IMG/VR virus record: IMGVR_UViG_3300027770_000050
Span: 22,316 to 86,315 of that record
Reading direction: 5' to 3' (one strand)
DNA length: 64,000 nucleotides
DNA from: a virus
Positions 1 to 64,000 of this stretch are shown in pieces. Both the position numbers and the translations under genes were made by a program. The notes under the pieces are model-generated. The model had not been told where the DNA came from, did not search any database, and saw only the letters and a program-made list of their open reading frames with translations. How positions within the stretch are numbered: the first letter of the stretch is position 1; every line of letters begins with the position of its first letter.

Positions 1-415
1 TAGCTTCAGTGTAACGCATAGCAGCTGGTTTATCTTCAGGAGCAGGGGAACCAAAATTCCCCTGTGGAGTGATAAGAGGGTAACGCAATGACCAAGTCTG
101 TGCCATACGAACAAGAGTTGGATAAACTACTGCTTCTCCGTGTGGATGGTAATTTCCAGATACATCACCACAAATCTTTGCACACTTCTTAGTCTTACCA
201 GATGCACGGAGTTTTAGATCATCCATAGCAACTAAGGTTCGTCGTTGTGATGGTTTCATTCCATCACGAGCATCTGGCAGTGCCCGATCTTCCATAACTG
301 CAAAAGCATAATTGGTAAATCGTTCATCAATAAGATCTACAAAGTTCTTTTCAAGAATTGTATCAACTAAGTCTGATGCTTCCGCAACATTCTTAACTCT
401 AAGATTCCTAGCCAT
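1..415 (-). CDS. gyrA: GyrA/ParC-like type IIA topoisomerase subunit, N-terminal 138 codons only (cut by window edge)
   Basis: This is the breakage-reunion subunit of a type IIA topoisomerase, which cuts and rejoins the DNA gate strand. Translating the reverse strand from the ATG at 415 gives an open frame to base 1. The typical N-terminal GyrA blocks are present in order: [30 protein letters not shown], and [20 protein letters not shown]. At the very edge comes MRYTEA, whose Tyr at residue 135 (bases 11-13) matches the catalytic tyrosine of the family. The start overlaps the stop of the upstream gyrB-like gene by one base (TAATG), so translation is probably coupled and the two subunits made together. 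The C-terminal domain, which would separate gyrase from topoisomerase IV, lies outside the window. The call as a GyrA/ParC homologue is secure; gyrase versus topo IV is open. Confidence 0.95.
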
Positions 416-2541
416 TAGTTTTCAATTTCCTTACTACGTTCAAAAGACTTCTTAATAATGTGAGCCTTACGTGGACCAACTTCACTACCCATTAATACTG
501 TTAGCATATTAGAAGCTTCTTCAGCATCATCGACACCAATTTTTATTATTTGACGTGTGCCAATTTCCATAGTTGTGTGTCCAAGTTCTTCAGCATCCAT
601 TTCTCCCAAACCCTTGAATCGTGTCACATCAATTTTATCACCATACTTAGCACGATAGGAATTTAGTTCTTCTTCAGTGTGAATATAATTGTGAACATTC
701 TTCACAGTGACACGATACAGAGGTGGTTTTGCAAGGTAAAGATGTCCCTTCAAAACAAGTGGACGCATAAATCGATAGAAGAATGTCATAAGAAGAGCAG
801 CAATATGAGCGCCATCATCATCAGCGTCAGTCATAATAATAACCTTGCCATAACGCAAATCTTCAATCTTAAAATCATCACGAATTCCAGTTCCAATTGC
901 TGAGATAAGAGCAGAAACTTCTTCATTTGCAAGAAGCTTAGCAAGTTCATTCTTTTCTGGATTGATGATTTTTCCACGAATAGGAAGAATTGCTTGAGTG
1001 ATTGGATTTCGACCACCCTTGGAAGACCCAGCAGCTGAATCACCTTCAACCAAGAATAATTCAGAAATGGCTACATCTTCAGTATCACAGTCAGACAACT
1101 TGCCAGGAAGAGATCCTGACTTACCTAAAAATCCTTGACGCTTAATAGACTCAGAAGCTTTCTTTGCTGCAGCTCTTGCACGAGCTGCTCGTAAAGCACG
1201 TTCAGAAATCATTTTAAGAATTGATGGATTTTTTTCAAAATATTCAGTAAGAGCTTCAGAGAAAAGTCTGTTTACCACACCTTCAACTTCAGGTGAACCA
1301 AGTTTGCCCTTAGTTTGTCCTTCAAATTGTGGCTGTGGTAGACGAACAGAGATGATAGCTACAATACCTTCACGAATATCTTCACCTGTCAAATTAGGCT
1401 CTTTTTCCTTGATAATATTTAAGGAACGAGAGAATTGATTTATAACCCTTGTGATAGATGTTTTAAATCCACTAAGATGAGTTCCACCGTCAGCAGTATT
1501 AATGTTATTCGCAAATGCATAAATTGTTTCATCATCATCTTCTGAATATTGAAACGAAACTTGAACATTTACTTTGCCCGATTTATTTTCAAAGTAAAAT
1601 GGTTTTGAAGGATATGGATTTGAACGAGTAGATGCAAGATAGCTTACGTAATCAGCAATCCCACCTTCGTAATAAAAATCTTCTTTAGTTCCAGTATGCT
1701 CATTTTTGTAAACAATTTTGAGTCCACCGTTAAGATAAGCAGTTTCTTTTAAACGTCGTACAATAACAGTTTCATCAAATTGGATATTGCTATTTGAATG
1801 TTTATTCCAATTTTTATAAATGACATCCAAAGTTTGCTCATTTATATTTGTTGACTTGAAAATATCAAAGAAAATAGCACCGTTAATTTCTCCATTGATT
1901 AATGCTTTACGCCACTTACCGGAACATTCTGCAAAAACTTCATCAATTTCAAAATCATCAACAAGAACTTCTTGGAAAGCATCTTCAACAGAAAATTGGC
2001 CAAAAATATTATAGTCAGGAGTGAAAGATATTTTTGTTCCAGTTGCGTTAGATGTCCCTATTTCTTTGACAGAATTTACAGGGATACCACGCTCAAATGA
2101 CAATTGGTATTTTTTCTTGTCACGATAAACTTCAACATCAAGATTTACTGAAAGAAAGTTTACACAAGAAGCACCAACACCGTGCAAACCACCAGATGCT
2201 TCGTATCCAGATCCATCATCACCAAACTTACCACCAGCGTGAAGTTCAGTAAGTACGATTTCAAGTGTAGATCGCTTCTTTGGATCTTCTTGTTTGACTG
2301 CAACAGGGATACCACGTCCATTGTCTATTACGGTGAGCGTACGATTGTCTTTTGAAATAATGACATCAATTTTTGAACAGTGACCAGCCATGTGTTCATC
2401 TACAGAGTTGTCCAAAATTTCCCAAACAAGGTGATGAAGTCCCTTTTTACCAGTATCACCAATATACATAGCAGGACGTGTACGAACTGCCTCTTGACTT
2501 TCCAAAATCTGGATTGAGTCTTCGTTGTATTGATTTGCCAT
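415..2541 (-). CDS. gyrB: GyrB/ParE-like type IIA topoisomerase ATPase subunit (708 aa)
   Basis: This is the ATPase subunit that captures the transported DNA segment. The N-terminal GHKL (Bergerat) fold shows [15 protein letters not shown] with the catalytic-base Glu at residue 41 and the Mg-binding Asn at 45, then DNGRGIP at 73-79 and GGLHGVG at 117-123. The transducer region carries the QTKGKLG motif near 409-415. The TOPRIM domain shows EGDSA at 499-503 and TDADDDG at 571-577. The protein is about 65 residues longer than the usual short bacterial GyrB/ParE. The excess sits between about residues 185 and 255, just before [12 protein letters not shown], where bacterial proteins have a short link. 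Expression probably comes from the consensus promoter at 2607-2635. An AAGGA Shine-Dalgarno sequence lies 6 bases before the ATG. The complete bacterial-style subunit differs from the split gp39/gp60 arrangement of T4. Confidence 0.96.
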
Positions 2542-2580
2542 TTGCTTTCCTTCGCTTCAGTTCAAGTACAGGCATAAAAA

Positions 2581-2609
2581 AATGCTGTGATGTTTTATAT
2601 CACAGCATT
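2581..2609 (-). terminator. Rho-independent terminator upstream of gyrB
   Basis: On the minus strand an 11-base stem (2609-2599 pairing with 2591-2581, core GCTGTGAT/ATCACAGC) encloses a 7-base loop. Seven T residues follow (2582-2576, the first two being the stem base). The element lies after the 203-aa gene and before gyrB, so it should end transcripts arriving from the upstream minus-strand genes. Its left arm overlaps the -10 box of the gyrB promoter. Confidence 0.85.
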
Positions 2610-2635
2610 ATACCCAAAACAAGGGTTTTTGTCAA
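2607..2635 (-). promoter_or_regulatory. Perfect sigma70 consensus promoter for gyrB-gyrA
   Basis: On the minus strand TTGACA (2635-2630) and TATAAT (2612-2607) are separated by exactly 17 bases, which is an exact match to the bacterial housekeeping consensus. The start point would fall near 2600, giving a leader of about 59 bases before the gyrB ATG at 2541. A transcript starting there lacks the left arm of the overlapping terminator hairpin and so should escape it. The exact consensus suggests that unmodified host RNA polymerase transcribes the gyrase genes. Confidence 0.85.
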
Positions 2636-2640
2636 CTTTT

Positions 2641-3252
2641 CTACAGGATGCGATCAGCTACACTATAAAGACCATAAAAATCCAAATTACGTGCTAATTT
2701 TACCATGTTCTTGAGTTTTAGTGAAGCCATTGGCATTCCACCAGGAGCTCCTCCAGCTTGTTCTTTAGATTTATTTTTAGCAAAACCAAATGACAGAAAC
2801 TTAACCGCGTTAGCCATATCATCAAGTTCAATTTCTAAATCAATCAAACTTTGTCCAAATGGCAGTCTTTCCCATCTACTTTTATCTGTGGCATTAATTT
2901 CTTCATCGGTAATTTCATTGCCTTCTTTCCTTTTACCGGAATGACCGTCTTTAACTCCACCTTCATCATCCCCGCCATACATTTTCCAAATTTTATTTGC
3001 AATTTCTCTTTCGTTAAATTGCAATTCTTCCATGAGCATTTTTTCAATTTCAGCATCAGCAAGTATAAGTCCCAAATTGGACAATGGTTCTTTGATTGCT
3101 TTTTGATTTGAGCTTGGAGTTGCTCCTGGAGGTGGTGGCATCCCTGACATACCTGGAAGTCCTGGTAAAGGAGGTAATGAAGGCATAGGTGCTCCCAATC
3201 CTGGTGGGGGTAAAATACCAGGAGGAGCAGCTATTTTTAAAAATTTGGACAT
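2641..3252 (-). CDS. Unrecognised proline-rich protein with C-terminal helical motif (203 aa)
   Basis: I do not recognise a family. The first 45 residues are extremely rich in Pro, Gly and Met (PPLPGLPGMSGMPPPPG) after an FLKIA start. The middle is charged (GGDDEGGVKDGHSGKRKEGN). The C-terminus ends in MVKLARNLDFYGLYSVADR, a short helical pattern (hydrophobic, LD, G-Y, AD) that recurs in two other proteins of this window at 18397 and 21143. The gene starts one base inside the stop of the upstream 159-aa gene (TAATG), so the two are co-expressed. It is followed by the terminator at 2581-2609. A structural or internal virion role is possible, but nothing in the sequence proves it. Confidence 0.8.
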   Translation of the reverse strand: MSKFLKIAAPPGILPPPGLGAPMPSLPPLPGLPGMSGMPPPPGATPSSNQKAIKEPLSNLGLILADAEIEKMLMEELQFNEREIANKIWKMYGGDDEGGVKDGHSGKRKEGNEITDEEINATDKSRWERLPFGQSLIDLEIELDDMANAVKFLSFGFAKNKSKEQAGGAPGGMPMASLKLKNMVKLARNLDFYGLYSVADRIL

Positions 3253-3731
3253 TATCTTGAATGACCGCTTAGAGAATCAGTTTTATGAGTGCCTCTTCCT
3301 GGAGTTTTAAAGACATCTGGAGATTGCTCAGCATTTTCAAAAGTTACTTCTGAAAAACTTTCTTCGTCTTCGTCAAATTCAAGCGCTTCTTTCAATCCTT
3401 CCGGATTGAGTATATCCATGTTGCCAAAACTTGATTTAGCAGATGACGCAACTCTCTTAATTAATTGCATAGGAGATAATCCTCTGCCATCAACATATCC
3501 ATATGAAAAGTCATCTTCCCAAGTTTCTAGAACACTCATTGATTGTAACAAAGCATCAGTCAAGTATGCTTCAACTTGCCTTGAACTTGTTTTTGTTAAT
3601 TTTCTGGAGTTATATTTTTTATTTATAATTGCTGAAGCAGTTGCTATGATTTTAGCTGTCTCATCGTAGTTGTGTGCTTCGGGAGCAATTTCTTCCAATA
3701 GTGTATGAAGTTGAGCTTCTAGATTATGCAT
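3252..3731 (-). CDS. Hypothetical protein, 159 aa
   Basis: I do not recognise this protein. It begins MHNLEAQLHTLLEEIAPEAH and has a helical, soluble composition with an acidic stretch (EFDEDEESFSEVTFENAEQS) toward the C-terminus and a basic end. No membrane segment, cysteine cluster or catalytic motif is visible. An AAGAGAG ribosome-binding sequence precedes the ATG. The stop overlaps the start of the 203-aa gene by one base, indicating a two-gene transcription unit downstream of the 1939-aa structural gene. The two neighbours may therefore act in virion assembly, but this is only position-based inference. Confidence 0.75.
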   Translation of the reverse strand: MHNLEAQLHTLLEEIAPEAHNYDETAKIIATASAIINKKYNSRKLTKTSSRQVEAYLTDALLQSMSVLETWEDDFSYGYVDGRGLSPMQLIKRVASSAKSSFGNMDILNPEGLKEALEFDEDEESFSEVTFENAEQSPDVFKTPGRGTHKTDSLSGHSR

Positions 3732-3793
3732 ATTTTATCTCTCTTGATAAATTGTTATTATATTTTTTCAAATACGAAATGCTTTTACCTTTA

Positions 3794-6700
3794 CTAATCT
3801 TTTACTGTTTTGTATTCAGATTTGAATCTAAGGTTACGCACTTGACCATTTGTTGTAATATTATTTGCAGAAAGAATCGCAACAGATGGTGTTTTTACAG
3901 CTATACCAAATATTTTACTTCGTGATGTTTGTTCAATACCTAGTTTTGCATTACCAATATTTATGGCATTGGAATAACCAGCTTTAAGAGTTTGCCAGGT
4001 TTCAGGAGAGCTATCGTAAGCTTCCGTTGTAGTATTAACCCAATCTATATTAGTTGTGTCTAATGTATATTCAGTCAATACTGTATTTGACAAAAATGCT
4101 GGTAAAGGTAATTTTATTCTAAAATTATCTTCTGAATAAGTATTGCCACTACTTACTCTTACTGTGATTTGCGGTTTTACTTCAACGCTAGTATCTAAAT
4201 CTGTAGATCTTGACCAAACATTTGATGATCCAATGCTTGCTACATAATAGATACCATTTTGCGTCTTGTTGCTTTGATCTTTAAGTAAAACACGATCAAA
4301 TTTTTCTAAAGTTACACCGTCTAATGTTGCTGGAGGATTTGTCAAAATTATGTTAGCGGTTGATGCAGCAACTACGTCACTTAAAAATGAATTGTTATTG
4401 ACCTTTGCAAAATAAATAGGAGTAACACCTATTCCTGGGGATGAAATTGTTTCATCGTAAATCAATCCGTAATAACCAGATGAAGTATTTCCACCTAATA
4501 CATTAACTTTTTTAGTAAGTGAAATTTGATTATCTAAAATTAAATCACTATGTCTTGTAAGATAAAACAAAGCACTTTCATCAACAAAATAAATGCCATT
4601 TTGTTTATTGTTTGTTTGGTCCTTAAGTAATACTCTGTCACCTATTTGAACATTAGATATGTTTACAGCTAATCCTAATGCTTGATTTTGTGTAGAAGCA
4701 AAAGAACACAAAGTATAGTTTGTCAGGTAATTTTGTTGGAAAAATTCAACATTATGTGTTCCAACAGTTGCAGTAGAAGGATTGAAATATGTTTCGTAAA
4801 ATTTATTTGTGTTTGCATCTTTGACGAACAAACTTGCTATGGAAAATTGTGTTGTACTACTACCCGTACCAACTCTTATAAGGTTAGGTTGAGATACTTG
4901 CTTTACTCTTGCTACATATCTTTCAGCTTCAGAAGTTTGTCCTAAGAATAAGACTTTGTCTCCATCAGTCACTCCTATTCCGTTAATTATGTCAGGTATT
5001 GAAGTAAATCCAGAATAATTTGCAGTAGAAACTCCAACAACATCTATTGTGAATTCAGAACCTAATTGTTTCCAGAATAGTGGAGTATTGAGAGCTGAGG
5101 AACCTAAATTATAAGCGCTACTATCTTCAGGAATATTTAATTCAAAAATTCTATTGTCATATGAAACTCTTCCAAGTTCATAAAGTTCATTAGTAGCATT
5201 TAAGTCAGGTGCTCTTTCTATTGTCCAGGTATAGTTTTGAACTGCTGTATATATGCCATTTTTAGTTGTATCTGTTTGGTTTTTAAGTAGTATTTTGTCA
5301 CCAAATTGTACTGTGTAACTATCAATAATTGCTGTGCTAGCAATTCCAGATCCTTCGGGTATATATGTAAATGGAGTCAAGACACCTTGGTAAGAAATAT
5401 TATTTGGGTCTGGAATATTTCCTGTTGAACCAACGGATGTATTATAAATTGTTCTTGTTGAAATATCAATCCACGACCTAGAAGAAGTAGATTTGAATGA
5501 GCTTGTTGGATCAAAATACAAGCAGAAAGTTCCGTATCCTGCTGAGTTTTGAACACTTGCGTAAACTGCACTGAAATTATTTCCAGCAAATACAGATGTA
5601 CCAGCTAATCCTACTGTAGCATATTCTGAACGTACAAATTTATATATTTTTTGATCTTTTTTACCTGTTTTATCATGAACAACTAAAGAGTTTTTGTCAC
5701 TATAATATGAAGATTGATATCCACTATCAATAATTTTATCTGCATACGAAGTTGTTGGCTTGTTTGTTAGGACTAAAACATTACTATCAGTTGAAAAAGC
5801 TATTCCACTATACCAAGTATTATCTAGTGTAGCAGCAGTTCCAGAGTTTGTAATTTTTTGTAAATATAAAGAACCAGTGTATATTCCTAAAGTATTTCTT
5901 GTAACTGGATCTGCAGCTACATCTGTAAATTTAGATGTATTACCAGAACCTGATTTAACATAGTATCCATCTGAAGACAGTCTCTGAGTAAAGAAATATT
6001 CTGTATTTGATGATGATTCAAAAATATTATGAATATGAGAACTATAGTTTTTATTTGCAGAATAAGATTTTATCCACGAACTTCTGTCCCTATTGTATTT
6101 CTTTTCTGTTGTAGTAGATGTTCCAGCACTGTTAACAATTTGGAAATATGCTCCGTCTTCAACCAAGTTTGCTGAAAGTTTTGCAGTAGTAGTAAGTAGA
6201 TTGCTTCTGTAAGTTAGTGCTTGTGGTAAGTAATAATATCTATTAAATAATTGTTTCGGATCTTCATTGTATTTTGGAACTGAAGTATCTGTGTATAGAT
6301 ACATGTAAAGTGTTCCAGTCCATCCAGTTCCAGAAATTGACAATAAGCCATTTTTAGCATCAATAGTAAAGTTAGTATTTAAAGTTCTGGAGACGATTGT
6401 TCCCCCAGTTGACACTACATAAACATCTGCTAAAGCATCTGGATATTGTTTTTTATCCCATGTAAATCTTGTTGTTGGAGTTTCTGGTCTAGCTAAATAT
6501 ATAGTAGATCCAGTTGCAGAATATCCCACTAATCTTTTTGTAAAATCAAGGTATCCGTTGACTGAATTATATTTTACTTTTCTGAGATAATAATTGAAAT
6601 TATTATCAATATGAACTATTTGATAAACACCACTAGTTGATTTTCTAACTGTATTATTATATAAATCTTCATTAGCAGAGTAATAGAAAACTCTATCACC

Positions 6701-9613
6701 AAGAGCATAATAATAGTTATTTAAATCACCAGAAACTGTACTGAAAAGTTGAGTTCCATTTCTTTTAACAATTACAATATCGTTACTTACAGTATCAAGA
6801 GTTGTATTTGCTTCAAGAGTGTGTTGGATTGGAGCAATTTTAGGAAACTTACTTAAGTTTAAGAAATCAGAAGAAAGTCTTATTTCACTATCTAATGTAT
6901 ATGTTTCGGAACCTGCATTAAGTACAGTTTCAAGATCTTCAGAGATATATGAAGTTCCAGTCAAACCTGCTCTTACTCCAACTTCTGCTTGCATATAAGT
7001 TCTGTCATAGCTGAAAGTTGAACCAGCTGCGACATATCCATAATTGATATTGACTAAAGTTGGTCTTTCGTAAGGAGAAGCTAAAGTTTTATAATCTGAA
7101 TTTGATGCGAATTTTGTGTTGAAATAAAAATCTTCATGCTGAGCGAAGTAAACACTTCCAATGTTCGTGTATACAGGTCTATATATACCATTCTTGACAT
7201 GTGTGGATGCAGCACCTGACCCAATAAATACTAAAATACTTTCATTTGATTGTAATGTACTTGTGCCACTGCCAGTTTTAGATCTTACAAGACTTGATAC
7301 AGCTGTTCCAGCTGTTGTTGGAAATCCTGAATCTGTAGCTGAATAATAGATTGCTCTTACATTATATTTTTGAAAATCTTGTTCTTTCCAATCAATATCA
7401 ATTTCTTGAATGAATGATGAAGATTTGCCATCTATGCCAAAGAAATTTTCATAGTTTGCTGTTGATGAGAATGAAATTTCTGGAACAAAAATTTCACCAT
7501 AGTGAGTAGCTGCAATTGAACTTGCTTGATAAACACCTGATAATTGTTTCTTTAAATTAGGAGAAACATAGTAAGTTCCATCTGTATTAGTTGTAAGAAC
7601 ATTTGTTAAAATATCTTTTGACCAGTTGACTAATCCATCTGCAAAATCAAATACTCTTTTTGATGAGCTTCCAATAGATGATACTGCGTATATTCCATTG
7701 TTGAGTTGATTTGAGGAGTTGACTAGAACTGTCATTCCTATACTGACAGGAACATCAAAATCTCCAGGCATAATATAACTACCCGTAGAATTTCCCGTAG
7801 ACGCTTTGCAGATTACAGTAGGAGCAGATGTGATATTTACAAATGTTACTCCTATAGATCCAGCAGAAGTGTTTGACCCTAATGCATACAAGAAATATGA
7901 AGTACCAGCACCAACAGATCCATTAGAGACAGTTATTAATGCTCCTCTTTCAATACTGTAAGTGCTTGAAAATTCAAGACCTTTTATAGTTTCACAAAGA
8001 GCTGAAACACTGTAAATGCCATTTTGTGATGGATATGTTGTTTGTCCGGAAACTAAAATTCTTTGCGAAACTCCAATTCCTGGATCTGCAAAAATTGTTG
8101 AATTAACTTTTGCAAAGTCAGCAATATTTGATGTTATTATATTGGAGACTGGTTCATATGTGTAAGGATAAAATCTTTCCTGAACTGCAATGCCATCATA
8201 GTTGATAGAAAAACTGTTAGAATAAGTAGTGTTTTTACCAAGATAAAAAATATTTCCACCAATAGAGTTGGTATAGTTAGCAACTTTTATTACAGTTTGA
8301 GAAATCTCATTTGATTGATCATAAGAAGTAGATCTAGTCCACAGGTTTGATGATCCTACGGACGTGACACTGTAAATACCGCTTGCAGCATTATTGTAAT
8401 GTTTTACTAAAAGTGTATTACCAACTGTAAGAGCTGCAGTACTGCCGCTTCCAGTAGACACTATGGAAGTTGTTTGAGCAAGCACTCCCAAGCTATTTCT
8501 AAATACTGATGTTGAACCAGAGGATACTTCGTAATAATAATCTACATTTGCACGAGAGTAATTGTAAGTAGCATTTGACCATTTCAACACAGAAGTTGAA
8601 GCAGTTCCCCCCGTAAGTCCTGAACCTGAATAAAATCTAAAGTATGCTCCGCTATATGCAACTCCTGCTGTCAACACTTGTATATTGACATAATTATTTG
8701 CGTTGATATAACTTACAGCATTATCCCAAAAATCATCTGCAGCAACAGTGCTGCTATATGGATTGTATATAGTTGAACCATTAGCTTTATATAAGCTATT
8801 TACGCTATAAATTCCATTTTGTATTTTATTAGTTTGATCTTTAACTAAAATTCTGTCATTTAGTGCAAGAGTACGATTATCTATAGTGGCTGTTAAGCTT
8901 GATAATCCAGTTGCTGAAGATCCTAAATTTGTAGTTGTAGCAGCTTGTACGTCTGTAAGCTGATATATATTGTTTCTGCTAACAAATAGTACTGATGTAG
9001 TTCCGTAAGCTGCTGATTGAAATGGACTTAGATATTGGCTGTAGGTAACCCATGATGAGCTTCCTACAGCTACAATCCTACCTGCTGTAAGAATATCTTC
9101 AGCATTATTAACCGTAATAGTTCCATATCCTGCAGACGAAAGAACTTTATACAATCCATTTTCTTTAGCATCTGTCTGATTTTTTACTAGAACAATTTTA
9201 TTATTGTTCATTTGCAAACCATCAACATATTTGGCTGTAGTTAATCTTGTAACTCCAGCCAATGATGCGCTCGATAAATTTGTAGTTGTTGCTACGTCTG
9301 CGTTAGGAAGATCTGTTACTGTAAATGAGTCAAAAATAGTAAATCTTATGTCAAAACCTAAGTCTTGCAAAAGTTTTACTCCGCTTGTATTTTTAATTTG
9401 TGGATAATTCTGATCAGTGTAAATATCAGCAAATTCGTTTTCTATCCAAATTTTGACATCTTCTACACTAGAGTTTATCCACTTTAGTCTAAATAATTTT
9501 TTGTTCCAAGTTCCAGAAACATTTGTACCAAACCCAACACTAGACACTTCTCTATATGTTTCTAAACTTGGAGTTGAGGAATTTATTTCAGACCAAATAA
9601 AAGCGTGTGACAT
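3794..9613 (-). CDS. Giant NGIY-repeat structural (fibre-like) protein, 1939 aa
   Basis: This is probably a virion appendage protein. Through most of its length it repeats a module of about 60-150 residues with the core DRVLLKDQT...QNGIY followed by a W-[ST]-R-[ST]-x-D-like line (for example NVWSRSTDLD). I count about ten recognisable copies, some well kept (DRILVKDQTNKIQNGIYSV, DRVLLKDQSNKTQNGIYYV) and others decayed (NTLLVKHYNNAASGIYSV). This VLVKDQT-NGIY element with a preceding ATTTNL line is common in phage tail-fibre-like proteins. The N-terminal 110 residues (MSHAFIWSEINSSTPSLETY) are different and may be the virion attachment part. Composition is rich in Ser, Thr, Asn, Gly and Tyr with no signal peptide, as expected of beta-rich fibres. 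It is the only giant structural gene in the minus-strand block and lies directly downstream of phoH. Confidence 0.8.
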   Translation of the reverse strand: MSHAFIWSEINSSTPSLETYREVSSVGFGTNVSGTWNKKLFRLKWINSSVEDVKIWIENEFADIYTDQNYPQIKNTSGVKLLQDLGFDIRFTIFDSFTVTDLPNADVATTTNLSSASLAGVTRLTTAKYVDGLQMNNNKIVLVKNQTDAKENGLYKVLSSAGYGTITVNNAEDILTAGRIVAVGSSSWVTYSQYLSPFQSAAYGTTSVLFVSRNNIYQLTDVQAATTTNLGSSATGLSSLTATIDNRTLALNDRILVKDQTNKIQNGIYSVNSLYKANGSTIYNPYSSTVAADDFWDNAVSYINANNYVNIQVLTAGVAYSGAYFRFYSGSGLTGGTASTSVLKWSNATYNYSRANVDYYYEVSSGSTSVFRNSLGVLAQTTSIVSTGSGSTAALTVGNTLLVKHYNNAASGIYSVTSVGSSNLWTRSTSYDQSNEISQTVIKVANYTNSIGGNIFYLGKNTTYSNSFSINYDGIAVQERFYPYTYEPVSNIITSNIADFAKVNSTIFADPGIGVSQRILVSGQTTYPSQNGIYSVSALCETIKGLEFSSTYSIERGALITVSNGSVGAGTSYFLYALGSNTSAGSIGVTFVNITSAPTVICKASTGNSTGSYIMPGDFDVPVSIGMTVLVNSSNQLNNGIYAVSSIGSSSKRVFDFADGLVNWSKDILTNVLTTNTDGTYYVSPNLKKQLSGVYQASSIAATHYGEIFVPEISFSSTANYENFFGIDGKSSSFIQEIDIDWKEQDFQKYNVRAIYYSATDSGFPTTAGTAVSSLVRSKTGSGTSTLQSNESILVFIGSGAASTHVKNGIYRPVYTNIGSVYFAQHEDFYFNTKFASNSDYKTLASPYERPTLVNINYGYVAAGSTFSYDRTYMQAEVGVRAGLTGTSYISEDLETVLNAGSETYTLDSEIRLSSDFLNLSKFPKIAPIQHTLEANTTLDTVSNDIVIVKRNGTQLFSTVSGDLNNYYYALGDRVFYYSANEDLYNNTVRKSTSGVYQIVHIDNNFNYYLRKVKYNSVNGYLDFTKRLVGYSATGSTIYLARPETPTTRFTWDKKQYPDALADVYVVSTGGTIVSRTLNTNFTIDAKNGLLSISGTGWTGTLYMYLYTDTSVPKYNEDPKQLFNRYYYLPQALTYRSNLLTTTAKLSANLVEDGAYFQIVNSAGTSTTTEKKYNRDRSSWIKSYSANKNYSSHIHNIFESSSNTEYFFTQRLSSDGYYVKSGSGNTSKFTDVAADPVTRNTLGIYTGSLYLQKITNSGTAATLDNTWYSGIAFSTDSNVLVLTNKPTTSYADKIIDSGYQSSYYSDKNSLVVHDKTGKKDQKIYKFVRSEYATVGLAGTSVFAGNNFSAVYASVQNSAGYGTFCLYFDPTSSFKSTSSRSWIDISTRTIYNTSVGSTGNIPDPNNISYQGVLTPFTYIPEGSGIASTAIIDSYTVQFGDKILLKNQTDTTKNGIYTAVQNYTWTIERAPDLNATNELYELGRVSYDNRIFELNIPEDSSAYNLGSSALNTPLFWKQLGSEFTIDVVGVSTANYSGFTSIPDIINGIGVTDGDKVLFLGQTSEAERYVARVKQVSQPNLIRVGTGSSTTQFSIASLFVKDANTNKFYETYFNPSTATVGTHNVEFFQQNYLTNYTLCSFASTQNQALGLAVNISNVQIGDRVLLKDQTNNKQNGIYFVDESALFYLTRHSDLILDNQISLTKKVNVLGGNTSSGYYGLIYDETISSPGIGVTPIYFAKVNNNSFLSDVVAASTANIILTNPPATLDGVTLEKFDRVLLKDQSNKTQNGIYYVASIGSSNVWSRSTDLDTSVEVKPQITVRVSSGNTYSEDNFRIKLPLPAFLSNTVLTEYTLDTTNIDWVNTTTEAYDSSPETWQTLKAGYSNAINIGNAKLGIEQTSRSKIFGIAVKTPSVAILSANNITTNGQVRNLRFKSEYKTVKD

Positions 9614-9631
9614 TATTTATCAACCATTTAA

Positions 9632-10999
9632 TTAATTTCTTCTAGCTTCCGGTCTATTGAAAATTTCGCTTGCTACAGCAGCTAATTCAGACCTTTCAAC
9701 CTTACTTAATGTTACAGATGAAACAAGTTCACTTTTCTTTCCACCAGAAATTGCGTGAGAAAGACCATTAGATTTTGCATCAAGATAAGGATTTTCGACC
9801 TGTGAAAGGTCGCCAAGGAGGATGACTTTACTGTCTTTTCCGCATCTTTCTACAACCATCCTTGCTTCTCTAGGTGAAATATTTTCAGCTTCATCAAGAA
9901 TAATGACAGATCGTGGGATAGAACGTCCCTGAATAAAAGCCATAGCCTCTACTTCAATAATTCCATCTCTGCACATTTCTTCAAACATATTATTAGCTGA
10001 AAGAGATTTTGATCCTAAGATTTGATCAATATTATCTTTGATTGGACCAAGCCAAGCAGAGATCTTATCAAATTTATCTCCAGGCAAAGCACCAATATCT
10101 TTACCGCCAACAGGAATCAAAGGCTTCATAACAACAATTTTGTCATAGATACCTTCATTGATCATTTGTAACGCAGCTGCCAAAGCTAAGAATGATTTAC
10201 CTGTACCTGCTGGTCCAGAAAGAGTTACAAGAGGAATAGTTAGATCAGCAAGAATTTCTAAAGCACATTTTTGTTCTAAGTTTTTACCTTGAACACCAGA
10301 GTATCCTTTAGTCTCTTTTGCGTTAGATTTTTCTTTAAGAACTTTCAAAATACCTCTCTTGTATAGAGTTGGGCAAATACTTTCTCCATATTGAAATAAA
10401 ATAAATTCATTTGGATATATATCACCAAGTTTATTTACTGTATCTTCGGATAATTTTTTAAGTTCAATTTCGTTATCAGACCATAAATAGGTCCAGTCTG
10501 CTTGGCTTGTAAGTTCTAAATTTCTTAAGCCAGTATAAATTTCATCAGAAAGTTGATCAGATCTGTAATTTTCAGCTGCACATCCCCATGTGATAGCACG
10601 AATTCTCAATCCAGTATCTTTTGTAATAATTGCAACTTTTTTTCTTGGGTTTGCAGATTTAAGAGCTAAGCAGCATTCTATAATTGCGTTATCAGAGTGA
10701 ACTTTGACAATATTTGGTCGTTCGTTTTTTTGTAAAGGAGACTCTGTATTGTAGACGAACAATCTTCCTCCGAGCTCATTGATCTTCACACCTTTGAGAA
10801 GATCTTGAAGTGAATAATGTTCTAAATTTCTAAATACTTGTCTGGCTGACCATCCAACATTTTCTTTTCTTGTCTTGATGTCGTCTAAATCATCGATGAC
10901 TGCTAATGGTATGTAAATATCATTGTCACCGAATTTATATAGGGCAAGGGGATCGTGAAGTAAGACACAAGTGTCGATGATGTAAATATGCTTTGCCAA
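9632..10999 (-). CDS. phoH: PIN-PhoH fusion ATPase (PhoH2/YlaK type), 455 aa
   Basis: The protein joins an N-terminal PIN nuclease domain to a C-terminal PhoH ATPase. Proteins of this type (PhoH2) act on RNA as ATP-driven helicase-nucleases. PIN acidic residues are visible as IIDTCVLLHDP (Asp9), VIDDLDDIK (Asp36/37), HSDNAII (Asp103) and TKDTGL (Asp128). The ATPase has Walker A GPAGTGKS at 262-269, Walker B VIILDEAEN at 365-373 and GDLSQ at 396-400. The length is normal for PhoH2. The start appears to be TTG at 10999: a GAGGAG ribosome-binding site lies 9 bases upstream, and the only nearby ATG is out of frame and stops after five codons. PhoH is frequent in marine phages but its role in infection is unsettled. 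The gene lies between the J-domain gene and the giant repeat gene. Confidence 0.93.
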   Translation of the reverse strand: MAKHIYIIDTCVLLHDPLALYKFGDNDIYIPLAVIDDLDDIKTRKENVGWSARQVFRNLEHYSLQDLLKGVKINELGGRLFVYNTESPLQKNERPNIVKVHSDNAIIECCLALKSANPRKKVAIITKDTGLRIRAITWGCAAENYRSDQLSDEIYTGLRNLELTSQADWTYLWSDNEIELKKLSEDTVNKLGDIYPNEFILFQYGESICPTLYKRGILKVLKEKSNAKETKGYSGVQGKNLEQKCALEILADLTIPLVTLSGPAGTGKSFLALAAALQMINEGIYDKIVVMKPLIPVGGKDIGALPGDKFDKISAWLGPIKDNIDQILGSKSLSANNMFEEMCRDGIIEVEAMAFIQGRSIPRSVIILDEAENISPREARMVVERCGKDSKVILLGDLSQVENPYLDAKSNGLSHAISGGKKSELVSSVTLSKVERSELAAVASEIFNRPEARRN

Positions 11000-11028
11000 A
11001 TTATTGGTCTCCTCGCATTTTTGTTGAT

Positions 11029-11034
11029 ATTATA
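11029..11034 (-). promoter_or_regulatory. Possible -10 box for phoH
   Basis: A TATAAT lies on the minus strand 30 bases before the TTG start of phoH, within the 75-base gap after the J-domain gene. No convincing -35 box is found 16-18 bases upstream, where the sequence is A-rich. The box is inside a near-palindromic AT run, so chance occurrence is possible. Confidence 0.3.
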
Positions 11035-11074
11035 ATCACAGTATTCTTTTCTTTTTTATGCTTGGTGAGCCCTA

Positions 11075-12079
11075 CTAAAAAGGCAAGTCTGGTTTATCTG
11101 ATACAGCTTTTATAATCTTATGTTTATCAATATTATCAATAAAATCAGCTGCATTTTCATTCATTGTGGTTTCAAATTTTCTAATATTAAAAATTTGGTC
11201 TAGTTGTGACTTGTCAAATTCTTTTAATTTATCTGTTTCCATCCACTTTGTTTCAGTCACATTTGCAAGATTTTTATTTAATTTATTTAGTTTGCCGTCT
11301 TTAAAAAGTAAAAGATCTCCCGATAATAAACTGTCTAAATAACTATGCGCATTATCAAGATTAGTTGTTTCAAGAAGATTTTGATCGTTATATAAAACTT
11401 TAGTAATGCTAGCATTGGTCAAGATATTTCCCGTAGGACTTAGTACTTGTGTATTATCTCTTACAAAACACAAACTAGCTTTTGGTATACAAATATAAAT
11501 CTTAAATGGTAATGCATGTTCTACATCAGAACTATCTGACAATCTTAGAACTTCATTTTCATCATTTACTATTGATATTACAAGTTTTGATTTGTTATCT
11601 GTATTCTTGATTACAAAATCCCATTCATAGTTGTGCTCATTAGAAGTTGGATAAAATGCTGGTACTAAATTTAATTCTTCTTTTCTTTCACATAATTTCA
11701 AAAATAAACTAAATCCAATGCTATCTTCTGGAGTACCTTTGCGATATGTTCCTACTTTACTCCAATCAACATCAAAATCACTTTCTAAGCTTCCAATAGT
11801 AAATTCATCAAAGAAACCTTGATCATAAATTTTTTTTAGAATTGGATCTTCAAGTATTCTTCTAGCTCTAACAATATCCAAAAACGCTTCATTAGACCCA
11901 CCAAAATCAGGGTGACATTTTCTAGCTCTTTTTCTAAAAGCACTTTCTAGTATTTGAGAAGTCTTAACTCTCTCATCTCTAGATTTACCACTTGGCAAAT
12001 CAAGTTTATCAATATCTAAAATCTCATAATAATTCTTATTGAAATCGATTATTTTCTTTGGATCAAATTCATTTGACAT
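11075..12079 (-). CDS. J-domain (DnaJ-like) protein, 334 aa
   Basis: The first 90 residues form a J domain: NYYEILDI opens helix I, a charged insert follows (LPSGKSRDERVKTSQ), then AFRKRARKCHPDFGG with the diagnostic HPD at residues 56-58, and finally RARRILEDPILKKIYDQG. J domains stimulate the ATPase of Hsp70 (DnaK) and deliver clients to it. The remaining ~240 residues do not resemble the Gly/Phe, zinc-finger or substrate domains of DnaJ and are unrecognised. The protein is therefore a class III-like J protein that probably brings a phage-specific partner to host DnaK. It is the first gene of the minus-strand block, divergent from the gene at 12115 with only 35 bases between them. The J-domain call is strong; the partner is unknown. 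Confidence 0.85.
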   Translation of the reverse strand: MSNEFDPKKIIDFNKNYYEILDIDKLDLPSGKSRDERVKTSQILESAFRKRARKCHPDFGGSNEAFLDIVRARRILEDPILKKIYDQGFFDEFTIGSLESDFDVDWSKVGTYRKGTPEDSIGFSLFLKLCERKEELNLVPAFYPTSNEHNYEWDFVIKNTDNKSKLVISIVNDENEVLRLSDSSDVEHALPFKIYICIPKASLCFVRDNTQVLSPTGNILTNASITKVLYNDQNLLETTNLDNAHSYLDSLLSGDLLLFKDGKLNKLNKNLANVTETKWMETDKLKEFDKSQLDQIFNIRKFETTMNENAADFIDNIDKHKIIKAVSDKPDLPF

Positions 12080-12114
12080 AAGAGTTTTATAAAGATTTAA
12101 AGAATAAAAATAAT

Positions 12115-12594
12115 ATGTGGTACAAATTTGCTCAGACTCATCCTTATATTGAAAAAGCTATAGATAGATTTAATCTAACAAAGGATCCTAATAAAGCTGG
12201 ATATGTATTATCTGACGGTAAGATGTTGGATTTTTCAGATGGTCATGATGTCAGAGACCTTACTCATGACAGTGTTTTTGAAGTCATGCCTATAATGCCA
12301 GATATAGAAGATGGATATACAAATTTTCATAAACAATATGTTGTTCCATTTATGCAAAGCACTGATAGTATAAGAATTTCTAAAGATGGAAATGACTTAA
12401 GCGTTGAAATACACACAATTCCATCTAAAGAACAAATAATCGCTATACAAAAAAGTATAAACAAAGGTGACAATTTCTTTTACGAAATACCTATGCTTCC
12501 AAATGATCCTGGTGGCGCAATATATGATACTAATCCATCATATATTGGAAAATGGTTGACAGATATCAAAAACGTCATGATTGGAAAAAAATAA
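12115..12594 (+). CDS. MWY-start hypothetical protein, 159 aa
   Basis: I do not recognise a family. The protein begins MWYKFAQTHPYIEKAIDRF. This N-terminus recurs in three neighbouring genes (12596, 13067 and the minus-strand gene starting at 14968), each starting ATGTGGTA. The rest is soluble and moderately acidic, with DGHDVRDLTHDSVFEV and a C-terminal segment DPGGAIYDTNPSYIGKWL. No clear Shine-Dalgarno sequence precedes the start, only A-rich sequence. It is the first of three consecutive plus-strand genes, with a 1-base gap to the next start, so they are likely co-translated. Confidence 0.75.
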   Translation: MWYKFAQTHPYIEKAIDRFNLTKDPNKAGYVLSDGKMLDFSDGHDVRDLTHDSVFEVMPIMPDIEDGYTNFHKQYVVPFMQSTDSIRISKDGNDLSVEIHTIPSKEQIIAIQKSINKGDNFFYEIPMLPNDPGGAIYDTNPSYIGKWLTDIKNVMIGKK

Positions 12595-12595
12595 C

Positions 12596-13066
12596 ATGTG
12601 GTACAAAACTGCTCTCAAGGGACATAAAACTTACTATGATTTCAATGATCTTAGTTATGAATTGAAACAAGTTTCTGACACTGATGATAGTGATTGGAAG
12701 CATTCTGGAACAAGAATGAGAATAATATCATATGTCTTAAATGCATATGATTTAGAACATATGGATAAAGATAAACCAGTTGGGAAAATGCATTTAGACT
12801 TAGATTTCTATAGTTCTGGTAAAAAACAAATATATATCAAATTAGTCAGAACTGATGATTACCATGAAGGGATGGGTGTAGCTTCTAATCTTTATAAATG
12901 GCTTAAATATAATTATGAGAATTTTGATAAACCAGAATATTTAGTTAGTAATCCAATCAATCCAGCCGCAGAAAGAATTAGAGAAAAAATATTAGGAAAA
13001 CCTCAAAGTTTGTATCCTATGCGTGAATATGATTTAGATTATTCTCAAGGAAAATTGGATATTTAA
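12596..13066 (+). CDS. Possible GNAT-fold N-acetyltransferase with MWY start, 156 aa
   Basis: The central part resembles the acetyl-CoA binding segment of GNAT acetyltransferases. A beta strand (IYIKLVRTD) runs into YHEGMGVASNLYKWLK at 89-104, fitting the (R/Q)xxGxG/A loop and helix, and NPINPAAERIREKI at 119-132 resembles the late NxxAxxxYxK motif. The first motif position carries Glu or His instead of the usual Arg/Gln, so activity is uncertain. I start the gene at the ATG at 12596 (MWYKTALKG) rather than at an in-frame TTG at 12581, because the ATG keeps the MWY N-terminus of its neighbours and avoids overlap with the gene before. The substrate is unknown. The alternative is an unrelated alpha/beta protein. 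Confidence 0.6.
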   Translation: MWYKTALKGHKTYYDFNDLSYELKQVSDTDDSDWKHSGTRMRIISYVLNAYDLEHMDKDKPVGKMHLDLDFYSSGKKQIYIKLVRTDDYHEGMGVASNLYKWLKYNYENFDKPEYLVSNPINPAAERIREKILGKPQSLYPMREYDLDYSQGKLDI

Positions 13067-13492
13067 ATGTGGTATCGAGAAGCAGTAACATATAATCTCC
13101 TTGGTCAACTCACCGAAGGTAATCCAAAGAAAAAGATTATTAAACAATTTGTTGATGATGAAATTGATGATCTCAATATTGAAGATCAACAAGATGATCA
13201 AACTGAGGAACCCACTCAAGAAGCACCAGAGTTTACTCCAGTTCCTACTAATATTCCCCCAGCAACAGACACACCTGCTGGAGTTGCAAATAGAGAACCA
13301 ATTCAAGTTCAACTACCAGCTAATTTTAAAGTTCCACCATTGCATGAATTTTGTCATTGTGAAATAAATACATTGCCTAGCGGAAGACAAATTTGGAAAC
13401 TTGGCAATGGGGAAATGCACTGCTCAGAATGTGTTATGAATAGAGATTTGTTTAACAGATCAAATGAATTAGCTTACAGAAATATTACGTAA
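13067..13492 (+). CDS. MWY-start protein with MuF-like cysteine-rich C-terminus, 141 aa
   Basis: Three parts are visible: an MWYREAVTYN start, an acidic and Pro/Gln/Thr-rich linker (residues 30-80, EEPTQEAPEFTPVPTNIPPA), and a compact C-terminus. The C-terminus carries VPPLHEFCHCEI (Cys96, Cys98) and MHCSECVMNRDLFN (Cys119, Cys122). PLHxxCxC resembles the C-terminal PxHPNCRC signature of MuF-type minor head proteins, but here it stands without the MuF helical domain. The CxC...CxxC arrangement could bind one zinc. The start follows the preceding stop directly (TAAATG). The last 8 bases overlap the 3' end of the convergent gene at 13485. Function is unknown; a small head-associated protein is one possibility. 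Confidence 0.7.
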   Translation: MWYREAVTYNLLGQLTEGNPKKKIIKQFVDDEIDDLNIEDQQDDQTEEPTQEAPEFTPVPTNIPPATDTPAGVANREPIQVQLPANFKVPPLHEFCHCEINTLPSGRQIWKLGNGEMHCSECVMNRDLFNRSNELAYRNIT

Positions 13493-14075
13493 GTATAGTA
13501 TTTATTTTTATTGTGTAACCGTGCAAATCTACATCAATCTTCTTTTTCAAGATTTTATTGTTTGGTGATTTGACAACTGATAATGCTTTAAACATTCTTG
13601 TTTTTAGCAATATAGAAATATCAAGCTTATTTATTTCTTTCTTTATAAAATTCTTTATTTTTAAAAAATCACTTTCTGTATGCAATAAATTATAAAAAAT
13701 AGTTTCTTCAAATGTTTCAAATAAATCAGAATAAATTTTAGATTCTTCTCTTGATATACATTTGAACAATTCTAGCAACGTATAGTTTATGTAATTATAT
13801 TTTTTTAAATTTATAAGACAAAAATCATCTATTTCTTCTATTTCAAATAAAAAGTCAAGAGAACCATAAATTTGATGAAGTTCCCCATCATTTGTAATTA
13901 AATAGAAAGCTATTATTCTAAAGCTTTCTATTACACAAACAATAGGCTGTCCAGATCTTAAATTAAATTTTTCAAGCACACTTATATTTTTTGGATTTTT
14001 AATTCCAAGTAAATGTATTTCTTTTTCAATACTCTGTTTTACATTTTGTCTACAGAATGTTATAAATGCATTCAT
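13485..14075 (-). CDS. Hypothetical protein, 196 aa
   Basis: I do not recognise this protein. It is Ile/Leu/Lys/Phe-rich, in keeping with the very AT-rich DNA of this block, and predicted mixed alpha/beta (IYGSLDFLFEIEEIDDFCLI). No transmembrane segment or catalytic motif stands out. The ATG overlaps the stop of the upstream 200-aa gene (ATGA), so the two are translationally coupled. The 3' end overlaps the convergent gene ending at 13492 by 8 bases. The pairing with a Cys-cluster protein suggests a shared task, but its nature is not visible. Confidence 0.7.
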   Translation of the reverse strand: MNAFITFCRQNVKQSIEKEIHLLGIKNPKNISVLEKFNLRSGQPIVCVIESFRIIAFYLITNDGELHQIYGSLDFLFEIEEIDDFCLINLKKYNYINYTLLELFKCISREESKIYSDLFETFEETIFYNLLHTESDFLKIKNFIKKEINKLDISILLKTRMFKALSVVKSPNNKILKKKIDVDLHGYTIKINTILT

Positions 14076-14674
14076 AAAATTATTTGATCTACAATTGTTT
14101 GATTTATATACTTTTCAGATAATCCCCAAGTATTTTTCCAATAATCTATTATTTTATTTTTTCTTGAAATTAAAAAATTAGTTTCGTGAATTCTTTTTGG
14201 TATATTCGTATCTTTTATTAACTTTGTTTTTTCTAAACTTCTTGTTTTGTAGAGATTAAAAATTTTGTCTGTGAATTTTTCATCATTTTCTTCAATATAC
14301 TTAAATAAATAATCTTCACTGTATGGATTTGTTCTGACGTGATCATGCAACATCACACAATCTGGATAATAATTATCAATTACCGAATTAATATGATCTA
14401 AAATAGTATTCTTTTTGTTTTTTGGTAATAAAAAAATATCTATAGGTTTTAAGTTTATTTTTTTCAAGTTGGCTTCGTTTTGTTTTTTAAATACTAGATA
14501 ATTAAGTTCGTGAGATTTAATTATTAAATCTTCTGAATCAAAACACTTACAAAAAATAAACCAAGGACAATCTTCGCATCCTAATAAAAATGCTCTCAAA
14601 CTGATTAATATTTCTATTTTATCAAGTTGAGAGCATTCAGTTATTTTTTTACTGATCTCAAGTATTGTGTTCAC
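14072..14674 (-). CDS. Hypothetical protein with CxxC-CxC cluster, 200 aa, GTG start
   Basis: I do not recognise this protein. A tight cysteine group GCEDCPWFIFCKC (Cys33, 36, 42, 44) could bind zinc or an iron-sulphur cluster. The remainder is Lys/Asn/Ile-rich and contains DCVMLHDHVRTNPYSEDYLF. The start is taken as GTG at 14674 because the nearby ATG triplets are out of frame and quickly stop. The gene begins 6 bases after the stop of the 95-aa gene. Its stop overlaps the ATG of the 196-aa gene (ATGA). It belongs to a four-gene minus-strand operon running from 15203 to 13485. Confidence 0.7.
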   Translation of the reverse strand: MNTILEISKKITECSQLDKIEILISLRAFLLGCEDCPWFIFCKCFDSEDLIIKSHELNYLVFKKQNEANLKKINLKPIDIFLLPKNKKNTILDHINSVIDNYYPDCVMLHDHVRTNPYSEDYLFKYIEENDEKFTDKIFNLYKTRSLEKTKLIKDTNIPKRIHETNFLISRKNKIIDYWKNTWGLSEKYINQTIVDQIIL

Positions 14675-14680
14675 TTCTCA

Positions 14681-14968
14681 TCATTTTTCTTTGAACATCT
14701 CGCTGACTTTCTTTTCAATTAATGGCATCAATTCTAAACCTGGTGCTGCATTTCTTACATTACCAAAAGTTTGATATTCTTCTATTAGCATATCTCTAAA
14801 TCTTGCGAGATATCTACTCACCATTATGTCAGTGGGATTGTATATACGCTTTTGTAAAAAAAGTTTCATCAAAATAACTTTTTTAGCATCTGACATTATG
14901 ATTTTTTCTTCATAATCTGGAAAACTTTTGTCATCTTTATCTTTTCTATTTAAAGCTTGATACCACAT
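14681..14968 (-). CDS. MWY-start small helical protein, 95 aa
   Basis: A short, charged, largely helical protein starting MWYQALNRKDKDDKSF. It shares the MWY N-terminus and the ATGTGGTAT start codons with three plus-strand genes nearby although it lies on the opposite strand. Helices are suggested by VSRYLARFRDMLIEEYQTFG and LMPLIEKKVSEMFKEK. No known domain is recognised. The ATG lies one base after the stop of the upstream 77-aa gene. Confidence 0.7.
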   Translation of the reverse strand: MWYQALNRKDKDDKSFPDYEEKIIMSDAKKVILMKLFLQKRIYNPTDIMVSRYLARFRDMLIEEYQTFGNVRNAAPGLELMPLIEKKVSEMFKEK

Positions 14969-14969
14969 A

Positions 14970-15203
14970 TTATTTTTCTATCTTCAAGTCTTGTACGTGA
15001 ATTTCATTGTAGGCAAAAGCTACATTTTGGCTTGGAACGTTGAATAAACATATTGACATTTTCTCATCTTTGTAAATAGTATAGAAATCTTTATTTACAA
15101 TAAGAACTCCTTCAATATGTCCAATTAAGGTATTTGGATTGTAAGTTTGAATCTTCCATTTTCCAAATCCTCTATTTTGTGAATTATTATCAATAATTGC
15201 CAT
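14970..15203 (-). CDS. Hypothetical protein, 77 aa
   Basis: A small protein (MAIIDNNSQNRGFGKWKIQT) that looks beta-rich (LIGHIEGVLIVNKDFYTIYK, then NVAFAYNEIHVQDLKIEK). A good ribosome-binding site (GGAGGAGAG) lies just upstream of the ATG. It is the first gene of the minus-strand operon and is divergent from the ClpX-like gene, with an 81-base gap that must hold promoters for both directions. No family is recognised. Confidence 0.7.
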   Translation of the reverse strand: MAIIDNNSQNRGFGKWKIQTYNPNTLIGHIEGVLIVNKDFYTIYKDEKMSICLFNVPSQNVAFAYNEIHVQDLKIEK

Positions 15204-15237
15204 ATCTCTCCTCCAGATATCTATAGTATTATTTTAT

Positions 15238-15268
15238 TCGACACTTATTTCCTACCTAGATGTATAAT
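15238..15268 (+). promoter_or_regulatory. Possible promoter for the clpX-like gene
   Basis: A perfect -10 TATAAT (15263-15268) stands 16 bases before the ATG of the ClpX-like gene in the divergent gap. The best -35 candidate TCGACA (15238-15243) is 19 bases away, longer than ideal. The -10 is convincing and the -35 weak, so activation by a phage factor is possible. A predicted start near 15275 would leave a leader of only about 10 bases. Confidence 0.4.
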
Positions 15269-15284
15269 AAAAATAGGTAAATAT

Positions 15285-16652
15285 ATGTCAAAAAAGTCCC
15301 TTGCCAAAACAGTATGTAATTTTTGTGAACGTCCAGCTAGTAAAGAAGTTATCACAGATATTGAAGTATTAAGCGAATTATTGACGGGTAAAAGCTTAAA
15401 TATTTCTTTATGTACTTTTTGTTTTCAAAGTTATCTTGCTGGAAATAAATTTGGACAGATGCAAGTACATCAAAACATTCTTTCTATGATTATAAACGCA
15501 GATGAAAAAGCTAGTGTTTTGTCTCTCAAAGAAAGGATCGCTGAAGTTGCTCCTGTATCTAAAAGACATCTTTTTGGTTTAAATAATTACAGACTGAAGA
15601 ATACTAGTCCACACGAGCTTTATGAGGCTTTGGAGAAAAAAGTAGTTGGACAAGATTTAGCTAAGAAAAGATTAAGTATTGCTGTTTACGAACACATAAG
15701 AAATATTATCAATGAAGATGTTTCAGAAAAGCAAAATATTTTGTTCCTTGGTCCTTCTGGTAGTGGAAAAACATTAATTGTAAATACAATCTCAAGTCAC
15801 TTAGAAGTTCCATTTGTTTCTGGAGATGCAACTTCTTTTTCTCCAACTGGTTTTCAAGGTAGTGATGCTGATAGCTGTATTACTGATCTTTTAATCAAAG
15901 CTAATGGTGAAACATCTTTAGCTGAAAAAGGTGTTGTTTTTATTGATGAAATTGACAAATTGGCTTCATCTCATAATTCTGCAACAAGATTAGAAAGTTT
16001 TCATTATTCTACTCAATCAACATTGTTAAAGTTAATTGAAGGCAAAAAAGTAAAGATAAATCCAAATGCTCTGGGTGAACAAACAACATTCCCTTACGTT
16101 GTAGACACTTCTAAAATCTTATTTTGCTTTGGTGGAGCGTTTAATCATTTAGAGAAAATTGTAGCTAAAAAGTTAGGTTTATCTGAAGGCTCAATTGGTT
16201 TTAGAAAAAATAATAAGTTAGAATACGAAAACCAAATAAAAAACTATGAAATTTACAACAATGTCTCACACGATGTTCTTGTTGAAAGTTTAATTGAATA
16301 TGGATTAGCTACTGAATTTGTTGGAAGATTGCAGTCTATAGTTCCTCTTGTTCCATTATCTAAAGAACAAATGCTATATTGTTTGAAAGATTTAGATAAT
16401 TCTCCAATAAAGAAAACTATTTTATTGTTTGCTGAATCAAATGTAGAAGTTGAATTTGATGAAAAATATTTTGATGCAGTTGTAGAAAAAGCTATTAAGT
16501 CTGGAACTGGAACTAGAGCTCTTAATTCAATTGTTAAATCATCAATTTCACAAGCAGCTTTTAGTTTATTAGGAAAAGTTAACTCAAGCAGGAAGCATAT
16601 TGTTTTAACAGAAAAATGCGTTTCTAATCCTAATGAATATTTGACACTTTAA
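15285..16652 (+). CDS. clpX: ClpX-like AAA+ protein unfoldase with zinc domain and IGF loop, 455 aa
   Basis: The protein follows ClpX along its whole length. An N-terminal zinc-binding domain has C11-C14 and C43-C46 (CNFC, CTFC). The AAA+ core has Walker A GPSGSGKT at 156-163, Walker B VVFIDEIDKL at 217-226, the VDTSKILFCFGGAF segment, an EFVGRL arginine finger at R348 and a sensor-2 GTGTRAL with R411. It keeps SIGF at 303-306, aligned with the IGF loop by which ClpX docks on ClpP. The pore loop is GFQG (189-192) where bacterial ClpX has GYVG. The RKH loop before VDTSK is replaced by NPNALGEQTTFPY, so substrate choice has probably changed. It likely unfolds selected proteins and may feed them to host ClpP. 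No clpP is in this window. Confidence 0.93.
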   Translation: MSKKSLAKTVCNFCERPASKEVITDIEVLSELLTGKSLNISLCTFCFQSYLAGNKFGQMQVHQNILSMIINADEKASVLSLKERIAEVAPVSKRHLFGLNNYRLKNTSPHELYEALEKKVVGQDLAKKRLSIAVYEHIRNIINEDVSEKQNILFLGPSGSGKTLIVNTISSHLEVPFVSGDATSFSPTGFQGSDADSCITDLLIKANGETSLAEKGVVFIDEIDKLASSHNSATRLESFHYSTQSTLLKLIEGKKVKINPNALGEQTTFPYVVDTSKILFCFGGAFNHLEKIVAKKLGLSEGSIGFRKNNKLEYENQIKNYEIYNNVSHDVLVESLIEYGLATEFVGRLQSIVPLVPLSKEQMLYCLKDLDNSPIKKTILLFAESNVEVEFDEKYFDAVVEKAIKSGTGTRALNSIVKSSISQAAFSLLGKVNSSRKHIVLTEKCVSNPNEYLTL

Positions 16653-16689
16653 AGGATTAGAGCATCTTGAGTTTGAATTATATATTATT

Positions 16690-17751
16690 ATGACTGATCC
16701 ACTAGAACAAATAATTTTACAAGCTGAAAAAATTGTTAAAGAAAATAATAAAGTTTATCAGTTTACTAAGATATCTCAATCTCAAACAGCTTTTGCAATA
16801 AGAGCGAGAAATACAGCTGGTGATTTTACTTCATTTTTGACAGTAAGAGGAACTTCCGATGAAGCTAGCTGGGAAAGAGCTTTTTATGGTCAAGGTTGGA
16901 TGGATGTAAATGTTCATCCAACACTATTGACAGGATCAATTACAATAGCATCAGTACCATCAGCAGCCACTACTCCAGGAGATGCAGCGTTTACTCAAAG
17001 ATCTTTTTCAGGAACTGCAACATCAGTTTCGGTTAAGCCATTCAAAAATTTCGATCCATTATTTTCTGTTCCAGGAATTGGACTGAGACGCTTCACTCCT
17101 GTTGCACACACCCCAACAACTCCATATGGTGTAAGTAGTTCTGATAATGATATTCAATTATACTTTATGGGATTGAGTAACGATCAAAAATACGAAATGA
17201 GATGGGAAGGTGGTAATTTTATGAGTTGGTGGAATGAAAGAGCAGCAAGAGCCGCTGCCCCTTCAAATTCAACTAGTCATCCACATTCTGTTCCTCAATC
17301 TCCAGAAGCAGTTGCTGCATTTGCTCAAAAAATTCCTTTTAAGCGAGTTCCAGGATATGACGAATTCTTGAAATTAATGAGAAAAGTCAAGAGTGGAACT
17401 GGAGCTACGGCATTAGATATATTACCTGATGAAGCTCTAATTGATGAATATGAAAGCAGAACAGGCAACACAGTCCAAACTGTTTTTGCACTAGGTAGAG
17501 AGCGAATTATGAAGTTTAGGGATTACGATAGACCTATAATGATAAAATCACTCGAAAATTTACGATCTGCTTTAAAAGTTCAAGAGGATTATGAAACAGC
17601 TCAAAGTGCAGAAGATAGAATTGATGAAGATGCCAAAGGTCGAGCAGATACTTTCAAAAATAAAGTAAATGAAATTACCGGATTGGCAGGTGGTTTTTTA
17701 GGAGCTATTTCTGACGAAAAAAACCGCATAAAGGGAGATTATAGACCATGA
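16690..17751 (+). CDS. Hypothetical protein, 353 aa
   Basis: No family is recognised. The N-terminal ~65 residues look like a mixed alpha/beta domain (LEQIILQAEKIVKENNKVYQ, then AIRARNTAGDFTSFLTVRG). Residues ~75-160 are Ser/Thr/Pro-rich (TGSITIASVPSAATTPGDAA). The C-terminal half is helical and charged, with ESRTGNTVQTVFALGRERI and LENLRSALKVQEDYETAQS. It begins 37 bases after the ClpX-like gene and its stop overlaps the next start (ATGA), forming a run of three coupled genes. Linker-rich composition and neighbours ending in proline-rich tails would fit virion or assembly proteins, but this is inference. Confidence 0.75.
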   Translation: MTDPLEQIILQAEKIVKENNKVYQFTKISQSQTAFAIRARNTAGDFTSFLTVRGTSDEASWERAFYGQGWMDVNVHPTLLTGSITIASVPSAATTPGDAAFTQRSFSGTATSVSVKPFKNFDPLFSVPGIGLRRFTPVAHTPTTPYGVSSSDNDIQLYFMGLSNDQKYEMRWEGGNFMSWWNERAARAAAPSNSTSHPHSVPQSPEAVAAFAQKIPFKRVPGYDEFLKLMRKVKSGTGATALDILPDEALIDEYESRTGNTVQTVFALGRERIMKFRDYDRPIMIKSLENLRSALKVQEDYETAQSAEDRIDEDAKGRADTFKNKVNEITGLAGGFLGAISDEKNRIKGDYRP

Positions 17752-18422
17752 AAAAAGAAGCAATATATCCTGGTGGTAGAGCAGCATTTGTTCGTCAACT
17801 TCTTAATGCAACTTTAAATCCTCAAGCAATGTCTGATTTTTTCACTAAACCTGAAGGGTTTCAAAGAATGTTAGATTTGGGATTTACCAACTGGGCAAGC
17901 TTAGCTACAGCTTTAGGTGGACATGACTACAAACCTCAAGAAATGGTTGGTATGCAAGAAAATCCTGGATATAGAATACCGGGTTTAGACCCAGCAGCAG
18001 AAACAGACTTAGCTGCTGGAGGTTTTGATTACTTAGGTCCTCACTCTCCTACTGTTCCATCTTCAACACCACGCCCTTCTGGAATTGCACCAGAACCTGA
18101 TCCTGATGTTTATTATGAAAAATTAGGGTCAGGAAATAAAAAGTTTAGATTAGCAAATCAACCTACTCCTGAACAACCAGCCCAAGCTGAAACATCAAAA
18201 CCTCCATTACCAGGTTGGACTTTTGAAGATTTAGTTGCTTCTTTGAAAAAAATTGAACGGTCTCAGCAATTATCAGAGGAAGCTAAGGTTCAAAATTATA
18301 AAAGAATACTTGATGAATATAGTAGTAGCATGCGTCCATTGAGAAATTGGTTGTCTCAAAATGGTATTTCTTCACAGCAGTTAAAAGGCATAGCAAATGA
18401 AGCTGAGAAAAGACGTAAATAG
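17748..18422 (+). CDS. Hypothetical protein, 224 aa
   Basis: An unrecognised protein starting MKKEAIYPGGRAAFVRQLL, with an N-terminal helical region (LNPQAMSDFFTKPEGFQRML) followed by a Pro-rich middle (TVPSSTPRPSGIAPEPDPDV) and a helical C-terminus (LKKIERSQQLSEEAKVQNY). The ATG overlaps the preceding stop (ATGA). It ends with TAG, an ordinary stop here, inside the start region of the next gene (26-base overlap). Close coupling of three genes suggests that their products work together. Confidence 0.75.
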   Translation: MKKEAIYPGGRAAFVRQLLNATLNPQAMSDFFTKPEGFQRMLDLGFTNWASLATALGGHDYKPQEMVGMQENPGYRIPGLDPAAETDLAAGGFDYLGPHSPTVPSSTPRPSGIAPEPDPDVYYEKLGSGNKKFRLANQPTPEQPAQAETSKPPLPGWTFEDLVASLKKIERSQQLSEEAKVQNYKRILDEYSSSMRPLRNWLSQNGISSQQLKGIANEAEKRRK

Positions 18423-19302
18423 TTTATTAAAAATATCCGATAAACTTGATAAAGAAGGTAAATATACACTTGCTGACAGTGTATTTAATTTGCTTAAAAT
18501 TTCTCAGTTTTCTCCAACTCCAACACAGTTGCCAACTACACAAGTTAATTTACCTGAAAGCTTGAGACCATTCTTGAGTCCAGACACATTTCAGGATAGC
18601 GTATTAGTTAATAAAAATGTTATGAGGCAAGTAGATGCTCCGTACGCAAGCAAGTTTGGTCCTGATACTCCATTAATTTTCAATACATTAACTCCAACTC
18701 AATATGCTCAATTAGAAAGCTCAGGAAACTTACAAAAAATACTTGACATACAAAGTGCTCAAGGTGCTGCTGCTCTTAAATATTTAGCTTCAACAGGAGC
18801 TGATGTTCAAGGATTAGGAGCTTTAATTGGACAATGGTCTAAAGCTCCTAATCAAAATAATAAAGTTGTTGTTGAAAATGCTATTGCAACTTCAGTGTCT
18901 CAAGCAGTTGTTGATGGTTTGTCAGCCATAACAACCAACAGAAATAAATTTAATTTCAATGAATGGCAAATGAGATTGAACGAAATATCTGGACAAATAA
19001 ATAGATATCCACCAACTTTAGCTTCAGCAATATCCCAGGGAATCAACACGGGACTTAGAAGACAAATAAATAAGTTGTCAACTCAAAATCCTGATGTTTT
19101 GAGAAGATCTATTTCTCCATCCAACCCTGACTGGATGTCATTTGCTAGTACACATGGTTTGTCAAGCTTTACATCACAGTTTGGTTCAGGTCCAGTTCCT
19201 GCAGCTGTACCGAAACCAGCAACTAAACCAGGAGCACCAACAACTCCAGACACAGAAGCTACTCCTGGGAATAAACCTATTTCTGGAGAACCAGCAGTAT
19301 AA
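18397..19302 (+). CDS. Hypothetical protein with N-terminal LD-G-Y-AD helical motif, 301 aa
   Basis: The N-terminus VNSLLKISDKLDKEGKYTLA is the clearest copy of a short helical motif (hxxxLDxxGxYxxAD) also found at the C-terminus of the 203-aa protein at 2641 and the N-terminus of the 102-aa protein at 21143. A long helical region follows, rich in Gln, Asn and Ser (RPFLSPDTFQDSVLVNKNVM), and then a Pro/Ala/Thr-rich tail (AAVPKPATKPGAPTTPDTEA). The start overlaps the previous gene by 26 bases. An alternative start is not obvious because the motif begins so soon after the ATG. Function is unknown. Confidence 0.75.
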   Translation: MKLRKDVNSLLKISDKLDKEGKYTLADSVFNLLKISQFSPTPTQLPTTQVNLPESLRPFLSPDTFQDSVLVNKNVMRQVDAPYASKFGPDTPLIFNTLTPTQYAQLESSGNLQKILDIQSAQGAAALKYLASTGADVQGLGALIGQWSKAPNQNNKVVVENAIATSVSQAVVDGLSAITTNRNKFNFNEWQMRLNEISGQINRYPPTLASAISQGINTGLRRQINKLSTQNPDVLRRSISPSNPDWMSFASTHGLSSFTSQFGSGPVPAAVPKPATKPGAPTTPDTEATPGNKPISGEPAV

Positions 19303-19326
19303 TCTTATTGACTGTATAAAATATGC

Positions 19327-20094
19327 ATGTCAGATTTATGCCCTTTATATTTACAAGAAAAAAGCTGTCTCTTAAAATTAGTTTCAAATTCTACAATTAC
19401 TTCAGTTTTATCTAAAATAGACCTTGAAGTGATTAACAATACTTGGAACCTTGATTGTGAAGGCAGCTTGTCTAATTGTAGTTTTAAAAGTCCAAGTGAG
19501 CAAGTTTTTCAAAATGTAGAACCTGAGAAACCTGTTGTAGAAGAGGAAAAACCAGAAACAAAAATTCCTCAAGAAACTACTAAAGTAAGTATTCATATTG
19601 TTAAGAATCCATATCTAGTAAAATCTGATGTTCTTTTTTATCCTACCAATATAGCTTTAACAATTGACGATCCATTGTTGATGAGATTATCATTTGGAAA
19701 AATTCAAGAAGAATGTGATACTTTCAAGAAGCCATACAAAATGGGCACTTTGTATATCACTTCTAATGGTGGAGAAAATTCTAAAGTACAAGCCAAACAT
19801 GTTTATCATTTAACAGTCTCAGGTGTAAGTAGATTAGTTAATGAGGGAGATGTAAAGTCTGCTTTGAGAAAAGCTTTAGATATGGCAGACACAAATAACG
19901 CTAGAAATGTTGTCATGCTCCCTGCAGATTGCGGAACTCATGACATAAATGACATTGCTAGAGTACAGCTATCTTCTATCAAAACTTATTTATCAACACA
20001 TAAAAATTGCAAAATAAAAAACGTTTTTATTGTAATGGAAGACAAGGAAAGCTATCAAGTGTTCGAAGAATATTATAATAGAATTTTTGATTGA
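19327..20094 (+). CDS. Macro-domain-like protein with Cys-containing N-terminus, 255 aa
   Basis: Residues ~85-250 follow the order of a macro (ADP-ribose binding) domain. A strand leads to SDVLFYPTNIAL (the usual D-xxVN-xAN position), then a helix (FGKIQEECDTF), GTLYITSNGG, AKHVYHL (usual hVIHxVxP), a helix with ALRKALDMADTNNARNVV, MLPADCGT (usual fPaISTG), and a last helix with IKTYLSTHK. The glycine-rich loop and ISTG loop are altered, so ADP-ribosyl hydrolase activity is doubtful and ligand binding uncertain. Cysteines at 5, 14, 44 and 51 before the domain could form a zinc site. Macro domains reverse or read ADP-ribosylation, and a phage could use one against host ADP-ribosylating defences. 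No Shine-Dalgarno sequence precedes the ATG. Confidence 0.6.
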   Translation: MSDLCPLYLQEKSCLLKLVSNSTITSVLSKIDLEVINNTWNLDCEGSLSNCSFKSPSEQVFQNVEPEKPVVEEEKPETKIPQETTKVSIHIVKNPYLVKSDVLFYPTNIALTIDDPLLMRLSFGKIQEECDTFKKPYKMGTLYITSNGGENSKVQAKHVYHLTVSGVSRLVNEGDVKSALRKALDMADTNNARNVVMLPADCGTHDINDIARVQLSSIKTYLSTHKNCKIKNVFIVMEDKESYQVFEEYYNRIFD

Positions 20095-20108
20095 GGTAGT
20101 TTGCACTT

Positions 20109-20453
20109 ATGGAAAATAATGAAGAATACGCAAGTCCATCGAAACTACTGATGGGCATTTTAGATACTTTTATAGCTCCTACTTGTATAGTAGATGATTG
20201 TGATAACTGTATTATGAATGAATTGGCTAAAGAATTATACGATAAAGGTTTTGATGTTCCCGGATATTCTTTACGTACTAAAAATGGTTCAACATCAACA
20301 TTTTTTCATAAAGGTAAAAAGTATTTTATCAATAAAAAAGATATGAACCACGGTACAAAAAGTTTTTTATGCACTATTGAACTTGAAGATGAAACTATTT
20401 TAAAATTGAAAAAATCTTCTGATAAGTTGAAAGAAGTTCTTAGTGTCCTCTAG
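20109..20453 (+). CDS. Hypothetical protein, 114 aa
   Basis: A small unrecognised protein starting MENNEEYASPSKLLMGILDT. Cysteines near the N-terminus (APTCIVDDCDNCIM) give a CxxxxCxxC group that might bind metal. The middle is basic (FFHKGKKYFINKKDMNH) and the C-terminus helical. GAGGTAG lies 9 bases upstream of the ATG. It sits between the macro-like gene and a membrane-anchored coiled-coil gene in the same direction with gaps of 9-14 bases, so it is probably part of that transcript. Confidence 0.7.
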   Translation: MENNEEYASPSKLLMGILDTFIAPTCIVDDCDNCIMNELAKELYDKGFDVPGYSLRTKNGSTSTFFHKGKKYFINKKDMNHGTKSFLCTIELEDETILKLKKSSDKLKEVLSVL

Positions 20454-20462
20454 GGTAGCCTC

Positions 20463-20921
20463 ATGCAAGAAGAAAATAACATTGGGATAGAGCAACTTAA
20501 AAGCGTCTACAAAGCACATACTGAAGCGTACCTTGATTTCAATATGGCTTTGATCAATATTATATCTAATCAAAAAGAATTAATAAGTAAAGTTGAAACT
20601 CTCAAGTCTATTTCAGATGAAGAGTTTAGAAATCTTGCTAAAGAATATGCTGTTTTAGAAAAATTATTTGAAAACTTCCAATCAACTCAATTAAAAAGAG
20701 ACAATGAATTAGAAGAAGTACAAGTTGAATATACTGCTCAAATTTCAAACTTTGGAACAGATATTGAAGAAGTAAAATCTGAGTTAAAGCAGATGAAAAA
20801 AATCTATTGGGATATTAAAAACAATATCAACAAAGCATGGTGGACTATTGGTGGAGTTATAGCTTTCTTAACTGCTATCCAATTAATTACTGGTAAAGGT
20901 ATTGTAGATTTTCTAAAATAA
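20463..20921 (+). CDS. Coiled-coil protein with C-terminal membrane segment, 152 aa
   Basis: Residues ~1-120 form long amphipathic helices with heptad-like spacing (SDEEFRNLAKEYAVLEKLF; EEVQVEYTAQISNF; EEVKSELKQMKKIYWDIK). They are followed by one membrane segment at ~126-143 (AWWTIGGVIAFLTAIQLI) and a short tail. This C-terminally anchored coiled-coil layout resembles XhlA-type membrane proteins and some holin-associated proteins, and a lysis or membrane-tethering role is possible. A holin or spanin cannot be claimed: there is one membrane segment and no lipobox. The stop overlaps the ATG of the next gene by one base (TAATG). Confidence 0.75.
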   Translation: MQEENNIGIEQLKSVYKAHTEAYLDFNMALINIISNQKELISKVETLKSISDEEFRNLAKEYAVLEKLFENFQSTQLKRDNELEEVQVEYTAQISNFGTDIEEVKSELKQMKKIYWDIKNNINKAWWTIGGVIAFLTAIQLITGKGIVDFLK

Positions 20922-21151
20922 TGCCAACTGTAACCTGTGCTTGTGAAATATGCGGAAAGTTATATTACTCTAAAGATGAGTTGTATCTTCCAGCAATGAA
21001 AAATGGATATAGATTTTCACGCAAAGATAAGACACTAAAAACTTGGGAAGATTGGATAATACACGTATCAAGTCACTGCGAAGAATGCAGGTTAAAAGAA
21101 GTACCTGAAAGTTGCGAACTTGATAAACTTAAATACAGAAAATTAATCTGA
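20921..21151 (+). CDS. Small zinc-ribbon-like protein, 76 aa
   Basis: Cysteine pairs CACEIC (Cys6, 8, 11) and HCEEC (Cys53, 56) with Cys65 suggest a zinc ribbon of about 50 residues. Between them is KTWEDWIIHVSSH. Such small zinc proteins in phages often bind nucleic acid or proteins, but no specific family is recognised. It is coupled to the coiled-coil gene by a TAATG overlap, and its 3' end overlaps the convergent gene at 21143 by 9 bases. Confidence 0.7.
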   Translation: MPTVTCACEICGKLYYSKDELYLPAMKNGYRFSRKDKTLKTWEDWIIHVSSHCEECRLKEVPESCELDKLKYRKLI

Positions 21152-21451
21152 AACTAATTCTGTAAATACTGAAGGAAGCTTAGATAGCGTAGCTTCAGAA
21201 CTATTTGGATCTTCAAGTAACTCATGAAGCATCCCACCAACAATTTTTTCCAATTCAGCAACTACTTCTGGATCATTGAAAATTTCGTTTGCTGTCATAC
21301 TGGAATTTTCTCCAGGAGCTTCTTTTTGCTGTTCGGGATTTTGTTGAATTTCAGGTGTTTGCTCAATAGCATCAACAAGGTTATTAGCTTCATCTTCAAA
21401 CCCATTTTCAGCTAAATTTTTTACTATTTGTGCTAGCTTGTATATATTCAT
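21143..21451 (-). CDS. Hypothetical protein with N-terminal LA-G-EA helical motif, 102 aa
   Basis: The protein starts MNIYKLAQIVKNLAENGFED, which fits the recurrent short helical motif seen at 2641 and 18397 (hxxxLxxxGxxxxA[DN]). A Gln/Pro/Glu-rich linker follows (IEQTPEIQQNPEQQKEAPGE), then an acidic helical C-terminus. No catalytic or metal-binding residues are seen. Its ATG overlaps the stop of the upstream 96-aa zinc-ribbon gene (TAATG) and its 3' end overlaps the plus-strand gene by 9 bases. Confidence 0.72.
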   Translation of the reverse strand: MNIYKLAQIVKNLAENGFEDEANNLVDAIEQTPEIQQNPEQQKEAPGENSSMTANEIFNDPEVVAELEKIVGGMLHELLEDPNSSEATLSKLPSVFTELVSD

Positions 21452-21741
21452 TAGTCATCACTCTTGAAAAGTTCAGCAAATAGTATATCAACTTTGGAAG
21501 CAATCTTAGTATTGTTTTCAGAGCTAAAAAGCTTAGGAGGTAAACATCTTTCACAAACCATTTTGCCAACTCTGTCTTCTTGATTGAAAGGAGAGTATTG
21601 TAAAAATTCCTTTCTGTAAAGAGTAAGTTGACCAAATGGAGTCATGGTTCCACAAGTATCACACTGCCTTCCCATAATTCTAGGTTGATTGGCAGGTGTT
21701 GAATTTTTCTGATATTGTTTAATTTGTTCAGTTGGAATCAT
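21451..21741 (-). CDS. Small protein with two CxxC pairs, 96 aa
   Basis: CDTC (Cys27, Cys30) and CERC (Cys63, Cys66), 32 residues apart, make a probable zinc ribbon. The surrounding sequence includes GTMTPFGQLTLYRKEFL between the pairs. A helical tail (IASKVDILFAELFKSDD) follows. No family is recognised. It is the first gene of a two-gene minus-strand unit and is divergent from the lytic transglycosylase gene. The 78-84 base gap between them holds AT-rich TATAAT sequences readable on either strand. Confidence 0.72.
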   Translation of the reverse strand: MIPTEQIKQYQKNSTPANQPRIMGRQCDTCGTMTPFGQLTLYRKEFLQYSPFNQEDRVGKMVCERCLPPKLFSSENNTKIASKVDILFAELFKSDD

Positions 21742-21763
21742 AATAGTTATCCGATAAAAACAC

Positions 21764-21780
21764 TATAATCTTATTATAAT
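21764..21780. promoter_or_regulatory. Two TATAAT boxes in a divergent gap
   Basis: Plus-strand TATAAT occurs at 21764-21769 and again at 21775-21780; because the stretch is nearly palindromic, similar boxes read on the minus strand. They lie between the divergent zinc-ribbon gene and the lytic transglycosylase gene, where promoters are needed. No matching -35 boxes are found, so this is a weak call. Confidence 0.3.
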
Positions 21781-21825
21781 AAAAATTTCAGGTGATTTCC
21801 TGCTTGAAATGAAAAGGAGATGACA

Positions 21826-22440
21826 ATGATTGAGGTAATCAGTCAAGTGGCAATCTCTACTATTCTTTTACTTATTAGTGCAAGAGTAGTAAAGCTACCA
21901 CCGAAACCATACCATCAAGATGCGAAATTTTCCGTATCAACATCAAAGGATAAACTTGATAAAAAAGAAAAAATTTCTAAATTTATCAAACTTGTTCAAC
22001 CCAGATATTCGCAATCATACATAAAGAAAATTACAGATGCTATCATGAAGTATGCTGCAGTTTTTAAAGTAGACCCATATGTAATAGCTTCTACTGCATA
22101 TGTTGAAAGTGAATTCAAGATGACTAGTAGACCCTGTATTGGTATGATGCAGCTAGTCAGACCATCAATTAGGTATTATGACCCCAAAAGAGTCTACAAT
22201 CCTTACACTATTGATGGGAATATAGCAATCGGCACAAAAGAGCTTTCTAGACACTTAAAAAGGTATTCTAGAGGTAAATTGCCCAACAGAACAGCCTATA
22301 GAAATATGTACAGATCTTATAATGGATCTTATATGAAAAATAGGTATTCTGTAAAAACTTTGCTAGTTCAAACGAGATTAGAACATCTTTCAGTAGATGT
22401 TATAAAATCTAAACTCAAAAAAGGGCCAATTTGGAAATAA
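21826..22440 (+). CDS. Membrane-anchored SLT-type lytic transglycosylase, 204 aa
   Basis: The enzyme should cleave the glycan strands of peptidoglycan. An N-terminal hydrophobic segment (VISQVAISTILLLISARVV) acts as a signal anchor. From about residue 60 a lysozyme-like SLT domain follows: VIASTAYVESEF with the catalytic Glu (residue 94 from this start), then IGMMQLVRPSI (usual GLMQ), YNPYTIDGNIAIGTKEL (usual NIxxGxxYL) and YRNMYRSYNGS (usual AYNaG). The start is set at the second ATG, 21826, because AAGGAG (21814-21819) then sits 6 bases away; the first ATG at 21820 would abut it. A strong terminator follows. It may be an endolysin of signal-anchor-release type or a virion-entry enzyme; the anchor and lone position favour the first. 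Confidence 0.85.
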   Translation: MIEVISQVAISTILLLISARVVKLPPKPYHQDAKFSVSTSKDKLDKKEKISKFIKLVQPRYSQSYIKKITDAIMKYAAVFKVDPYVIASTAYVESEFKMTSRPCIGMMQLVRPSIRYYDPKRVYNPYTIDGNIAIGTKELSRHLKRYSRGKLPNRTAYRNMYRSYNGSYMKNRYSVKTLLVQTRLEHLSVDVIKSKLKKGPIWK

Positions 22441-22475
22441 AAAAAGAGGGGAGATTTCTCTCCCCTCTTTTTTTT
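22441..22475. terminator. Bidirectional rho-independent terminator
   Basis: A GC-rich stem GAGGGGAGA/TCTCCCCTC (22446-22454 with 22459-22467) with a TTTC loop is flanked by five A on the left and eight T on the right. The extended stem is 14 base pairs. It lies between the convergent lytic transglycosylase (+) and 169-aa gene (-) and should stop both, with the better T tract for the plus strand. Confidence 0.93.
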
Positions 22476-22496
22476 GTCTGTTTATAACTAAAAGGA

Positions 22497-23006
22497 TTAG
22501 ATACCACCAGCGGTATTTGTGAATCTGTTGAAAGAAGATGGGTACTTTCTTGCAGATACCGACTTAAGACTATCAGTTGCAGCTTCAGCACCAAGTAATG
22601 TGATGTCTGCATTCATTCTATTGAGTTCAAAAGTAATTTTCTCAAATTTGCTTTGTAAGTTAAAATAGGTATTGCCTGTAAAACTTGCTGCAATTTTTGT
22701 TTCGTTAGAATCACAAGAAGCAATAGCAGTGGTGTAAGCACTGAGAACAGTCGATAAGTTTGAAACCGCAGTTGCAAAATCAGTGATTGTTCTTGTTCTG
22801 TTTGTGATAACCTCAGTACCGATGTTAGTGTCAGTAGGATATTTTGCCGCACTGTTGTATGCGATAGAAACATCACCTGCACCATTTACAATATCAACTA
22901 ACTCTTGGTAAGTTGTTAAGTTATTGCGGGTGATAGATCCAGTGACGTTTGATCCTAATGTAGATGGTCTATCCGCTTTATATAAACTTGAAGGATATGT
23001 TGGCAT
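22497..23006 (-). CDS. Stand-alone, probably highly expressed protein of unknown function, 169 aa
   Basis: I do not recognise a family. The sequence (start MPTYPSSLYKADRPSTLGSN) is rich in Thr, Ser, Ala and Asn with one cysteine, looks mostly helical from residue 30 on (ITDFATAVSNLSTVLSAYTT; FEKITFELNRMNADITLLG) and ends in NRFTNTAGGI. The gene stands alone: a strong AAGGAG site 7 bases before the ATG, a 5' leader with a 14-base palindrome (23030-23043), and the strong terminator at 22441-22475 on its 3' side. Such packaging is typical of abundantly made phage products, such as structural proteins. It sits immediately beside the fibre locus but on the opposite strand. Function cannot be assigned. 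Confidence 0.75.
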   Translation of the reverse strand: MPTYPSSLYKADRPSTLGSNVTGSITRNNLTTYQELVDIVNGAGDVSIAYNSAAKYPTDTNIGTEVITNRTRTITDFATAVSNLSTVLSAYTTAIASCDSNETKIAASFTGNTYFNLQSKFEKITFELNRMNADITLLGAEAATDSLKSVSARKYPSSFNRFTNTAGGI

Positions 23007-23272
23007 AATATATCTCCTTATATCAATCTTTTCTTCGAAGAAACTAAACTAAAAACATTTTTTTGTTTTCACTCATTCATTTCTGAATAAGCTTCTTACA
23101 TACCTTTAATCAAAAAGATAATGATTATTTATTTATTTGAGCAGCGTTGTCCTTTTTTTTGGGAAGTTACAAGACCTAAAATTTTGAATATATAAGATAG
23201 ATATTGTTTTAGCTGTAAAATTTATCTAACTACCAATGTACAGCATGCCATCTAAGATCAAAATAATTTCAA
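23007..23272. other. Divergent intergenic region (266 bases)
   Basis: This is the longest gene-free stretch of the window. It separates the minus-strand 169-aa gene from the plus-strand fibre locus. It contains the AAGGAG site and palindrome of the 169-aa gene, an AT-rich block with A and T tracts, and no clear consensus -35/-10 pair in either direction. A minus-strand TTGATT with a poor -10 17 bases later is the best candidate. Late promoters read by a modified polymerase would not be visible as sigma70 boxes. No RNA gene is apparent. Confidence 0.6.
23030..23043 (-). promoter_or_regulatory. Palindrome in the leader of the 169-aa gene
   Basis: TTTCTTCGAAGAAA is a perfect 14-base palindrome located 24-37 bases upstream of the ATG at 23006, just ahead of the AAGGAG site. 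As RNA it can form a small hairpin, which may protect the 5' end of the transcript. It could instead be an operator for a dimeric regulator. Confidence 0.45.
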
Positions 23273-26200
23273 ATGTCTGATTTTTATATAGTACCTCCCA
23301 GATTAATTGTAGGATCGCTAGATAGATCTAATGTAGTCACATCTCTAAATACACTAAGAGGTGATTTGTCATTCAAGGTCAATCCAGAGACAGGATTGAC
23401 TTTAAATATTGCAAGTGGCATATTTACATTTTCTATCCTGCCAGATTTCTATGTTAAGAAATCTGGAGACACAATTAACTCCAACATCATTTTTCAGCCA
23501 TCAACTGGAAATTATGGTCTTGCTGTAGGTTCAGGAACTTCAGACCCAAATGCTGGTATTGCTGGTGCACTTTTTTACAATACCAACTCAAATGTCCTTA
23601 AGGTTTACGATGGATTAACCTGGAATGAAATAGCTTCTACAGGTACAACTGGTATCACAGTATCTTTTGCTGACAATAGATATTTAAAATTAAATGGGAC
23701 TAATACTCCAACAGGTCACATTTCTATGGGAAGTCAATTCCTTAGATTTGCAAACCTTACTACAAGAGCAATAGCTGGCACTGCTGGACAAGTTTACTTT
23801 AACACTGACACTAATAGACTAGATCTTTATGATGGATCAAGCTGGGTTCCTGTCGGTACTGGTATTACTGGAATATTTGCTGGTGTTGGAGCGTCAGTAT
23901 CACCAAACCCTATAACAAACACTGGTACAGTTTCAGTCAACCAAAGCTACAATTTCAACTGGACTGGTACACATACTCACAATAATCCTATTACTTTTGC
24001 GTCAAATCAACAGTTTGATGCCAGTAAACTTACAATAGCTTACGAAGTAGCTGGAGATATACTAACATACAGTGGTACAGCATGGACAAGATTACCTAAA
24101 GGCGGAGCAAATACACTTTTAGGTGTTCATTGTTGTGGTGGAAATTTAGAATATAAAACTCTTGTGCCTGGTGCTGGAATATTAATTTCCTATCAAGGTA
24201 GTTCTATATTCTTATCGTCAACTGGTGGTACAGGAAGTGGTGGCAGCGGAGGAAGTGGCACAGGGTTCACTTTTTATGATAAGGGTGATCTTTTAGTTGG
24301 TTTAGGAAGTAGTCTATATAAACTTCCTGTTGGCCCTAATAAAAGATATTACTTACATAGCAATTCAGATACAGTTTCAGGAATAGCTTGGACTACAACT
24401 GTTGGAATGGCAATAACTTCTATTGCTCCTTCTGCAATTGTTTCTTACTATGGAGACCTTTGGTACAACACTGCAGATGGAACTCTCAATGTGTTCTACA
24501 ACGATGTAGATACATCTCAATGGGTTGAAGTTGTTAGTGGTGGTGCTTTCTCACAAGTTTATCAAGGTATCAATTACGGAATTCCATTTTATGTCAGTAG
24601 TGGTACAGCTATCACTAGTAACAATAATTTTACCAATGTTGGAACTGGAGTTTCTTTACTTTACACTGCTCAATCTACATCTACTACTACAGGTGCTCTT
24701 GTTATTTCTGGTGGTGTTGGTATTGGAGGAACTGTATTTATTGGTGGTGCTACTCAAATACAAGGCACTACTAATGTTTCAGCTGATGGTTGGCAAAGTT
24801 TAGTTGGCAGTTTTGGAATACTTTCAAGAGATTTCAAAGCACTAGCAGATGGTGTTACAGTTGGTTCTCTTGTAAATTTAGGTGGTTTTGCAAATGTAGG
24901 CAATGCTTTTATTGGTGGAACTACAACAATCACCAACAATACCCCATCTTTTTCATATGATACTGGAGCTTTAGTTGTTTATGGCGGGGTTGGTATTGGC
25001 GGAACATTATTTGTTTCCCCTAATAAAGCTTCTTCTGTTTCAGGTGTCAAACTATTCAATAGTGTTGTAAGTCAAGCAACTTGGCAAGGAAACATTGTTG
25101 GATATATTTATGGTGGTACTGGATATAGCACATTTAGTAAAGGTGATATTCTTGTTGGTACAGGGACATCTTTATTCAAATTAGCAGTTGGAACAAATAA
25201 CCAAGTACTAGCAGCAGACAGCTCTTCTGCTACTGGTTTGACATGGACAAATGTTGCAAGTAATGGTTTCGCAACTATAGGTATCACTTCTTTAAATGGA
25301 ATATCTTTAGGTCAACAATATTTAGACGCTACTTACTCTGGAAATACTTTTGGATTTACGAGTTCAGGATCAACTCACACTCTCAACATTCCAATAGCAG
25401 GAACATCTACTACTGGTTTAGTTTCTACTGGTTCACAAACATTTTCTGGAAGTAAGACATTCTCGTCTAACACAAATATAACTTCTGCTACTGATGCATC
25501 TAACACATCATCAGGAGCTTTAGTAGTTTCAGGTGGTGCAGGTTTTGGTAAGTCAGTATTTATTGGTGGAAATCTTGATGTAGTTGGAGATTTGTACATC
25601 AGAGGTACGATGACCACAATAAATACGGTCAATCTTACTGTTGATGATAAAAACATTGAAATAGGTTCAGTAGACACACCTACAGATATAACCGCTGAAG
25701 GTGGAGGAATAACACTTAAGGGTTCTACTGACAAGACTATAGTTTGGAACTCAGGTATTGGTTGGTCGTTCAATAATCCTGTCAATCTATCTAATGGTAA
25801 TACGTTTAAGATTGGTAATTCAACAGTATTATCATCCACAACTCTAGGTTCATCAGTTGTTAATTCTTCGTTGACATCTGTAGGAACATTGATTTCTGGA
25901 ACTTGGAATGCTAGCACAATCACTGTTCCTTATGGTGGTACTGGATATACAAATTACACTCATAGCACAATACTTGTAGGTTCAGGCAGTTCGTTTATTC
26001 AACTACTTTCTGGTTCAAATGATCAAGTATTAACTGCTGACAGTACTACATCTTCTGGATATAAATGGGCATTTGCGTCTGGATTAAATTCAAATGGAAC
26101 GCTGACATCTATAAATGGTATTGGAGTATCACAGCAATATCTTACTTTTGGATATTTAGGAACTCTTCCAAATATTGTTTCTTCTGGTTCTACTCACACT

Positions 26201-28789
26201 TTCAACATACCGTTAGCTGGTGTTGGAAGTACTGGATTAGTTTCAACACAAGCTCAATCTTTTGCTGGTAATAAAACATTTACTGGATCTGTTTATATTA
26301 CAGACACAACAGCAAGCACTTCATATACTTCTGGAGCATTAGTTGTCTCTGGTGGATTAGGTGTTAGCAATAATCTTTATGTTGACAAGAATGTTCATGT
26401 AGGGAATGGATTTACTGGAAGTCTCTATTTTGAAAGAGCTTATATGGGATCTGCTGGAGCATCGCAGATACCTTATATGGCATTTATTGGACAAACAAAT
26501 CTTCCAATAACTCTTAGAATATTACCAGACAATACGTTAAGTTACGAAGCAAATTACGGACAAATATTATCTCTATCAAATTCAAGCATTTACGACAGTT
26601 GGATTTATAGAATTAATGATATTTCAGGTATGCCACTTATTAGAGCAAGCAATGACGGTATTGTTGCTCTTGCAGAATATGGTGGATCAGTTGGTATTGG
26701 TAAAAGTAATCCAAACTATACACTTGATGTTGTTGGTAATGTAAATGTATCTGCTGGATATAATTTCTTAATTGACGGAATACCTATTTCTGCTGGTGCT
26801 GGAAGTAGTGGTATTTATTCAATTAATGGTCTAACTAATTTTGTTCAATATTTTAATATTGGAACAAATGGTAACGATTTTAATATTTCTTCTGTTGGGT
26901 ACACACACACTTTTAATATCCCAATAGCTGGTGTTGGAAAAACTGGTTTACTAAGCTCCCTACCTCAAACATTAGGTGGAATAAAAACATTTTCTGATGG
27001 TTTTATTTCATCATCTGGAGCAACAATATATGGTAGTTTAGTCTTACCTGATAATCCCTTAGCATATTCTTATGGTGGCACTGGATATACAAATTATGCT
27101 AAGGGTGATCTGTTAGTTGGTACAGGAACATCCTTACTAAAACTTCCAGTAGGTAGCAATAATCAAGTCTTAACAGTTGATGGTACTACAGCAACAGGAC
27201 TGACTTGGTCAAATGCTTCTAGTTCTGGTACTACAACAATAGGTATTCCAACTGACAGTACATACACTGATGGATTTTTCTCTACATGGACAAGTGGTAC
27301 ACCCATTTCAAACGCATTTGATGACATTAATGAACTGTTAGCGTTACTAGCACCAGCAAGACCAAATTATCTTACTGGCACATCACTTGTAGCTAGTAGT
27401 GTACCTACATACTATACAGTCAAAATATCTGCTGGTTTAGGAACTGAATGGTATCAAGCTGGTTATGGCACAGGCAGCCAAATAACTAGCAAATATTATT
27501 TATCAGGGGCTCATACTCTAAATACTGCAAGTACTACCACTACATTTTCAGCTGGTAGTTTGACAACATCAACTTATGGAACAATATTATTTAACAGATA
27601 TAATTATTTAGCTCCAACAGGTGCTGGTGTTGGAACTATTGATTTAACAACAAATTACACTGTTGGATTTACAAATAATAATCTAAAATTAACAGCTTTA
27701 GGCACTTACAACAGTATATGGACTAAGGCAAATGCACAAATTCTCACATACACACAACCTAATCCTGGATATGAGGGAGTTTACATTGCTCATTCTGAAA
27801 ATAGCCAGTTAACAAATACATATGAAATGTGGAAAGATCCTTGGTCAGCATCTAATGGAAGTCCAATATTTTCCCAAGCAGCGACAGCATCTACTTACAG
27901 TCAATCAGATAAGTGGTTATCAGGTATTTCTTACTATGCTACAGGAACAGGATTTAGTGTTTACTTCAAGGGAGCAGCTGGTATTTATAGCTGTGCATAT
28001 AATGTAACTCAAGTTTACGCTATTTCAGCAACTGGATTAAATACTTCTACAGGACTGCCAGCTAGTCCACCGTTGTTCACCGATGAATTAGATAAGTCAG
28101 GTTCTAACCATGTCAGAGTATCTTTATCTGTTGGCAGTCAATCTTCTTTTAATAAATATTTAACTGTAACAATTTATAAAGCACATGGAACTACTGCAGC
28201 TTCAAATGCAACGATAAGTAAAGCAATAAATACTTATGGCACAGTATCCACAGACACTTATGAGGGTTTCCAAGATGAGGCAAGAAGATTGGTTATAGGT
28301 TCAGGTATAGCATTTACTTCAACTATAGATATGGCTAGCGGAAATGCTCAAGTTAGGTCAGGTACTTTGCAATATCCTTTAGTAGCTGACTATGACACGC
28401 AATGGGGAGGATCACATACCTTCTCAGGTGATCAAGAGTATCAAAGATATTTCTATAAAACGTCAGCAAGTACTGGAAGTTTGACATTTACAGGATTTAC
28501 TGCTTCAAATATAGCACCTTATGGAACTGGAAGCGTAAATGCATTAATTTATTTAGATGGTGATGCTTTGTGGTTTGATTTAGGTGTTTTGCAAGGTTCA
28601 AATGCTAATGACGGTTCAATCAGATCTGCAGCAATATCTGCTAAAACTTCTGCATCTGGAGGTGCACTTGGTTGGTCAATTGGTACTAAAACTACCGGAG
28701 TTGCAGGAGCTGGAAATTCTGCAAGATATAGAGTAGTGATAATTTTCAGAAACAACACTTACAGCATGACAAGCATAACGAGTTCATAA
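23273..28789 (+). CDS. Giant mosaic fibre/appendage protein, 1838 aa
   Basis: A virion appendage protein built from repeated modules also found in the following genes. They include QVYFNTDTNRLDLYDGSSWV-type WDG lines, YGDLWYNTADGTLNVFYNDV, YGGTGYSTFSKGDILVGTGT, GLVSTGSQTFSGSKTFSS, and GALVVSGGVGIGGTLFV. Around residues 780-850 lies a TVDDKNIEIGSVDTPTDI and GGGITLKG segment typical of T4-like cyanophage fibre proteins. The N-terminus (MSDFYIVPPRLIVGSLDRSN) is unique in the window and may attach to the virion. The last ~450 residues (from about PNYLTGTSLVASSVPTYY) are non-repetitive and could be the receptor-binding tip; no S74 chaperone or LEGPEHG domain follows. The next gene starts one base after the stop, so this is the first gene of a long fibre operon. 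Confidence 0.85.
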   Translation: MSDFYIVPPRLIVGSLDRSNVVTSLNTLRGDLSFKVNPETGLTLNIASGIFTFSILPDFYVKKSGDTINSNIIFQPSTGNYGLAVGSGTSDPNAGIAGALFYNTNSNVLKVYDGLTWNEIASTGTTGITVSFADNRYLKLNGTNTPTGHISMGSQFLRFANLTTRAIAGTAGQVYFNTDTNRLDLYDGSSWVPVGTGITGIFAGVGASVSPNPITNTGTVSVNQSYNFNWTGTHTHNNPITFASNQQFDASKLTIAYEVAGDILTYSGTAWTRLPKGGANTLLGVHCCGGNLEYKTLVPGAGILISYQGSSIFLSSTGGTGSGGSGGSGTGFTFYDKGDLLVGLGSSLYKLPVGPNKRYYLHSNSDTVSGIAWTTTVGMAITSIAPSAIVSYYGDLWYNTADGTLNVFYNDVDTSQWVEVVSGGAFSQVYQGINYGIPFYVSSGTAITSNNNFTNVGTGVSLLYTAQSTSTTTGALVISGGVGIGGTVFIGGATQIQGTTNVSADGWQSLVGSFGILSRDFKALADGVTVGSLVNLGGFANVGNAFIGGTTTITNNTPSFSYDTGALVVYGGVGIGGTLFVSPNKASSVSGVKLFNSVVSQATWQGNIVGYIYGGTGYSTFSKGDILVGTGTSLFKLAVGTNNQVLAADSSSATGLTWTNVASNGFATIGITSLNGISLGQQYLDATYSGNTFGFTSSGSTHTLNIPIAGTSTTGLVSTGSQTFSGSKTFSSNTNITSATDASNTSSGALVVSGGAGFGKSVFIGGNLDVVGDLYIRGTMTTINTVNLTVDDKNIEIGSVDTPTDITAEGGGITLKGSTDKTIVWNSGIGWSFNNPVNLSNGNTFKIGNSTVLSSTTLGSSVVNSSLTSVGTLISGTWNASTITVPYGGTGYTNYTHSTILVGSGSSFIQLLSGSNDQVLTADSTTSSGYKWAFASGLNSNGTLTSINGIGVSQQYLTFGYLGTLPNIVSSGSTHTFNIPLAGVGSTGLVSTQAQSFAGNKTFTGSVYITDTTASTSYTSGALVVSGGLGVSNNLYVDKNVHVGNGFTGSLYFERAYMGSAGASQIPYMAFIGQTNLPITLRILPDNTLSYEANYGQILSLSNSSIYDSWIYRINDISGMPLIRASNDGIVALAEYGGSVGIGKSNPNYTLDVVGNVNVSAGYNFLIDGIPISAGAGSSGIYSINGLTNFVQYFNIGTNGNDFNISSVGYTHTFNIPIAGVGKTGLLSSLPQTLGGIKTFSDGFISSSGATIYGSLVLPDNPLAYSYGGTGYTNYAKGDLLVGTGTSLLKLPVGSNNQVLTVDGTTATGLTWSNASSSGTTTIGIPTDSTYTDGFFSTWTSGTPISNAFDDINELLALLAPARPNYLTGTSLVASSVPTYYTVKISAGLGTEWYQAGYGTGSQITSKYYLSGAHTLNTASTTTTFSAGSLTTSTYGTILFNRYNYLAPTGAGVGTIDLTTNYTVGFTNNNLKLTALGTYNSIWTKANAQILTYTQPNPGYEGVYIAHSENSQLTNTYEMWKDPWSASNGSPIFSQAATASTYSQSDKWLSGISYYATGTGFSVYFKGAAGIYSCAYNVTQVYAISATGLNTSTGLPASPPLFTDELDKSGSNHVRVSLSVGSQSSFNKYLTVTIYKAHGTTAASNATISKAINTYGTVSTDTYEGFQDEARRLVIGSGIAFTSTIDMASGNAQVRSGTLQYPLVADYDTQWGGSHTFSGDQEYQRYFYKTSASTGSLTFTGFTASNIAPYGTGSVNALIYLDGDALWFDLGVLQGSNANDGSIRSAAISAKTSASGGALGWSIGTKTTGVAGAGNSARYRVVIIFRNNTYSMTSITSS

Positions 28790-28790
28790 G

Positions 28791-31700
28791 ATGCCCTGGA
28801 CACAAACAGATACAAGTTTCAAGAAGCTAAGTAATAAAAGAATTACAACTAGCACTGGGAAAGGTCTGCCAGAAGAAAAAGGTGCATCTACGCTTGAGTT
28901 ATATCTTCCTGATATCAAAACTGGGCTTATACCTGGAACTGGATATGCTGGATATGGAGTTTCAGGAAATTTATTTTACTACGGTCCGACAGCTTCATTT
29001 GGTCAAACTTTAGCAGTAGATACTTCTGTTCCAGGAAATTTGACTTGGTTTGCAACATCGGGATGGGGAAACACCACTTCTGCAAATGATGGTAGTGCAG
29101 GATCTGAAGCTCAAAGATTAGGAGATTGGGTATCTGATAAATATGATGCATTTGGTACGGTACCGGGTGCTGGTTATGAAATTAAGGTTTTTGACAGAAA
29201 CAATAACCTAATTACAAAATCTGATAACTCGAACTGGCTTTTTGATTATCAGACCGGAATTTTAGTTTTTAATAATGATACGACAAGTATCAGCACTCTT
29301 ATTTCAACTAGTGGTCCGTTCAAAATTGTTGGATGGAGATATATTGGTCCTAAAGGTATTATCCCAACATCTTTTGGTGGCTTAGGAAATACATCATACA
29401 ATTTAGGAGACTTAGTAGTTGGCGCTGGTTCTACTGTTATTTCTTTTCCTCTGGGAAATAATGGTTATATTCTTTCCGTAAATACCTCAACATCATCTGG
29501 ATTACAATGGATACCTAATACTGGTGGTGGTAGCGGTTCAGGTATATCTCTTCTTAATAACCTAACAGCTGGTCAACAATATTTTGCTACTGGAACATCA
29601 GGTAGCGAGTTCAATATAAGTTCTTTTGGATCTACTCACACATTCAACATACCTATAGCTGGAACTGGTTCAACTGGTTTAGTAAGTTCACTACCGCAAA
29701 CAATTGGTGGACTGAAAACATTCTCAGATGGTTTGATATCTTCATCTGGAGCAACTATTTATGGTAACTTAGTTTTACCAAATAATCCATTAGCAGCTCT
29801 TTATGGTGGTACTGGATATACAAATTACGCTAAAGGTGATCTTTTAGTTGGTGCTGGTAATACTTTTGTAAAGCTTAGTGTTGGAAGTTATAACCAAGCA
29901 CTTCTTGCAGATAATAGCACAGCATCAGGATTAAAATGGGGAACAGTATCAGGTGGTGGAGGTGGTAGTGGATTATCACTTTACATTACAGATATAGCTC
30001 CGATAGTTGCTAACATTGGAGATCTTTGGTTTAATTCTGAAACTGCTATACTCTCAGTTAACTATACAGATGTAGATAGCACACAATGGGTAGAGATTGG
30101 TTTAAATCTAGCAGCAATAGAAAATATTACTAATATTGGTATAGGAATCACTAAGCTAAATAATCTTGGTAGTTCTTCTCAATATTTTGCTACTGGAACA
30201 AGTGGTTCTGGATTTAACATTACTTCTAGTGGTTCTTATCACTTCTTTAATTTACCAATAGCATCCACAGCATCAACAGGTTTAGTTTCAGGTTTAGCTC
30301 AGACATTTGGTGGTAATAAGACTTTTATTAATGGTTTTATATCATCTGCTGGAGCTACAATTTATGGAAGTTTATATCTTCCAGACAATCCATTAGCAAG
30401 TATTTATGGTGGTACAGGATATACAAATTATAATCTTGGAGACTTAATTGTTGGTGCTGGTTCATCAACAATTAAACTGGCAAAAGGTCCAGATAGATAT
30501 GTACTTCAAAGCAACCCAGCATTCTCTTCAGGATTAGGGTGGACAAATGCATCAGGAGGAGTTGGAGTATCTACTGTTCCTCCTTCTAATCCTTTTGCTG
30601 GAGATTTGTGGTGGAACTCTGGTGATGGAAGTTTGTCAGTTTATTATGATGATGTAGACGGAGATGGATACTGGGTTGAGATAGAACATGGTCCCGGAAC
30701 TGGTACTGTTGTTGGTGGTGGAGGAGGAGCTGGTCTTACTTTATTAAATGGATTGACATCGTATGACCAGTATTTTCAAGTTGGATCTTCCGGAGCTGGA
30801 TTTAATATATCTTCAGTTGGCTCTACTCACACATTCAATATTCCAATAGCTGGTAATGGAATAACTGGTTTAGTTTCTGGAATTGCGCAGACATTTTCTG
30901 GAAATAAAACATATATTGACAATGTAATCATTTTATCATCAACAGCATCAACTTCTACTAGTACTGGAGCATTGGTAGTAAGAGGTGGACTTGGAGTTAC
31001 TGGTCAACTATCATTTTCTCAAGCTTCTTTTGGATTTACTGGAATAACAACAAACCCAACCATGTCATTTATTGGAGCAACATCAAGTTCTCCAATAACA
31101 CTTACGGTTCAAACAGATAACTCACTTAACTTTGAAAGCTCACAAGGATCAGTGTTTTCTATTGATAGCAATTTATCTTCTGGTGAAATATTCTCTGTAA
31201 GTGATATATCTGGTTTGCCAATCATTAGTGCTTCTGCTGGTCAAACTGTAAATATCAATGAGTTTGGTGGCTATACACAAATTGGCAATGGTTCAATAAA
31301 TTCATCATCCACTTCTACTGGTTCTCTAGTTATTGCTGGTGGATTAGGACTCACAGGTAATGCAAATATTGGTGGAACTGTTAGAATTACTAATACTACT
31401 AATAGCACTTTATCTTCGTCTGGTGCTTTAGTTGTTTCTGGTGGTGTAGGTATTGGTGGAACCTTAAATGTTGGAGCAGATTTAAGTATTACTGGTTTAA
31501 CTACTCTTACATATACTTCAGAAAAATTAACTACAAAAACATCTGCTGGTTCTGCTGGTACTGTAACACACGATTTGTCAACAGGTTCAATATTTTATCA
31601 CAGCTCTATTTCAAATAACTTTACAGCGAATTTTACGAATGTTCCAACTACAAATGATAGAGCGATTGGTGTAACTCTAGTATTAGCACAAGGTGGTACT

Positions 31701-31868
31701 GGTTATATAGTAAATGTTCTTCAAATAGATGGAAGTACACAAACAATAAAATGGGTCAATAATACAACCCCAACTGGAACAGCAAACAAAGTTGACATAG
31801 TTGGATTCAGCTTAATTAGAACTGGATCTGCTTGGACAGTCTTAGGTCAATATTCTACATACGGATAA
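28791..31868 (+). CDS. Mosaic fibre/appendage protein, 1025 aa
   Basis: This partner of the preceding protein starts one base after its stop. Residues 1-190 (MPWTQTDTSFKKLSNKRITT) form a distinct N-terminal domain that includes a VFDRNNNLITKSDNSNWLF strand-rich part. The remainder repeats the YGGTGYTNYAKGDLLVGAG, GLVSSLPQTIGGLKTFSDG and GDLWFNSETAILSVNYTDVD modules. Near residues 740-830 comes a FIGATSSSPITLTVQTDNS module that recurs in the proteins at 23273 and 53796. The last ~90 residues (SAGTVTHDLSTGSIFYHSSI to LGQYSTYG) form a compact beta-looking end also seen in environmental phage fibres. It has no membrane or signal sequence and is likely a fibre subunit. Confidence 0.83.
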   Translation: MPWTQTDTSFKKLSNKRITTSTGKGLPEEKGASTLELYLPDIKTGLIPGTGYAGYGVSGNLFYYGPTASFGQTLAVDTSVPGNLTWFATSGWGNTTSANDGSAGSEAQRLGDWVSDKYDAFGTVPGAGYEIKVFDRNNNLITKSDNSNWLFDYQTGILVFNNDTTSISTLISTSGPFKIVGWRYIGPKGIIPTSFGGLGNTSYNLGDLVVGAGSTVISFPLGNNGYILSVNTSTSSGLQWIPNTGGGSGSGISLLNNLTAGQQYFATGTSGSEFNISSFGSTHTFNIPIAGTGSTGLVSSLPQTIGGLKTFSDGLISSSGATIYGNLVLPNNPLAALYGGTGYTNYAKGDLLVGAGNTFVKLSVGSYNQALLADNSTASGLKWGTVSGGGGGSGLSLYITDIAPIVANIGDLWFNSETAILSVNYTDVDSTQWVEIGLNLAAIENITNIGIGITKLNNLGSSSQYFATGTSGSGFNITSSGSYHFFNLPIASTASTGLVSGLAQTFGGNKTFINGFISSAGATIYGSLYLPDNPLASIYGGTGYTNYNLGDLIVGAGSSTIKLAKGPDRYVLQSNPAFSSGLGWTNASGGVGVSTVPPSNPFAGDLWWNSGDGSLSVYYDDVDGDGYWVEIEHGPGTGTVVGGGGGAGLTLLNGLTSYDQYFQVGSSGAGFNISSVGSTHTFNIPIAGNGITGLVSGIAQTFSGNKTYIDNVIILSSTASTSTSTGALVVRGGLGVTGQLSFSQASFGFTGITTNPTMSFIGATSSSPITLTVQTDNSLNFESSQGSVFSIDSNLSSGEIFSVSDISGLPIISASAGQTVNINEFGGYTQIGNGSINSSSTSTGSLVIAGGLGLTGNANIGGTVRITNTTNSTLSSSGALVVSGGVGIGGTLNVGADLSITGLTTLTYTSEKLTTKTSAGSAGTVTHDLSTGSIFYHSSISNNFTANFTNVPTTNDRAIGVTLVLAQGGTGYIVNVLQIDGSTQTIKWVNNTTPTGTANKVDIVGFSLIRTGSAWTVLGQYSTYG

Positions 31869-31874
31869 AATACA

Positions 31875-32627
31875 ATGCCTTTAAGTACATTTTCTAGTCA
31901 ACATAGACCTGTAAATAGAATATTTTCAACTAGTGTAGCTGCAGTAGTTAGTTCTGGATTAATTTGTCACTTAAAAACAGCTCCTCCTACAGGATCAACT
32001 TGGACTGACAATGTAGGAAATAGTAATGCAACTTTAGCTAATAGCCCAACTTATTCTAGCAGTAACGGTGGGTACATATCCTTAAATGGCTCTAACCAAT
32101 ATGTTATGACTTCAACATCTCTAAATGCACAGATTACTGGAACATCGCCTAATAAATCTACTGCGCAATCAATTTTTATTTGGTGCTATCCTACTGAGCA
32201 AGGGATTATAGTTTCTGAAATAGGACAAGCTACTATAAATACTGGCTGGCACGATTCTAACATTGAAATTACAAGTTCAGGAGTTGTTTGTTTTAGTGTA
32301 TGGCACGGGTCACTTACTAACAAGGTTTCCAGTACTGCAAAATCTTTTAACACTTGGTATCACTTAGGTTGGACTTACTCTGGAACTACACTTACTGCAT
32401 ATATAAATGGAGTGTCAGTTGGAACAGCAACTTTGACAAGATCAGCTCCTTTTAATAATGGCAATAATTTACATTATGCTTTAGGAGCTATCGATGGCAC
32501 AAAAATGGATAGCGACGGATCCTATTGTGCTATGAATGTAGGTAGTTTCCAAGTATATAACAGAGCTTTAACAATTGATGAAGTGACAACTAACTTTAAC
32601 AGTAATAAGTCTAACTATGGGTTATAA
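31875..32627 (+). CDS. LamG-like lectin-fold protein, array member 1 (250 aa)
   Basis: A concanavalin A-like (LamG type 3) beta-sandwich protein, probably binding sugars on a host surface. It carries an extra N-terminal ~35 residues (MPLSTFSSQHRPVNRIFSTS) before the common SGLICHL start, unlike the seven genes that follow, which all begin MG. Family lines seen are YISLNGSNQYV, FNTWYHLGWTYSG, YINGVSVG, FQVYNRALTIDEV and a final NYGL. It is closest to member 6 (35375): both carry DSNIEI, SVWHGSL and WYHxGWTY. It is the leader of the array, 6 bases after the 1025-aa fibre gene. Confidence 0.82.
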   Translation: MPLSTFSSQHRPVNRIFSTSVAAVVSSGLICHLKTAPPTGSTWTDNVGNSNATLANSPTYSSSNGGYISLNGSNQYVMTSTSLNAQITGTSPNKSTAQSIFIWCYPTEQGIIVSEIGQATINTGWHDSNIEITSSGVVCFSVWHGSLTNKVSSTAKSFNTWYHLGWTYSGTTLTAYINGVSVGTATLTRSAPFNNGNNLHYALGAIDGTKMDSDGSYCAMNVGSFQVYNRALTIDEVTTNFNSNKSNYGL

Positions 32628-32630
32628 ATA

Positions 32631-33314
32631 ATGGGAACTAAATATAGTCCAAGAATAGTCTCCAGTGGATTATTAGCATATTTTGATGCTGCTAATACAA
32701 GAAGTTATATCGGATCTGGAACAACTGTAAATGGTCTCATAAGTGGAATAGGATTTACATTAGTCAACGGTGTAGGTTTTGGTTCTACTAATAACGGACA
32801 TTTTATTTTTGATGGAATTGACGACAATATACCATTTTCAATACCTAGTCCTGGCACAATTTTATCAATTGAAATGTGGGTAAGAGCAAAATCATTTTCA
32901 AATAATGGAATGTTTTTTGGATTTAATATTTATGATGTTTGGACCGGAAATGGAGGATTAGGATACAACACTGGTGCTTCTGATGTTTATGGATTGACAT
33001 CAACTCAAGTGACTAATCTTGACCTTCTCAATCAATGGAAACATTATGTCTTTGAAATGAGAAGTGATGTAGCGTATACAAATAATAAAATTTATGTTAA
33101 TGGAGAAAATCAATCTTTATCACAAGTTTCAGGTTCTGAAAGTGCAGCTAATAGAAATTTCAATAGTGGTAATGGAAGAATAGGCAGTTGGCTTTCTTCT
33201 AATAATTTTTTTATGGCAATGGATCATTCTCAATTTAAAGTTTACAACAGAGCTTTAACAGCTGCAGAAATAGTACAAAATTATAATGCTACAAAAAGGA
33301 GATATGGATTGTAA
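32631..33314 (+). CDS. LamG-like lectin-fold protein, array member 2 (227 aa)
   Basis: A beta-sandwich protein of the same family with YFDAANTRSYIGSG, GHFIFDGIDDNIPF, LSIEMWVRAKSF, IYVNGENQSL and FKVYNRALTAAEIVQNYNA, ending KRRYGL. Compared with its neighbours the central lines differ (DVWTGNGGLGYNTGASDVYG), which is where ligand-contacting loops of this fold lie. A 3-base gap follows gene 1, and its TAA overlaps the ATG of member 3. The predicted role is surface glycan recognition; the actual ligand is unknown. Confidence 0.82.
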   Translation: MGTKYSPRIVSSGLLAYFDAANTRSYIGSGTTVNGLISGIGFTLVNGVGFGSTNNGHFIFDGIDDNIPFSIPSPGTILSIEMWVRAKSFSNNGMFFGFNIYDVWTGNGGLGYNTGASDVYGLTSTQVTNLDLLNQWKHYVFEMRSDVAYTNNKIYVNGENQSLSQVSGSESAANRNFNSGNGRIGSWLSSNNFFMAMDHSQFKVYNRALTAAEIVQNYNATKRRYGL

Positions 33315-33988
33315 TGGGACTAGGACATTCTCCTACAATTATCACTGATGGATTAGTGTTTTCTTTAGATGCTGCTAATTCTAGAAGTTACAGTGGTTCT
33401 GGAACTTCTTGGTATGAAATAAGTGGAAGTGGTAGCACAGCAACATTATCAAACAGTCCTACATTTTCTTCTATTAATAACGGAGGATTTATCTTTAATG
33501 GATCAAATCAATATGCTACAGTTCCAACAGCAAGTAGATTTGATTTTTCAACAGGAAGTACCACCGTTACGGCTTGGTTTAAATTAACATCTTCAGGTTA
33601 CAATTGTATAGTATCTAAAAGAAATGGTACTGGTTTTCAGCTTTATTCTTTATCAGGAAAATTGTATGCGGATGGTGCTGGAACTGCAGGTAAATCTTCT
33701 TCTCAATCTGTTAACACTGGAAATATATTTTATGGAGCTGTAGTTTATGATAGAGCTTCATCTTTAATGCGACTTTATATAAATGGCGTAGAAGATGGAA
33801 ATGTTGCCCTAGATTCTACAACACTTACAGACGTAGCTGGTGTAAATGTTGGAAGAGCTACTCTTGGCGGCGGTTCTTCAGACTATTTCAATGGCACTAT
33901 TTATCAAGTACAAATTTACAACAGAGCTTTATCAGCTACAGAAGTCAAACAAAATTACAATGCTACGAAAAGAAGGTTCGGATTATAA
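33314..33988 (+). CDS. LamG-like lectin-fold protein, array member 3 (224 aa)
   Basis: The shortest member of the array. Family lines: VFSLDAANSRSYSGSG, GGFIFNGSNQYATVP, TTVTAWFKLTSSGYN, VVYDRASSLMRLYINGVEDG and IYQVQIYNRALSATEVKQ, ending KRRFGL. The RASSLMRLYINGVEDG line is the classic LamG strand pair. The start overlaps the stop of member 2 by one base and no other start would fit the conserved MG N-terminus. An AAGAAGG purine run inside the end of its own reading frame precedes member 4 and may serve as its ribosome-binding site. Confidence 0.83.
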   Translation: MGLGHSPTIITDGLVFSLDAANSRSYSGSGTSWYEISGSGSTATLSNSPTFSSINNGGFIFNGSNQYATVPTASRFDFSTGSTTVTAWFKLTSSGYNCIVSKRNGTGFQLYSLSGKLYADGAGTAGKSSSQSVNTGNIFYGAVVYDRASSLMRLYINGVEDGNVALDSTTLTDVAGVNVGRATLGGGSSDYFNGTIYQVQIYNRALSATEVKQNYNATKRRFGL

Positions 33989-34674
33989 TGGGCATTGACG
34001 TAGGACCTATCGAAGTTACTGATGGATTGATATGCCAATTTGATCCAGCAAACTTTAGAAGTTATTCTGGCTCTGGATTAACCTCATATGGTTTGGTAGG
34101 GGGTATTGGAGCAACTCTTGTCAACGGGACTGGATACACTTCTGATGGCGGAGGAAGTTTTGTTTTTGATGGTACTAATGATTATGTTATCACCTCTGCA
34201 AACGTTGGACCTTTAGGAGCAAATCCACGAACAATCTGTATTTGGTTTTATATTCCAAGTGCTCAAAGTAAAAATGTTTATGGATATGGGCAAGGAACTA
34301 CAGGATCGATATTTGACATAATAACTTGGGATAACAGTGGATATAACAGAGTAATTGGACATTATTGGTCCGGTGGATATGACACTATAGGAACCTTGCC
34401 ACCAAGAAATACCTTAAATGTTCCTGGATGGAATTTTGTAGTCCATACTTATAATGGAAGTGCAGTATCATTATATACAAATACAGTTTTTTCTAATTCT
34501 ACTAATTTAAATCTTACTACTTTGGATGGACCTTTAACTTTAGGAAAAGGTACATATAATGGCTATGATCATTTTACAGGTAAAGTTTCAAACATTCAAA
34601 TCTATAACAGAGTACTGACTGATCAAGAAATGTTACAAAATTTCAACGCTACAAAAGGGAGATATGGATTATAA
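33988..34674 (+). CDS. LamG-like lectin-fold protein, array member 4 (228 aa)
   Basis: Family lines: ICQFDPANFRSYSGSG, GSFVFDGTNDYVITS, RTICIWFYIPSAQS, WNFVVHTYNGSAVSLYTN and VSNIQIYNRVLTDQEMLQ, ending KGRYGL. The middle of the sandwich (WDNSGYNRVIGHYWSGGYDT) is unique to this copy. TAATG overlaps join it to members 3 and 5. Translation of the whole array is probably sequential, with ribosomes re-starting at each overlap. Confidence 0.82.
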   Translation: MGIDVGPIEVTDGLICQFDPANFRSYSGSGLTSYGLVGGIGATLVNGTGYTSDGGGSFVFDGTNDYVITSANVGPLGANPRTICIWFYIPSAQSKNVYGYGQGTTGSIFDIITWDNSGYNRVIGHYWSGGYDTIGTLPPRNTLNVPGWNFVVHTYNGSAVSLYTNTVFSNSTNLNLTTLDGPLTLGKGTYNGYDHFTGKVSNIQIYNRVLTDQEMLQNFNATKGRYGL

Positions 34675-35375
34675 TGGGACTTGAGCACTCTCCTACTATT
34701 GTGACAAATGGATTAGTTTATTATCTCGACGCTGCTAATACAAGAAGTTATAGTGGTTCTGGTCTTACTGCCAATAGTTTATCTGGTAGCTTAAGTGGAA
34801 GTCTTGTCAATGGTGTTGGTTTTACATCTTTGAATAATGGCAGTTTTCTTTTTGATGGAACTAATGATGTTATAGATCTTGGTGATAATTTTGACATGGG
34901 ATTATCAAGCTTTTCTTTTTGCGCTTATTTTAAAGCTAATAATATTTCAAATCTTCAAGGGATATTTTCAAAATCAATTGCTGCTGCTGCTGGATCAAGA
35001 TATGCAGTTTTTGTATACAATAATAAAATAAATACTTTTATGAGTAATGGTGGTGCAACAGATGTTGAAACACCCTCAAGTCAGACATTATCTATAAATA
35101 CTTGGTATCACATCGGAGCTGTTTACAATAGAGCTGATAAATTAATTCTGTTCATAAATGGAATTTTTGATTCATCAGCGACAATATCTCAGTTTCAAGC
35201 AAATGATTTTCAAGCAACACATATATTTAGAATTGGATCTTACAGTGATGCAGGCAACAGTGCAAATTATTTCTTAAATGGATCTATATCTCAACTTCAA
35301 ATTTACAACAGAGTTTTATCAGCTCAGGAAATACTTCAAAATTACAATGCTACTAAAGGGAGATATGGACTGTAA
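34674..35375 (+). CDS. LamG-like lectin-fold protein, array member 5 (233 aa)
   Basis: Family lines: VYYLDAANTRSYSGSG, GSFLFDGTNDVIDLG, FSFCAYFKANNIS, INTWYHIGAVYNRADKLILF followed by INGIFDSSATIS, and ISQLQIYNRVLSAQEILQ, ending KGRYGL. NRADKLILFINGIFD matches the standard LamG strand pair. It overlaps the genes on both sides by one base (TAATG). Divergence from the neighbours is spread over the whole length rather than in one block, so the duplication is not recent. Confidence 0.82.
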   Translation: MGLEHSPTIVTNGLVYYLDAANTRSYSGSGLTANSLSGSLSGSLVNGVGFTSLNNGSFLFDGTNDVIDLGDNFDMGLSSFSFCAYFKANNISNLQGIFSKSIAAAAGSRYAVFVYNNKINTFMSNGGATDVETPSSQTLSINTWYHIGAVYNRADKLILFINGIFDSSATISQFQANDFQATHIFRIGSYSDAGNSANYFLNGSISQLQIYNRVLSAQEILQNYNATKGRYGL

Positions 35376-36073
35376 TGGGCATTGAATATAATCCAGTTGT
35401 CCCTACAGATGGACTTGTTTATTGGTATGACACTGCTAATCCAAGATCTTTCCCTGGATCTGGAAACACGATGTATAGTTTACTAAATGGGTCGATTATG
35501 ACCTTAAATAATGGATATACAACTTTCGGTACTGGTGCTGGTTTAGCTGTTTCTTTTACAGGAACAGATGCTTACACTATGACGCAAACCAATCTATATA
35601 GTCAATTTCCAACAGCTCAAACATCAATGTTTATTTGGGCATATTCAGTTGGATCTGGAAATATAATAACTGAATTGGGACAAACAATTCCAAATGCTGG
35701 TTGGATAGATAGCAACATAGAGATAAATGCTTCTGGAAATGTGTCAATGTCTGTTTGGCACGGAAGTTTAGCAAACAGAGTAATAAGTAGTGCTTTGAGT
35801 TTTAATACTTGGTATCACATTGGTTGGACTTATAATGGGACAAGTTTCATTGGATATATAAATGGAGCTTCAATAGGAACAACAACATTAGGTAGAAGCA
35901 GAAATGGAAGTGCAATTCATTATACTATTGGAGCAACTGCATCTAATCAAAATATGGGCACAGGTACTTATTGGAAAGGTATGTTTAGTAACTTCTCTGT
36001 TTACAATAGATCTTTGTCAAGCTTAGAAGTTTTACAATTTTACAATGCCACTAAAAGTAGGTATGGATTATAA
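35375..36073 (+). CDS. LamG-like lectin-fold protein, array member 6 (232 aa)
   Basis: Family lines: VYWYDTANPRSFPGSG, AVSFTGTDAYTMTQ, TSMFIWAYSVGSG, SFNTWYHIGWTYNGTSFIGY and FSNFSVYNRSLSSLEVLQFY, ending KSRYGL. The block DSNIEINASGNVSMSVWHGS is shared with member 1 (DSNIEITSSGVVCFSVWHGS) and absent from the members between, so members 1 and 6 form a subfamily despite lying 3.5 kb apart. TAATG overlaps connect it to members 5 and 7. Confidence 0.82.
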   Translation: MGIEYNPVVPTDGLVYWYDTANPRSFPGSGNTMYSLLNGSIMTLNNGYTTFGTGAGLAVSFTGTDAYTMTQTNLYSQFPTAQTSMFIWAYSVGSGNIITELGQTIPNAGWIDSNIEINASGNVSMSVWHGSLANRVISSALSFNTWYHIGWTYNGTSFIGYINGASIGTTTLGRSRNGSAIHYTIGATASNQNMGTGTYWKGMFSNFSVYNRSLSSLEVLQFYNATKSRYGL

Positions 36074-36756
36074 TGGGCATTGCATATAACACATCTATAG
36101 TTTCCGATGGTCTTGTTTATGCCATTGATGCTGCTAATTCAAGATCTTATGCAGGGAGTGGATTGACACTTTATGATTTGTATTCAGGAACAGCTACAAC
36201 ACTTATCAATGGAGTTGGAATTACAAGTTTTAATTCAGGTGCATTTGTTTTTGATGGTTCTAACGATTACATAAACCCAAATTTCCCAGTAAGTAATAAT
36301 TCTGATTTTACAGTTGGATTTTGGATGAATTATCAAGATGTTACTAATGTTGATAGAGGGCTAGTAGCAACATGGGATACAAGCTGGAACGGATTTGGCA
36401 TAGGAACATATCAAGCACAAATTAGATCTTGGGTAAATGATGGAGCTGGAGGTGGATTGAACTGGGCTGGAATTACTACAAATGTATGGAAATATTACAC
36501 TCTTGCGTTTAGCAATTCAGCAAAGACTCAATTCGTATATATTGATGGAAATTTCTTAGCCAGTGAAGGTAGAAATGCAACAGTTACTCATTCTAGTTTA
36601 CAAATAGCTAGAGGGGGACAATCAGGCTCGACACAGTTGACTTATTATCCATATCTAAAATGTCAAATATCTCAACTTTCAATTTATAACAAAAGACTTT
36701 CAAATGCAGAAATCAAGCAAAATTATAACGCTACAAAGAAGAGGTATGGATTATAA
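36073..36756 (+). CDS. LamG-like lectin-fold protein, array member 7 (227 aa)
   Basis: Family lines: VYAIDAANSRSYAGSG, GAFVFDGSNDYINPN, FTVGFWMNYQDVTN, YYTLAFSNSAKTQFVYIDGN and ISQLSIYNKRLSNAEIKQ, ending KKRYGL. The unique centre includes WDTSWNGFGIGTYQAQIRSW. In the final block a Lys inserts before the Arg (YNKRL instead of YNRAL). One-base TAATG overlaps join it to members 6 and 8. Confidence 0.82.
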   Translation: MGIAYNTSIVSDGLVYAIDAANSRSYAGSGLTLYDLYSGTATTLINGVGITSFNSGAFVFDGSNDYINPNFPVSNNSDFTVGFWMNYQDVTNVDRGLVATWDTSWNGFGIGTYQAQIRSWVNDGAGGGLNWAGITTNVWKYYTLAFSNSAKTQFVYIDGNFLASEGRNATVTHSSLQIARGGQSGSTQLTYYPYLKCQISQLSIYNKRLSNAEIKQNYNATKKRYGL

Positions 36757-37466
36757 TGGGAGTAATAGCTGGAGTAAATGCTGTCAATGATGGTTTAATT
36801 TTTACCATTGATGCTGGAAACTTTAGATCATATTCTGGTTCTGGAAATACTTCTATTGGTTTAGTAGGTGGTATAGGTGGCACTCTTGTAAATGGAGTTG
36901 GATTTACAAGTACAAACAGTGGAAGTTTTATTTTTGATGGCACAAATGATTATATTGAAGTATCTGATTCTAATTTGCTTGCTTTTGGAACCAATCCTTT
37001 TACTATAGATTTTTGGTTATATTCTACTTATATATATCCAGGATCTGGAACAATTTACAGAACAATTTTGAGTAATTATTTAGATTACCAGGGAGTCTAT
37101 GCTACATTTTTTTATTTGGGTTTATTTAATAATGGCAGCACTTTGATTAATTTTGTAAGTTTCCTAAATTCCTCATCAGGAAATTTAATGGGTTCACTTG
37201 GAGCAAATATAAATGCAAATGAATGGACAAATGTAAATTTCACAAGAAGTGGTGACAACTTAATTTGTTATAAGAATGGTGTTTTAGTATCTACAGTAGT
37301 TTCTACAAATAATTTTTCAGGAACTCGTAATGCAAGAATTGGCGGAGGTGTCGCCTCTGTAAATACGTTTCAAGGGTCTTTACCTTCATTCAAAATCTAC
37401 AATCGAGCATTATCAGCTGCAGAAATCAAACAAAATTACAACGCCACTAAAAAGAGATACATCTAG
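36756..37466 (+). CDS. LamG-like lectin-fold protein, array member 8 (236 aa)
   Basis: The last copy of the array. Family lines: IFTIDAGNFRSYSGSG, GSFIFDGTNDYIEVS, FTIDFWLYSTYIYPG, WTNVNFTRSGDNLICYKNGV and LPSFKIYNRALSAAEIKQ, ending in KKRYI and TAG rather than the RYGL-TAATGG junction. The array therefore stops cleanly here. A 62-base gap with a good GGAG site leads to the S74 fibre gene at 37529, so translation re-initiates independently from this point. Confidence 0.82.
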   Translation: MGVIAGVNAVNDGLIFTIDAGNFRSYSGSGNTSIGLVGGIGGTLVNGVGFTSTNSGSFIFDGTNDYIEVSDSNLLAFGTNPFTIDFWLYSTYIYPGSGTIYRTILSNYLDYQGVYATFFYLGLFNNGSTLINFVSFLNSSSGNLMGSLGANINANEWTNVNFTRSGDNLICYKNGVLVSTVVSTNNFSGTRNARIGGGVASVNTFQGSLPSFKIYNRALSAAEIKQNYNATKKRYI

Positions 37467-37528
37467 TCGCTAGGTCTTATAGGTTATATTTTAGAAAAGT
37501 ATAAGCATCAACATATGTGGAGTGACTA

Positions 37529-40500
37529 ATGGCTGATCTTAATTTTCCTAACCCTGGTGTACAGCAAACGTATTCATTCGTAGGTAAGACTTGGAATTGG
37601 GATGGACAACGCTGGGCTTTTGCTTCTAGTGGCTCCGGTATTACCAAACTTAATGAACTTACATCTTCAGTTCAAAACTTTTTAATTGGTTATTCTGGGA
37701 CATTTCCAAATATTGTTTCATCTGGATCTGACCATACATTTAATTTTCCATTAGCTGGAATTGCTGCGACAGGTCTTGTAAATACCTCTGCTCAAAGTTT
37801 TGCAGGAGCTAAAACATTTGCTTCCACAACAAATGCAACTTATATAGGTGTTGGTGGTGTTGTTGTTCATGGTGGCATTGCTATATCTGGCAATGCTGCT
37901 ATAGGTGGATCTGCAATATTCACTAATACAAGTAATACAAATACTTTAGCAATTAGAGCTGGAGTACAAGCAAGCACTCTTACATATGTTTTTCCTATTG
38001 GCTCTCCAACATCGGGGCAGATATTATCAGCTTCAGCTCCAGCATCAGGTGTTGTCACTCTTACATGGGCAGATGATCAAACTGGAGCTCCTGCTGGTGG
38101 TATTACTCAACTCAATGGTCTTACTGCATCTACACAAACATTTCAAACTGGTACTTCTGGAGTTGATTTTGGTATATCTTCAACTACTTCAACACACACA
38201 TTCAACCTTCCAGATGCTAGTGCTTCAGCTAGAGGTGCTGTCACTACAGGGTCGCAAACTATTGCTGGTGCTAAAACATTCTCTTCTTCAATTATTGGTA
38301 ATCTGACTGGAACAGCTACTACTTCTGAAAATGTAAATGTAACAACAACAACTAGAAGTCTTACTCACTACTTGACGTTTACCAATGCAACAAGTGGAAG
38401 TGGATTAGCCTTAACTACTAGTGCTGTAGGTATTGGATTTACAGTCAACCCAGCACAAAATACCTTAGCTGCAGGGACGTTCATTGGAAATTTATCTGGA
38501 ACAGCAGCTACAGCCACTAATTTCTATGGAACATTAGTAGGAAATTCTTCAACAGCAACTACTTCTCAAAACGTAAATGTCAATACCACTACTGCTGGTG
38601 GAAGTTTCTTCTTAACATTTACAAATCAATCAAGTGGAAGTGGTTTAGCTTTAACAACATCCACTATTGGTATTGGTTTTACTGTCAATCCTGCTCAAAA
38701 TACACTAGCTGCTGGTACTTTCATTGGTAATCTATCTGGAACGGCTGCTACTGCTACTAATTTCTATGGAACTCATATTGGTAATGTAACAGGAACAGCA
38801 ACTACATCTCAAAATGTTAATGTTACAACCACAACAGCAGGTGGTAATTTCTACCTCACATTTACTAACCAATCAAGTGGATCTGGATTAGCACTTACTA
38901 CTAGCGCTATTGGCATTGGTTTTACTGTAAACCCAGCACAAAACACATTAGCTGCAGGGACATTTATTGGTAATCTATCTGGGACAGCAGCTACAGCAAC
39001 TAATTTCTATGGTACGTTAGTTGGAAATTCATCAACAGCAACTACTTCAGCTAATCTTAACACTGTTGCTGCTACTACTGGTACTGGACATTATTTATTA
39101 TTTAGTCCTGTAAATGGTGCTTCAGGCGTTGCAGTATCTAGTGACGCTCAACTTCAATTTAGTCCCTCAACCAATGTTCTAACTGCTGATGTTTTCAATG
39201 GAAATCTTACTGCTACTGGAGCTACTGTCACAGGCATATTAGATGTTCAAGGAGATGCTGCTCTTGGTAATGCTACAGGAGACACAGTAACATTTAATGC
39301 AAGAATAGGATCTCATTTTAATCCTACTACTGATAATACTTATGATATAGGTTTGCCTTCATTTAGATGGAGAAATGCATACCTCGTAAATATCACTGGT
39401 ACTGCAGTTACAGCAACTAATTTCTATGGAACATTAACTGGTAACGTAACAGGTACAGCAACAACAGCAACAAATATTAATACAACAAGTGCTGATACTG
39501 CTGGAGCACACTATTTACTTTTCAGTCCAACAAATGCTACTGCTTCTGGTGTTGCGGTAAGTTCTGATGCAACTCTACAATTTAATCCTTCAACAAATGT
39601 ATTAACTACAGATGTATTTAGTGGGAACTTTACAGGAACAGCAGCAACTGCTACTAATTTCTACGGAACATTAACTGGTAATGTAACAGGCACAGCAACA
39701 ACAGCACAAAATGTAAATGTTACTACAACAACACTAAGTAATAATTTTTATCTTACATTTACTGGTGCTTCTTCAGGAAGTGGTCTTGCCCTTACTACTA
39801 GTGCAGTCGGATCGGGCTTAACATATAATCCTGCTACTAACACATTATCTGCATTATTCTTTACAGGTACAGCTACAACTACTAGAAATAGTGTTGTTAA
39901 CTCAACAACAATAAGTTCTGATCATTATTTATTATTTGCAAATGCTTCTTCAGGAAGTGGATTAGCTCTTTCTGCTAGTGCTGTAGGTATGGGTCTTACT
40001 TACAATCCAGCTACAAACACTCTTAGTGCTCAATTCTTCACTGGTACTGCAACTACTGCAAGAAATGTAGTAGTCAATACTACAACAAGAAATGCTAATC
40101 ATTATCTGTTATTTAGTCCTGACAGTTCTGGTTCTGGAGTTGCACTAACAACAAGCACAGTTGGCATGGGTCTTACTTACAACCCTGCTACGAATACATT
40201 ATCAGCACAATTCTTTACTGGAACTGCAACTACTGCAAGAAATGTTGATGTAACTTCAACAACAATAAACTCAACACATTATCTTACATTTACTAATGCT
40301 ACATCAGGAAGTGGATTAGCATTAACTACAAGTACTGTTGGAGTTGGGTTGACATACAATCCAGCACAAAATACTTTAGGTTCTGGCACATTTGTTGGTA
40401 ATGTATCAGGTTCTGCCACAACAAGCACATATATAACAGGTATCTTAAGAAACGCTAGTTATGTACAGGGTGATCTTTTAGCTGGAGCGTCTACTGGTAA

Positions 40501-41434
40501 TACTCTTACCAGACTACCTGTTGGAGCAACTAATAGATACTTCTTGAAACCTGATTCAACTACACAATCAGGATTAGGATGGTCAACATTTGCAGGTGTA
40601 TTTGTAACATCACTAGCTCCTGTATATCCAGCTTTCACTCTACTTGAAGGTGATCTCTGGTACAAAGTTGACGACGGTTCATTCAACGTTTATTACACTG
40701 ACGTAGATGAAACAGCTCAATGGGTTGAAATTGTAAGTGCTGGTGGTGCTGGTGGAGGAAGTGCAACTCCTGCTGGATCAAATACAAACGTTCAGTTCAA
40801 CGACAGTAGTGCTTTTGGAGGAGTAGCTGATTTTACATTCTCAAAAGATGTGCCCTCTTTAGCTATAAAAAGTTTTCCAACAGAAAGTCCATCCAGTTCT
40901 ACTGCAGCTATAGTATTAACAGGTACTGGAGTTAATTTTAGTGGAAGCGTCAATGGTACATTCCTTGCAATAAACTCGGCAAGTGGCTTCTCTGGTAATA
41001 TGATAGACGCAAGGAAGAATGGAACAACACAATTTAGTGTCAATAATGATGGAAGCACTTATATTGCAACTCTTAACTCTAATGGTACTGTTTATTCTAA
41101 CTCTGGAGTATTAACTAACTCAAATCCATCTGATCAAAACTTAAAAGAAAATATTCAGTCAATGATTGGTGGAACAACAATTGTAAATCAATTAAATCCA
41201 GTTTCTTTTGAATGGAAATCAGGTGTTGGTGGAACTGGAACTAAATATGGATTTATTGCTCAAGAAGTTCAAGCAGTCATTCCTGATATTGTTTCTACTG
41301 ATCAATCAGGCACTGTTGGTATAGATACAGTATCTATAATACCTTTCCTTGTAAAATCAATTAAGGAACAGCAAGAAACAATAGAACAGTTGAGAGCAGA
41401 AATTCAATTTATAAAAACTGAACTTGGAATATAA
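37529..41434 (+). CDS. Fibre protein with C-terminal Peptidase_S74 chaperone, 1301 aa
   Basis: A tail or head fibre that folds with the help of a self-cleaving C-terminal chaperone. The N-terminus ([20 protein letters not shown], then WDGQRW) is shared with two other fibres of this locus and probably anchors the protein. Residues ~250-970 are repeats of about 75-80 aa ([37 protein letters not shown]). [21 protein letters not shown] module follows. The last 101 residues are the S74 domain, with the Ser1201/Lys1206 pair in [23 protein letters not shown], and a C-terminal helix [17 protein letters not shown]. Cleavage is expected just before Ser1201. A GGAG site lies 6 bases upstream of the ATG. 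Confidence 0.9.
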
Positions 41435-41437
41435 AAT

Positions 41438-44400
41438 ATGCCAGATATAGATTTTCCAGTAAACCCATCCCTAAATGCAACCTACTCGAAAGACGGTAAA
41501 ACATGGATTTGGGATGGGTCTAGATGGAGAACAAATAATATACTTTCTTACAGTGGCGGAGGAACAGGTTATGCTTCTTACAACACTGGAGACTTACTTG
41601 TTGGAACAGGGAATTCATTAATAAAATTCCCTGTTGGACAAAATAATTTTCAATATTTGAGAGTTGATTCAGCCAATTCTGCATCTGGTGTTACTTGGAT
41701 ATCATTACCACTAGCTGGAAGTGGACAATCAGGATTAGTCTCAACACTAACCCAAACATTCTCTGGTGCTAAAACATTTTCAAGTTCTATAATTGGTAAT
41801 CTAACAGGCTCTGCTACTACATCAGAAAATGTAAATGTAACAACAACAACTAGAAGTCTTACTCACTATCTAACATTTACTAATCAAACAAGTGGAAGTG
41901 GATTAGCTTTAACTACTAGTGCTATTGGTATTGGATTTACAGTTAATCCAGCACAAAACACACTGGCTGCAGGAACATTTGTAGGTAATCTAAGTGGAAC
42001 AGCAGCCACTACAAGTTTCTTAAAAGTTACATCAACCTCAGGAACTGCTCTTAATATAGCTGATAGAGTTACCGTTTATACCGTTGATAACTTTGAAGGT
42101 TTGAATATAAATTCTAATTACAGTTACGCATTAAGTGTTCAAGATAAAGCAAATAATAATAAATTTATTGTTGATGTTGGAAATGCAAGAACTATATTTA
42201 CTGGTAATTCTGCTGCTCATGAAATTAGAGTTTATAATAACAACGAATCAGCTTATTTTGGATTGAAAGCTAATTCAACAGGTACACAAACATATATACT
42301 TCCCCCTGGTGCTCCTTCTACAGGTTCTTCAATATTACAATCTGACAATCTTGGAAACATGATTTGGGTACCGATGGCTACTGGTGGATTGACTAATGCA
42401 ATTACTTCAATCAATAGTCAGACTGGTCCATCTATCACATTACAAAAAGGAAGTTCGGGCACTGATTTTGACATAGCCACTACTTCAAACACAGTTACAT
42501 TTAATCTTCCTGACGCAAGTGCTTCTAATAGAGGATTAGTAACGACAGGGTCTCAAACATTTGCAGGGACTAAAACTTTTTCCAGTTCAATATCTGGAAA
42601 CCTCTCAGGAACAGCCACTACTTCTCAAAATGTAAACACTGCTGCATATACTAATAATAATGTACATTACCTTACATTCACACTTCAAAATAATGGAGCT
42701 GGAGCAGCTTTATCTACTTCTAATACAGCAGGTAAATTAACATATAGACCAGCTGATGAGCAACTAAGTGTTACTTTTCTTACAGGAACAGCTTTTACTG
42801 CTACTAATCTAACTGGAACATTGTTTGGTAATGTGACAGGAACTTCTACTACATCGCAAAATGTAAACACTAATGTTTACACAAACAACAGTGTTCATTA
42901 TCTAATATTTACTTTGCAAGGCAGCGGTTCAGGTGCAGCTTTATCTACTTCTAATTCAGCAGGTAGACTAACTTATAGACCAGCTGATGAACAATTAAGC
43001 GTAACAAATCTTACAGGTACTGCTTTTACTGCTACTAATTTCTACGGATCATTGACAGGAAATGTTACAGGAACAGCTACTTCATCACAAAATGTAAACA
43101 CAAATGTTTTTACAAATAACAGTGTTCATTATCTAACATTTACGTTGCAAGGTAATGGATCTGGTGCTGCACTTTCTACATCAAATTTTGCTGGAAAACT
43201 TACATACAGACCTACGGATGAGCAACTTAGTGTAACTTTTATCACAGGAACTGCTTTCACTGCTACAAATCTTTATGGAACATTATTTGGAAATGTTACT
43301 GGAACTTCAACTACTTCACAAAATGTAAATGTTACCACAACTACTAGAAGTGCAACTCACTATCTTACATTTACTAATGCTACTAACGGATCAGGACTAG
43401 CTTTAACTACTAGCTCTATTGGTATTGGATTTACAGTTAATCCAGCACAAAATACTTTAGCAGCAGGAACTTTTGTAGGTGATTTGAGTGGTACAGCTGT
43501 AACGACTAGTTTCTTGAAAGTAATATCAACTTCAGGAACTGCTTTAAATATTGCTGATAGAGTTACAGTATATACTGTTGACAACTTTGAAGGTTTGAAT
43601 ATAAGTTCAAATTACAATTTTGCATTAAGTGTTCAAGACAAATCAAATAATAATAAATTTATTGTTGATGTTGGCAATGCAAGAACTATATTTACCGGCA
43701 GTTCTGCTGATCATGAAATAAGAGTTTATAATCAAAACCAATCATCATATTTTGGATTAAAAGCTAACGCTACAGGAAGTGTTACATATATTCTTCCTCC
43801 GGGTAAACCATCTACTGGCTCCTCAATTTTACAGTCTGATGATTCTGGAAATATGATTTGGGTTCCAATGACTACTGGTGGGTTGGCAAACGCTGTCACC
43901 TCTATAAATAGTCAAACAGGTCCAGCAATTACTCTGCAAACTGGAAGTTCTGGAACTGATTTTGCTATAAGTCAATCTGCAAATACAATTACTTTTAATC
44001 TTCCTGATGCAAGTGCTTCAAACAGAGGATTAGTAACTACAGGTTCACAAACTATAGCTGGATCTAAAACATTTTCAAGTTCCATACTAGGTAATCTTTC
44101 TGGTACATCCACAACATCTGAAAATGTAAACGTAAACACAACAACAAGAAGTATTGATCACTATCTTATATTTACTAACTCATCATCAGGTAGTGGAGTT
44201 GCATTAACAACTAGCACTGTTGGTAGTGGATTAACATATAATCCTGCTACAAATACTCTCAATGCTCTATTCTTTACGGGAACAGCTACTAGTTCAAGAA
44301 ATGTACATACTGCTCAATACACTAATAACAATGTACACTATCTTACATTCACACTTCAAGGAAGTGGAGCTGGAGCAGCTCTGTCTACTTCAGGTACAGC

Positions 44401-45874
44401 AGGAAAACTTACATACAGACCAGCTGATGAACAATTAAGTGTAACTTACATCACAGGTACAGCTTTTACTGCCACTAATCTTTATGGAACATTAATTGGC
44501 AATGTAACAGGTACAGCAACAACTTCAGAAAATGTAAACGTAAATACAACAACTAGAAGTATAGATCATTATCTGTTGTTTACAAATAGATCAAGTGGTT
44601 CTGGAGTTGCATTAACAACAAGCATAGTTGGTATGGGTTTAACTTACAATCCTGCCACAAATACTTTAGCAGCTCAATTTTTTACTGGGACAGCCACAAC
44701 ATCTAGTAATGTTGTTGTTAATACTACTACTATAAACCAGAATCATTTTCTGTTATTTTCAAATAGATCAAGTGGTTCTGGGATAGCGTTAACTGCAAGC
44801 ACTATTGGAATTGGATTTACTGTAAATCCAGCAGAAAATACATTATCAGCTGGATTATTTGCTGGAAATATTTCAGGTACTGGTGCTACTTTTGCAAGAG
44901 CTACATTTACTGATAACACTGAAGCAACTGATCAATTAACAGGTTCTGTAACATTTGCTGGTGGGATTGCTGTAAATAAAAAAGTATTTTCTCAAGCTAT
45001 TGAAACTAATGGAAATGCAATTATAAATGGTAATTTTCAAGCATTTGGTTCAATAATACAACTTGGAAATGCAGGATTAGCAGACACAATTGGATTTATT
45101 TGCAGAATTCAATCTATGATGATCCCTCAAGCTAATAACTCTTTTGATATTGGATTAAATGATGGCAGTTATGGTTGGAGAAATGCTGCATTTGCAGGGC
45201 ATGGAACATTTGCTAATTTATACGGATCTACTTCAGCTAATCTTACTGGTGTTGAATTTAGCGGAGGAGATGTATTAGTAAAAAGTGGTAAGTCAGTTAA
45301 ATTTTATGAAGCAAATAACACTTACAACACTTCTTTCAAAGCTAACTCAAGTTTAGCTGGAAATACTGATTACACTCTACCTGTCGGAAAACCTGGAACT
45401 GGAGCTTCAATCTTACAATCAGACACTGCTGGTTCTATGATATGGGTGAAAGCTGCAAGTAATAAAGCAACATATGTACTAAGCTTTGGTGCTGGTTTTA
45501 CTCCAACAACAGGTTTAGATAGTGTATCTATTGCTATTCCTTATGCTAATGATGGAAGTACACAATTAACATACACTATAAAGAGAGTAGAAGTTAGAAC
45601 TGAAACTGAACCTGGAGCATCAACATTAGCATTTTATTTTGAAAGACACACAACTGGAAATGCAACATGGACAGTTTCACCTATCACAATTAAGGGAGCA
45701 GCTAGTGCAAACTTTAGTGTAGCTCAAAACAATTATTCAAATTCATTTACAACAATAACTTCAAGTTCTGGAAATAATGGAGAAGTTCAATCAGGAAACT
45801 ATTTAAGAGTTAATTTTGCAACTGTTGGAGCTGCTGCAAATGTAAGCATATCTATAATGATCCAAGAAAATTAA
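41438..45874 (+). CDS. Mosaic repeat fibre protein with internal duplication, 1478 aa
   Basis: A fibre-like protein starting three bases after the S74 fibre gene. The N-terminus IDFPVNPSLNATYSKDGKTW plus WDGSRW is the same anchor as at 37529 and 47963. The body mixes [20 protein letters not shown] repeats with a second type (NNVHYLTFTLQ...GAALSTS...LTYRPADEQLSVT). A ~215-residue block (SFLKVTSTSGTALNIADRV through the TYILPPG and VTTGSQT lines) occurs twice, at about 42000-42640 and 43500-44130. The last ~150 residues (from about KATYVLSFGAGFTPTTG) form a unique, probably globular tip without an S74 or LEGPEHG domain. Its stop overlaps the convergent 184-aa gene by four bases. Confidence 0.85.
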   Translation: MPDIDFPVNPSLNATYSKDGKTWIWDGSRWRTNNILSYSGGGTGYASYNTGDLLVGTGNSLIKFPVGQNNFQYLRVDSANSASGVTWISLPLAGSGQSGLVSTLTQTFSGAKTFSSSIIGNLTGSATTSENVNVTTTTRSLTHYLTFTNQTSGSGLALTTSAIGIGFTVNPAQNTLAAGTFVGNLSGTAATTSFLKVTSTSGTALNIADRVTVYTVDNFEGLNINSNYSYALSVQDKANNNKFIVDVGNARTIFTGNSAAHEIRVYNNNESAYFGLKANSTGTQTYILPPGAPSTGSSILQSDNLGNMIWVPMATGGLTNAITSINSQTGPSITLQKGSSGTDFDIATTSNTVTFNLPDASASNRGLVTTGSQTFAGTKTFSSSISGNLSGTATTSQNVNTAAYTNNNVHYLTFTLQNNGAGAALSTSNTAGKLTYRPADEQLSVTFLTGTAFTATNLTGTLFGNVTGTSTTSQNVNTNVYTNNSVHYLIFTLQGSGSGAALSTSNSAGRLTYRPADEQLSVTNLTGTAFTATNFYGSLTGNVTGTATSSQNVNTNVFTNNSVHYLTFTLQGNGSGAALSTSNFAGKLTYRPTDEQLSVTFITGTAFTATNLYGTLFGNVTGTSTTSQNVNVTTTTRSATHYLTFTNATNGSGLALTTSSIGIGFTVNPAQNTLAAGTFVGDLSGTAVTTSFLKVISTSGTALNIADRVTVYTVDNFEGLNISSNYNFALSVQDKSNNNKFIVDVGNARTIFTGSSADHEIRVYNQNQSSYFGLKANATGSVTYILPPGKPSTGSSILQSDDSGNMIWVPMTTGGLANAVTSINSQTGPAITLQTGSSGTDFAISQSANTITFNLPDASASNRGLVTTGSQTIAGSKTFSSSILGNLSGTSTTSENVNVNTTTRSIDHYLIFTNSSSGSGVALTTSTVGSGLTYNPATNTLNALFFTGTATSSRNVHTAQYTNNNVHYLTFTLQGSGAGAALSTSGTAGKLTYRPADEQLSVTYITGTAFTATNLYGTLIGNVTGTATTSENVNVNTTTRSIDHYLLFTNRSSGSGVALTTSIVGMGLTYNPATNTLAAQFFTGTATTSSNVVVNTTTINQNHFLLFSNRSSGSGIALTASTIGIGFTVNPAENTLSAGLFAGNISGTGATFARATFTDNTEATDQLTGSVTFAGGIAVNKKVFSQAIETNGNAIINGNFQAFGSIIQLGNAGLADTIGFICRIQSMMIPQANNSFDIGLNDGSYGWRNAAFAGHGTFANLYGSTSANLTGVEFSGGDVLVKSGKSVKFYEANNTYNTSFKANSSLAGNTDYTLPVGKPGTGASILQSDTAGSMIWVKAASNKATYVLSFGAGFTPTTGLDSVSIAIPYANDGSTQLTYTIKRVEVRTETEPGASTLAFYFERHTTGNATWTVSPITIKGAASANFSVAQNNYSNSFTTITSSSGNNGEVQSGNYLRVNFATVGAAANVSISIMIQEN
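41997..44130 (+). repeat. Direct duplication of ~640 bases within the 1478-aa fibre gene
   Basis: Copies at about 41997-42640 and 43490-44130 encode nearly the same ~215 residues (NIADRVTVYTVDNFEGLNI, FIVDVGNARTIFTG, ILQSDxxGNMIWVPM, TSINSQTGPxITL). They differ mostly by synonymous or conservative changes. Between them lie three copies of the LTYRPADEQLSV repeat. The ends given are approximate. Confidence 0.8.
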
Positions 45875-46425
45875 TTCATTTTAGCTACATAAACAGCTCT
45901 TCTTCTTCCACTACCACCACCAGAAGTGTACTCTTGACTTATAGAATATGAGCAACCAATAAAATCACACTGAACAGTTCCCGATCCACCTGAAGCTTTA
46001 AACCTTGCAGAAATAGCAGACAAAGAAAAAACATCTGTAATAGTTAATCCCCAGTAAGTATTATCTCCAGTCCATGTTTGTGATTGTACTGCTCCACCAC
46101 CTGTCATAGTGTAAGTTTTTGTACTAACTAAAGAACCATCTTGATAAAGTTCCATAGTTCCAGTTCCGCCAACAATTACAGCAGTTTGAATTTCTATAGC
46201 TAAACTTGAAAGAGTTGCATTGCCAGTAGCATTTTCACCACCACCGGGAGGACCTACCAACCAGTTTTCATTAGGAGAAGAAGCAACAAGATATTGTGTT
46301 GCATACGCTGAAGAAGCATTTGTAGCGTCATCAGCTAAAATATTTCCTTCATTTGTCCAATTGTTTCCAACTCCAGTTTTTGAAGCAGCTCCAAAATTTG
46401 AACCAGACCTAGTATAAGTTGGCAT
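45871..46425 (-). CDS. Reverse-strand protein of unknown function in the fibre locus, 184 aa
   Basis: This is the only minus-strand gene among the fibres. It begins MPTYTRSGSNFGAASKTGVG and is Gly/Ser/Thr/Ala-rich and beta-looking (LAIEIQTAVIVGGTGTMELY; LTITDVFSLSAISARFKASG), ending in GGGSGRRRAVYVAKMN. The composition resembles small virion decoration or fibre-tip proteins, but no family is recognised. A TAGGAG site precedes the ATG. It is convergent with the 1478-aa gene (four-base overlap) and divergent from the two-domain LamG gene, so it must have its own promoter in the 72-base gap at 46426-46497, where no clear consensus boxes are seen. Confidence 0.75.
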   Translation of the reverse strand: MPTYTRSGSNFGAASKTGVGNNWTNEGNILADDATNASSAYATQYLVASSPNENWLVGPPGGGENATGNATLSSLAIEIQTAVIVGGTGTMELYQDGSLVSTKTYTMTGGGAVQSQTWTGDNTYWGLTITDVFSLSAISARFKASGGSGTVQCDFIGCSYSISQEYTSGGGSGRRRAVYVAKMN

Positions 46426-46497
46426 AAAAACTCCTATTTACAAGGTTATATGTACAAGATTTAAGTATAGAAAACTATTCCCAAAATCAAAAAAATA

Positions 46498-47895
46498 ATG
46501 AGTCACGTTGTAAATCCAAATATACCTTTAGATGGTTTAATTTATTATATAGATCCATCTAATAGAAGATGCTTTTCAGGTTCAGGTGTAAATATTAATA
46601 ATTTAGTCACTTCTGGATTTGGAGGTACTTTATTTAATGGAACTACTACAGACGCAGAACTTAGAAAATCATTTATTTTTGATGGTTCTAATGATTATAT
46701 TACAGTTCCGTTACCGTATCCACTTACTACTGGAAGTTCTTTATCAATTTCATTATGGGCAAAATGGTTATCTGTAGGAAGTGGATCTACAAGGATACAA
46801 ACATTAGTTGATAATTCATTTTACGACAATGCTACTTCATATGGATTTGTTTTACAAGATAGACCTGATTTAGGTGGTGTTTTAGAATGGGCAGCTTCTC
46901 CGGGTAGTGGTGTTACAAGAGTTAGAACATCTTATTCTTTTGGTGATAATAACTGGCATCATATTGTAGCAACTAATAATGGAACAACTTCTAAATTATA
47001 TGTTGATGGAGTTAGTAATGCTTCAACACAGCTTGCAAATGGAATTGGTAACACTCAATCAACACTTGCTTTTGGAAGAAGAAACAGTGATGCAAGTAGA
47101 TATTTAAACGGATACTTATCAAATATTAAAATTTACAATAGAGAATTGACTGAAATTGAAATTGCACAAGATTATTATGCTTTAAGATCTAAATTTTATC
47201 CATTTCCGAATTATTCAACAAATGGATTAGTTCTCTATTATGATTTATCACAAACTGAAAGTTATCCTGGAAGTGGATCTGATATTTATGATTTATCTGC
47301 ATATACCAATGATGGTTCTTTATTAAATAATCCTACATACGTTTCATCAGGAGGAGGATATTTATCTTTTGATGGAGCTGATGATTTTGTTGCTTTAGAT
47401 AAAACAACAAGTATAAAGTTTACTAGAGATATGTCAATGGAAGCTTGGTTTACTGTAAATGCTGCCAACGATTCATTTGTTTGTGTTCTAGGATCTCAAT
47501 ATGGAACAGGGAACAACAATTCATATGCAATTTGGTTATATGATTTTGTATTGCAATCAGGAGTTTTAGTCACTTCTGTAATGCAAAACTTGACATATCC
47601 AGGATCTATTTCTTATGACACTTGGTATCACATTATTCACACATATGATGGCTCAAATCAATATATGTATGTAAATGGATCTCTTGCAGCATCAGGAGTA
47701 ACATCAGGAAATATTCTTCACAATGACAATAATACAAAAGTGACAATAGGTGCAGATTATGAAGTTGGATATAACTCTGGATTAAACGGATTTATGAAAG
47801 GAAGAGTGGGTTTAGTGCGTCTTTACAACAGAGCATTGTCGCAAGCTGAAGTAACTCAAAATTTTAATGACAGCAGAGCAAGATTTGGTTTATAA
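46498..47895 (+). CDS. Two-domain LamG-like lectin-fold protein, 465 aa
   Basis: Two LamG units of the array type lie in one chain. The first (about 1-235) has IYYIDPSNRRCFSGSG, SFIFDGSNDYITVP, NWHHIVATNNGTTSKLYVDG and IKIYNRELTEIEIAQDYY. The second (about 236-465) has VLYYDLSQTESYPGSG, YLSFDGADDFVALD, DTWYHIIHTYDGSNQYMYVN and LVRLYNRALSQAEVTQNF, ending ARFGL. The junction has no stop codon, so this looks like two array genes fused into one. It lies 9 kb downstream of the array, with no visible Shine-Dalgarno sequence. A sugar-binding appendage role is likely from the fold; the ligand is unknown. Confidence 0.85.
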   Translation: MSHVVNPNIPLDGLIYYIDPSNRRCFSGSGVNINNLVTSGFGGTLFNGTTTDAELRKSFIFDGSNDYITVPLPYPLTTGSSLSISLWAKWLSVGSGSTRIQTLVDNSFYDNATSYGFVLQDRPDLGGVLEWAASPGSGVTRVRTSYSFGDNNWHHIVATNNGTTSKLYVDGVSNASTQLANGIGNTQSTLAFGRRNSDASRYLNGYLSNIKIYNRELTEIEIAQDYYALRSKFYPFPNYSTNGLVLYYDLSQTESYPGSGSDIYDLSAYTNDGSLLNNPTYVSSGGGYLSFDGADDFVALDKTTSIKFTRDMSMEAWFTVNAANDSFVCVLGSQYGTGNNNSYAIWLYDFVLQSGVLVTSVMQNLTYPGSISYDTWYHIIHTYDGSNQYMYVNGSLAASGVTSGNILHNDNNTKVTIGADYEVGYNSGLNGFMKGRVGLVRLYNRALSQAEVTQNFNDSRARFGL

Positions 47896-47962
47896 AAATC
47901 TTGCAATATTTTTGTCTCCTCGTAGAGAATATTTAAACGTATTGTATTTTTTGGAACAATAA

Positions 47963-48712
47963 ATGGCAGCACTTAATTTTCCCTCTTCACCATCCACAAA
48001 TGAGATTTACACAGCTAATGGTAAATCTTGGAGATGGGATGGCACTAGCTGGAAAACGTTTTTTACTTTAGGTGTTGATAGTGGTGGTACTGGTCTTACT
48101 GGAATTAGTGGGACCAATTCTTTTTTAGCTTCAAATAGTTCAGGTACAGGATTAAGCTATAGATCTCTTTTAGCTGGTTCTGGAATTACTATATCTCATA
48201 GTATTAATTCTGTCACTTTTGCAACTACGAGCAATGGAAATATAACTGGTTCAGGAACATCATCGTTTATTCCACTGTTTACTGGATCAGGTACTGCATT
48301 AACAAATTCTATCATGTCTCAAGCAGACAGTATTATTATAGTTAATGGAAGTATCAAAGCTCTTACAAAAAGTTTTAAAATTCCTCACCCTTTAGATCCA
48401 CAAAATAAATATCTCGAACATGGATCTTTGGAAGGACCAGAACACGGAATTTATCAAAGAGGAAGGGGAAAAGGATTTGGAGCTGTAGAAATTCAACTTC
48501 CAGATTATTTTCACGCTTTGTCTGAAGAAGATATTTCAGTAATAATCACATCTCGCATTCAAGCTGGATTATATGTGTCCGAAAGTAACTCATTTTCCTT
48601 TAAAGTCAAAAGGATAAAGACTAGCTTCTTACGTAAAGAATATATTGAATTTGATTATTTTGTGATTGGAGAAAGAAAAGATATTAAATTACAAGTTGAA
48701 CAAAACAAGTAA
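47963..48712 (+). CDS. Short fibre with anchor N-terminus and LEGPEHG C-terminal domain, 249 aa
   Basis: A minimal fibre. The N-terminus LNFPSSPSTNEIYTANGKSW plus WDGTSW is the shared anchor, a short beta linker follows (GGTGLTGISGTNSFLASNSS), then from about residue 135 a C-terminal domain KSFKIPHPLDPQNKYLEHGS-LEGPEHGIYQRG. The same domain ends the 1581-aa protein next to it and is common at the C-terminus of T4-like cyanophage structural proteins. It has the anchor and tip of a long fibre with almost no repeat shaft, so it could be a natural deletion form or a true short fibre. It ends 15 bases before the 1581-aa gene. Confidence 0.85.
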   Translation: MAALNFPSSPSTNEIYTANGKSWRWDGTSWKTFFTLGVDSGGTGLTGISGTNSFLASNSSGTGLSYRSLLAGSGITISHSINSVTFATTSNGNITGSGTSSFIPLFTGSGTALTNSIMSQADSIIIVNGSIKALTKSFKIPHPLDPQNKYLEHGSLEGPEHGIYQRGRGKGFGAVEIQLPDYFHALSEEDISVIITSRIQAGLYVSESNSFSFKVKRIKTSFLRKEYIEFDYFVIGERKDIKLQVEQNK

Positions 48713-48727
48713 TGATGGAGAATAATT

Positions 48728-51700
48728 ATGGCAGAAAATAACAATCCTCAAGATTTTGCAGAAAAGGTTTTGCAATCTCTTAAAAAACAATCCAGAGCAG
48801 TAGATTTATCTGATAACAACTTTGAGGAAACTGCTGTTCAGCAAGAAACTGTTGTTAAGCAAGAAACTGTTGTTAAGCAAGAAATTGTTCAACCTGTTTC
48901 CCAAGATTTTACTGCGTTGGGAAGTCAATTACAAGGTGGTTTGGGACCAGCAAGTGGTGGCAATAAAGATCTTGTTGTAGTCCCTGGTTACGGTGGAACT
49001 GCTGCAACATCTACATCACAAATAAACTTCTACTGGAATGCTCCTGCTGTACCTGACTCAACAGGTGTGGATACAAATGTAAGAGCAACTATTTTCAACT
49101 ACGCTACTTCTGTAACTAACCCTGTTCTTGTCATTGGTGGTTATAACGGTACTTCACAGTTCAAACCACACCCTACTTATGGTGGCGGAACAGGTGTTAC
49201 TGCTAAAATATTTATAGATCCATTCTTGGGTAGAATTGATGTTGATCAAATTGGTCTCAACTCTACTGGTGTTGGTATTTCAACTGATGCTGGTATTCTT
49301 ACTTATGATACCACACAGAGCAGACTTAGAGTAGGATTGAGTGGTATCGCTAAAACTGTTGCATTTACTGATGATATTCCAGTCACATCAGGATTTGCTA
49401 CAACTGCTAGAAATGTTGATTTAGTATCAGGTGCTAATAACGCTTCTCATTTCCTTACTTTCTCACTTACTTCAACTGGTTCAGGTGTTGCTCTTTCTTC
49501 TGACGCTGAACTTACATATAATCCATCAACTAATATCTTAACAGCAACAACTTTTTCAGGAGCTTTATCTGGTACTGCAACTACTGCTCAAAATGTAAAC
49601 CTTGCTGCTGGAGCAAATGCCGCAAATCACTCTGTTGTATTCTCACTCAACGCAACAGGTACAGGAGTTGGATTATCTAGTGACGCTGGATTACAATATA
49701 ATCCTGCTACAAATGTACTTACTGCAGACGTATTCTCTGGTAACTTTACTGGTACTGCTGCGACAGCTACAAACTTCTTTGGAACATTTGTAGGCAACTC
49801 TTCAACTGCGACTACTGCGTCTAATGTTAATGTCGTCGCAGCTACAACTGCAGCATCACACTTTATCACTTTCTCTCCAGCATCTTCAGGAAGTGGTTTA
49901 GCTACTTCTGCTGACGCTGATCTTACATATAACCCAGCAACAAACGTGTTGTCTGCTTCTGTTTTTACTGGTAACTTTACTGGAACAGCAGTCACCGCTA
50001 CAAACTTCTTTGGTACATTGACAGGTAATGTAACTGGAAATCTTACTGGAACAGCTACTACTTCACAAAATGTGAATACCACAGCAGCAACTACAGCTGG
50101 TGCTCACTTTGTATTATTTTCTCCAGTAAACGCTACTGCTTCTGGAGTAGCAGTATCATCTGATGCTCAATTGCAGTTCAATCCAGGAACTAATGTACTT
50201 ACAGCTGATGTATTTTCAGGTAACTTTTCAGGAGCCGCAGCAACAGCTACTAACTTCTATGGGACATTAACTGGTAATGTAACTGGAAATGTTACAGGAA
50301 CAGCTACTACCGCTCAAAATGTAAACACTACATCAGCTGCAACTGCTAGTGCTCACTTCTTATTGTTTAGCCCAGTCAATGCTACTGCTTCTGGAGTAGC
50401 TGTTTCATCAGATGGTACATTACAGTTCAATCCTGGCACAAATGTTCTTTCTACAGATGTATTCTCTGGTAACTTTACTGGCACTGCTGCTACAGCCACT
50501 AACTTCTATGGAACATTAGTAGGCAATGTTACAGGAACAGCCACTACTGCTCAAAACGTCAACTTAGCTGCTGGTGCAAACAATGCAAACCACGCTGTAG
50601 TTTTCTCATTAAACTCAACTGGATCAGGCGTTGCGTTATCTTCTGATGCTGCGTTACTCTACAATCCATCAACTGACACTTTATATTCAACAAACTTTAG
50701 CGGAGCATTCTCAGGTACAATTACTGGCATTGCAACATCATCTAGAAATATAGATTTACAAGAAGCTACTGCAAACTCTACACATTATGTAACTTTTTCT
50801 CCATTAATAGCATCTCCATCATCAAACGCTGGTGTTGCATTATCATCTGACTCAAGCTTAACATTTAACCCATCTACTAATGTATTCTCATTAAGTACTG
50901 GTAGTTTGATAGCTAATAGTGTAAGAGTGGGTACTAGTGCAAACACTGTTGATACATCATCAGGAAACTTAACTTTAGATTCTGCTGGCGGACAAGTAAA
51001 CATCAATGACAATGTTATAATCCAAGGTAATCTTACTGTTCAAGGCACTACACTTACAGTTGATTCAACAATTACTACCATAGTTGATCCTGTCATTGTT
51101 TTAGGTTCAGGTGTTGGCGGAACACACTCTACTGCAGACAATAATCAAGACAGAGGTGTTGAGTTTAGATATGCAAGTAGTGGTACTGCTATTACAGGCT
51201 TCTTTGGCTTCCAAGACTCTGATTTTAAATTTAGATTTATACCTAATGCTACATTATCTGGAACAAATGTTTACAGTGGAAATGTTGGTGTCATAGTTGC
51301 AACATTAGAAGGCAATGTGTCAGGAACAGCTGTAACTGCTACAAACTTCTATGGAGCACTTACAGGAAATGTAACTGGAAATCTTACAGGAACAGCTACT
51401 ACAGCACAAACTCTCAATACAGTTTCAGCAACAACTGCTGCATCTCACTTTGTATTGTTCTCTCCAGCAAACGGAGCTTCTGGTGTTGCTGTATCAAGTG
51501 ATGCTCAACTTACCTACAATCCTAATACTGATGTACTTTCTGCGACTACATTCTCAGGTGCATTAACAGGTACAGCAACTACAGCTCAAAACTTGAACTT
51601 AGCTGCTGGTGCTAATAACTCTAACCACTCAGTTGTATTCTCATTAAATGCTACTGGATCTGGTGTAGCATTATCCAGTGACGCTCAATTAACATATAAT

Positions 51701-53473
51701 CCTTCTACTGATTTATTGTCAGCAACAACATTTTCAGGAAATGTCACTGGAACTGCTGTTACTGCAACAAACTTCTACGGAACCCATGTTGGGAACGTAA
51801 CTGGAAATGTTACAGGCTCAGCGACTACAGCAACAAATATAAATACAACTGCTGCTACAACAGCAGGAGCTCACTATTTACTATTCAGTCCAGTTAATGC
51901 TACTGCTTCAGGAGTGGCTGTTTCCTCAGACTCAACATTACAGTTCAACCCAGGAACAAATGTATTAACTACTGATGTTTTCTCTGGAAACTTCACGGGT
52001 ACTGCTGCTACTGCTACTAACTTCTATGGAACATTAACCGGAAATGTTACTGGAAACTTGACAGGAACTGCTACAACTGCTCAAAATATCAATACAACTG
52101 CTGCTACTACAGCAGGAATTCATTATTTATTATTTTCCCCAGTAAACGCAACTGCTTCAGGAGTTGCAGTATCTAGTGATACTACTTTACAGTTTAATCC
52201 AGCAACAAATGTACTTACCACTGATGTATTCTCAGGTAACTTTACAGGTACAGCAGTCACAGCTACAAACTTCTACGGAACATTCCAAGGATCTTCAGCT
52301 ACAGCAGTCACATCGCAAAATATAAATGTCGTTGCAGCGACTACTGCAGCAACACACTTCATTACATTTGCTACAGCTTCTTCTGGTAGTGGATTAGCAG
52401 TTTCTGCAGATACTGATTTGACTTATAACCCAAGTACAAATGTTTTATCTGCTTCTGTTTTCTCTGGAAACTTTACAGGTACCGCTGCAACTGCAACAAA
52501 CTTCTACGGAACATTAACTGGAAATGTAACAGGTAACTTAACAGGAACAGCCACTACATCTCAAAATATAAATACAACTGCAGCAACTACTGCTGGAGTT
52601 CACTATTTATTGTTCTCACCAGTAAATGCTACTGCTTCTGGTGTCGCAGTATCGTCTGATTCAACATTGCAGTTCAATCCAGCAACTAATGTTCTTACTA
52701 CTGATGTATTCTCAGGAAATGTTTCTGGTACTGCAGTTACAGCTACAAACTTCTATGGTACTTTTAATGGAACATCAGCTACAGCAACTACTGCGCAAAA
52801 TGTAAACGTAGTAGCTGCTGCATCTGCTGGTGCTCACTTCTTGCTCCTTGCTTCTGCAGCAAGTGGTAGTGGATTAGCAGTATCTTCAGATGCACAGTTG
52901 TCATATGTTCCAACAACTGACACACTTTCAGTAAGTAATATATTTGGAAGTGGTGCTGGTCTTACATTATCGGCCTCAGCTGCTCTAACAAACAACTCTT
53001 ACTTGACTATCCAAACGGTATCTGGTGATGACGCTTCTACTAGCGATTTCTTCATTAGAGGTATTACTTCTGGTGCTTCATCTAAGTTCTCCGTTGACGC
53101 AAATGGTAACTTAAGAGCTACAACCAAGAGCTTTGATATAGATCACCCTACAAAACCTGGTAAAAGACTAGTATACGGTGTTCTTGAAGGCCCTGAACAT
53201 GGTGTTTATCATAGAGGAACAGTTGAGGGTAAGGGCAATCTATTAATAGAACTTCCTGATTACTGGAGCAAGCTCGTAAATGATGACTACACTGTAACTC
53301 TTACTACTTATGGTAACTATTCAGTTCACATCATCGAGAAGTCAATGAATTCCTTTATAATTGGATTAAATGGACTAATGTTTATTAATAAATTTAAAAA
53401 TATTAAAGTTGATTATTTAGTACATGGTTCTAGAATAGACGCTCCACTTATTATTGAACAAGACGATCACTAA
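48728..53473 (+). CDS. Long repeat fibre with LEGPEHG C-terminal domain, 1581 aa
   Basis: The N-terminus differs from the other fibres: a helical start (NPQDFAEKVLQSLKKQSRAV), then a short tandem VVKQETVVKQEIV, and a beta domain to about residue 210 (VVVPGYGGTAATSTSQINFY). From about residue 230 to 1400 it carries some 14 copies of a ~80-aa repeat ([55 protein letters not shown]) in several flavours, interrupted near residues 740-870 by a segment with LTVQGTTLTVDSTITTIVDP that recurs at 59870-60250. The last ~115 residues are the KSFDIDHPTKPGKRL-LEGPEHGVYHRG domain, as in the gene before. GGAG precedes the ATG, and a hairpin follows the stop. Confidence 0.88.
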   Translation: MAENNNPQDFAEKVLQSLKKQSRAVDLSDNNFEETAVQQETVVKQETVVKQEIVQPVSQDFTALGSQLQGGLGPASGGNKDLVVVPGYGGTAATSTSQINFYWNAPAVPDSTGVDTNVRATIFNYATSVTNPVLVIGGYNGTSQFKPHPTYGGGTGVTAKIFIDPFLGRIDVDQIGLNSTGVGISTDAGILTYDTTQSRLRVGLSGIAKTVAFTDDIPVTSGFATTARNVDLVSGANNASHFLTFSLTSTGSGVALSSDAELTYNPSTNILTATTFSGALSGTATTAQNVNLAAGANAANHSVVFSLNATGTGVGLSSDAGLQYNPATNVLTADVFSGNFTGTAATATNFFGTFVGNSSTATTASNVNVVAATTAASHFITFSPASSGSGLATSADADLTYNPATNVLSASVFTGNFTGTAVTATNFFGTLTGNVTGNLTGTATTSQNVNTTAATTAGAHFVLFSPVNATASGVAVSSDAQLQFNPGTNVLTADVFSGNFSGAAATATNFYGTLTGNVTGNVTGTATTAQNVNTTSAATASAHFLLFSPVNATASGVAVSSDGTLQFNPGTNVLSTDVFSGNFTGTAATATNFYGTLVGNVTGTATTAQNVNLAAGANNANHAVVFSLNSTGSGVALSSDAALLYNPSTDTLYSTNFSGAFSGTITGIATSSRNIDLQEATANSTHYVTFSPLIASPSSNAGVALSSDSSLTFNPSTNVFSLSTGSLIANSVRVGTSANTVDTSSGNLTLDSAGGQVNINDNVIIQGNLTVQGTTLTVDSTITTIVDPVIVLGSGVGGTHSTADNNQDRGVEFRYASSGTAITGFFGFQDSDFKFRFIPNATLSGTNVYSGNVGVIVATLEGNVSGTAVTATNFYGALTGNVTGNLTGTATTAQTLNTVSATTAASHFVLFSPANGASGVAVSSDAQLTYNPNTDVLSATTFSGALTGTATTAQNLNLAAGANNSNHSVVFSLNATGSGVALSSDAQLTYNPSTDLLSATTFSGNVTGTAVTATNFYGTHVGNVTGNVTGSATTATNINTTAATTAGAHYLLFSPVNATASGVAVSSDSTLQFNPGTNVLTTDVFSGNFTGTAATATNFYGTLTGNVTGNLTGTATTAQNINTTAATTAGIHYLLFSPVNATASGVAVSSDTTLQFNPATNVLTTDVFSGNFTGTAVTATNFYGTFQGSSATAVTSQNINVVAATTAATHFITFATASSGSGLAVSADTDLTYNPSTNVLSASVFSGNFTGTAATATNFYGTLTGNVTGNLTGTATTSQNINTTAATTAGVHYLLFSPVNATASGVAVSSDSTLQFNPATNVLTTDVFSGNVSGTAVTATNFYGTFNGTSATATTAQNVNVVAAASAGAHFLLLASAASGSGLAVSSDAQLSYVPTTDTLSVSNIFGSGAGLTLSASAALTNNSYLTIQTVSGDDASTSDFFIRGITSGASSKFSVDANGNLRATTKSFDIDHPTKPGKRLVYGVLEGPEHGVYHRGTVEGKGNLLIELPDYWSKLVNDDYTVTLTTYGNYSVHIIEKSMNSFIIGLNGLMFINKFKNIKVDYLVHGSRIDAPLIIEQDDH
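49420..52960 (+). repeat. About 14 tandem ~80-codon repeats in the 1581-aa fibre
   Basis: The repeat unit runs roughly FSGN-(F/L/V)[16 protein letters not shown](VTGN)TGTATT-(A/S)QN-N-(T/V)AATTA-H(Y/F)(L/I)[31 protein letters not shown]. Length varies mainly by an optional GNVTGN or GSSATA insertion. The DNA of the units is close enough for recombination between them. Confidence 0.88.
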
Positions 53474-53479
53474 AAATAA

Positions 53480-53510
53480 AAAGAAGGGAGGGAAACCTCC
53501 CTTCTTTAAA
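53480..53510 (+). terminator. Hairpin terminator after the 1581-aa fibre gene
   Basis: A perfect 12-base stem (53480-53491, core GAAGGGAGG, with 53496-53507) and a GAAA tetraloop lie 7 bases after the stop codon. The stem ends in TTT followed by AAAT, so the downstream T tract is short. The A run before the stem gives a better T tract on the minus strand. It probably ends or trims transcripts of the fibre operon before the last giant gene. Confidence 0.75.
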
Positions 53511-53529
53511 TATCACCAAGGTAAATGAA

Positions 53530-53787
53530 ATGCACAAATTTAGGATTTTGTTAGCCTCGAATTTAAATGCTGCTTGGATTTCTATTGAAGAAGGCAACAT
53601 AAATATCGAAACAGGCATAAGAATAATGTATTCACTTCATGATTATGAAATGAATACATTAGAAAGAAGAGTATTTCAAATTAACGGTGATGATTTTTCA
53701 AACATTGGACTTAGTGGAAAAGACACTAGAATTGCAATTTTAGAATTATTGCTTGATACTCTCAACGCAATTATAGTTAAGGAATAA
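53530..53787 (+). CDS. Small hypothetical protein, 85 aa
   Basis: An unrecognised protein starting MHKFRILLASNLNAAWISIE, with mixed strands and helices (NINIETGIRIMYSLHDYEMN; RIAILELLLDTLNAIIVKE). An ATG six bases upstream is out of frame and stops after nine codons. AAGG 8 bases before the chosen ATG supports this start. It lies alone between the hairpin at 53480-53510 and the last giant fibre gene, with an 8-base gap to the latter, and may be an assembly helper for it; that is a guess from position. Confidence 0.65.
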   Translation: MHKFRILLASNLNAAWISIEEGNINIETGIRIMYSLHDYEMNTLERRVFQINGDDFSNIGLSGKDTRIAILELLLDTLNAIIVKE

Positions 53788-53795
53788 AATAATTA

Positions 53796-56700
53796 ATGGC
53801 TACAGATGTCATCATAGAACCTGGATCGGGTCAAATTTATTGGAATGATAGCGCTGGTTCTTCGCAATCAATTTCTATAAAAGGTGATGCTCAAAATACA
53901 ATTTCTGTAGTAGGTTATAGTGGTGCTTTTTCTCCTGGAAGTTCTGCTGGTGGAACTTTTGTAATTGCTTCTTTTAATGATAACTCAGGTACTTCTGCAT
54001 TTATTCCCGGAACTACTAACTACGATCTTGGTTCAACTACATACAGATGGTCAGTATATGGATACACTGGTAACTTTAGTTCTGATGTAGTTATTTCTTC
54101 CTCAACACAATCAACATCTGTAACTTCAGGTGCTTTAAGAGTTAATGGTGGTGTTGGTATTAGTGGCAGAATGTACTTCAATACTGCTGCTATGGGAACA
54201 ACAGGTATTGCTTCACCTCCAACATTTGCTTTTATTGGTTCTACTGGTGATCCAATATTTCTTCAAGTTTTAGAAGACAATTCACTTTCTTTTGAAGGAT
54301 CACAAGGACAGTTATTTTCTATAACTCCTAACCTTTCAACAGGTTATATTTATTCTGTTAATGATATTACAGGTATTCCATTATTACGTGCAAATGCTAA
54401 TGCTAATGTAACTGCTAATGAATTTGGTGGCAATTTTGGTATTGGAGTTACAAATCCTGGATACAAACTTCATGTAGTTGGTTCTGTCGGTTTTACTTCT
54501 ATTTCTGCTTCTACTAATCCAACTTCTGGAACATTAGTTGTTTCAGGAGGAGTTGGTGTTGGTCAGACATTAAATATTGGTGGAAGATTAAATCTTTGGA
54601 ACTCTGCTAATACTAACTTTACTTCTTTTGTAAGTACTGCAACTGGAAATACAGTATACAATCTGCCAGCCACTACTCCTGCTACAGGTACTTCAGTATT
54701 ACAATCAGATAGTGTTGGAAATCTTTCATGGGTTGGATTTGTTGCTAATAGTGCTAGCATCGCTACAACTGCTCAAAATATTAATACTGTTTTTGCAAGC
54801 ACTAATTCAACTCATCATATCTTGTTTTCTCCAGTAAATGGTGGATCTGGAGTTGCTGTTTCATCTGATAGTGGATTTACTGTCAATCCTGCCACAAATG
54901 TAATCACAGCAAATACATTCTCGGGAAATATTTCAGCAACTGGAACTACATCTGGATTTGTTGGAGTTACAGATAATACAGCTTCAACAAGTACTACAAC
55001 TGGAGCTTTAGTTGTTACTGGTGGAGTTGGTATTGGTCAGTCTGTCAATATTGGTGGAAGAGTTGGCATTGGTACTAACTTACTAAATGCTGCTTTAAAT
55101 ATTCAACTTCCATCTACTGCTACTTCTGGTATCGTTATAAAAGGGAATGGTTCCCAAACAGCAGATGCAATAACAACATTTAGCTCAACAGGAACTACTA
55201 ATTTTGCAGTTGGAGCTGATGGTCGTGTCAGACTTACTGGCATGGATGGTATTTGGACTTCCAAAGTACAGCAAAACATATTTGATGTGTCGGACGGAAG
55301 AGTAAACTGGAATTTATCAACCTGGCAATATTCAAACATAAACTGGGTTACAGCTGGAGCTAATATTACACAAGCTTCAGGACAGTTGTACATATATAAT
55401 TCTGGAACAACTTCTGTCACAGGTGTTGGTATTATTGCAACAGGATGGGATACTAGTGGAGCTAATAGAGTTTTTGGAATATTAACTCCTTCTGGCACAG
55501 AAAGATCATTTTTTAGAGGTTATGGAAACCTTGTAATTAATCCTAATAACCCCAACGGTTTGCATACTGCTTGGAATACCATGGATCTTATTACCTTGGA
55601 TATTTCTGGAACTGCGACAACATATTCTGGAAATATTATTAAGGGTAGTGTTGAATCAGTAGAAAGATTTTCCGTTGGTCCCTTTGGTAACACAAAAATT
55701 ACAGTTGGTACAGCTACTACTGCTACAGGTTTTATCGTTAAGGCAGTAGCATCTCAAACTGGAAACTTAATAGAAACACAATCATCAGCAGGAGCGACTA
55801 ATTTCTATGTAACTCCTAGTGGTGCAGTTAATGTTGGTTCTACAGCAGCATCAATTTCTACTTCTTCTGGAGCATTAACTGTATCTGGTGGAGTTGGTAT
55901 AGGTGGAAGTTTATACGTAGCATCAGCAACTGCAATATCAGGAGTAACAATAAATTCTGGTGTTATTACTGGTACTTTATCAGGATATGCAACAACAGCA
56001 AGAAATACTGATGTTTCACTTGCATCAACAAATTCTACTCACTTTGTAACCTTCACCACTGCTTCTTCAGGATCAGGATTAGGACAATCTGCTGACGCAG
56101 ATCTTACTTATAATCCATCAACAAATGTTCTTACAACTGGAACATTTAGTGGAAACTTATCTGCTACAGGTGTTACATCAGGTTTAGTTAGTGTCACAAG
56201 TTCAACAGCTTCCACATATATGGCTAATGGTGCACTTACTGTTTCTGGTGGAGTTGGTATTTCAGGACAATTATCTTTCAATAGAGCAGCTATTGGATAT
56301 ACTGGCATACCTACTAACCCAACGATGGCATTTATTGGAACAACAGGTAATCCCATAACACTTACTGTTCTTGCAGATAATGGTTTACAATTTGAAGGTA
56401 CATCCGGAAAGTTATTTGGCATAAATAATAATCTTTCTACTGGATTTATCTTTAGTGTTGGTGATATTTCAGGTATTCCATTATTAAGAGCTAATGCAGA
56501 TGGAACTGTAGCAATGGGAGAATTTGCTGGAAATATTGGAATAGGAATGTCCAATCCAGCATTCAAGTTGCATGTTATAGGATCAGTTGGTTTTACTTCA
56601 GTCACAGCATCAACAAATCCAACCTCAGGAACATTAGTAGTTTCTGGTGGTGTGGGAATTGGACAATCCTTAAATGTTGGTGGAAGATTACATTTATGGA

Positions 56701-59700
56701 ATGCTGCAAATACAAACTTTACTGCATTCTTAAGTGCTGCATCTGGAAATCATACATATACTTTACCTGCTAATGTACCATCTACAGGAACTTCAGTATT
56801 ACAAGCTGATACTTCTGGTATTTTGTCATGGGTTGGATTTAGTGCTAATAGTGCAAGTATAGCTACAACTTCTCAAAACCTAAATACAGTTGCTTCTACT
56901 ACATCTGCATCACACTTCCTGTTGTTCTCTCCAACTAATGGTGCTTCTGGAGTAGCTGTTTCATCTGATGCTCAATTAACTTATAACCCTGCAACTGATG
57001 TTCTTACAGCAAGTGTATTCAGTGGTAATGTCTCAGCTACTGCAGTAACCTCGACTAACTTTTTTGGAACTCTCACTGGAAATGTAACTGGAAATGTAAC
57101 AGGTACAGCTACTACTTCACAAAATGTAAACACTGTAGCTGCAACAACCTCAGCAACTCACTATCTTACTTTCTCTCCTGTAAATGGGGCATCTGGAGTA
57201 GCTTTATCTTCTGATGCTAATCTTACATTTAATCCAAGCACTAACGTTTTAACAACAGATATATTCTCTGGTAATTTATCTGCTACTGCTGTTACATCTG
57301 GATTTGTTGGAGCAACAGCATCTACACCTTCAACATCAACAACTACTGGAACTTTAGTTGTAACTGGTGGAGTTGGTATTGGACAATCTCTAAATGTTGG
57401 TGGAAGAGTTGGTATTGGCACTGATTTACTTACTGGTCAAATCAATATTAAAACTTCTTTAGCTGCAACTCCTGGCTTAGTAGTTCAAGGAGCAGCATCA
57501 CAAACAGCTGATTACGCACAGTTTTTTACTTCTACTGGTACCACATCATTAAGCATAACTAAAGATGCTGAAATAAAATTTCCTTTAGCTCAAGACATCA
57601 AATTATATGCGACAGCTTATGGTTCTGTTGGTGCAATAAAAACTACGGGCAACTTTTTTGCCTACGGTGGTTTAATTTTTGCTTATGGTGTTTCTGACGC
57701 ATTGTCAGCAGTGTTATCACCAACTTCTTTGTCAATAAGTCAATTGGACTGGTCTACATATAGTTCAGGCGCTACAATCAGATGGGCTACTAATAATGCA
57801 GTCAGAATACAACCTACTTCAACTTCTGTAGTACCTTTACATGTTCAACTTCAAAATGCTTCTTGGACTTCTGGAAATGCTTTTGAAATAGAAAACAATG
57901 GCACTTTAAAATTCAAAGTTGATTATGCTGGATCAACAACAATCTTATCAACAGTTGGATCAGGTTCTACAACCACTGGAGCATTAGTAGTAAGTGGTGG
58001 TGTTGGAATTTCTGGAGCAATATTTGGTGGTTCAACTATTTCTGCAGCTGATAATATTGAAATTAGATCAGCAAAAGAATTAAGACTTAATAACTCTGGA
58101 AATACATTCTACACTGGATTTAAAGCTGGGGCAAATGCTTCTAACACTACCTATACCTTCCCAGCAGCATATCCAGGATCAGGAACATCAGTATTACAAT
58201 CAGACACATCAGGTACCTTAACTTGGGTTGGAATTGTAGGAACCGCAACTACTTCACAAAATGTTAATTTAGCTGCAGGAGCTAATAACTCAAATCATTC
58301 AGTAGTCTTCTCATTAAATGCTACTGGTTCTGGAGTTGCTTTATCTAGTGATGCTGGTTTGCAATACAACCCATCAACAAACGTATTAACTGCAGATGTA
58401 TTCTCAGGTAATGTAAGTGCAACTGCTGTAACTGCAACAAACTTCTTCGGTACATTCCAAGGATCTTCAGCAACTGCAGTAACATCTCAAAATATAAACA
58501 CTACATCAGCTACTACTGCAGCAGCTCACTATTTATTATTTAGCCCTGTAAATGCAACTACATCTGGAGTTGCTGTTTCATCAGACTCTTCATTACAGTT
58601 CAATCCAGCAACTAATGTTCTTACTGTTGATGTATTCTCTGGAAATCATACAGGAACAGCTTTTACTGCAACAAACTTCTTTGGTACATTGACTGGTAAT
58701 GTAACAGGCAACTTAACTGGAACAGCAACTACTTCTCAGAATGTAAATACTGTTGCAGCTACTACATCTGCATCACACTTTATTACATTCTCTCCAGTCA
58801 ATGGTGCATCAGGTGTAGCATTATCATCAGACGCTAACCTTACATTCAATCCAAGTACTAATGTATTAACAACAGATATATTCTCTGGAAATGTAAGTGC
58901 TACCGCAGTTACTTCAACTAACTTCTTTGGAACACTGACTGGAAATGTCACTGGAAATCTAACTGGTACTGCTACTACAGCACAAAATATCAACCTAGCT
59001 GCTGGAGCAAATAATTCCAATCACTCTGTTGTATTCTCATTAAATGCTACAGGAACAGGTATAGCATTATCTTCAGATGCTGGATTACAATATAACCCTG
59101 CTTCAAATGTATTGACTGCTGATGTATTTTCTGGAAATGCTTCTGGAACAGCTGCAACATACACTAACTTCTTTGGTACACTAACAGGTAATGTAACTGG
59201 AAATCTTACTGGTACAGCTACTACATCTCAAAATATTAATACAACATCCGCAACTACTGCGGGAGCTCACTATTTATTATTTAGTCCTGTAAATGCAACT
59301 GCTTCAGGAATTGCTGTTTCAAGTGATGCTACCTTACAATTCAACCCTGGCACTAATGTTCTTACAACCGATGTATTCTCTGGAAACTTAAGTGCTACAG
59401 CTGCTACAGCTACTAATTTCTTTGGTACATTAGTTGGAAATTCATCTACTGCTACAACAGCTTCTAACTTAAATGTTGTTTCAGCTACAACAAACTCTGC
59501 ACATTATATAACATTCTCCCCTGCATCAAGTGGAAGTGGTTTAGCTACCTCAGCAGACACTGATTTATCTTATAATCCAAGTACTAATGTCATGACTGCT
59601 GGAGTTTTCTCTGGAAACTTCACAGGAACAGCTGCCACTGCAACTAACTTCTTCGGAACATTAGTTGGCAATTCTTCAACAGCAACAACAGCACAAAATG

Positions 59701-62700
59701 TTAATCTTGCAGCTGGAGCAAATGCAGCTAACCATTCTATTGTATTCTCATTAAATGCTACTGGATCTGGAGTAGCATTATCATCAGATGCAGAACTTCA
59801 ATACAATCCGTCAACAAATGCACTATCTGTTGGAACTGGTAATATTACTGCAAATGCTGTAAGAATAGGAAATTCAGCTAATACCGTTGATACTTCATCA
59901 GGAAACTTAACATTAGATTCAACTGGTGGACAAGTAAACATCAATGACAATGTTGTAATCCAAGGTAATCTTACAGTACAAGGCACTACACTTACAGTTG
60001 ATTCAACAATTACTACAATTGTTGATCCTGTCATTGTTCTAGGATCTGGTGTTGGAGGAACACACTCTACTGCTGACAATAATCAAGACAGAGGTATTGA
60101 GTTCAGATATTCCAATGGTGGAACTGCTGTAACTGGATACTTTGGCTTCCAAGATACTGATTTTAAATTTAGATATATTCCTAATGCTACTCTTTCTGGA
60201 ACAAATGTATATTCAGGAAATGTTGGTGTAATTGTAGCAACATTAGAAGGTAATGTTTCAGCAACTGCAGTTACAGCTACAAACTTCTATGGTACTCTTG
60301 TTGGTAATACTGCAACAGCTACTACATCTCAAAATATAAATACTACTACAGCAGCTACTGCAAGTGCTCACTATATTTTATTTAGTCCTGTAAACGCAAC
60401 TACTTCTGGTGTCGCAGTTAGTTCAGACAGCACTTTACAATTCAACCCTGGAACAAATGTACTTACAACAGACGTATTCTCTGGAAACCTTAGTGCTACC
60501 GCAGCTACTGCTACTAATTTCTTTGGTACTCATGTTGGTGCTGTAACTGGAAATGTTACTGGCACTGCGACAACAGCACAAAATTTAAATACTACAGCTG
60601 CAACTACCGCAGGTGCACACTATTTATTATTCTCTCCAGTAAACGCAACAGCTTCAGGGGTAGCAGTATCGTCTGATTCAACATTACAGTTCAACCCTGG
60701 TACTAATGTTCTTACAACAGATGTATTTTCAGGTAATTTATCAGGAACAGCAGTAACTGCAACTAATTTCTTTGGAACATTAGTCGGCAATTCTTCTACT
60801 GCAACAACAGCAAGTAATTTAAATATAAACCCTGCTTCAGCAAATAGTCTTCATTATATTACTTTTTCAACAGCATCATCGGGTAGTGGATTAGCAAGTT
60901 CAACTGATACTGATTTAACTTATAATCCTGGAACCAATGTTCTTGTTGCAGGTGTTTTCTCTGGTAACCTTAGTGCTACTGCTGCCACTGCCACTAACTT
61001 CTTTGGAACACTTACTGGAAATGTAACAGGCACTGCTACAACAGCACAAAACTTAAATACTACAGCTGCTACAACAGCTGGTGCTCACTATTTATTATTT
61101 AGCCCTGTAAATGCTACAGCTTCAGGAGTTGCGGTATCCTCAGATTCAACACTTCAGTTCAATCCGGGTACTAATGTTCTTACAACAGATGTTTTCTCAG
61201 GAAATCTTAGTGCTACTGCAGCAACAGCAACAAACTTCTTTGGAACACTTACTGGAAATGTTACTGGAAACTTAACTGGAACAGCCACAACTGCACAAAA
61301 TATTAATTTGGCAGCTGGTGCAAATAACTCAAATCATTCTGTAGTCTTTTCATTAAATGCTACTGGAACAGGTATAGGATTATCTAGTGACGCTGGTTTA
61401 CAATATAATCCTTCTACAAACTTACTTACTGCAGATGTATTCTCAGGAAACTTTACAGGAACTGCTGCTACCGCAACTAATTTCTATGGAACTCATATTG
61501 GTGCTGTAACTGGTAATGTATCTGGAAACGTAACTGGAACTTCTACTACATCTCAAAATGTAAACACAGTAACAGCCACTACAGCAGCTATTCACTATAT
61601 TACTTTTTCTCCTGTAAATGGTGCAAGTGGAGTTGCACTTTCAAGTGACACTCAACTTACATATAATCCTGGTACTGACGTATTAACTGCATCTGTATTC
61701 TCTGGAAATGTAACTGGAACAGCAATAACTGCTACCAACTTCTACGGTACTCTCGTAGGCAATACTGCAACAGCCACTACTTCACAAAATATAAACACAA
61801 CAGCTGCAACGACAGCTGGAACTCATTATCTGTTATTTAGTCCAGTCAATGCTACAGCTTCAGGTGTAGCAGTGTCATCCGATTCTACGTTACAGTTCAA
61901 CCCTGGGACTAATGTTTTAACAACGGATGTATTCTCTGGTAACTTCACAGGTACAGCAGCCACTGCAACTAACTTCTTTGGAGCATTGACTGGAAACGTT
62001 ACAGGTACTGCTACAACTTCACAAAATGTTAATTTAGCTGCAGGTGCCAATAATTCAAGTCATTCAATAGTCTTTTCTTTGAACGCTACTGGTTCTGGCG
62101 TTGCTCTTTCAAGTGATGCGCAATTAACATATAATCCTTCAACTGATGTATTGTCTGCAACTACTTTCTCAGGAAATGTGAGCGGAACTGCAATAACTTC
62201 CACAAACTTCTTTGGAACATTGACAGGAAATGTTACTGGAAACCTTACTGGAACTGCAACTACTTCACAAAATGTAAACTTAGCTGCGGGTGCTAATAAT
62301 TCAAATCACTCTGTGATTTTTTCATTGAATGCAACAGGAACAGGAGTAGGATTATCAAGTGATGCTGGTTTACAATATAACCCATCAACTAATGTTATTA
62401 CAGCTGATGTATTTTCTGGTAATCATACTGGAACTGCATTTACGGCAACAAACTTCTTCGGAACATTAGTTGGCAATTCATCAACAGCTACTACATCTCA
62501 AAATGTAAACACTGTAACAGCTACTACATCAGGTGTTCATTATATAACATTCTCCCCGGTGAACGGAGCATCAGGGGTAGCACTTTCCTCAGATACTCAA
62601 CTTACTTACAATCCTGCTACTGACGTACTTTCAGCTACTACATTCTCTGGAAATGCAACTGGTACTGCAATAACTGCTACAAACTTCTATGGTACTTTAA

Positions 62701-64000
62701 TAGGAAGCGTTGGTTCTGCTACAACATCACAAAATATCAATACCACAGCTGCAACTACTGCTGGAGCTCATTATTTATTATTTAGTCCGGTAAATGCTAC
62801 TGCTTCAGGTGTAGCAGTTTCATCAGATGCTCAGTTACAATTCAATCCAGGAACTAACGTCCTTACCGTTGATGTATTTAGTGGTAACTTAAGTGCTACC
62901 GCTGCCACAGCAACTAACTTTTACGGTACTCATATAGGTAACGTAACAGGTACTGCAACTACTTCTCAAAACATCAATACAGTAACAGCTACTACTGCAG
63001 CTGTCCATTACCTAACATTCTCTCCTGCAAACGGAGCGAGTGGAGTAGCGTTGAGTAGTGATACTCAACTTACTTACAATCCTGCTACAGACGTATTGTC
63101 ATCAACTACATTCTCTGGAAACTTATCAGGTACTGCTGTAACATCTACGAACTTCTTTGGAGCTTTGACTGGAAATGTTACTGGAGCGGCTACAACTGCT
63201 CAAAATATAAATACAACTAGCGCAACAACTGCTGGAGCTCACTATTTATTATTTTCCCCAGTAAATGCAACAGCAAGTGGAGTAGCTGTTTCTTCTGATT
63301 CAACATTGCAGTTCAACCCAGCAACAAATGTATTAACTACTGATGTTTTCTCTGGAAATTTATCTGCAACAGCAGCAACCGCTACAAACTTCTTTGGAAC
63401 ATTGACTGGAAATGTTACTGGCACAGCTACAACAGCACAAAATATTAACTTAGCTGCTGGTGGAAATAACTCAAACCATTCTGTAATATTCTCATTAAAT
63501 GCTACTGGTACAGGCGTTGGATTATCAAGTGATGCAGGATTACAATATAACCCATCAACGAATGTTCTTACTGTTGATGTATTCTCTGGAAACTTCACAG
63601 GAACTGCAGCTACTGCCACCAACTTCTTTGGTACTCATGTTGGTGCTGTAACTGGTAATGTCACAGGTACTGCAACAACATCTCAAAATGTCAACACTGT
63701 ATCAGCAACCACAGCTGGTGTTCACTATATTACATTCTCTCCTATCAATGGTGCATCAGGTGTTGCCTTAAGTAGTGATGCCCAACTGACTTACAATCCT
63801 GCCACTGATGTACTTTCTGCTACAACTTTCTCAGGAAATGTTACCGGAACAGCAATAACAGCAACTAACTTCTACGGTACTCTTATAGGAAGTGTTGGAT
63901 CAGCAACTACTTCACAAAATATCAACACAACAGCAGCAACAACTGCCGGTGTTCATTATTTATTATTTAGTCCAGTAAATGCTACTGCTTCAGGAGTAGC
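53796..64000 (+). CDS. Giant repeat fibre protein, at least 3401 codons, runs off the window end
   Basis: From the ATG at 53796 (MATDVIIEPGSGQIYWNDSA) one reading frame stays in register with the repeats to base 64000, so the product exceeds 3400 residues. The first ~1480 codons are a mosaic of modules known from the other fibres: GALVVTGGVGIGQSVNIGG, a FIGSTGDPIFLQVLEDNS module present twice (about 54200 and 56320), NPGYKLHVVGSVGFTS and TVYNLPATTPATGTSVLQSD. From about 58240 on it is almost purely ~80-codon repeats in four flavours, about 23 in the visible part. A segment at ~59870-60250 nearly repeats one in the 1581-aa gene. The C-terminus, where a chaperone domain would be expected, is outside the window. 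It is likely the longest appendage of the virion. Confidence 0.88.
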   Translation, partial: MATDVIIEPGSGQIYWNDSAGSSQSISIKGDAQNTISVVGYSGAFSPGSSAGGTFVIASFNDNSGTSAFIPGTTNYDLGSTTYRWSVYGYTGNFSSDVVISSSTQSTSVTSGALRVNGGVGISGRMYFNTAAMGTTGIASPPTFAFIGSTGDPIFLQVLEDNSLSFEGSQGQLFSITPNLSTGYIYSVNDITGIPLLRANANANVTANEFGGNFGIGVTNPGYKLHVVGSVGFTSISASTNPTSGTLVVSGGVGVGQTLNIGGRLNLWNSANTNFTSFVSTATGNTVYNLPATTPATGTSVLQSDSVGNLSWVGFVANSASIATTAQNINTVFASTNSTHHILFSPVNGGSGVAVSSDSGFTVNPATNVITANTFSGNISATGTTSGFVGVTDNTASTSTTTGALVVTGGVGIGQSVNIGGRVGIGTNLLNAALNIQLPSTATSGIVIKGNGSQTADAITTFSSTGTTNFAVGADGRVRLTGMDGIWTSKVQQNIFDVSDGRVNWNLSTWQYSNINWVTAGANITQASGQLYIYNSGTTSVTGVGIIATGWDTSGANRVFGILTPSGTERSFFRGYGNLVINPNNPNGLHTAWNTMDLITLDISGTATTYSGNIIKGSVESVERFSVGPFGNTKITVGTATTATGFIVKAVASQTGNLIETQSSAGATNFYVTPSGAVNVGSTAASISTSSGALTVSGGVGIGGSLYVASATAISGVTINSGVITGTLSGYATTARNTDVSLASTNSTHFVTFTTASSGSGLGQSADADLTYNPSTNVLTTGTFSGNLSATGVTSGLVSVTSSTASTYMANGALTVSGGVGISGQLSFNRAAIGYTGIPTNPTMAFIGTTGNPITLTVLADNGLQFEGTSGKLFGINNNLSTGFIFSVGDISGIPLLRANADGTVAMGEFAGNIGIGMSNPAFKLHVIGSVGFTSVTASTNPTSGTLVVSGGVGIGQSLNVGGRLHLWNAANTNFTAFLSAASGNHTYTLPANVPSTGTSVLQADTSGILSWVGFSANSASIATTSQNLNTVASTTSASHFLLFSPTNGASGVAVSSDAQLTYNPATDVLTASVFSGNVSATAVTSTNFFGTLTGNVTGNVTGTATTSQNVNTVAATTSATHYLTFSPVNGASGVALSSDANLTFNPSTNVLTTDIFSGNLSATAVTSGFVGATASTPSTSTTTGTLVVTGGVGIGQSLNVGGRVGIGTDLLTGQINIKTSLAATPGLVVQGAASQTADYAQFFTSTGTTSLSITKDAEIKFPLAQDIKLYATAYGSVGAIKTTGNFFAYGGLIFAYGVSDALSAVLSPTSLSISQLDWSTYSSGATIRWATNNAVRIQPTSTSVVPLHVQLQNASWTSGNAFEIENNGTLKFKVDYAGSTTILSTVGSGSTTTGALVVSGGVGISGAIFGGSTISAADNIEIRSAKELRLNNSGNTFYTGFKAGANASNTTYTFPAAYPGSGTSVLQSDTSGTLTWVGIVGTATTSQNVNLAAGANNSNHSVVFSLNATGSGVALSSDAGLQYNPSTNVLTADVFSGNVSATAVTATNFFGTFQGSSATAVTSQNINTTSATTAAAHYLLFSPVNATTSGVAVSSDSSLQFNPATNVLTVDVFSGNHTGTAFTATNFFGTLTGNVTGNLTGTATTSQNVNTVAATTSASHFITFSPVNGASGVALSSDANLTFNPSTNVLTTDIFSGNVSATAVTSTNFFGTLTGNVTGNLTGTATTAQNINLAAGANNSNHSVVFSLNATGTGIALSSDAGLQYNPASNVLTADVFSGNASGTAATYTNFFGTLTGNVTGNLTGTATTSQNINTTSATTAGAHYLLFSPVNATASGIAVSSDATLQFNPGTNVLTTDVFSGNLSATAATATNFFGTLVGNSSTATTASNLNVVSATTNSAHYITFSPASSGSGLATSADTDLSYNPSTNVMTAGVFSGNFTGTAATATNFFGTLVGNSSTATTAQNVNLAAGANAANHSIVFSLNATGSGVALSSDAELQYNPSTNALSVGTGNITANAVRIGNSANTVDTSSGNLTLDSTGGQVNINDNVVIQGNLTVQGTTLTVDSTITTIVDPVIVLGSGVGGTHSTADNNQDRGIEFRYSNGGTAVTGYFGFQDTDFKFRYIPNATLSGTNVYSGNVGVIVATLEGNVSATAVTATNFYGTLVGNTATATTSQNINTTTAATASAHYILFSPVNATTSGVAVSSDSTLQFNPGTNVLTTDVFSGNLSATAATATNFFGTHVGAVTGNVTGTATTAQNLNTTAATTAGAHYLLFSPVNATASGVAVSSDSTLQFNPGTNVLTTDVFSGNLSGTAVTATNFFGTLVGNSSTATTASNLNINPASANSLHYITFSTASSGSGLASSTDTDLTYNPGTNVLVAGVFSGNLSATAATATNFFGTLTGNVTGTATTAQNLNTTAATTAGAHYLLFSPVNATASGVAVSSDSTLQFNPGTNVLTTDVFSGNLSATAATATNFFGTLTGNVTGNLTGTATTAQNINLAAGANNSNHSVVFSLNATGTGIGLSSDAGLQYNPSTNLLTADVFSGNFTGTAATATNFYGTHIGAVTGNVSGNVTGTSTTSQNVNTVTATTAAIHYITFSPVNGASGVALSSDTQLTYNPGTDVLTASVFSGNVTGTAITATNFYGTLVGNTATATTSQNINTTAATTAGTHYLLFSPVNATASGVAVSSDSTLQFNPGTNVLTTDVFSGNFTGTAATATNFFGALTGNVTGTATTSQNVNLAAGANNSSHSIVFSLNATGSGVALSSDAQLTYNPSTDVLSATTFSGNVSGTAITSTNFFGTLTGNVTGNLTGTATTSQNVNLAAGANNSNHSVIFSLNATGTGVGLSSDAGLQYNPSTNVITADVFSGNHTGTAFTATNFFGTLVGNSSTATTSQNVNTVTATTSGVHYITFSPVNGASGVALSSDTQLTYNPATDVLSATTFSGNATGTAITATNFYGTLIGSVGSATTSQNINTTAATTAGAHYLLFSPVNATASGVAVSSDAQLQFNPGTNVLTVDVFSGNLSATAATATNFYGTHIGNVTGTATTSQNINTVTATTAAVHYLTFSPANGASGVALSSDTQLTYNPATDVLSSTTFSGNLSGTAVTSTNFFGALTGNVTGAATTAQNINTTSATTAGAHYLLFSPVNATASGVAVSSDSTLQFNPATNVLTTDVFSGNLSATAATATNFFGTLTGNVTGTATTAQNINLAAGGNNSNHSVIFSLNATGTGVGLSSDAGLQYNPSTNVLTVDVFSGNFTGTAATATNFFGTHVGAVTGNVTGTATTSQNVNTVSATTAGVHYITFSPINGASGVALSSDAQLTYNPATDVLSATTFSGNVTGTAITATNFYGTLIGSVGSATTSQNINTTAATTAGVHYLLFSPVNATASGV
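58240..64000 (+). repeat. About 23 tandem ~80-codon repeats at the end of the giant fibre
   Basis: Units of roughly 230-250 bases follow one another to the window edge, broken once at about 59800-60260 by a non-repeat segment. Four flavours alternate without a fixed order: [59 protein letters not shown] and [19 protein letters not shown]. All share [12 protein letters not shown] and NPxTNVLTxDVFSGN connecting parts. The continuation beyond 64000 is not visible. Confidence 0.9.

Follow-up and report, generated by a model that had tools for sequence, protein, structure and literature searches.

The clpX-like gene and its surroundings

The window analysed here, a 64,000-nucleotide stretch of the viral record IMGVR_UViG_3300027770_000050, carries at positions 15285..16652 (+) an intact ORF with an ATG start coding for a 455-aa ClpX-like AAA+ unfoldase. 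The NCBIfam profiles PRK05342 (E = 3e-79, 266.8 bits, cut-off 359) and TIGR00382 (E = 7e-72, 242.7 bits, cut-off 370.75) recognized the protein as ClpX far above chance, yet neither curated equivalog cut-off was reached. The solved structures closest to it by sequence were all ClpX (3.5e-57 for the E. coli protein), and a Foldseek search with its AF2 model returned ClpX/ClpXP entries as top matches, with a target-normalised TM of up to ~0.84. The model was of moderate quality (mean pLDDT 76.5), and its low-confidence segments included the pore-1 loop (residues 186-193) and the IGF loop (302-311), as expected if these parts are flexible. An identity as HslU was rejected, as the HslU profile gave 98 bits (cut-off 362) versus 267 bits for ClpX. 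Judged from profiles, structural relatives and alignments, the gene was filed as ClpX-type and assigned to a divergent GFQG subfamily rather than to ordinary ClpX.

The motifs were located by alignment with E. coli ClpX. The core of the zinc-binding domain, C11-x2-C14 ... C43-x2-C46, is encoded at 15315..15422 (+); its second CxxC is preceded by an insertion and followed by a clade-specific linker (GNKFGQ region). Walker A GPSGSGKT (residues 156-163, 15750..15773), Walker B VVFIDE (residues 217-222, 15933..15950), the arginine finger R348 (E. coli R307, 16326..16328) and sensor-2 R411 in GTR (E. coli R370, 16515..16517), all encoded on the plus strand, complete the set of motor motifs of the HslU/ClpX group. 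This agrees with the initial annotation, made from the letters of the DNA, which had described a phage ClpX keeping its zinc domain and motor motifs. The ClpP-docking tripeptide IGF (residues 304-306, 16194..16202, +) satisfies the family consensus [ILMV]-G-[FLY]. The same annotation had taken SIGF (303-306) for the docking loop; the IGF part stood, and the serine lies outside the tripeptide. The surrounding residues 302-311 had pLDDT values below 50 and were placed outside the packed core, so that the model suggests a flexible loop and gives no sign of the burial of SIGF that the annotation had named as speaking against its proposal.

A DnaJ-domain protein (11075..12079, -) and a PIN-PhoH protein (9632..10999, -) were syntenic with clpX throughout the clade described below, in which the gene order was a large virion protein, PhoH, DnaJ, small minus-strand genes and then clpX as the first gene of a plus-strand run. 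The order in contig G017 was the most divergent. Co-directional genes followed clpX at 16690..20921 (+), the first ones variable and the later ones encoding conserved proteins of 255, 114 and 152 aa; the most variable genes of the run were those adjoining clpX. The 255-aa protein gave a weak Macro match, and no isolated phage matching it was found. According to PHROG matches, virion and tail-fibre genes flank clpX on both sides.

Several other genes were observed in the same record. Its locus L251 (G000:C1) encodes, at 14955-16649 and 10862-11845, an Hsp70/DnaK (PF00012, E = 1.6e-162) and a full second DnaJ, and at 8677-9630 a subtilase-family protease (PF00082, E = 5e-58) adjoining a 2865-aa ORF. 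The window itself contains a phage-encoded DNA gyrase B subunit (415-2541, -), seven genes of 224-236 aa arranged in tandem, either adjoining or overlapping by one base (32631-37466), the first of which matches a virion structural family, and an ORF (53796-64000) that exceeds 3400 aa and is still open where the window ends.

The GFQG clade and its substrate loops

Scanning IMG/VR revealed ten contigs with relatives of the window ClpX (47-69% identity), and two more, G017 and G018, were recovered with a DNA pattern for PTGFQG[SA]D; three further matches to this pattern (L218, L224 and L227) were short non-ClpX frames and were discarded. The resulting clade comprised the window sequence and ten further distinct sequences from 12 IMG/VR contigs of up to 379 kb, 11 sequences being full-length. 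The 11 distinct GFQG sequences were monophyletic with a support of 100/100 and a long stem. Pairwise dN/dS values for clpX, approximate since dS was at least 1.5, ranged from 0.06 to 0.17, which indicates that the gene is under purifying selection in the clade. On these values and the invariant motifs, a pseudogene or relaxed constraint was rejected for the window clpX. Sequencing error and decay were ruled out as sources of the loop changes, since these were fixed across the 11 distinct sequences.

The motor motifs were intact in 11/11 distinct clade sequences. In five members (L007, L009, L010, G017 and G018) the zinc site was CxxC..CxxH, the last cysteine being replaced by histidine, and this conservative replacement argues that the zinc domain is functional. 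The docking tripeptide was IGF in the window protein and in most of the clade; the consensus failed in L009 (VSL) and G018 (ISL), and elsewhere the loop was kept as IGF, VGF or IGL.

The substrate loops differed from those of E. coli. The pore-1 loop GFQG (residues 189-192, 15849..15860, +), aligned with E. coli GYVG 152-155, lies within an SPTGFQG stretch present in all 11 distinct clade sequences; none had the family-typical GYVG (GYIG), the aromatic residue being retained. The position of the E. coli RKH triad (228-230) reads GEQ in the window protein, the loop standing there being NPNALGEQTTFPY (residues 259-271, 16059..16097, +), and RKH occurred in 0/11 clade sequences. Both substitutions had been noticed in the initial annotation, and the alignments bore them out. 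Cryo-EM and mutagenesis assigned ssrA binding by E. coli ClpX to Y153, V154, T199, V202, R228 and H230 (PMC7652416). At these six positions the window protein has F, Q, T or an ambiguous residue, a changed residue, G and Q, respectively. Throughout the clade Y153 was replaced by F and V154 by Q, and R228 and H230 were changed, so that at least four of the six ssrA-binding residues were altered in every member; T199 was possibly preserved by a TR or SR pair in most of them, the gap placement being ambiguous. As the contact residues were changed clade-wide, it is a well-founded prediction from the alignments that these proteins no longer read ssrA in the E. coli manner.

Among the 94 phage ClpX proteins outside the clade that were used for comparison, GYVG was found in 92, RKH in 59 and GFQG in none. 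The bacterial set (loci L137-L216, the best 80 of a GTDB scan) had GYVG or GYIG in all cases, many members lacking RKH (e.g., SKN), and GFQG in none; six GFQG entries grouped with the bacteria were viral loci, numbered above L216. The loss of RKH, shared with many other ClpX proteins, is therefore neither rare nor family-defining, whereas GFQG is rare. No bacterial member of the GFQG clade was found among these best 80 GTDB loci, PTGFQG[SA]D being among the scan patterns. The window protein is best read as belonging to a phage-only ClpX subfamily of uncultured very large bacteriophages. ClpX of jumbo phages is already known; for the GFQG subfamily no published report was found in the open-licence literature, where searches for phage-encoded ClpX or ClpP variants yielded only general jumbo-phage papers.

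ClpP and other partner genes in the clade

A search for a phage clpP, proposed with the initial annotation, found no ClpP in the window's own 86,315-bp record, which stops before the interval where ClpP lies in its relatives, and revealed the gene in three of these. As the window contig ends ~47 kb downstream of clpX, the missing ClpP there says nothing. Proteins of ~190-199 aa with the Ser/His/Asp triad in place were encoded in G004 (358 kb), G017 (347 kb) and G010 (166 kb). In G004 and G017, ClpP lay on the strand of clpX, ~80 kb downstream of it, and in G010 it was 101 kb away on the opposite strand. The three proteins were 64-77% identical to each other and 45-51% identical to E. coli ClpP, were separated from every other sampled ClpP (100/100) and branched in the same order as the corresponding ClpX proteins. 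Compared with E. coli ClpP, the docking cleft was changed at F82 (T in two) and I90 (T in three), with L48, Y62, L114 and a hydrophobic residue at 189 kept.

The clade contigs are metagenomic and labelled linear, and the absence of ClpP from any of them is never a proof. Contigs G001, G002, G003, G006, G007 and G009 stop near clpX on the ClpP side, and G005 keeps the gene order of G004 and ends ~9 kb before the position of the G004 ClpP. G008, in which the only ClpP-like protein is a divergent S14 protein shared with G010, also stops short of the interval. In G018 (379 kb) no ClpP was detected even at E = 10, though two genes located near ClpP in G004 are present, and the contig seems to cover the interval. 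It is the only long ClpP-less genome apparently spanning it, and its docking tripeptide is degraded (ISL). The contig of L009, in which VSL arose as an independent change, is too short to judge ClpP. Small as the numbers are, the pattern fits a loss of docking accompanying the loss of ClpP.

The ClpP-like protein of G008 and the second copy of G010 formed a separate divergent S14 group (24-26% identity to E. coli ClpP); they were left out of the count of ClpP partners. These proteins (G010:C1:146336-146977, +; G008:C1:294139-294789, -) have an intact triad, are 51% identical and share their gene order. Each genome encoded one AAA_2 unfoldase, and no second partner of the ClpX/ClpA/ClpB type was found, which leaves the phage ClpP without another phage-encoded Clp partner of that kind. 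In a search of clade records other than G017 and G018, no tmRNA that could provide a private ssrA tag passed the Rfam cut-off, the sole one to do so being in G011, outside the clade. No SspB adaptor was found, and ClpS was present only in G017.

Possible roles and relation to known systems

The probable interpretation, held with moderate confidence, is an ATP-driven ClpX hexamer that uses a code other than ssrA and ancestrally feeds a phage ClpP. Members of the phage-only subfamily would form a hexameric unfoldase of the ClpX type, whose channel loops, devoid of the ssrA-reading residues, would thread another set of substrates through the pore, gripped by the phenylalanine of GFQG. The IGF-type docking loops would hand the unfolded proteins to a ClpP ring, most likely phage-encoded and lying ~80 kb downstream of clpX, beyond the contig end. 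Hexamer formation, docking, degradation and the loss of ssrA recognition are all predicted, and the window's own phage would presumably encode the ClpP. The finding that three clade genomes containing the interval encode a canonical phage ClpP makes this protein probably a likelier partner than that of the host. Against it count the altered docking-cleft residues, the ClpP-less record of the window and the VSL of L009. As G018 keeps clpX without ClpP, one has to suppose for it either a ClpP-free role or the use of host ClpP despite the altered tripeptide. Should the pair prove functional, these phages would have a complete regulated protease of their own.

Rather speculatively, the proteins might constitute a self-sufficient phage ClpXP using a private recognition code, in which the GFQG, RKH-less channel would read a degron not recognized by host ClpX. 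If so, chosen proteins, either assembly proteins of the phage or host proteins, could be unfolded or degraded without competing for the ssrA-tagged traffic.

Proteins that otherwise differed were found to start with MWY[K/R/Q]xA or a close form. In the window, such proteins are encoded at 12115-12594 (+), 12596-13066 (+), 13067-13492 (+) and 14681-14968 (-), and MWY-type starts also occurred at many places in L001-L010, G004, G005, G008, G010 and G018. They were seen in 31/858 ORF-like segments of clade DNA versus 4/2032 in other ClpX-bearing phage loci. The pattern ATGTGGTAYMR occurred 69 times in ~2.4 Mb of clade records (5 for the reversed-pattern control) and 11 times in ~3.0 Mb of other records (control ~20), with no enrichment of the motif in G017. 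The motif may be an N-terminal sorting, packaging or degradation tag; it is a long shot that a phage ClpXP handles MWY[K/R]xA, which is often found beside clpX, as its tag. No paper on the MWYK motif was found in the open-licence literature.

ClpX is able to remodel the MuA transposase complex without degradation, and the clade proteins could likewise be ClpP-independent chaperones that unfold, translocate or disassemble virion proteins. The clade-wide position of clpX, next to DnaJ and PhoH and flanked by large virion genes, the DnaK and second DnaJ of the same genome and the ISL-bearing clpX of the ClpP-less G018 are consistent with such a role, and a survey of 2021 proposed that jumbo-phage ClpX acts as a translocase or in virion assembly (PMC7824862). 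However, a ClpP-independent role does not explain why IGF, VGF or IGL is retained and ClpP is co-inherited in G004, G010 and G017, and is considered unlikely.

The docking on host ClpP put forward in the initial annotation, by which this protease would be redirected to other substrates, be they host or phage proteins, was weakened by the ClpP genes of G004, G010 and G017 and the ISL of the ClpP-less G018, and now appears improbable. In its favour, IGF is kept in the window protein and most of the clade, the 86-kb record has no ClpP and most bacteria carry one. However, a phage ClpP is present in the long clade genomes covering the interval, G018 being the sole exception, and there the docking consensus is gone. 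Nothing indicated a host-derived target, the conserved neighbours of clpX being phage virion and chaperone genes, and the targets named as examples in the annotation, host defence or regulatory proteins, are a matter of speculation. A decoy role, in which the protein would occupy host ClpP or mis-couple it with no productive work of its own, would account for a kept docking loop beside changed substrate loops, but is very improbable given the catalytic motifs and pore aromatic residue fixed under purifying selection and the phage ClpP of the relatives.

Most work on the specificity loops of ClpX has relied on mutants of a few model enzymes. The GFQG clade is a natural subfamily that fixed another solution at pore-1 and the RKH position and kept it as its members diverged to ~47% identity or less. 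G004, G010 and G017 offer ready-made ClpX/ClpP pairs for studying a change of degron code.

The window protein shares with E. coli ClpX (PDB 6WRF/8E91/8ET3; ~34% identity) the fold, the zinc and AAA+ domains, Walker A/B, the arginine finger, sensor 2 and an IGF-type docking loop. It differs in having GFQG instead of GYVG, no RKH triad, xSTQST in place of the GEGVQQ helix start, a pore-2 loop 1-2 residues shorter, an insertion in the zinc domain and a longer linker. Like the ClpX of Agrobacterium phage Atu_ph07 (gp2), phage G, Pseudomonas phage PA5oct and Lak phages, it is phage-encoded. Some jumbo-phage genomes with ClpX also encode ClpP, e.g., Atu_ph07 (PMC6102473), and roles in virion assembly or replication control were suggested for these proteins (PMC7824862, PMC6102473, PMC11242549). 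Most of the other phage ClpX proteins aligned were 45-57% identical to E. coli ClpX. The window protein was ~36% identical to those of isolated phages and belonged to another clade. Human mitochondrial ClpX, which is not a phage protein, has unrelated loop sequences. HslU (ClpY) belongs to the same AAA+ group, but the window protein, unlike HslU, has a zinc domain and an IGF loop and no insertion of the size of the I-domain.

Follow-up and report, generated by a model that had tools for sequence, protein, structure and literature searches.

The open reading frame that starts at position 53796 of the analysed window (64,000 nucleotides, positions 22,316 to 86,315 of the virus record IMGVR_UViG_3300027770_000050) very likely represents the beginning of a genuine gene whose product is an exceptionally long adhesion fibre. 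The virus would be a tailed jumbo phage of about 300 kb, and the fibre would consist of a constant anchor, a shaft of variable modules and a tip that is missing from the record. On the plus strand, positions 53796-63998 are free of stop codons for 3401 codons and the final residues are SPVNATASGV. The first-pass annotation had described a frame of at least 10.2 kb, encoding more than 3400 residues without a stop, and this description agrees with our reading, in which the frame runs in phase to ATASGV at base 64000. The 86,315-bp record itself stops at this base, so that the 3' end of the frame and the C-terminus of the protein are absent. In 200 sequences of equal length simulated with a first-order Markov model, stop-free runs reached at most 231 codons, compared to 3401 observed, and the five remaining frames over 53796-64000 contain 104-364 stops each. 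The ATG at 53796 is a credible start, since it is preceded by an in-frame TAA at 53790 and, immediately 5', by AAGGA, and since the N-terminus is kept in independent contigs. An exact search for a 3' continuation with 33 bases near the contig end gave no match in the viral contigs covered, a set that may lack near-identical records. We also ruled out that the gene continues, across a circular junction, in the frame that is open at the left end of the contig, as the contig ends do not overlap and that frame lacks the repeat units and matches other structural families. The visible part of the gene is organised as follows:

53796-64000, plus strand: open fibre gene (protein P0001), 3401 visible codons, 3' end missing; based on frame reading, record length and simulations.
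53796-54170, plus strand: conserved N-terminal domain (residues 1-125), the presumed virion anchor, 42-66% identical to five independent fibre sequences.
54147-54500, plus strand: module 1 (residues 118-235), with a second copy at 56247-56600 (residues 818-935); also found in other fibre genes.
Residues 313-372, 710-781, 1019-1072 and 1074-1155, plus strand: four earlier, scattered repeat units, detected with the unit profile.
55002-55823, plus strand: module 2 (residues 403-676), with an 81% identical counterpart at residues 1243-1516 of P0007, the product of a non-orthologous fibre gene in a 316-kb relative.
57288-58181, plus strand: modules 3 and 4 (residues 1165-1462), of which module 4 is 81-90% identical to P0007 and P0010.
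58179-59831, plus strand: seven repeat units of about 80 aa (residues 1462-2012), detected with the unit profile.
59832-60245, plus strand: module 5 (residues 2013-2150), which recurs with 88% identity in the sister gene at 48728-53473.
60246-63998, plus strand: sixteen more repeat units, detected with the unit profile up to the contig end.
60954-61928, plus strand: block of four units (units 15-18), duplicated as units 24-27 at 63108-63998 with 79% DNA identity.

The repeat length of about 80 residues proposed in the first-pass annotation was recovered, with intact units of 77-86 aa and 27 profile-detected units in the frame. Altogether, four genes of the contig carry the unit family, with 59 matches. 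The proposal of a very long repeat fibre is strengthened by coding selection, the conserved anchor, the tip domain of the orthologues and the position in a fibre and lectin locus, but the notion of a uniform shaft has to be given up in favour of a mosaic of units and unique modules.

Among 28 intact units (77-86 aa) from the fibre gene and its upstream sister, the mean difference was 0.54 at codon position 3 and 0.24 at positions 1 and 2. The far stronger divergence of third positions indicates long and strong selection on the units at the protein level. The closest pairs of units share 96% protein identity with at most 83% DNA identity, which argues against recent or artificial duplication of units. 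No exact repeats of 40 bp or more were found in 48728-64000, so that collapse or expansion of the repeats during assembly, which the first-pass annotation had wished to see checked, is unlikely. The diverged DNA of the copies points in the same direction. It is very improbable that the gene is an assembly product in which units from several fibre genes or strains were misjoined. Such loci appear hard to assemble, as this contig and that of the relative L018 both stop inside a long fibre gene, and the orthologues are far shorter than 3401 aa. However, the assembler had no long identical stretch on which to jump, the frame is open and under selection along its whole length, and the upstream sister gene retains the 14-unit layout of its orthologue. 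The ends of the two contigs in such genes may also be a sign that strain variation in repeat-fibre genes breaks assemblies.

Orthologues of the fibre gene were recovered by an alignment search with the N-terminus, and more were found via the conserved 85-aa gene directly upstream. A direct search with the first 568 residues retrieved no relatives, whereas the alignment-based searches found them. Complete orthologues have lengths of 1131, 1589, 1592, 1622, 947 and 1034 aa. The fibre of the window has two to four times the length of its relatives and surpasses even the longest by a factor of at least 2.1, with its C-terminus still to be added. Four orthologues are referred to below:

IMGVR_UViG_3300032245_001860: orthologue L017/L039, 1131 aa.
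3300034093_005467: orthologue L022, 1592 aa.
3300032297_000956: orthologue L031, 1622 aa.
3300007171_000004: orthologue L041, 947 aa.

All four have the same N-terminal domain as the window fibre and the 85-aa gene directly upstream; in L017 and L022 the correspondence extends to the LamG genes of the window and to the sister gene for a repeat fibre further upstream. The N-terminal consensus of the orthologous group is MATDVIIDPxxGQIYWND, and about 120 residues are conserved, with 51-66% identity between the window fibre and L017, L022 and L031. The orthologues of 1131-1622 aa terminate in a tip domain with the motif SFxIxHPTK (phrog_17490, phrog_28536), and the most distant ones (947 and 1034 aa) carry a different C-terminus. 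Besides its length, the window fibre differs from its orthologues in the number of repeat units: 27 were detected by the unit profile, whereas three orthologues contain 1-3 and the two most distant ones have no such unit.

The order of the units reveals where part of the additional length came from. Units 15-18 match units 24-27 as a collinear block at an offset of nine units or about 2.1 kb, and none of 500 random reorderings of the units gave an equally good block match. This indicates that the gene gained length partly by duplicating multi-unit blocks in the shaft. Modules were also exchanged with other fibre genes of the lineage, as is shown by the modules they share, which in themselves give no direction of movement. 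Module 5 and its surroundings (149 residues) have 84% DNA identity to the sister gene, the highest value among the copies. For module 2, identity to the non-orthologous P0007 is 81%, yet the anchors of true orthologues reach just 51% for the fibre gene and 58% for the gene at 28791-31868 compared with P0007. The latter gene, the window counterpart of P0007, lacks module 2 and encodes 1025 aa instead of 2440 aa. Because modules 2 and 5 resemble non-orthologous genes more than the anchors resemble those of orthologues, we conclude that modules move between fibre genes of this lineage. A wholesale copy of the sister-gene shaft was considered as the origin of the shaft and ruled out, since the unit order is not collinear and module 5 and the unit types alone are common to both genes. 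We regard the protein as a conspicuous length variant within a type that is already known, and the evidence on how its gene grew is good.

Searches with P0001 gave no significant match in Pfam or NCBIfam and none among PDB sequences, where the best hit was an unrelated nanobody (E = 0.38). Its PHROG matches are families of unknown function or structural proteins, the best annotated being phrog_697 ('head and packaging, structural protein'). Neither a tip or trimerisation domain nor a Peptidase_S74 domain was found in the visible part of the fibre, the missing end lying outside the data. Modelled as a monomer, three units came out as all-beta, but the pLDDT of 43 means very low confidence and made the model unusable for a fold search. 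Among isolates, fibre-like proteins of, for example, Flavobacterium phage immuto and the Synechococcus cyanophages S-SSM7 and S-PRM1 have the C-terminal tip of phrog_17490/phrog_28536 in common with the sister gene and the orthologues, one of which is 54% identical to immuto in the tip domain. The relationship to these fibres is confined to the tip, while the shaft and the anchor of the window gene are without close match in isolates.

In its presumed way of working, the fibre can be compared with the long tail fibre of T4 (gp34/gp37), which likewise has an anchored N-terminus, a long beta-rich shaft and a distal C-terminal receptor end. There is, however, no detectable sequence relation to any solved fibre, and the single chain encoded in the window is longer than gp34 and gp37 together. 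A second link to T4 leads through one orthologue, whose shaft octads (GNVSGNVTG) match the C-terminal beta-helix needle of gp5 in PDB and PHROG searches. In the window gene, octad stretches occur as short inserts in the units of about 80 aa, and P0001 itself gives no match to gp5. The octad matches support a rod-like shaft. In T4, the 1289 aa of gp34 correspond to 700 Å and the whole long fibre measures 144 nm (PMC3004832). By this scaling, the visible 3401 aa would extend over about 185 nm (about 0.18 µm) if they are rod-like, a figure that is an extrapolation and not a measurement, and a single polypeptide would then rival or exceed the T4 long fibre. The appendage of hundreds of nanometres suggested in the first-pass annotation is likewise an extrapolation. 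The literature yielded no usable record lengths of fibres, and we therefore make no claim of a record.

We regard it as rather unlikely that, instead of one long rod, the mature product stays far below the length expected from its residue number, be it that the units form separate globular domains, that the fibre is bent or coiled, or that the chain is cleaved once it has been made. In favour of this view, the shaft is broken up by several modules other than repeats, the unit model gives no usable information, and one of the sister genes bears an S74 domain of the self-cleaving chaperone family, indicating that processing occurs in this locus. Against a shorter object, the octads of one orthologue match a straight trimeric rod, every unit in the window gene has a short motif that resembles these octads, and the fibre itself, as far as it is visible, gave no match to S74.

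The genes upstream of the fibre on the plus strand form a locus of structural proteins, fibres and lectins:

53530-53787, plus strand: conserved 85-aa gene directly upstream of the fibre, a candidate assembly partner.
48728-53473, plus strand: sister repeat fibre of 1581 aa, complete, with 14 units (unit profile) and an HPTK-type tip domain (tip match).
46498-47895, plus strand: protein with two LamG domains (domain match).
37529-45874, plus strand: two further fibre genes, encoding 1301 and 1478 aa, in which the ~80-aa unit occurs in diverged form; the first gene (37529-41434) ends in a Peptidase_S74 chaperone domain.
31875-37466, plus strand: eight tandem genes with the LamG lectin fold (PF13385; domain match).
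23273-31868, plus strand: a pair of long structural genes encoding 1838 and 1025 aa, the latter corresponding to P0007 (2440 aa) in the 316-kb relative.

This setting bears on the position of the fibre on the virion. It is unlikely, although less so than a coiled or processed chain, that the protein is not a tail fibre of the baseplate but forms hairs or whiskers elsewhere (tail sheath, neck or head) that serve as decoration or for adhesion in general. Jumbo phages with such appendages exist: CBB has hairs of 119 nm, the gene for which is unidentified (PMC5259590), and PTm1 and PTm5 bear head fibres (PMC13282480). In addition, the sequence gives no position of the N-terminus on the virion, and the label of phrog_697 refers to the head. 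On the other hand, the surrounding genes resemble a locus for fibres and lectins that includes an S74 chaperone, and related tip domains occur in isolate genes that are annotated as tail fibres, although annotation based on repeats is weak either way. Two long frames outside the fibre locus also match structural families. The frame of 2874 aa at the left end of the contig (L009:3-8627, left of the window, 5' end missing) matches tail-fibre and head-decoration families in PHROG, and a 1939-aa gene on the minus strand at 3794-9613 matches PHROG families of head decoration and of virion structure at several points.

The 85-aa gene lies directly 5' of the fibre gene in all relatives examined, always encodes 85 aa with 44-75% identity and falls below the usual size cut-offs for ORFs. 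Its product has a predicted beta-beta-beta-beta-alpha-alpha-beta fold (pLDDT 83), for which no match was found in the PDB (best E 0.13), and BFVD gave uncharacterised phage proteins alone. A role as fibre assembly factor is possible. A perfect 12-bp hairpin at 53480-53507, between the sister gene and the 85-aa gene, has a terminator-like score on the minus strand and may separate the two fibre transcripts. In the sister fibre, seven units are followed by a module and seven further units, and its orthologue P0006 has the same layout with 14 units. Comparison of the sister fibre (48728-53473) with L017:8747-13414 revealed exactly 14 units in both phages at 53% protein identity. The unit number of the sister gene thus seems to have been held constant while that of its neighbour expanded. 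Near the N-terminus of the sister fibre, an 18-bp tandem repeat of 3.5 copies (48827-48889) codes for ETVVKQ. The eight LamG genes overlap and encode about 225-250 aa each. Their products end alike (NYNATKxRYGL) but have diverged in the middle, where identity to the first is 22-46%, and the array looks like an interchangeable set of adhesins. L017 has a similar array and another LamG gene downstream of its fibre. LamG domains have been linked to jumbo-phage fibres before (PMC7824862).

Although the contig comprises only 86 kb, its PhoH and topoisomerase II are 77-83% identical to genes of contigs with 315,852 and 300,536 bp, and the record is probably a piece of a jumbo phage genome of about 300 kb. 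Isolate phages are distant; they share about 23-26% identity with the terminase found in the 316-kb relative, and a search for near-identical DNA in isolate phages gave no match. No match to psbA was found in any of the records, and a search for the Gp23 family was likewise negative in the records, but carries no information, as its controls were negative too. A metagenomic group of jumbo phages of similar size has been described as the 'moraphage' lineage (PMC12619734).

Taken together, we propose that the conserved N-terminal domain (residues 1-125) would anchor the fibre to the virion, and that the shaft of ~80-aa units and unique modules, which is probably beta-structured and trimeric, sets its reach. 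The missing C-terminus most likely bears the HPTK tip domain of the closest orthologues, which may bind or aid folding. The gene would have outgrown its orthologues by duplication of multi-unit blocks and exchange of modules with other fibre genes, and the fibre, the sister fibres and the LamG lectins probably act in binding to the host surface. A more speculative and, on present evidence, doubtful extension is that the protein belongs to the longest single-chain phage fibres, with 0.2 µm or more and a reach set by unit number, and that reach and binding are adjusted within the lineage as shaft modules are reshuffled across four or more sister fibre genes, which are paired with interchangeable LamG lectins. 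Over one conserved anchor, the fibre gene spans 947 to at least 3401 residues and thereby offers a natural series for studying the evolution and the benefit of fibre reach. The conservation of a shaft piece at 81% in another gene, compared to 51-58% for the anchors, indicates that shafts act as interchangeable parts in the fibre genes of a jumbo phage.
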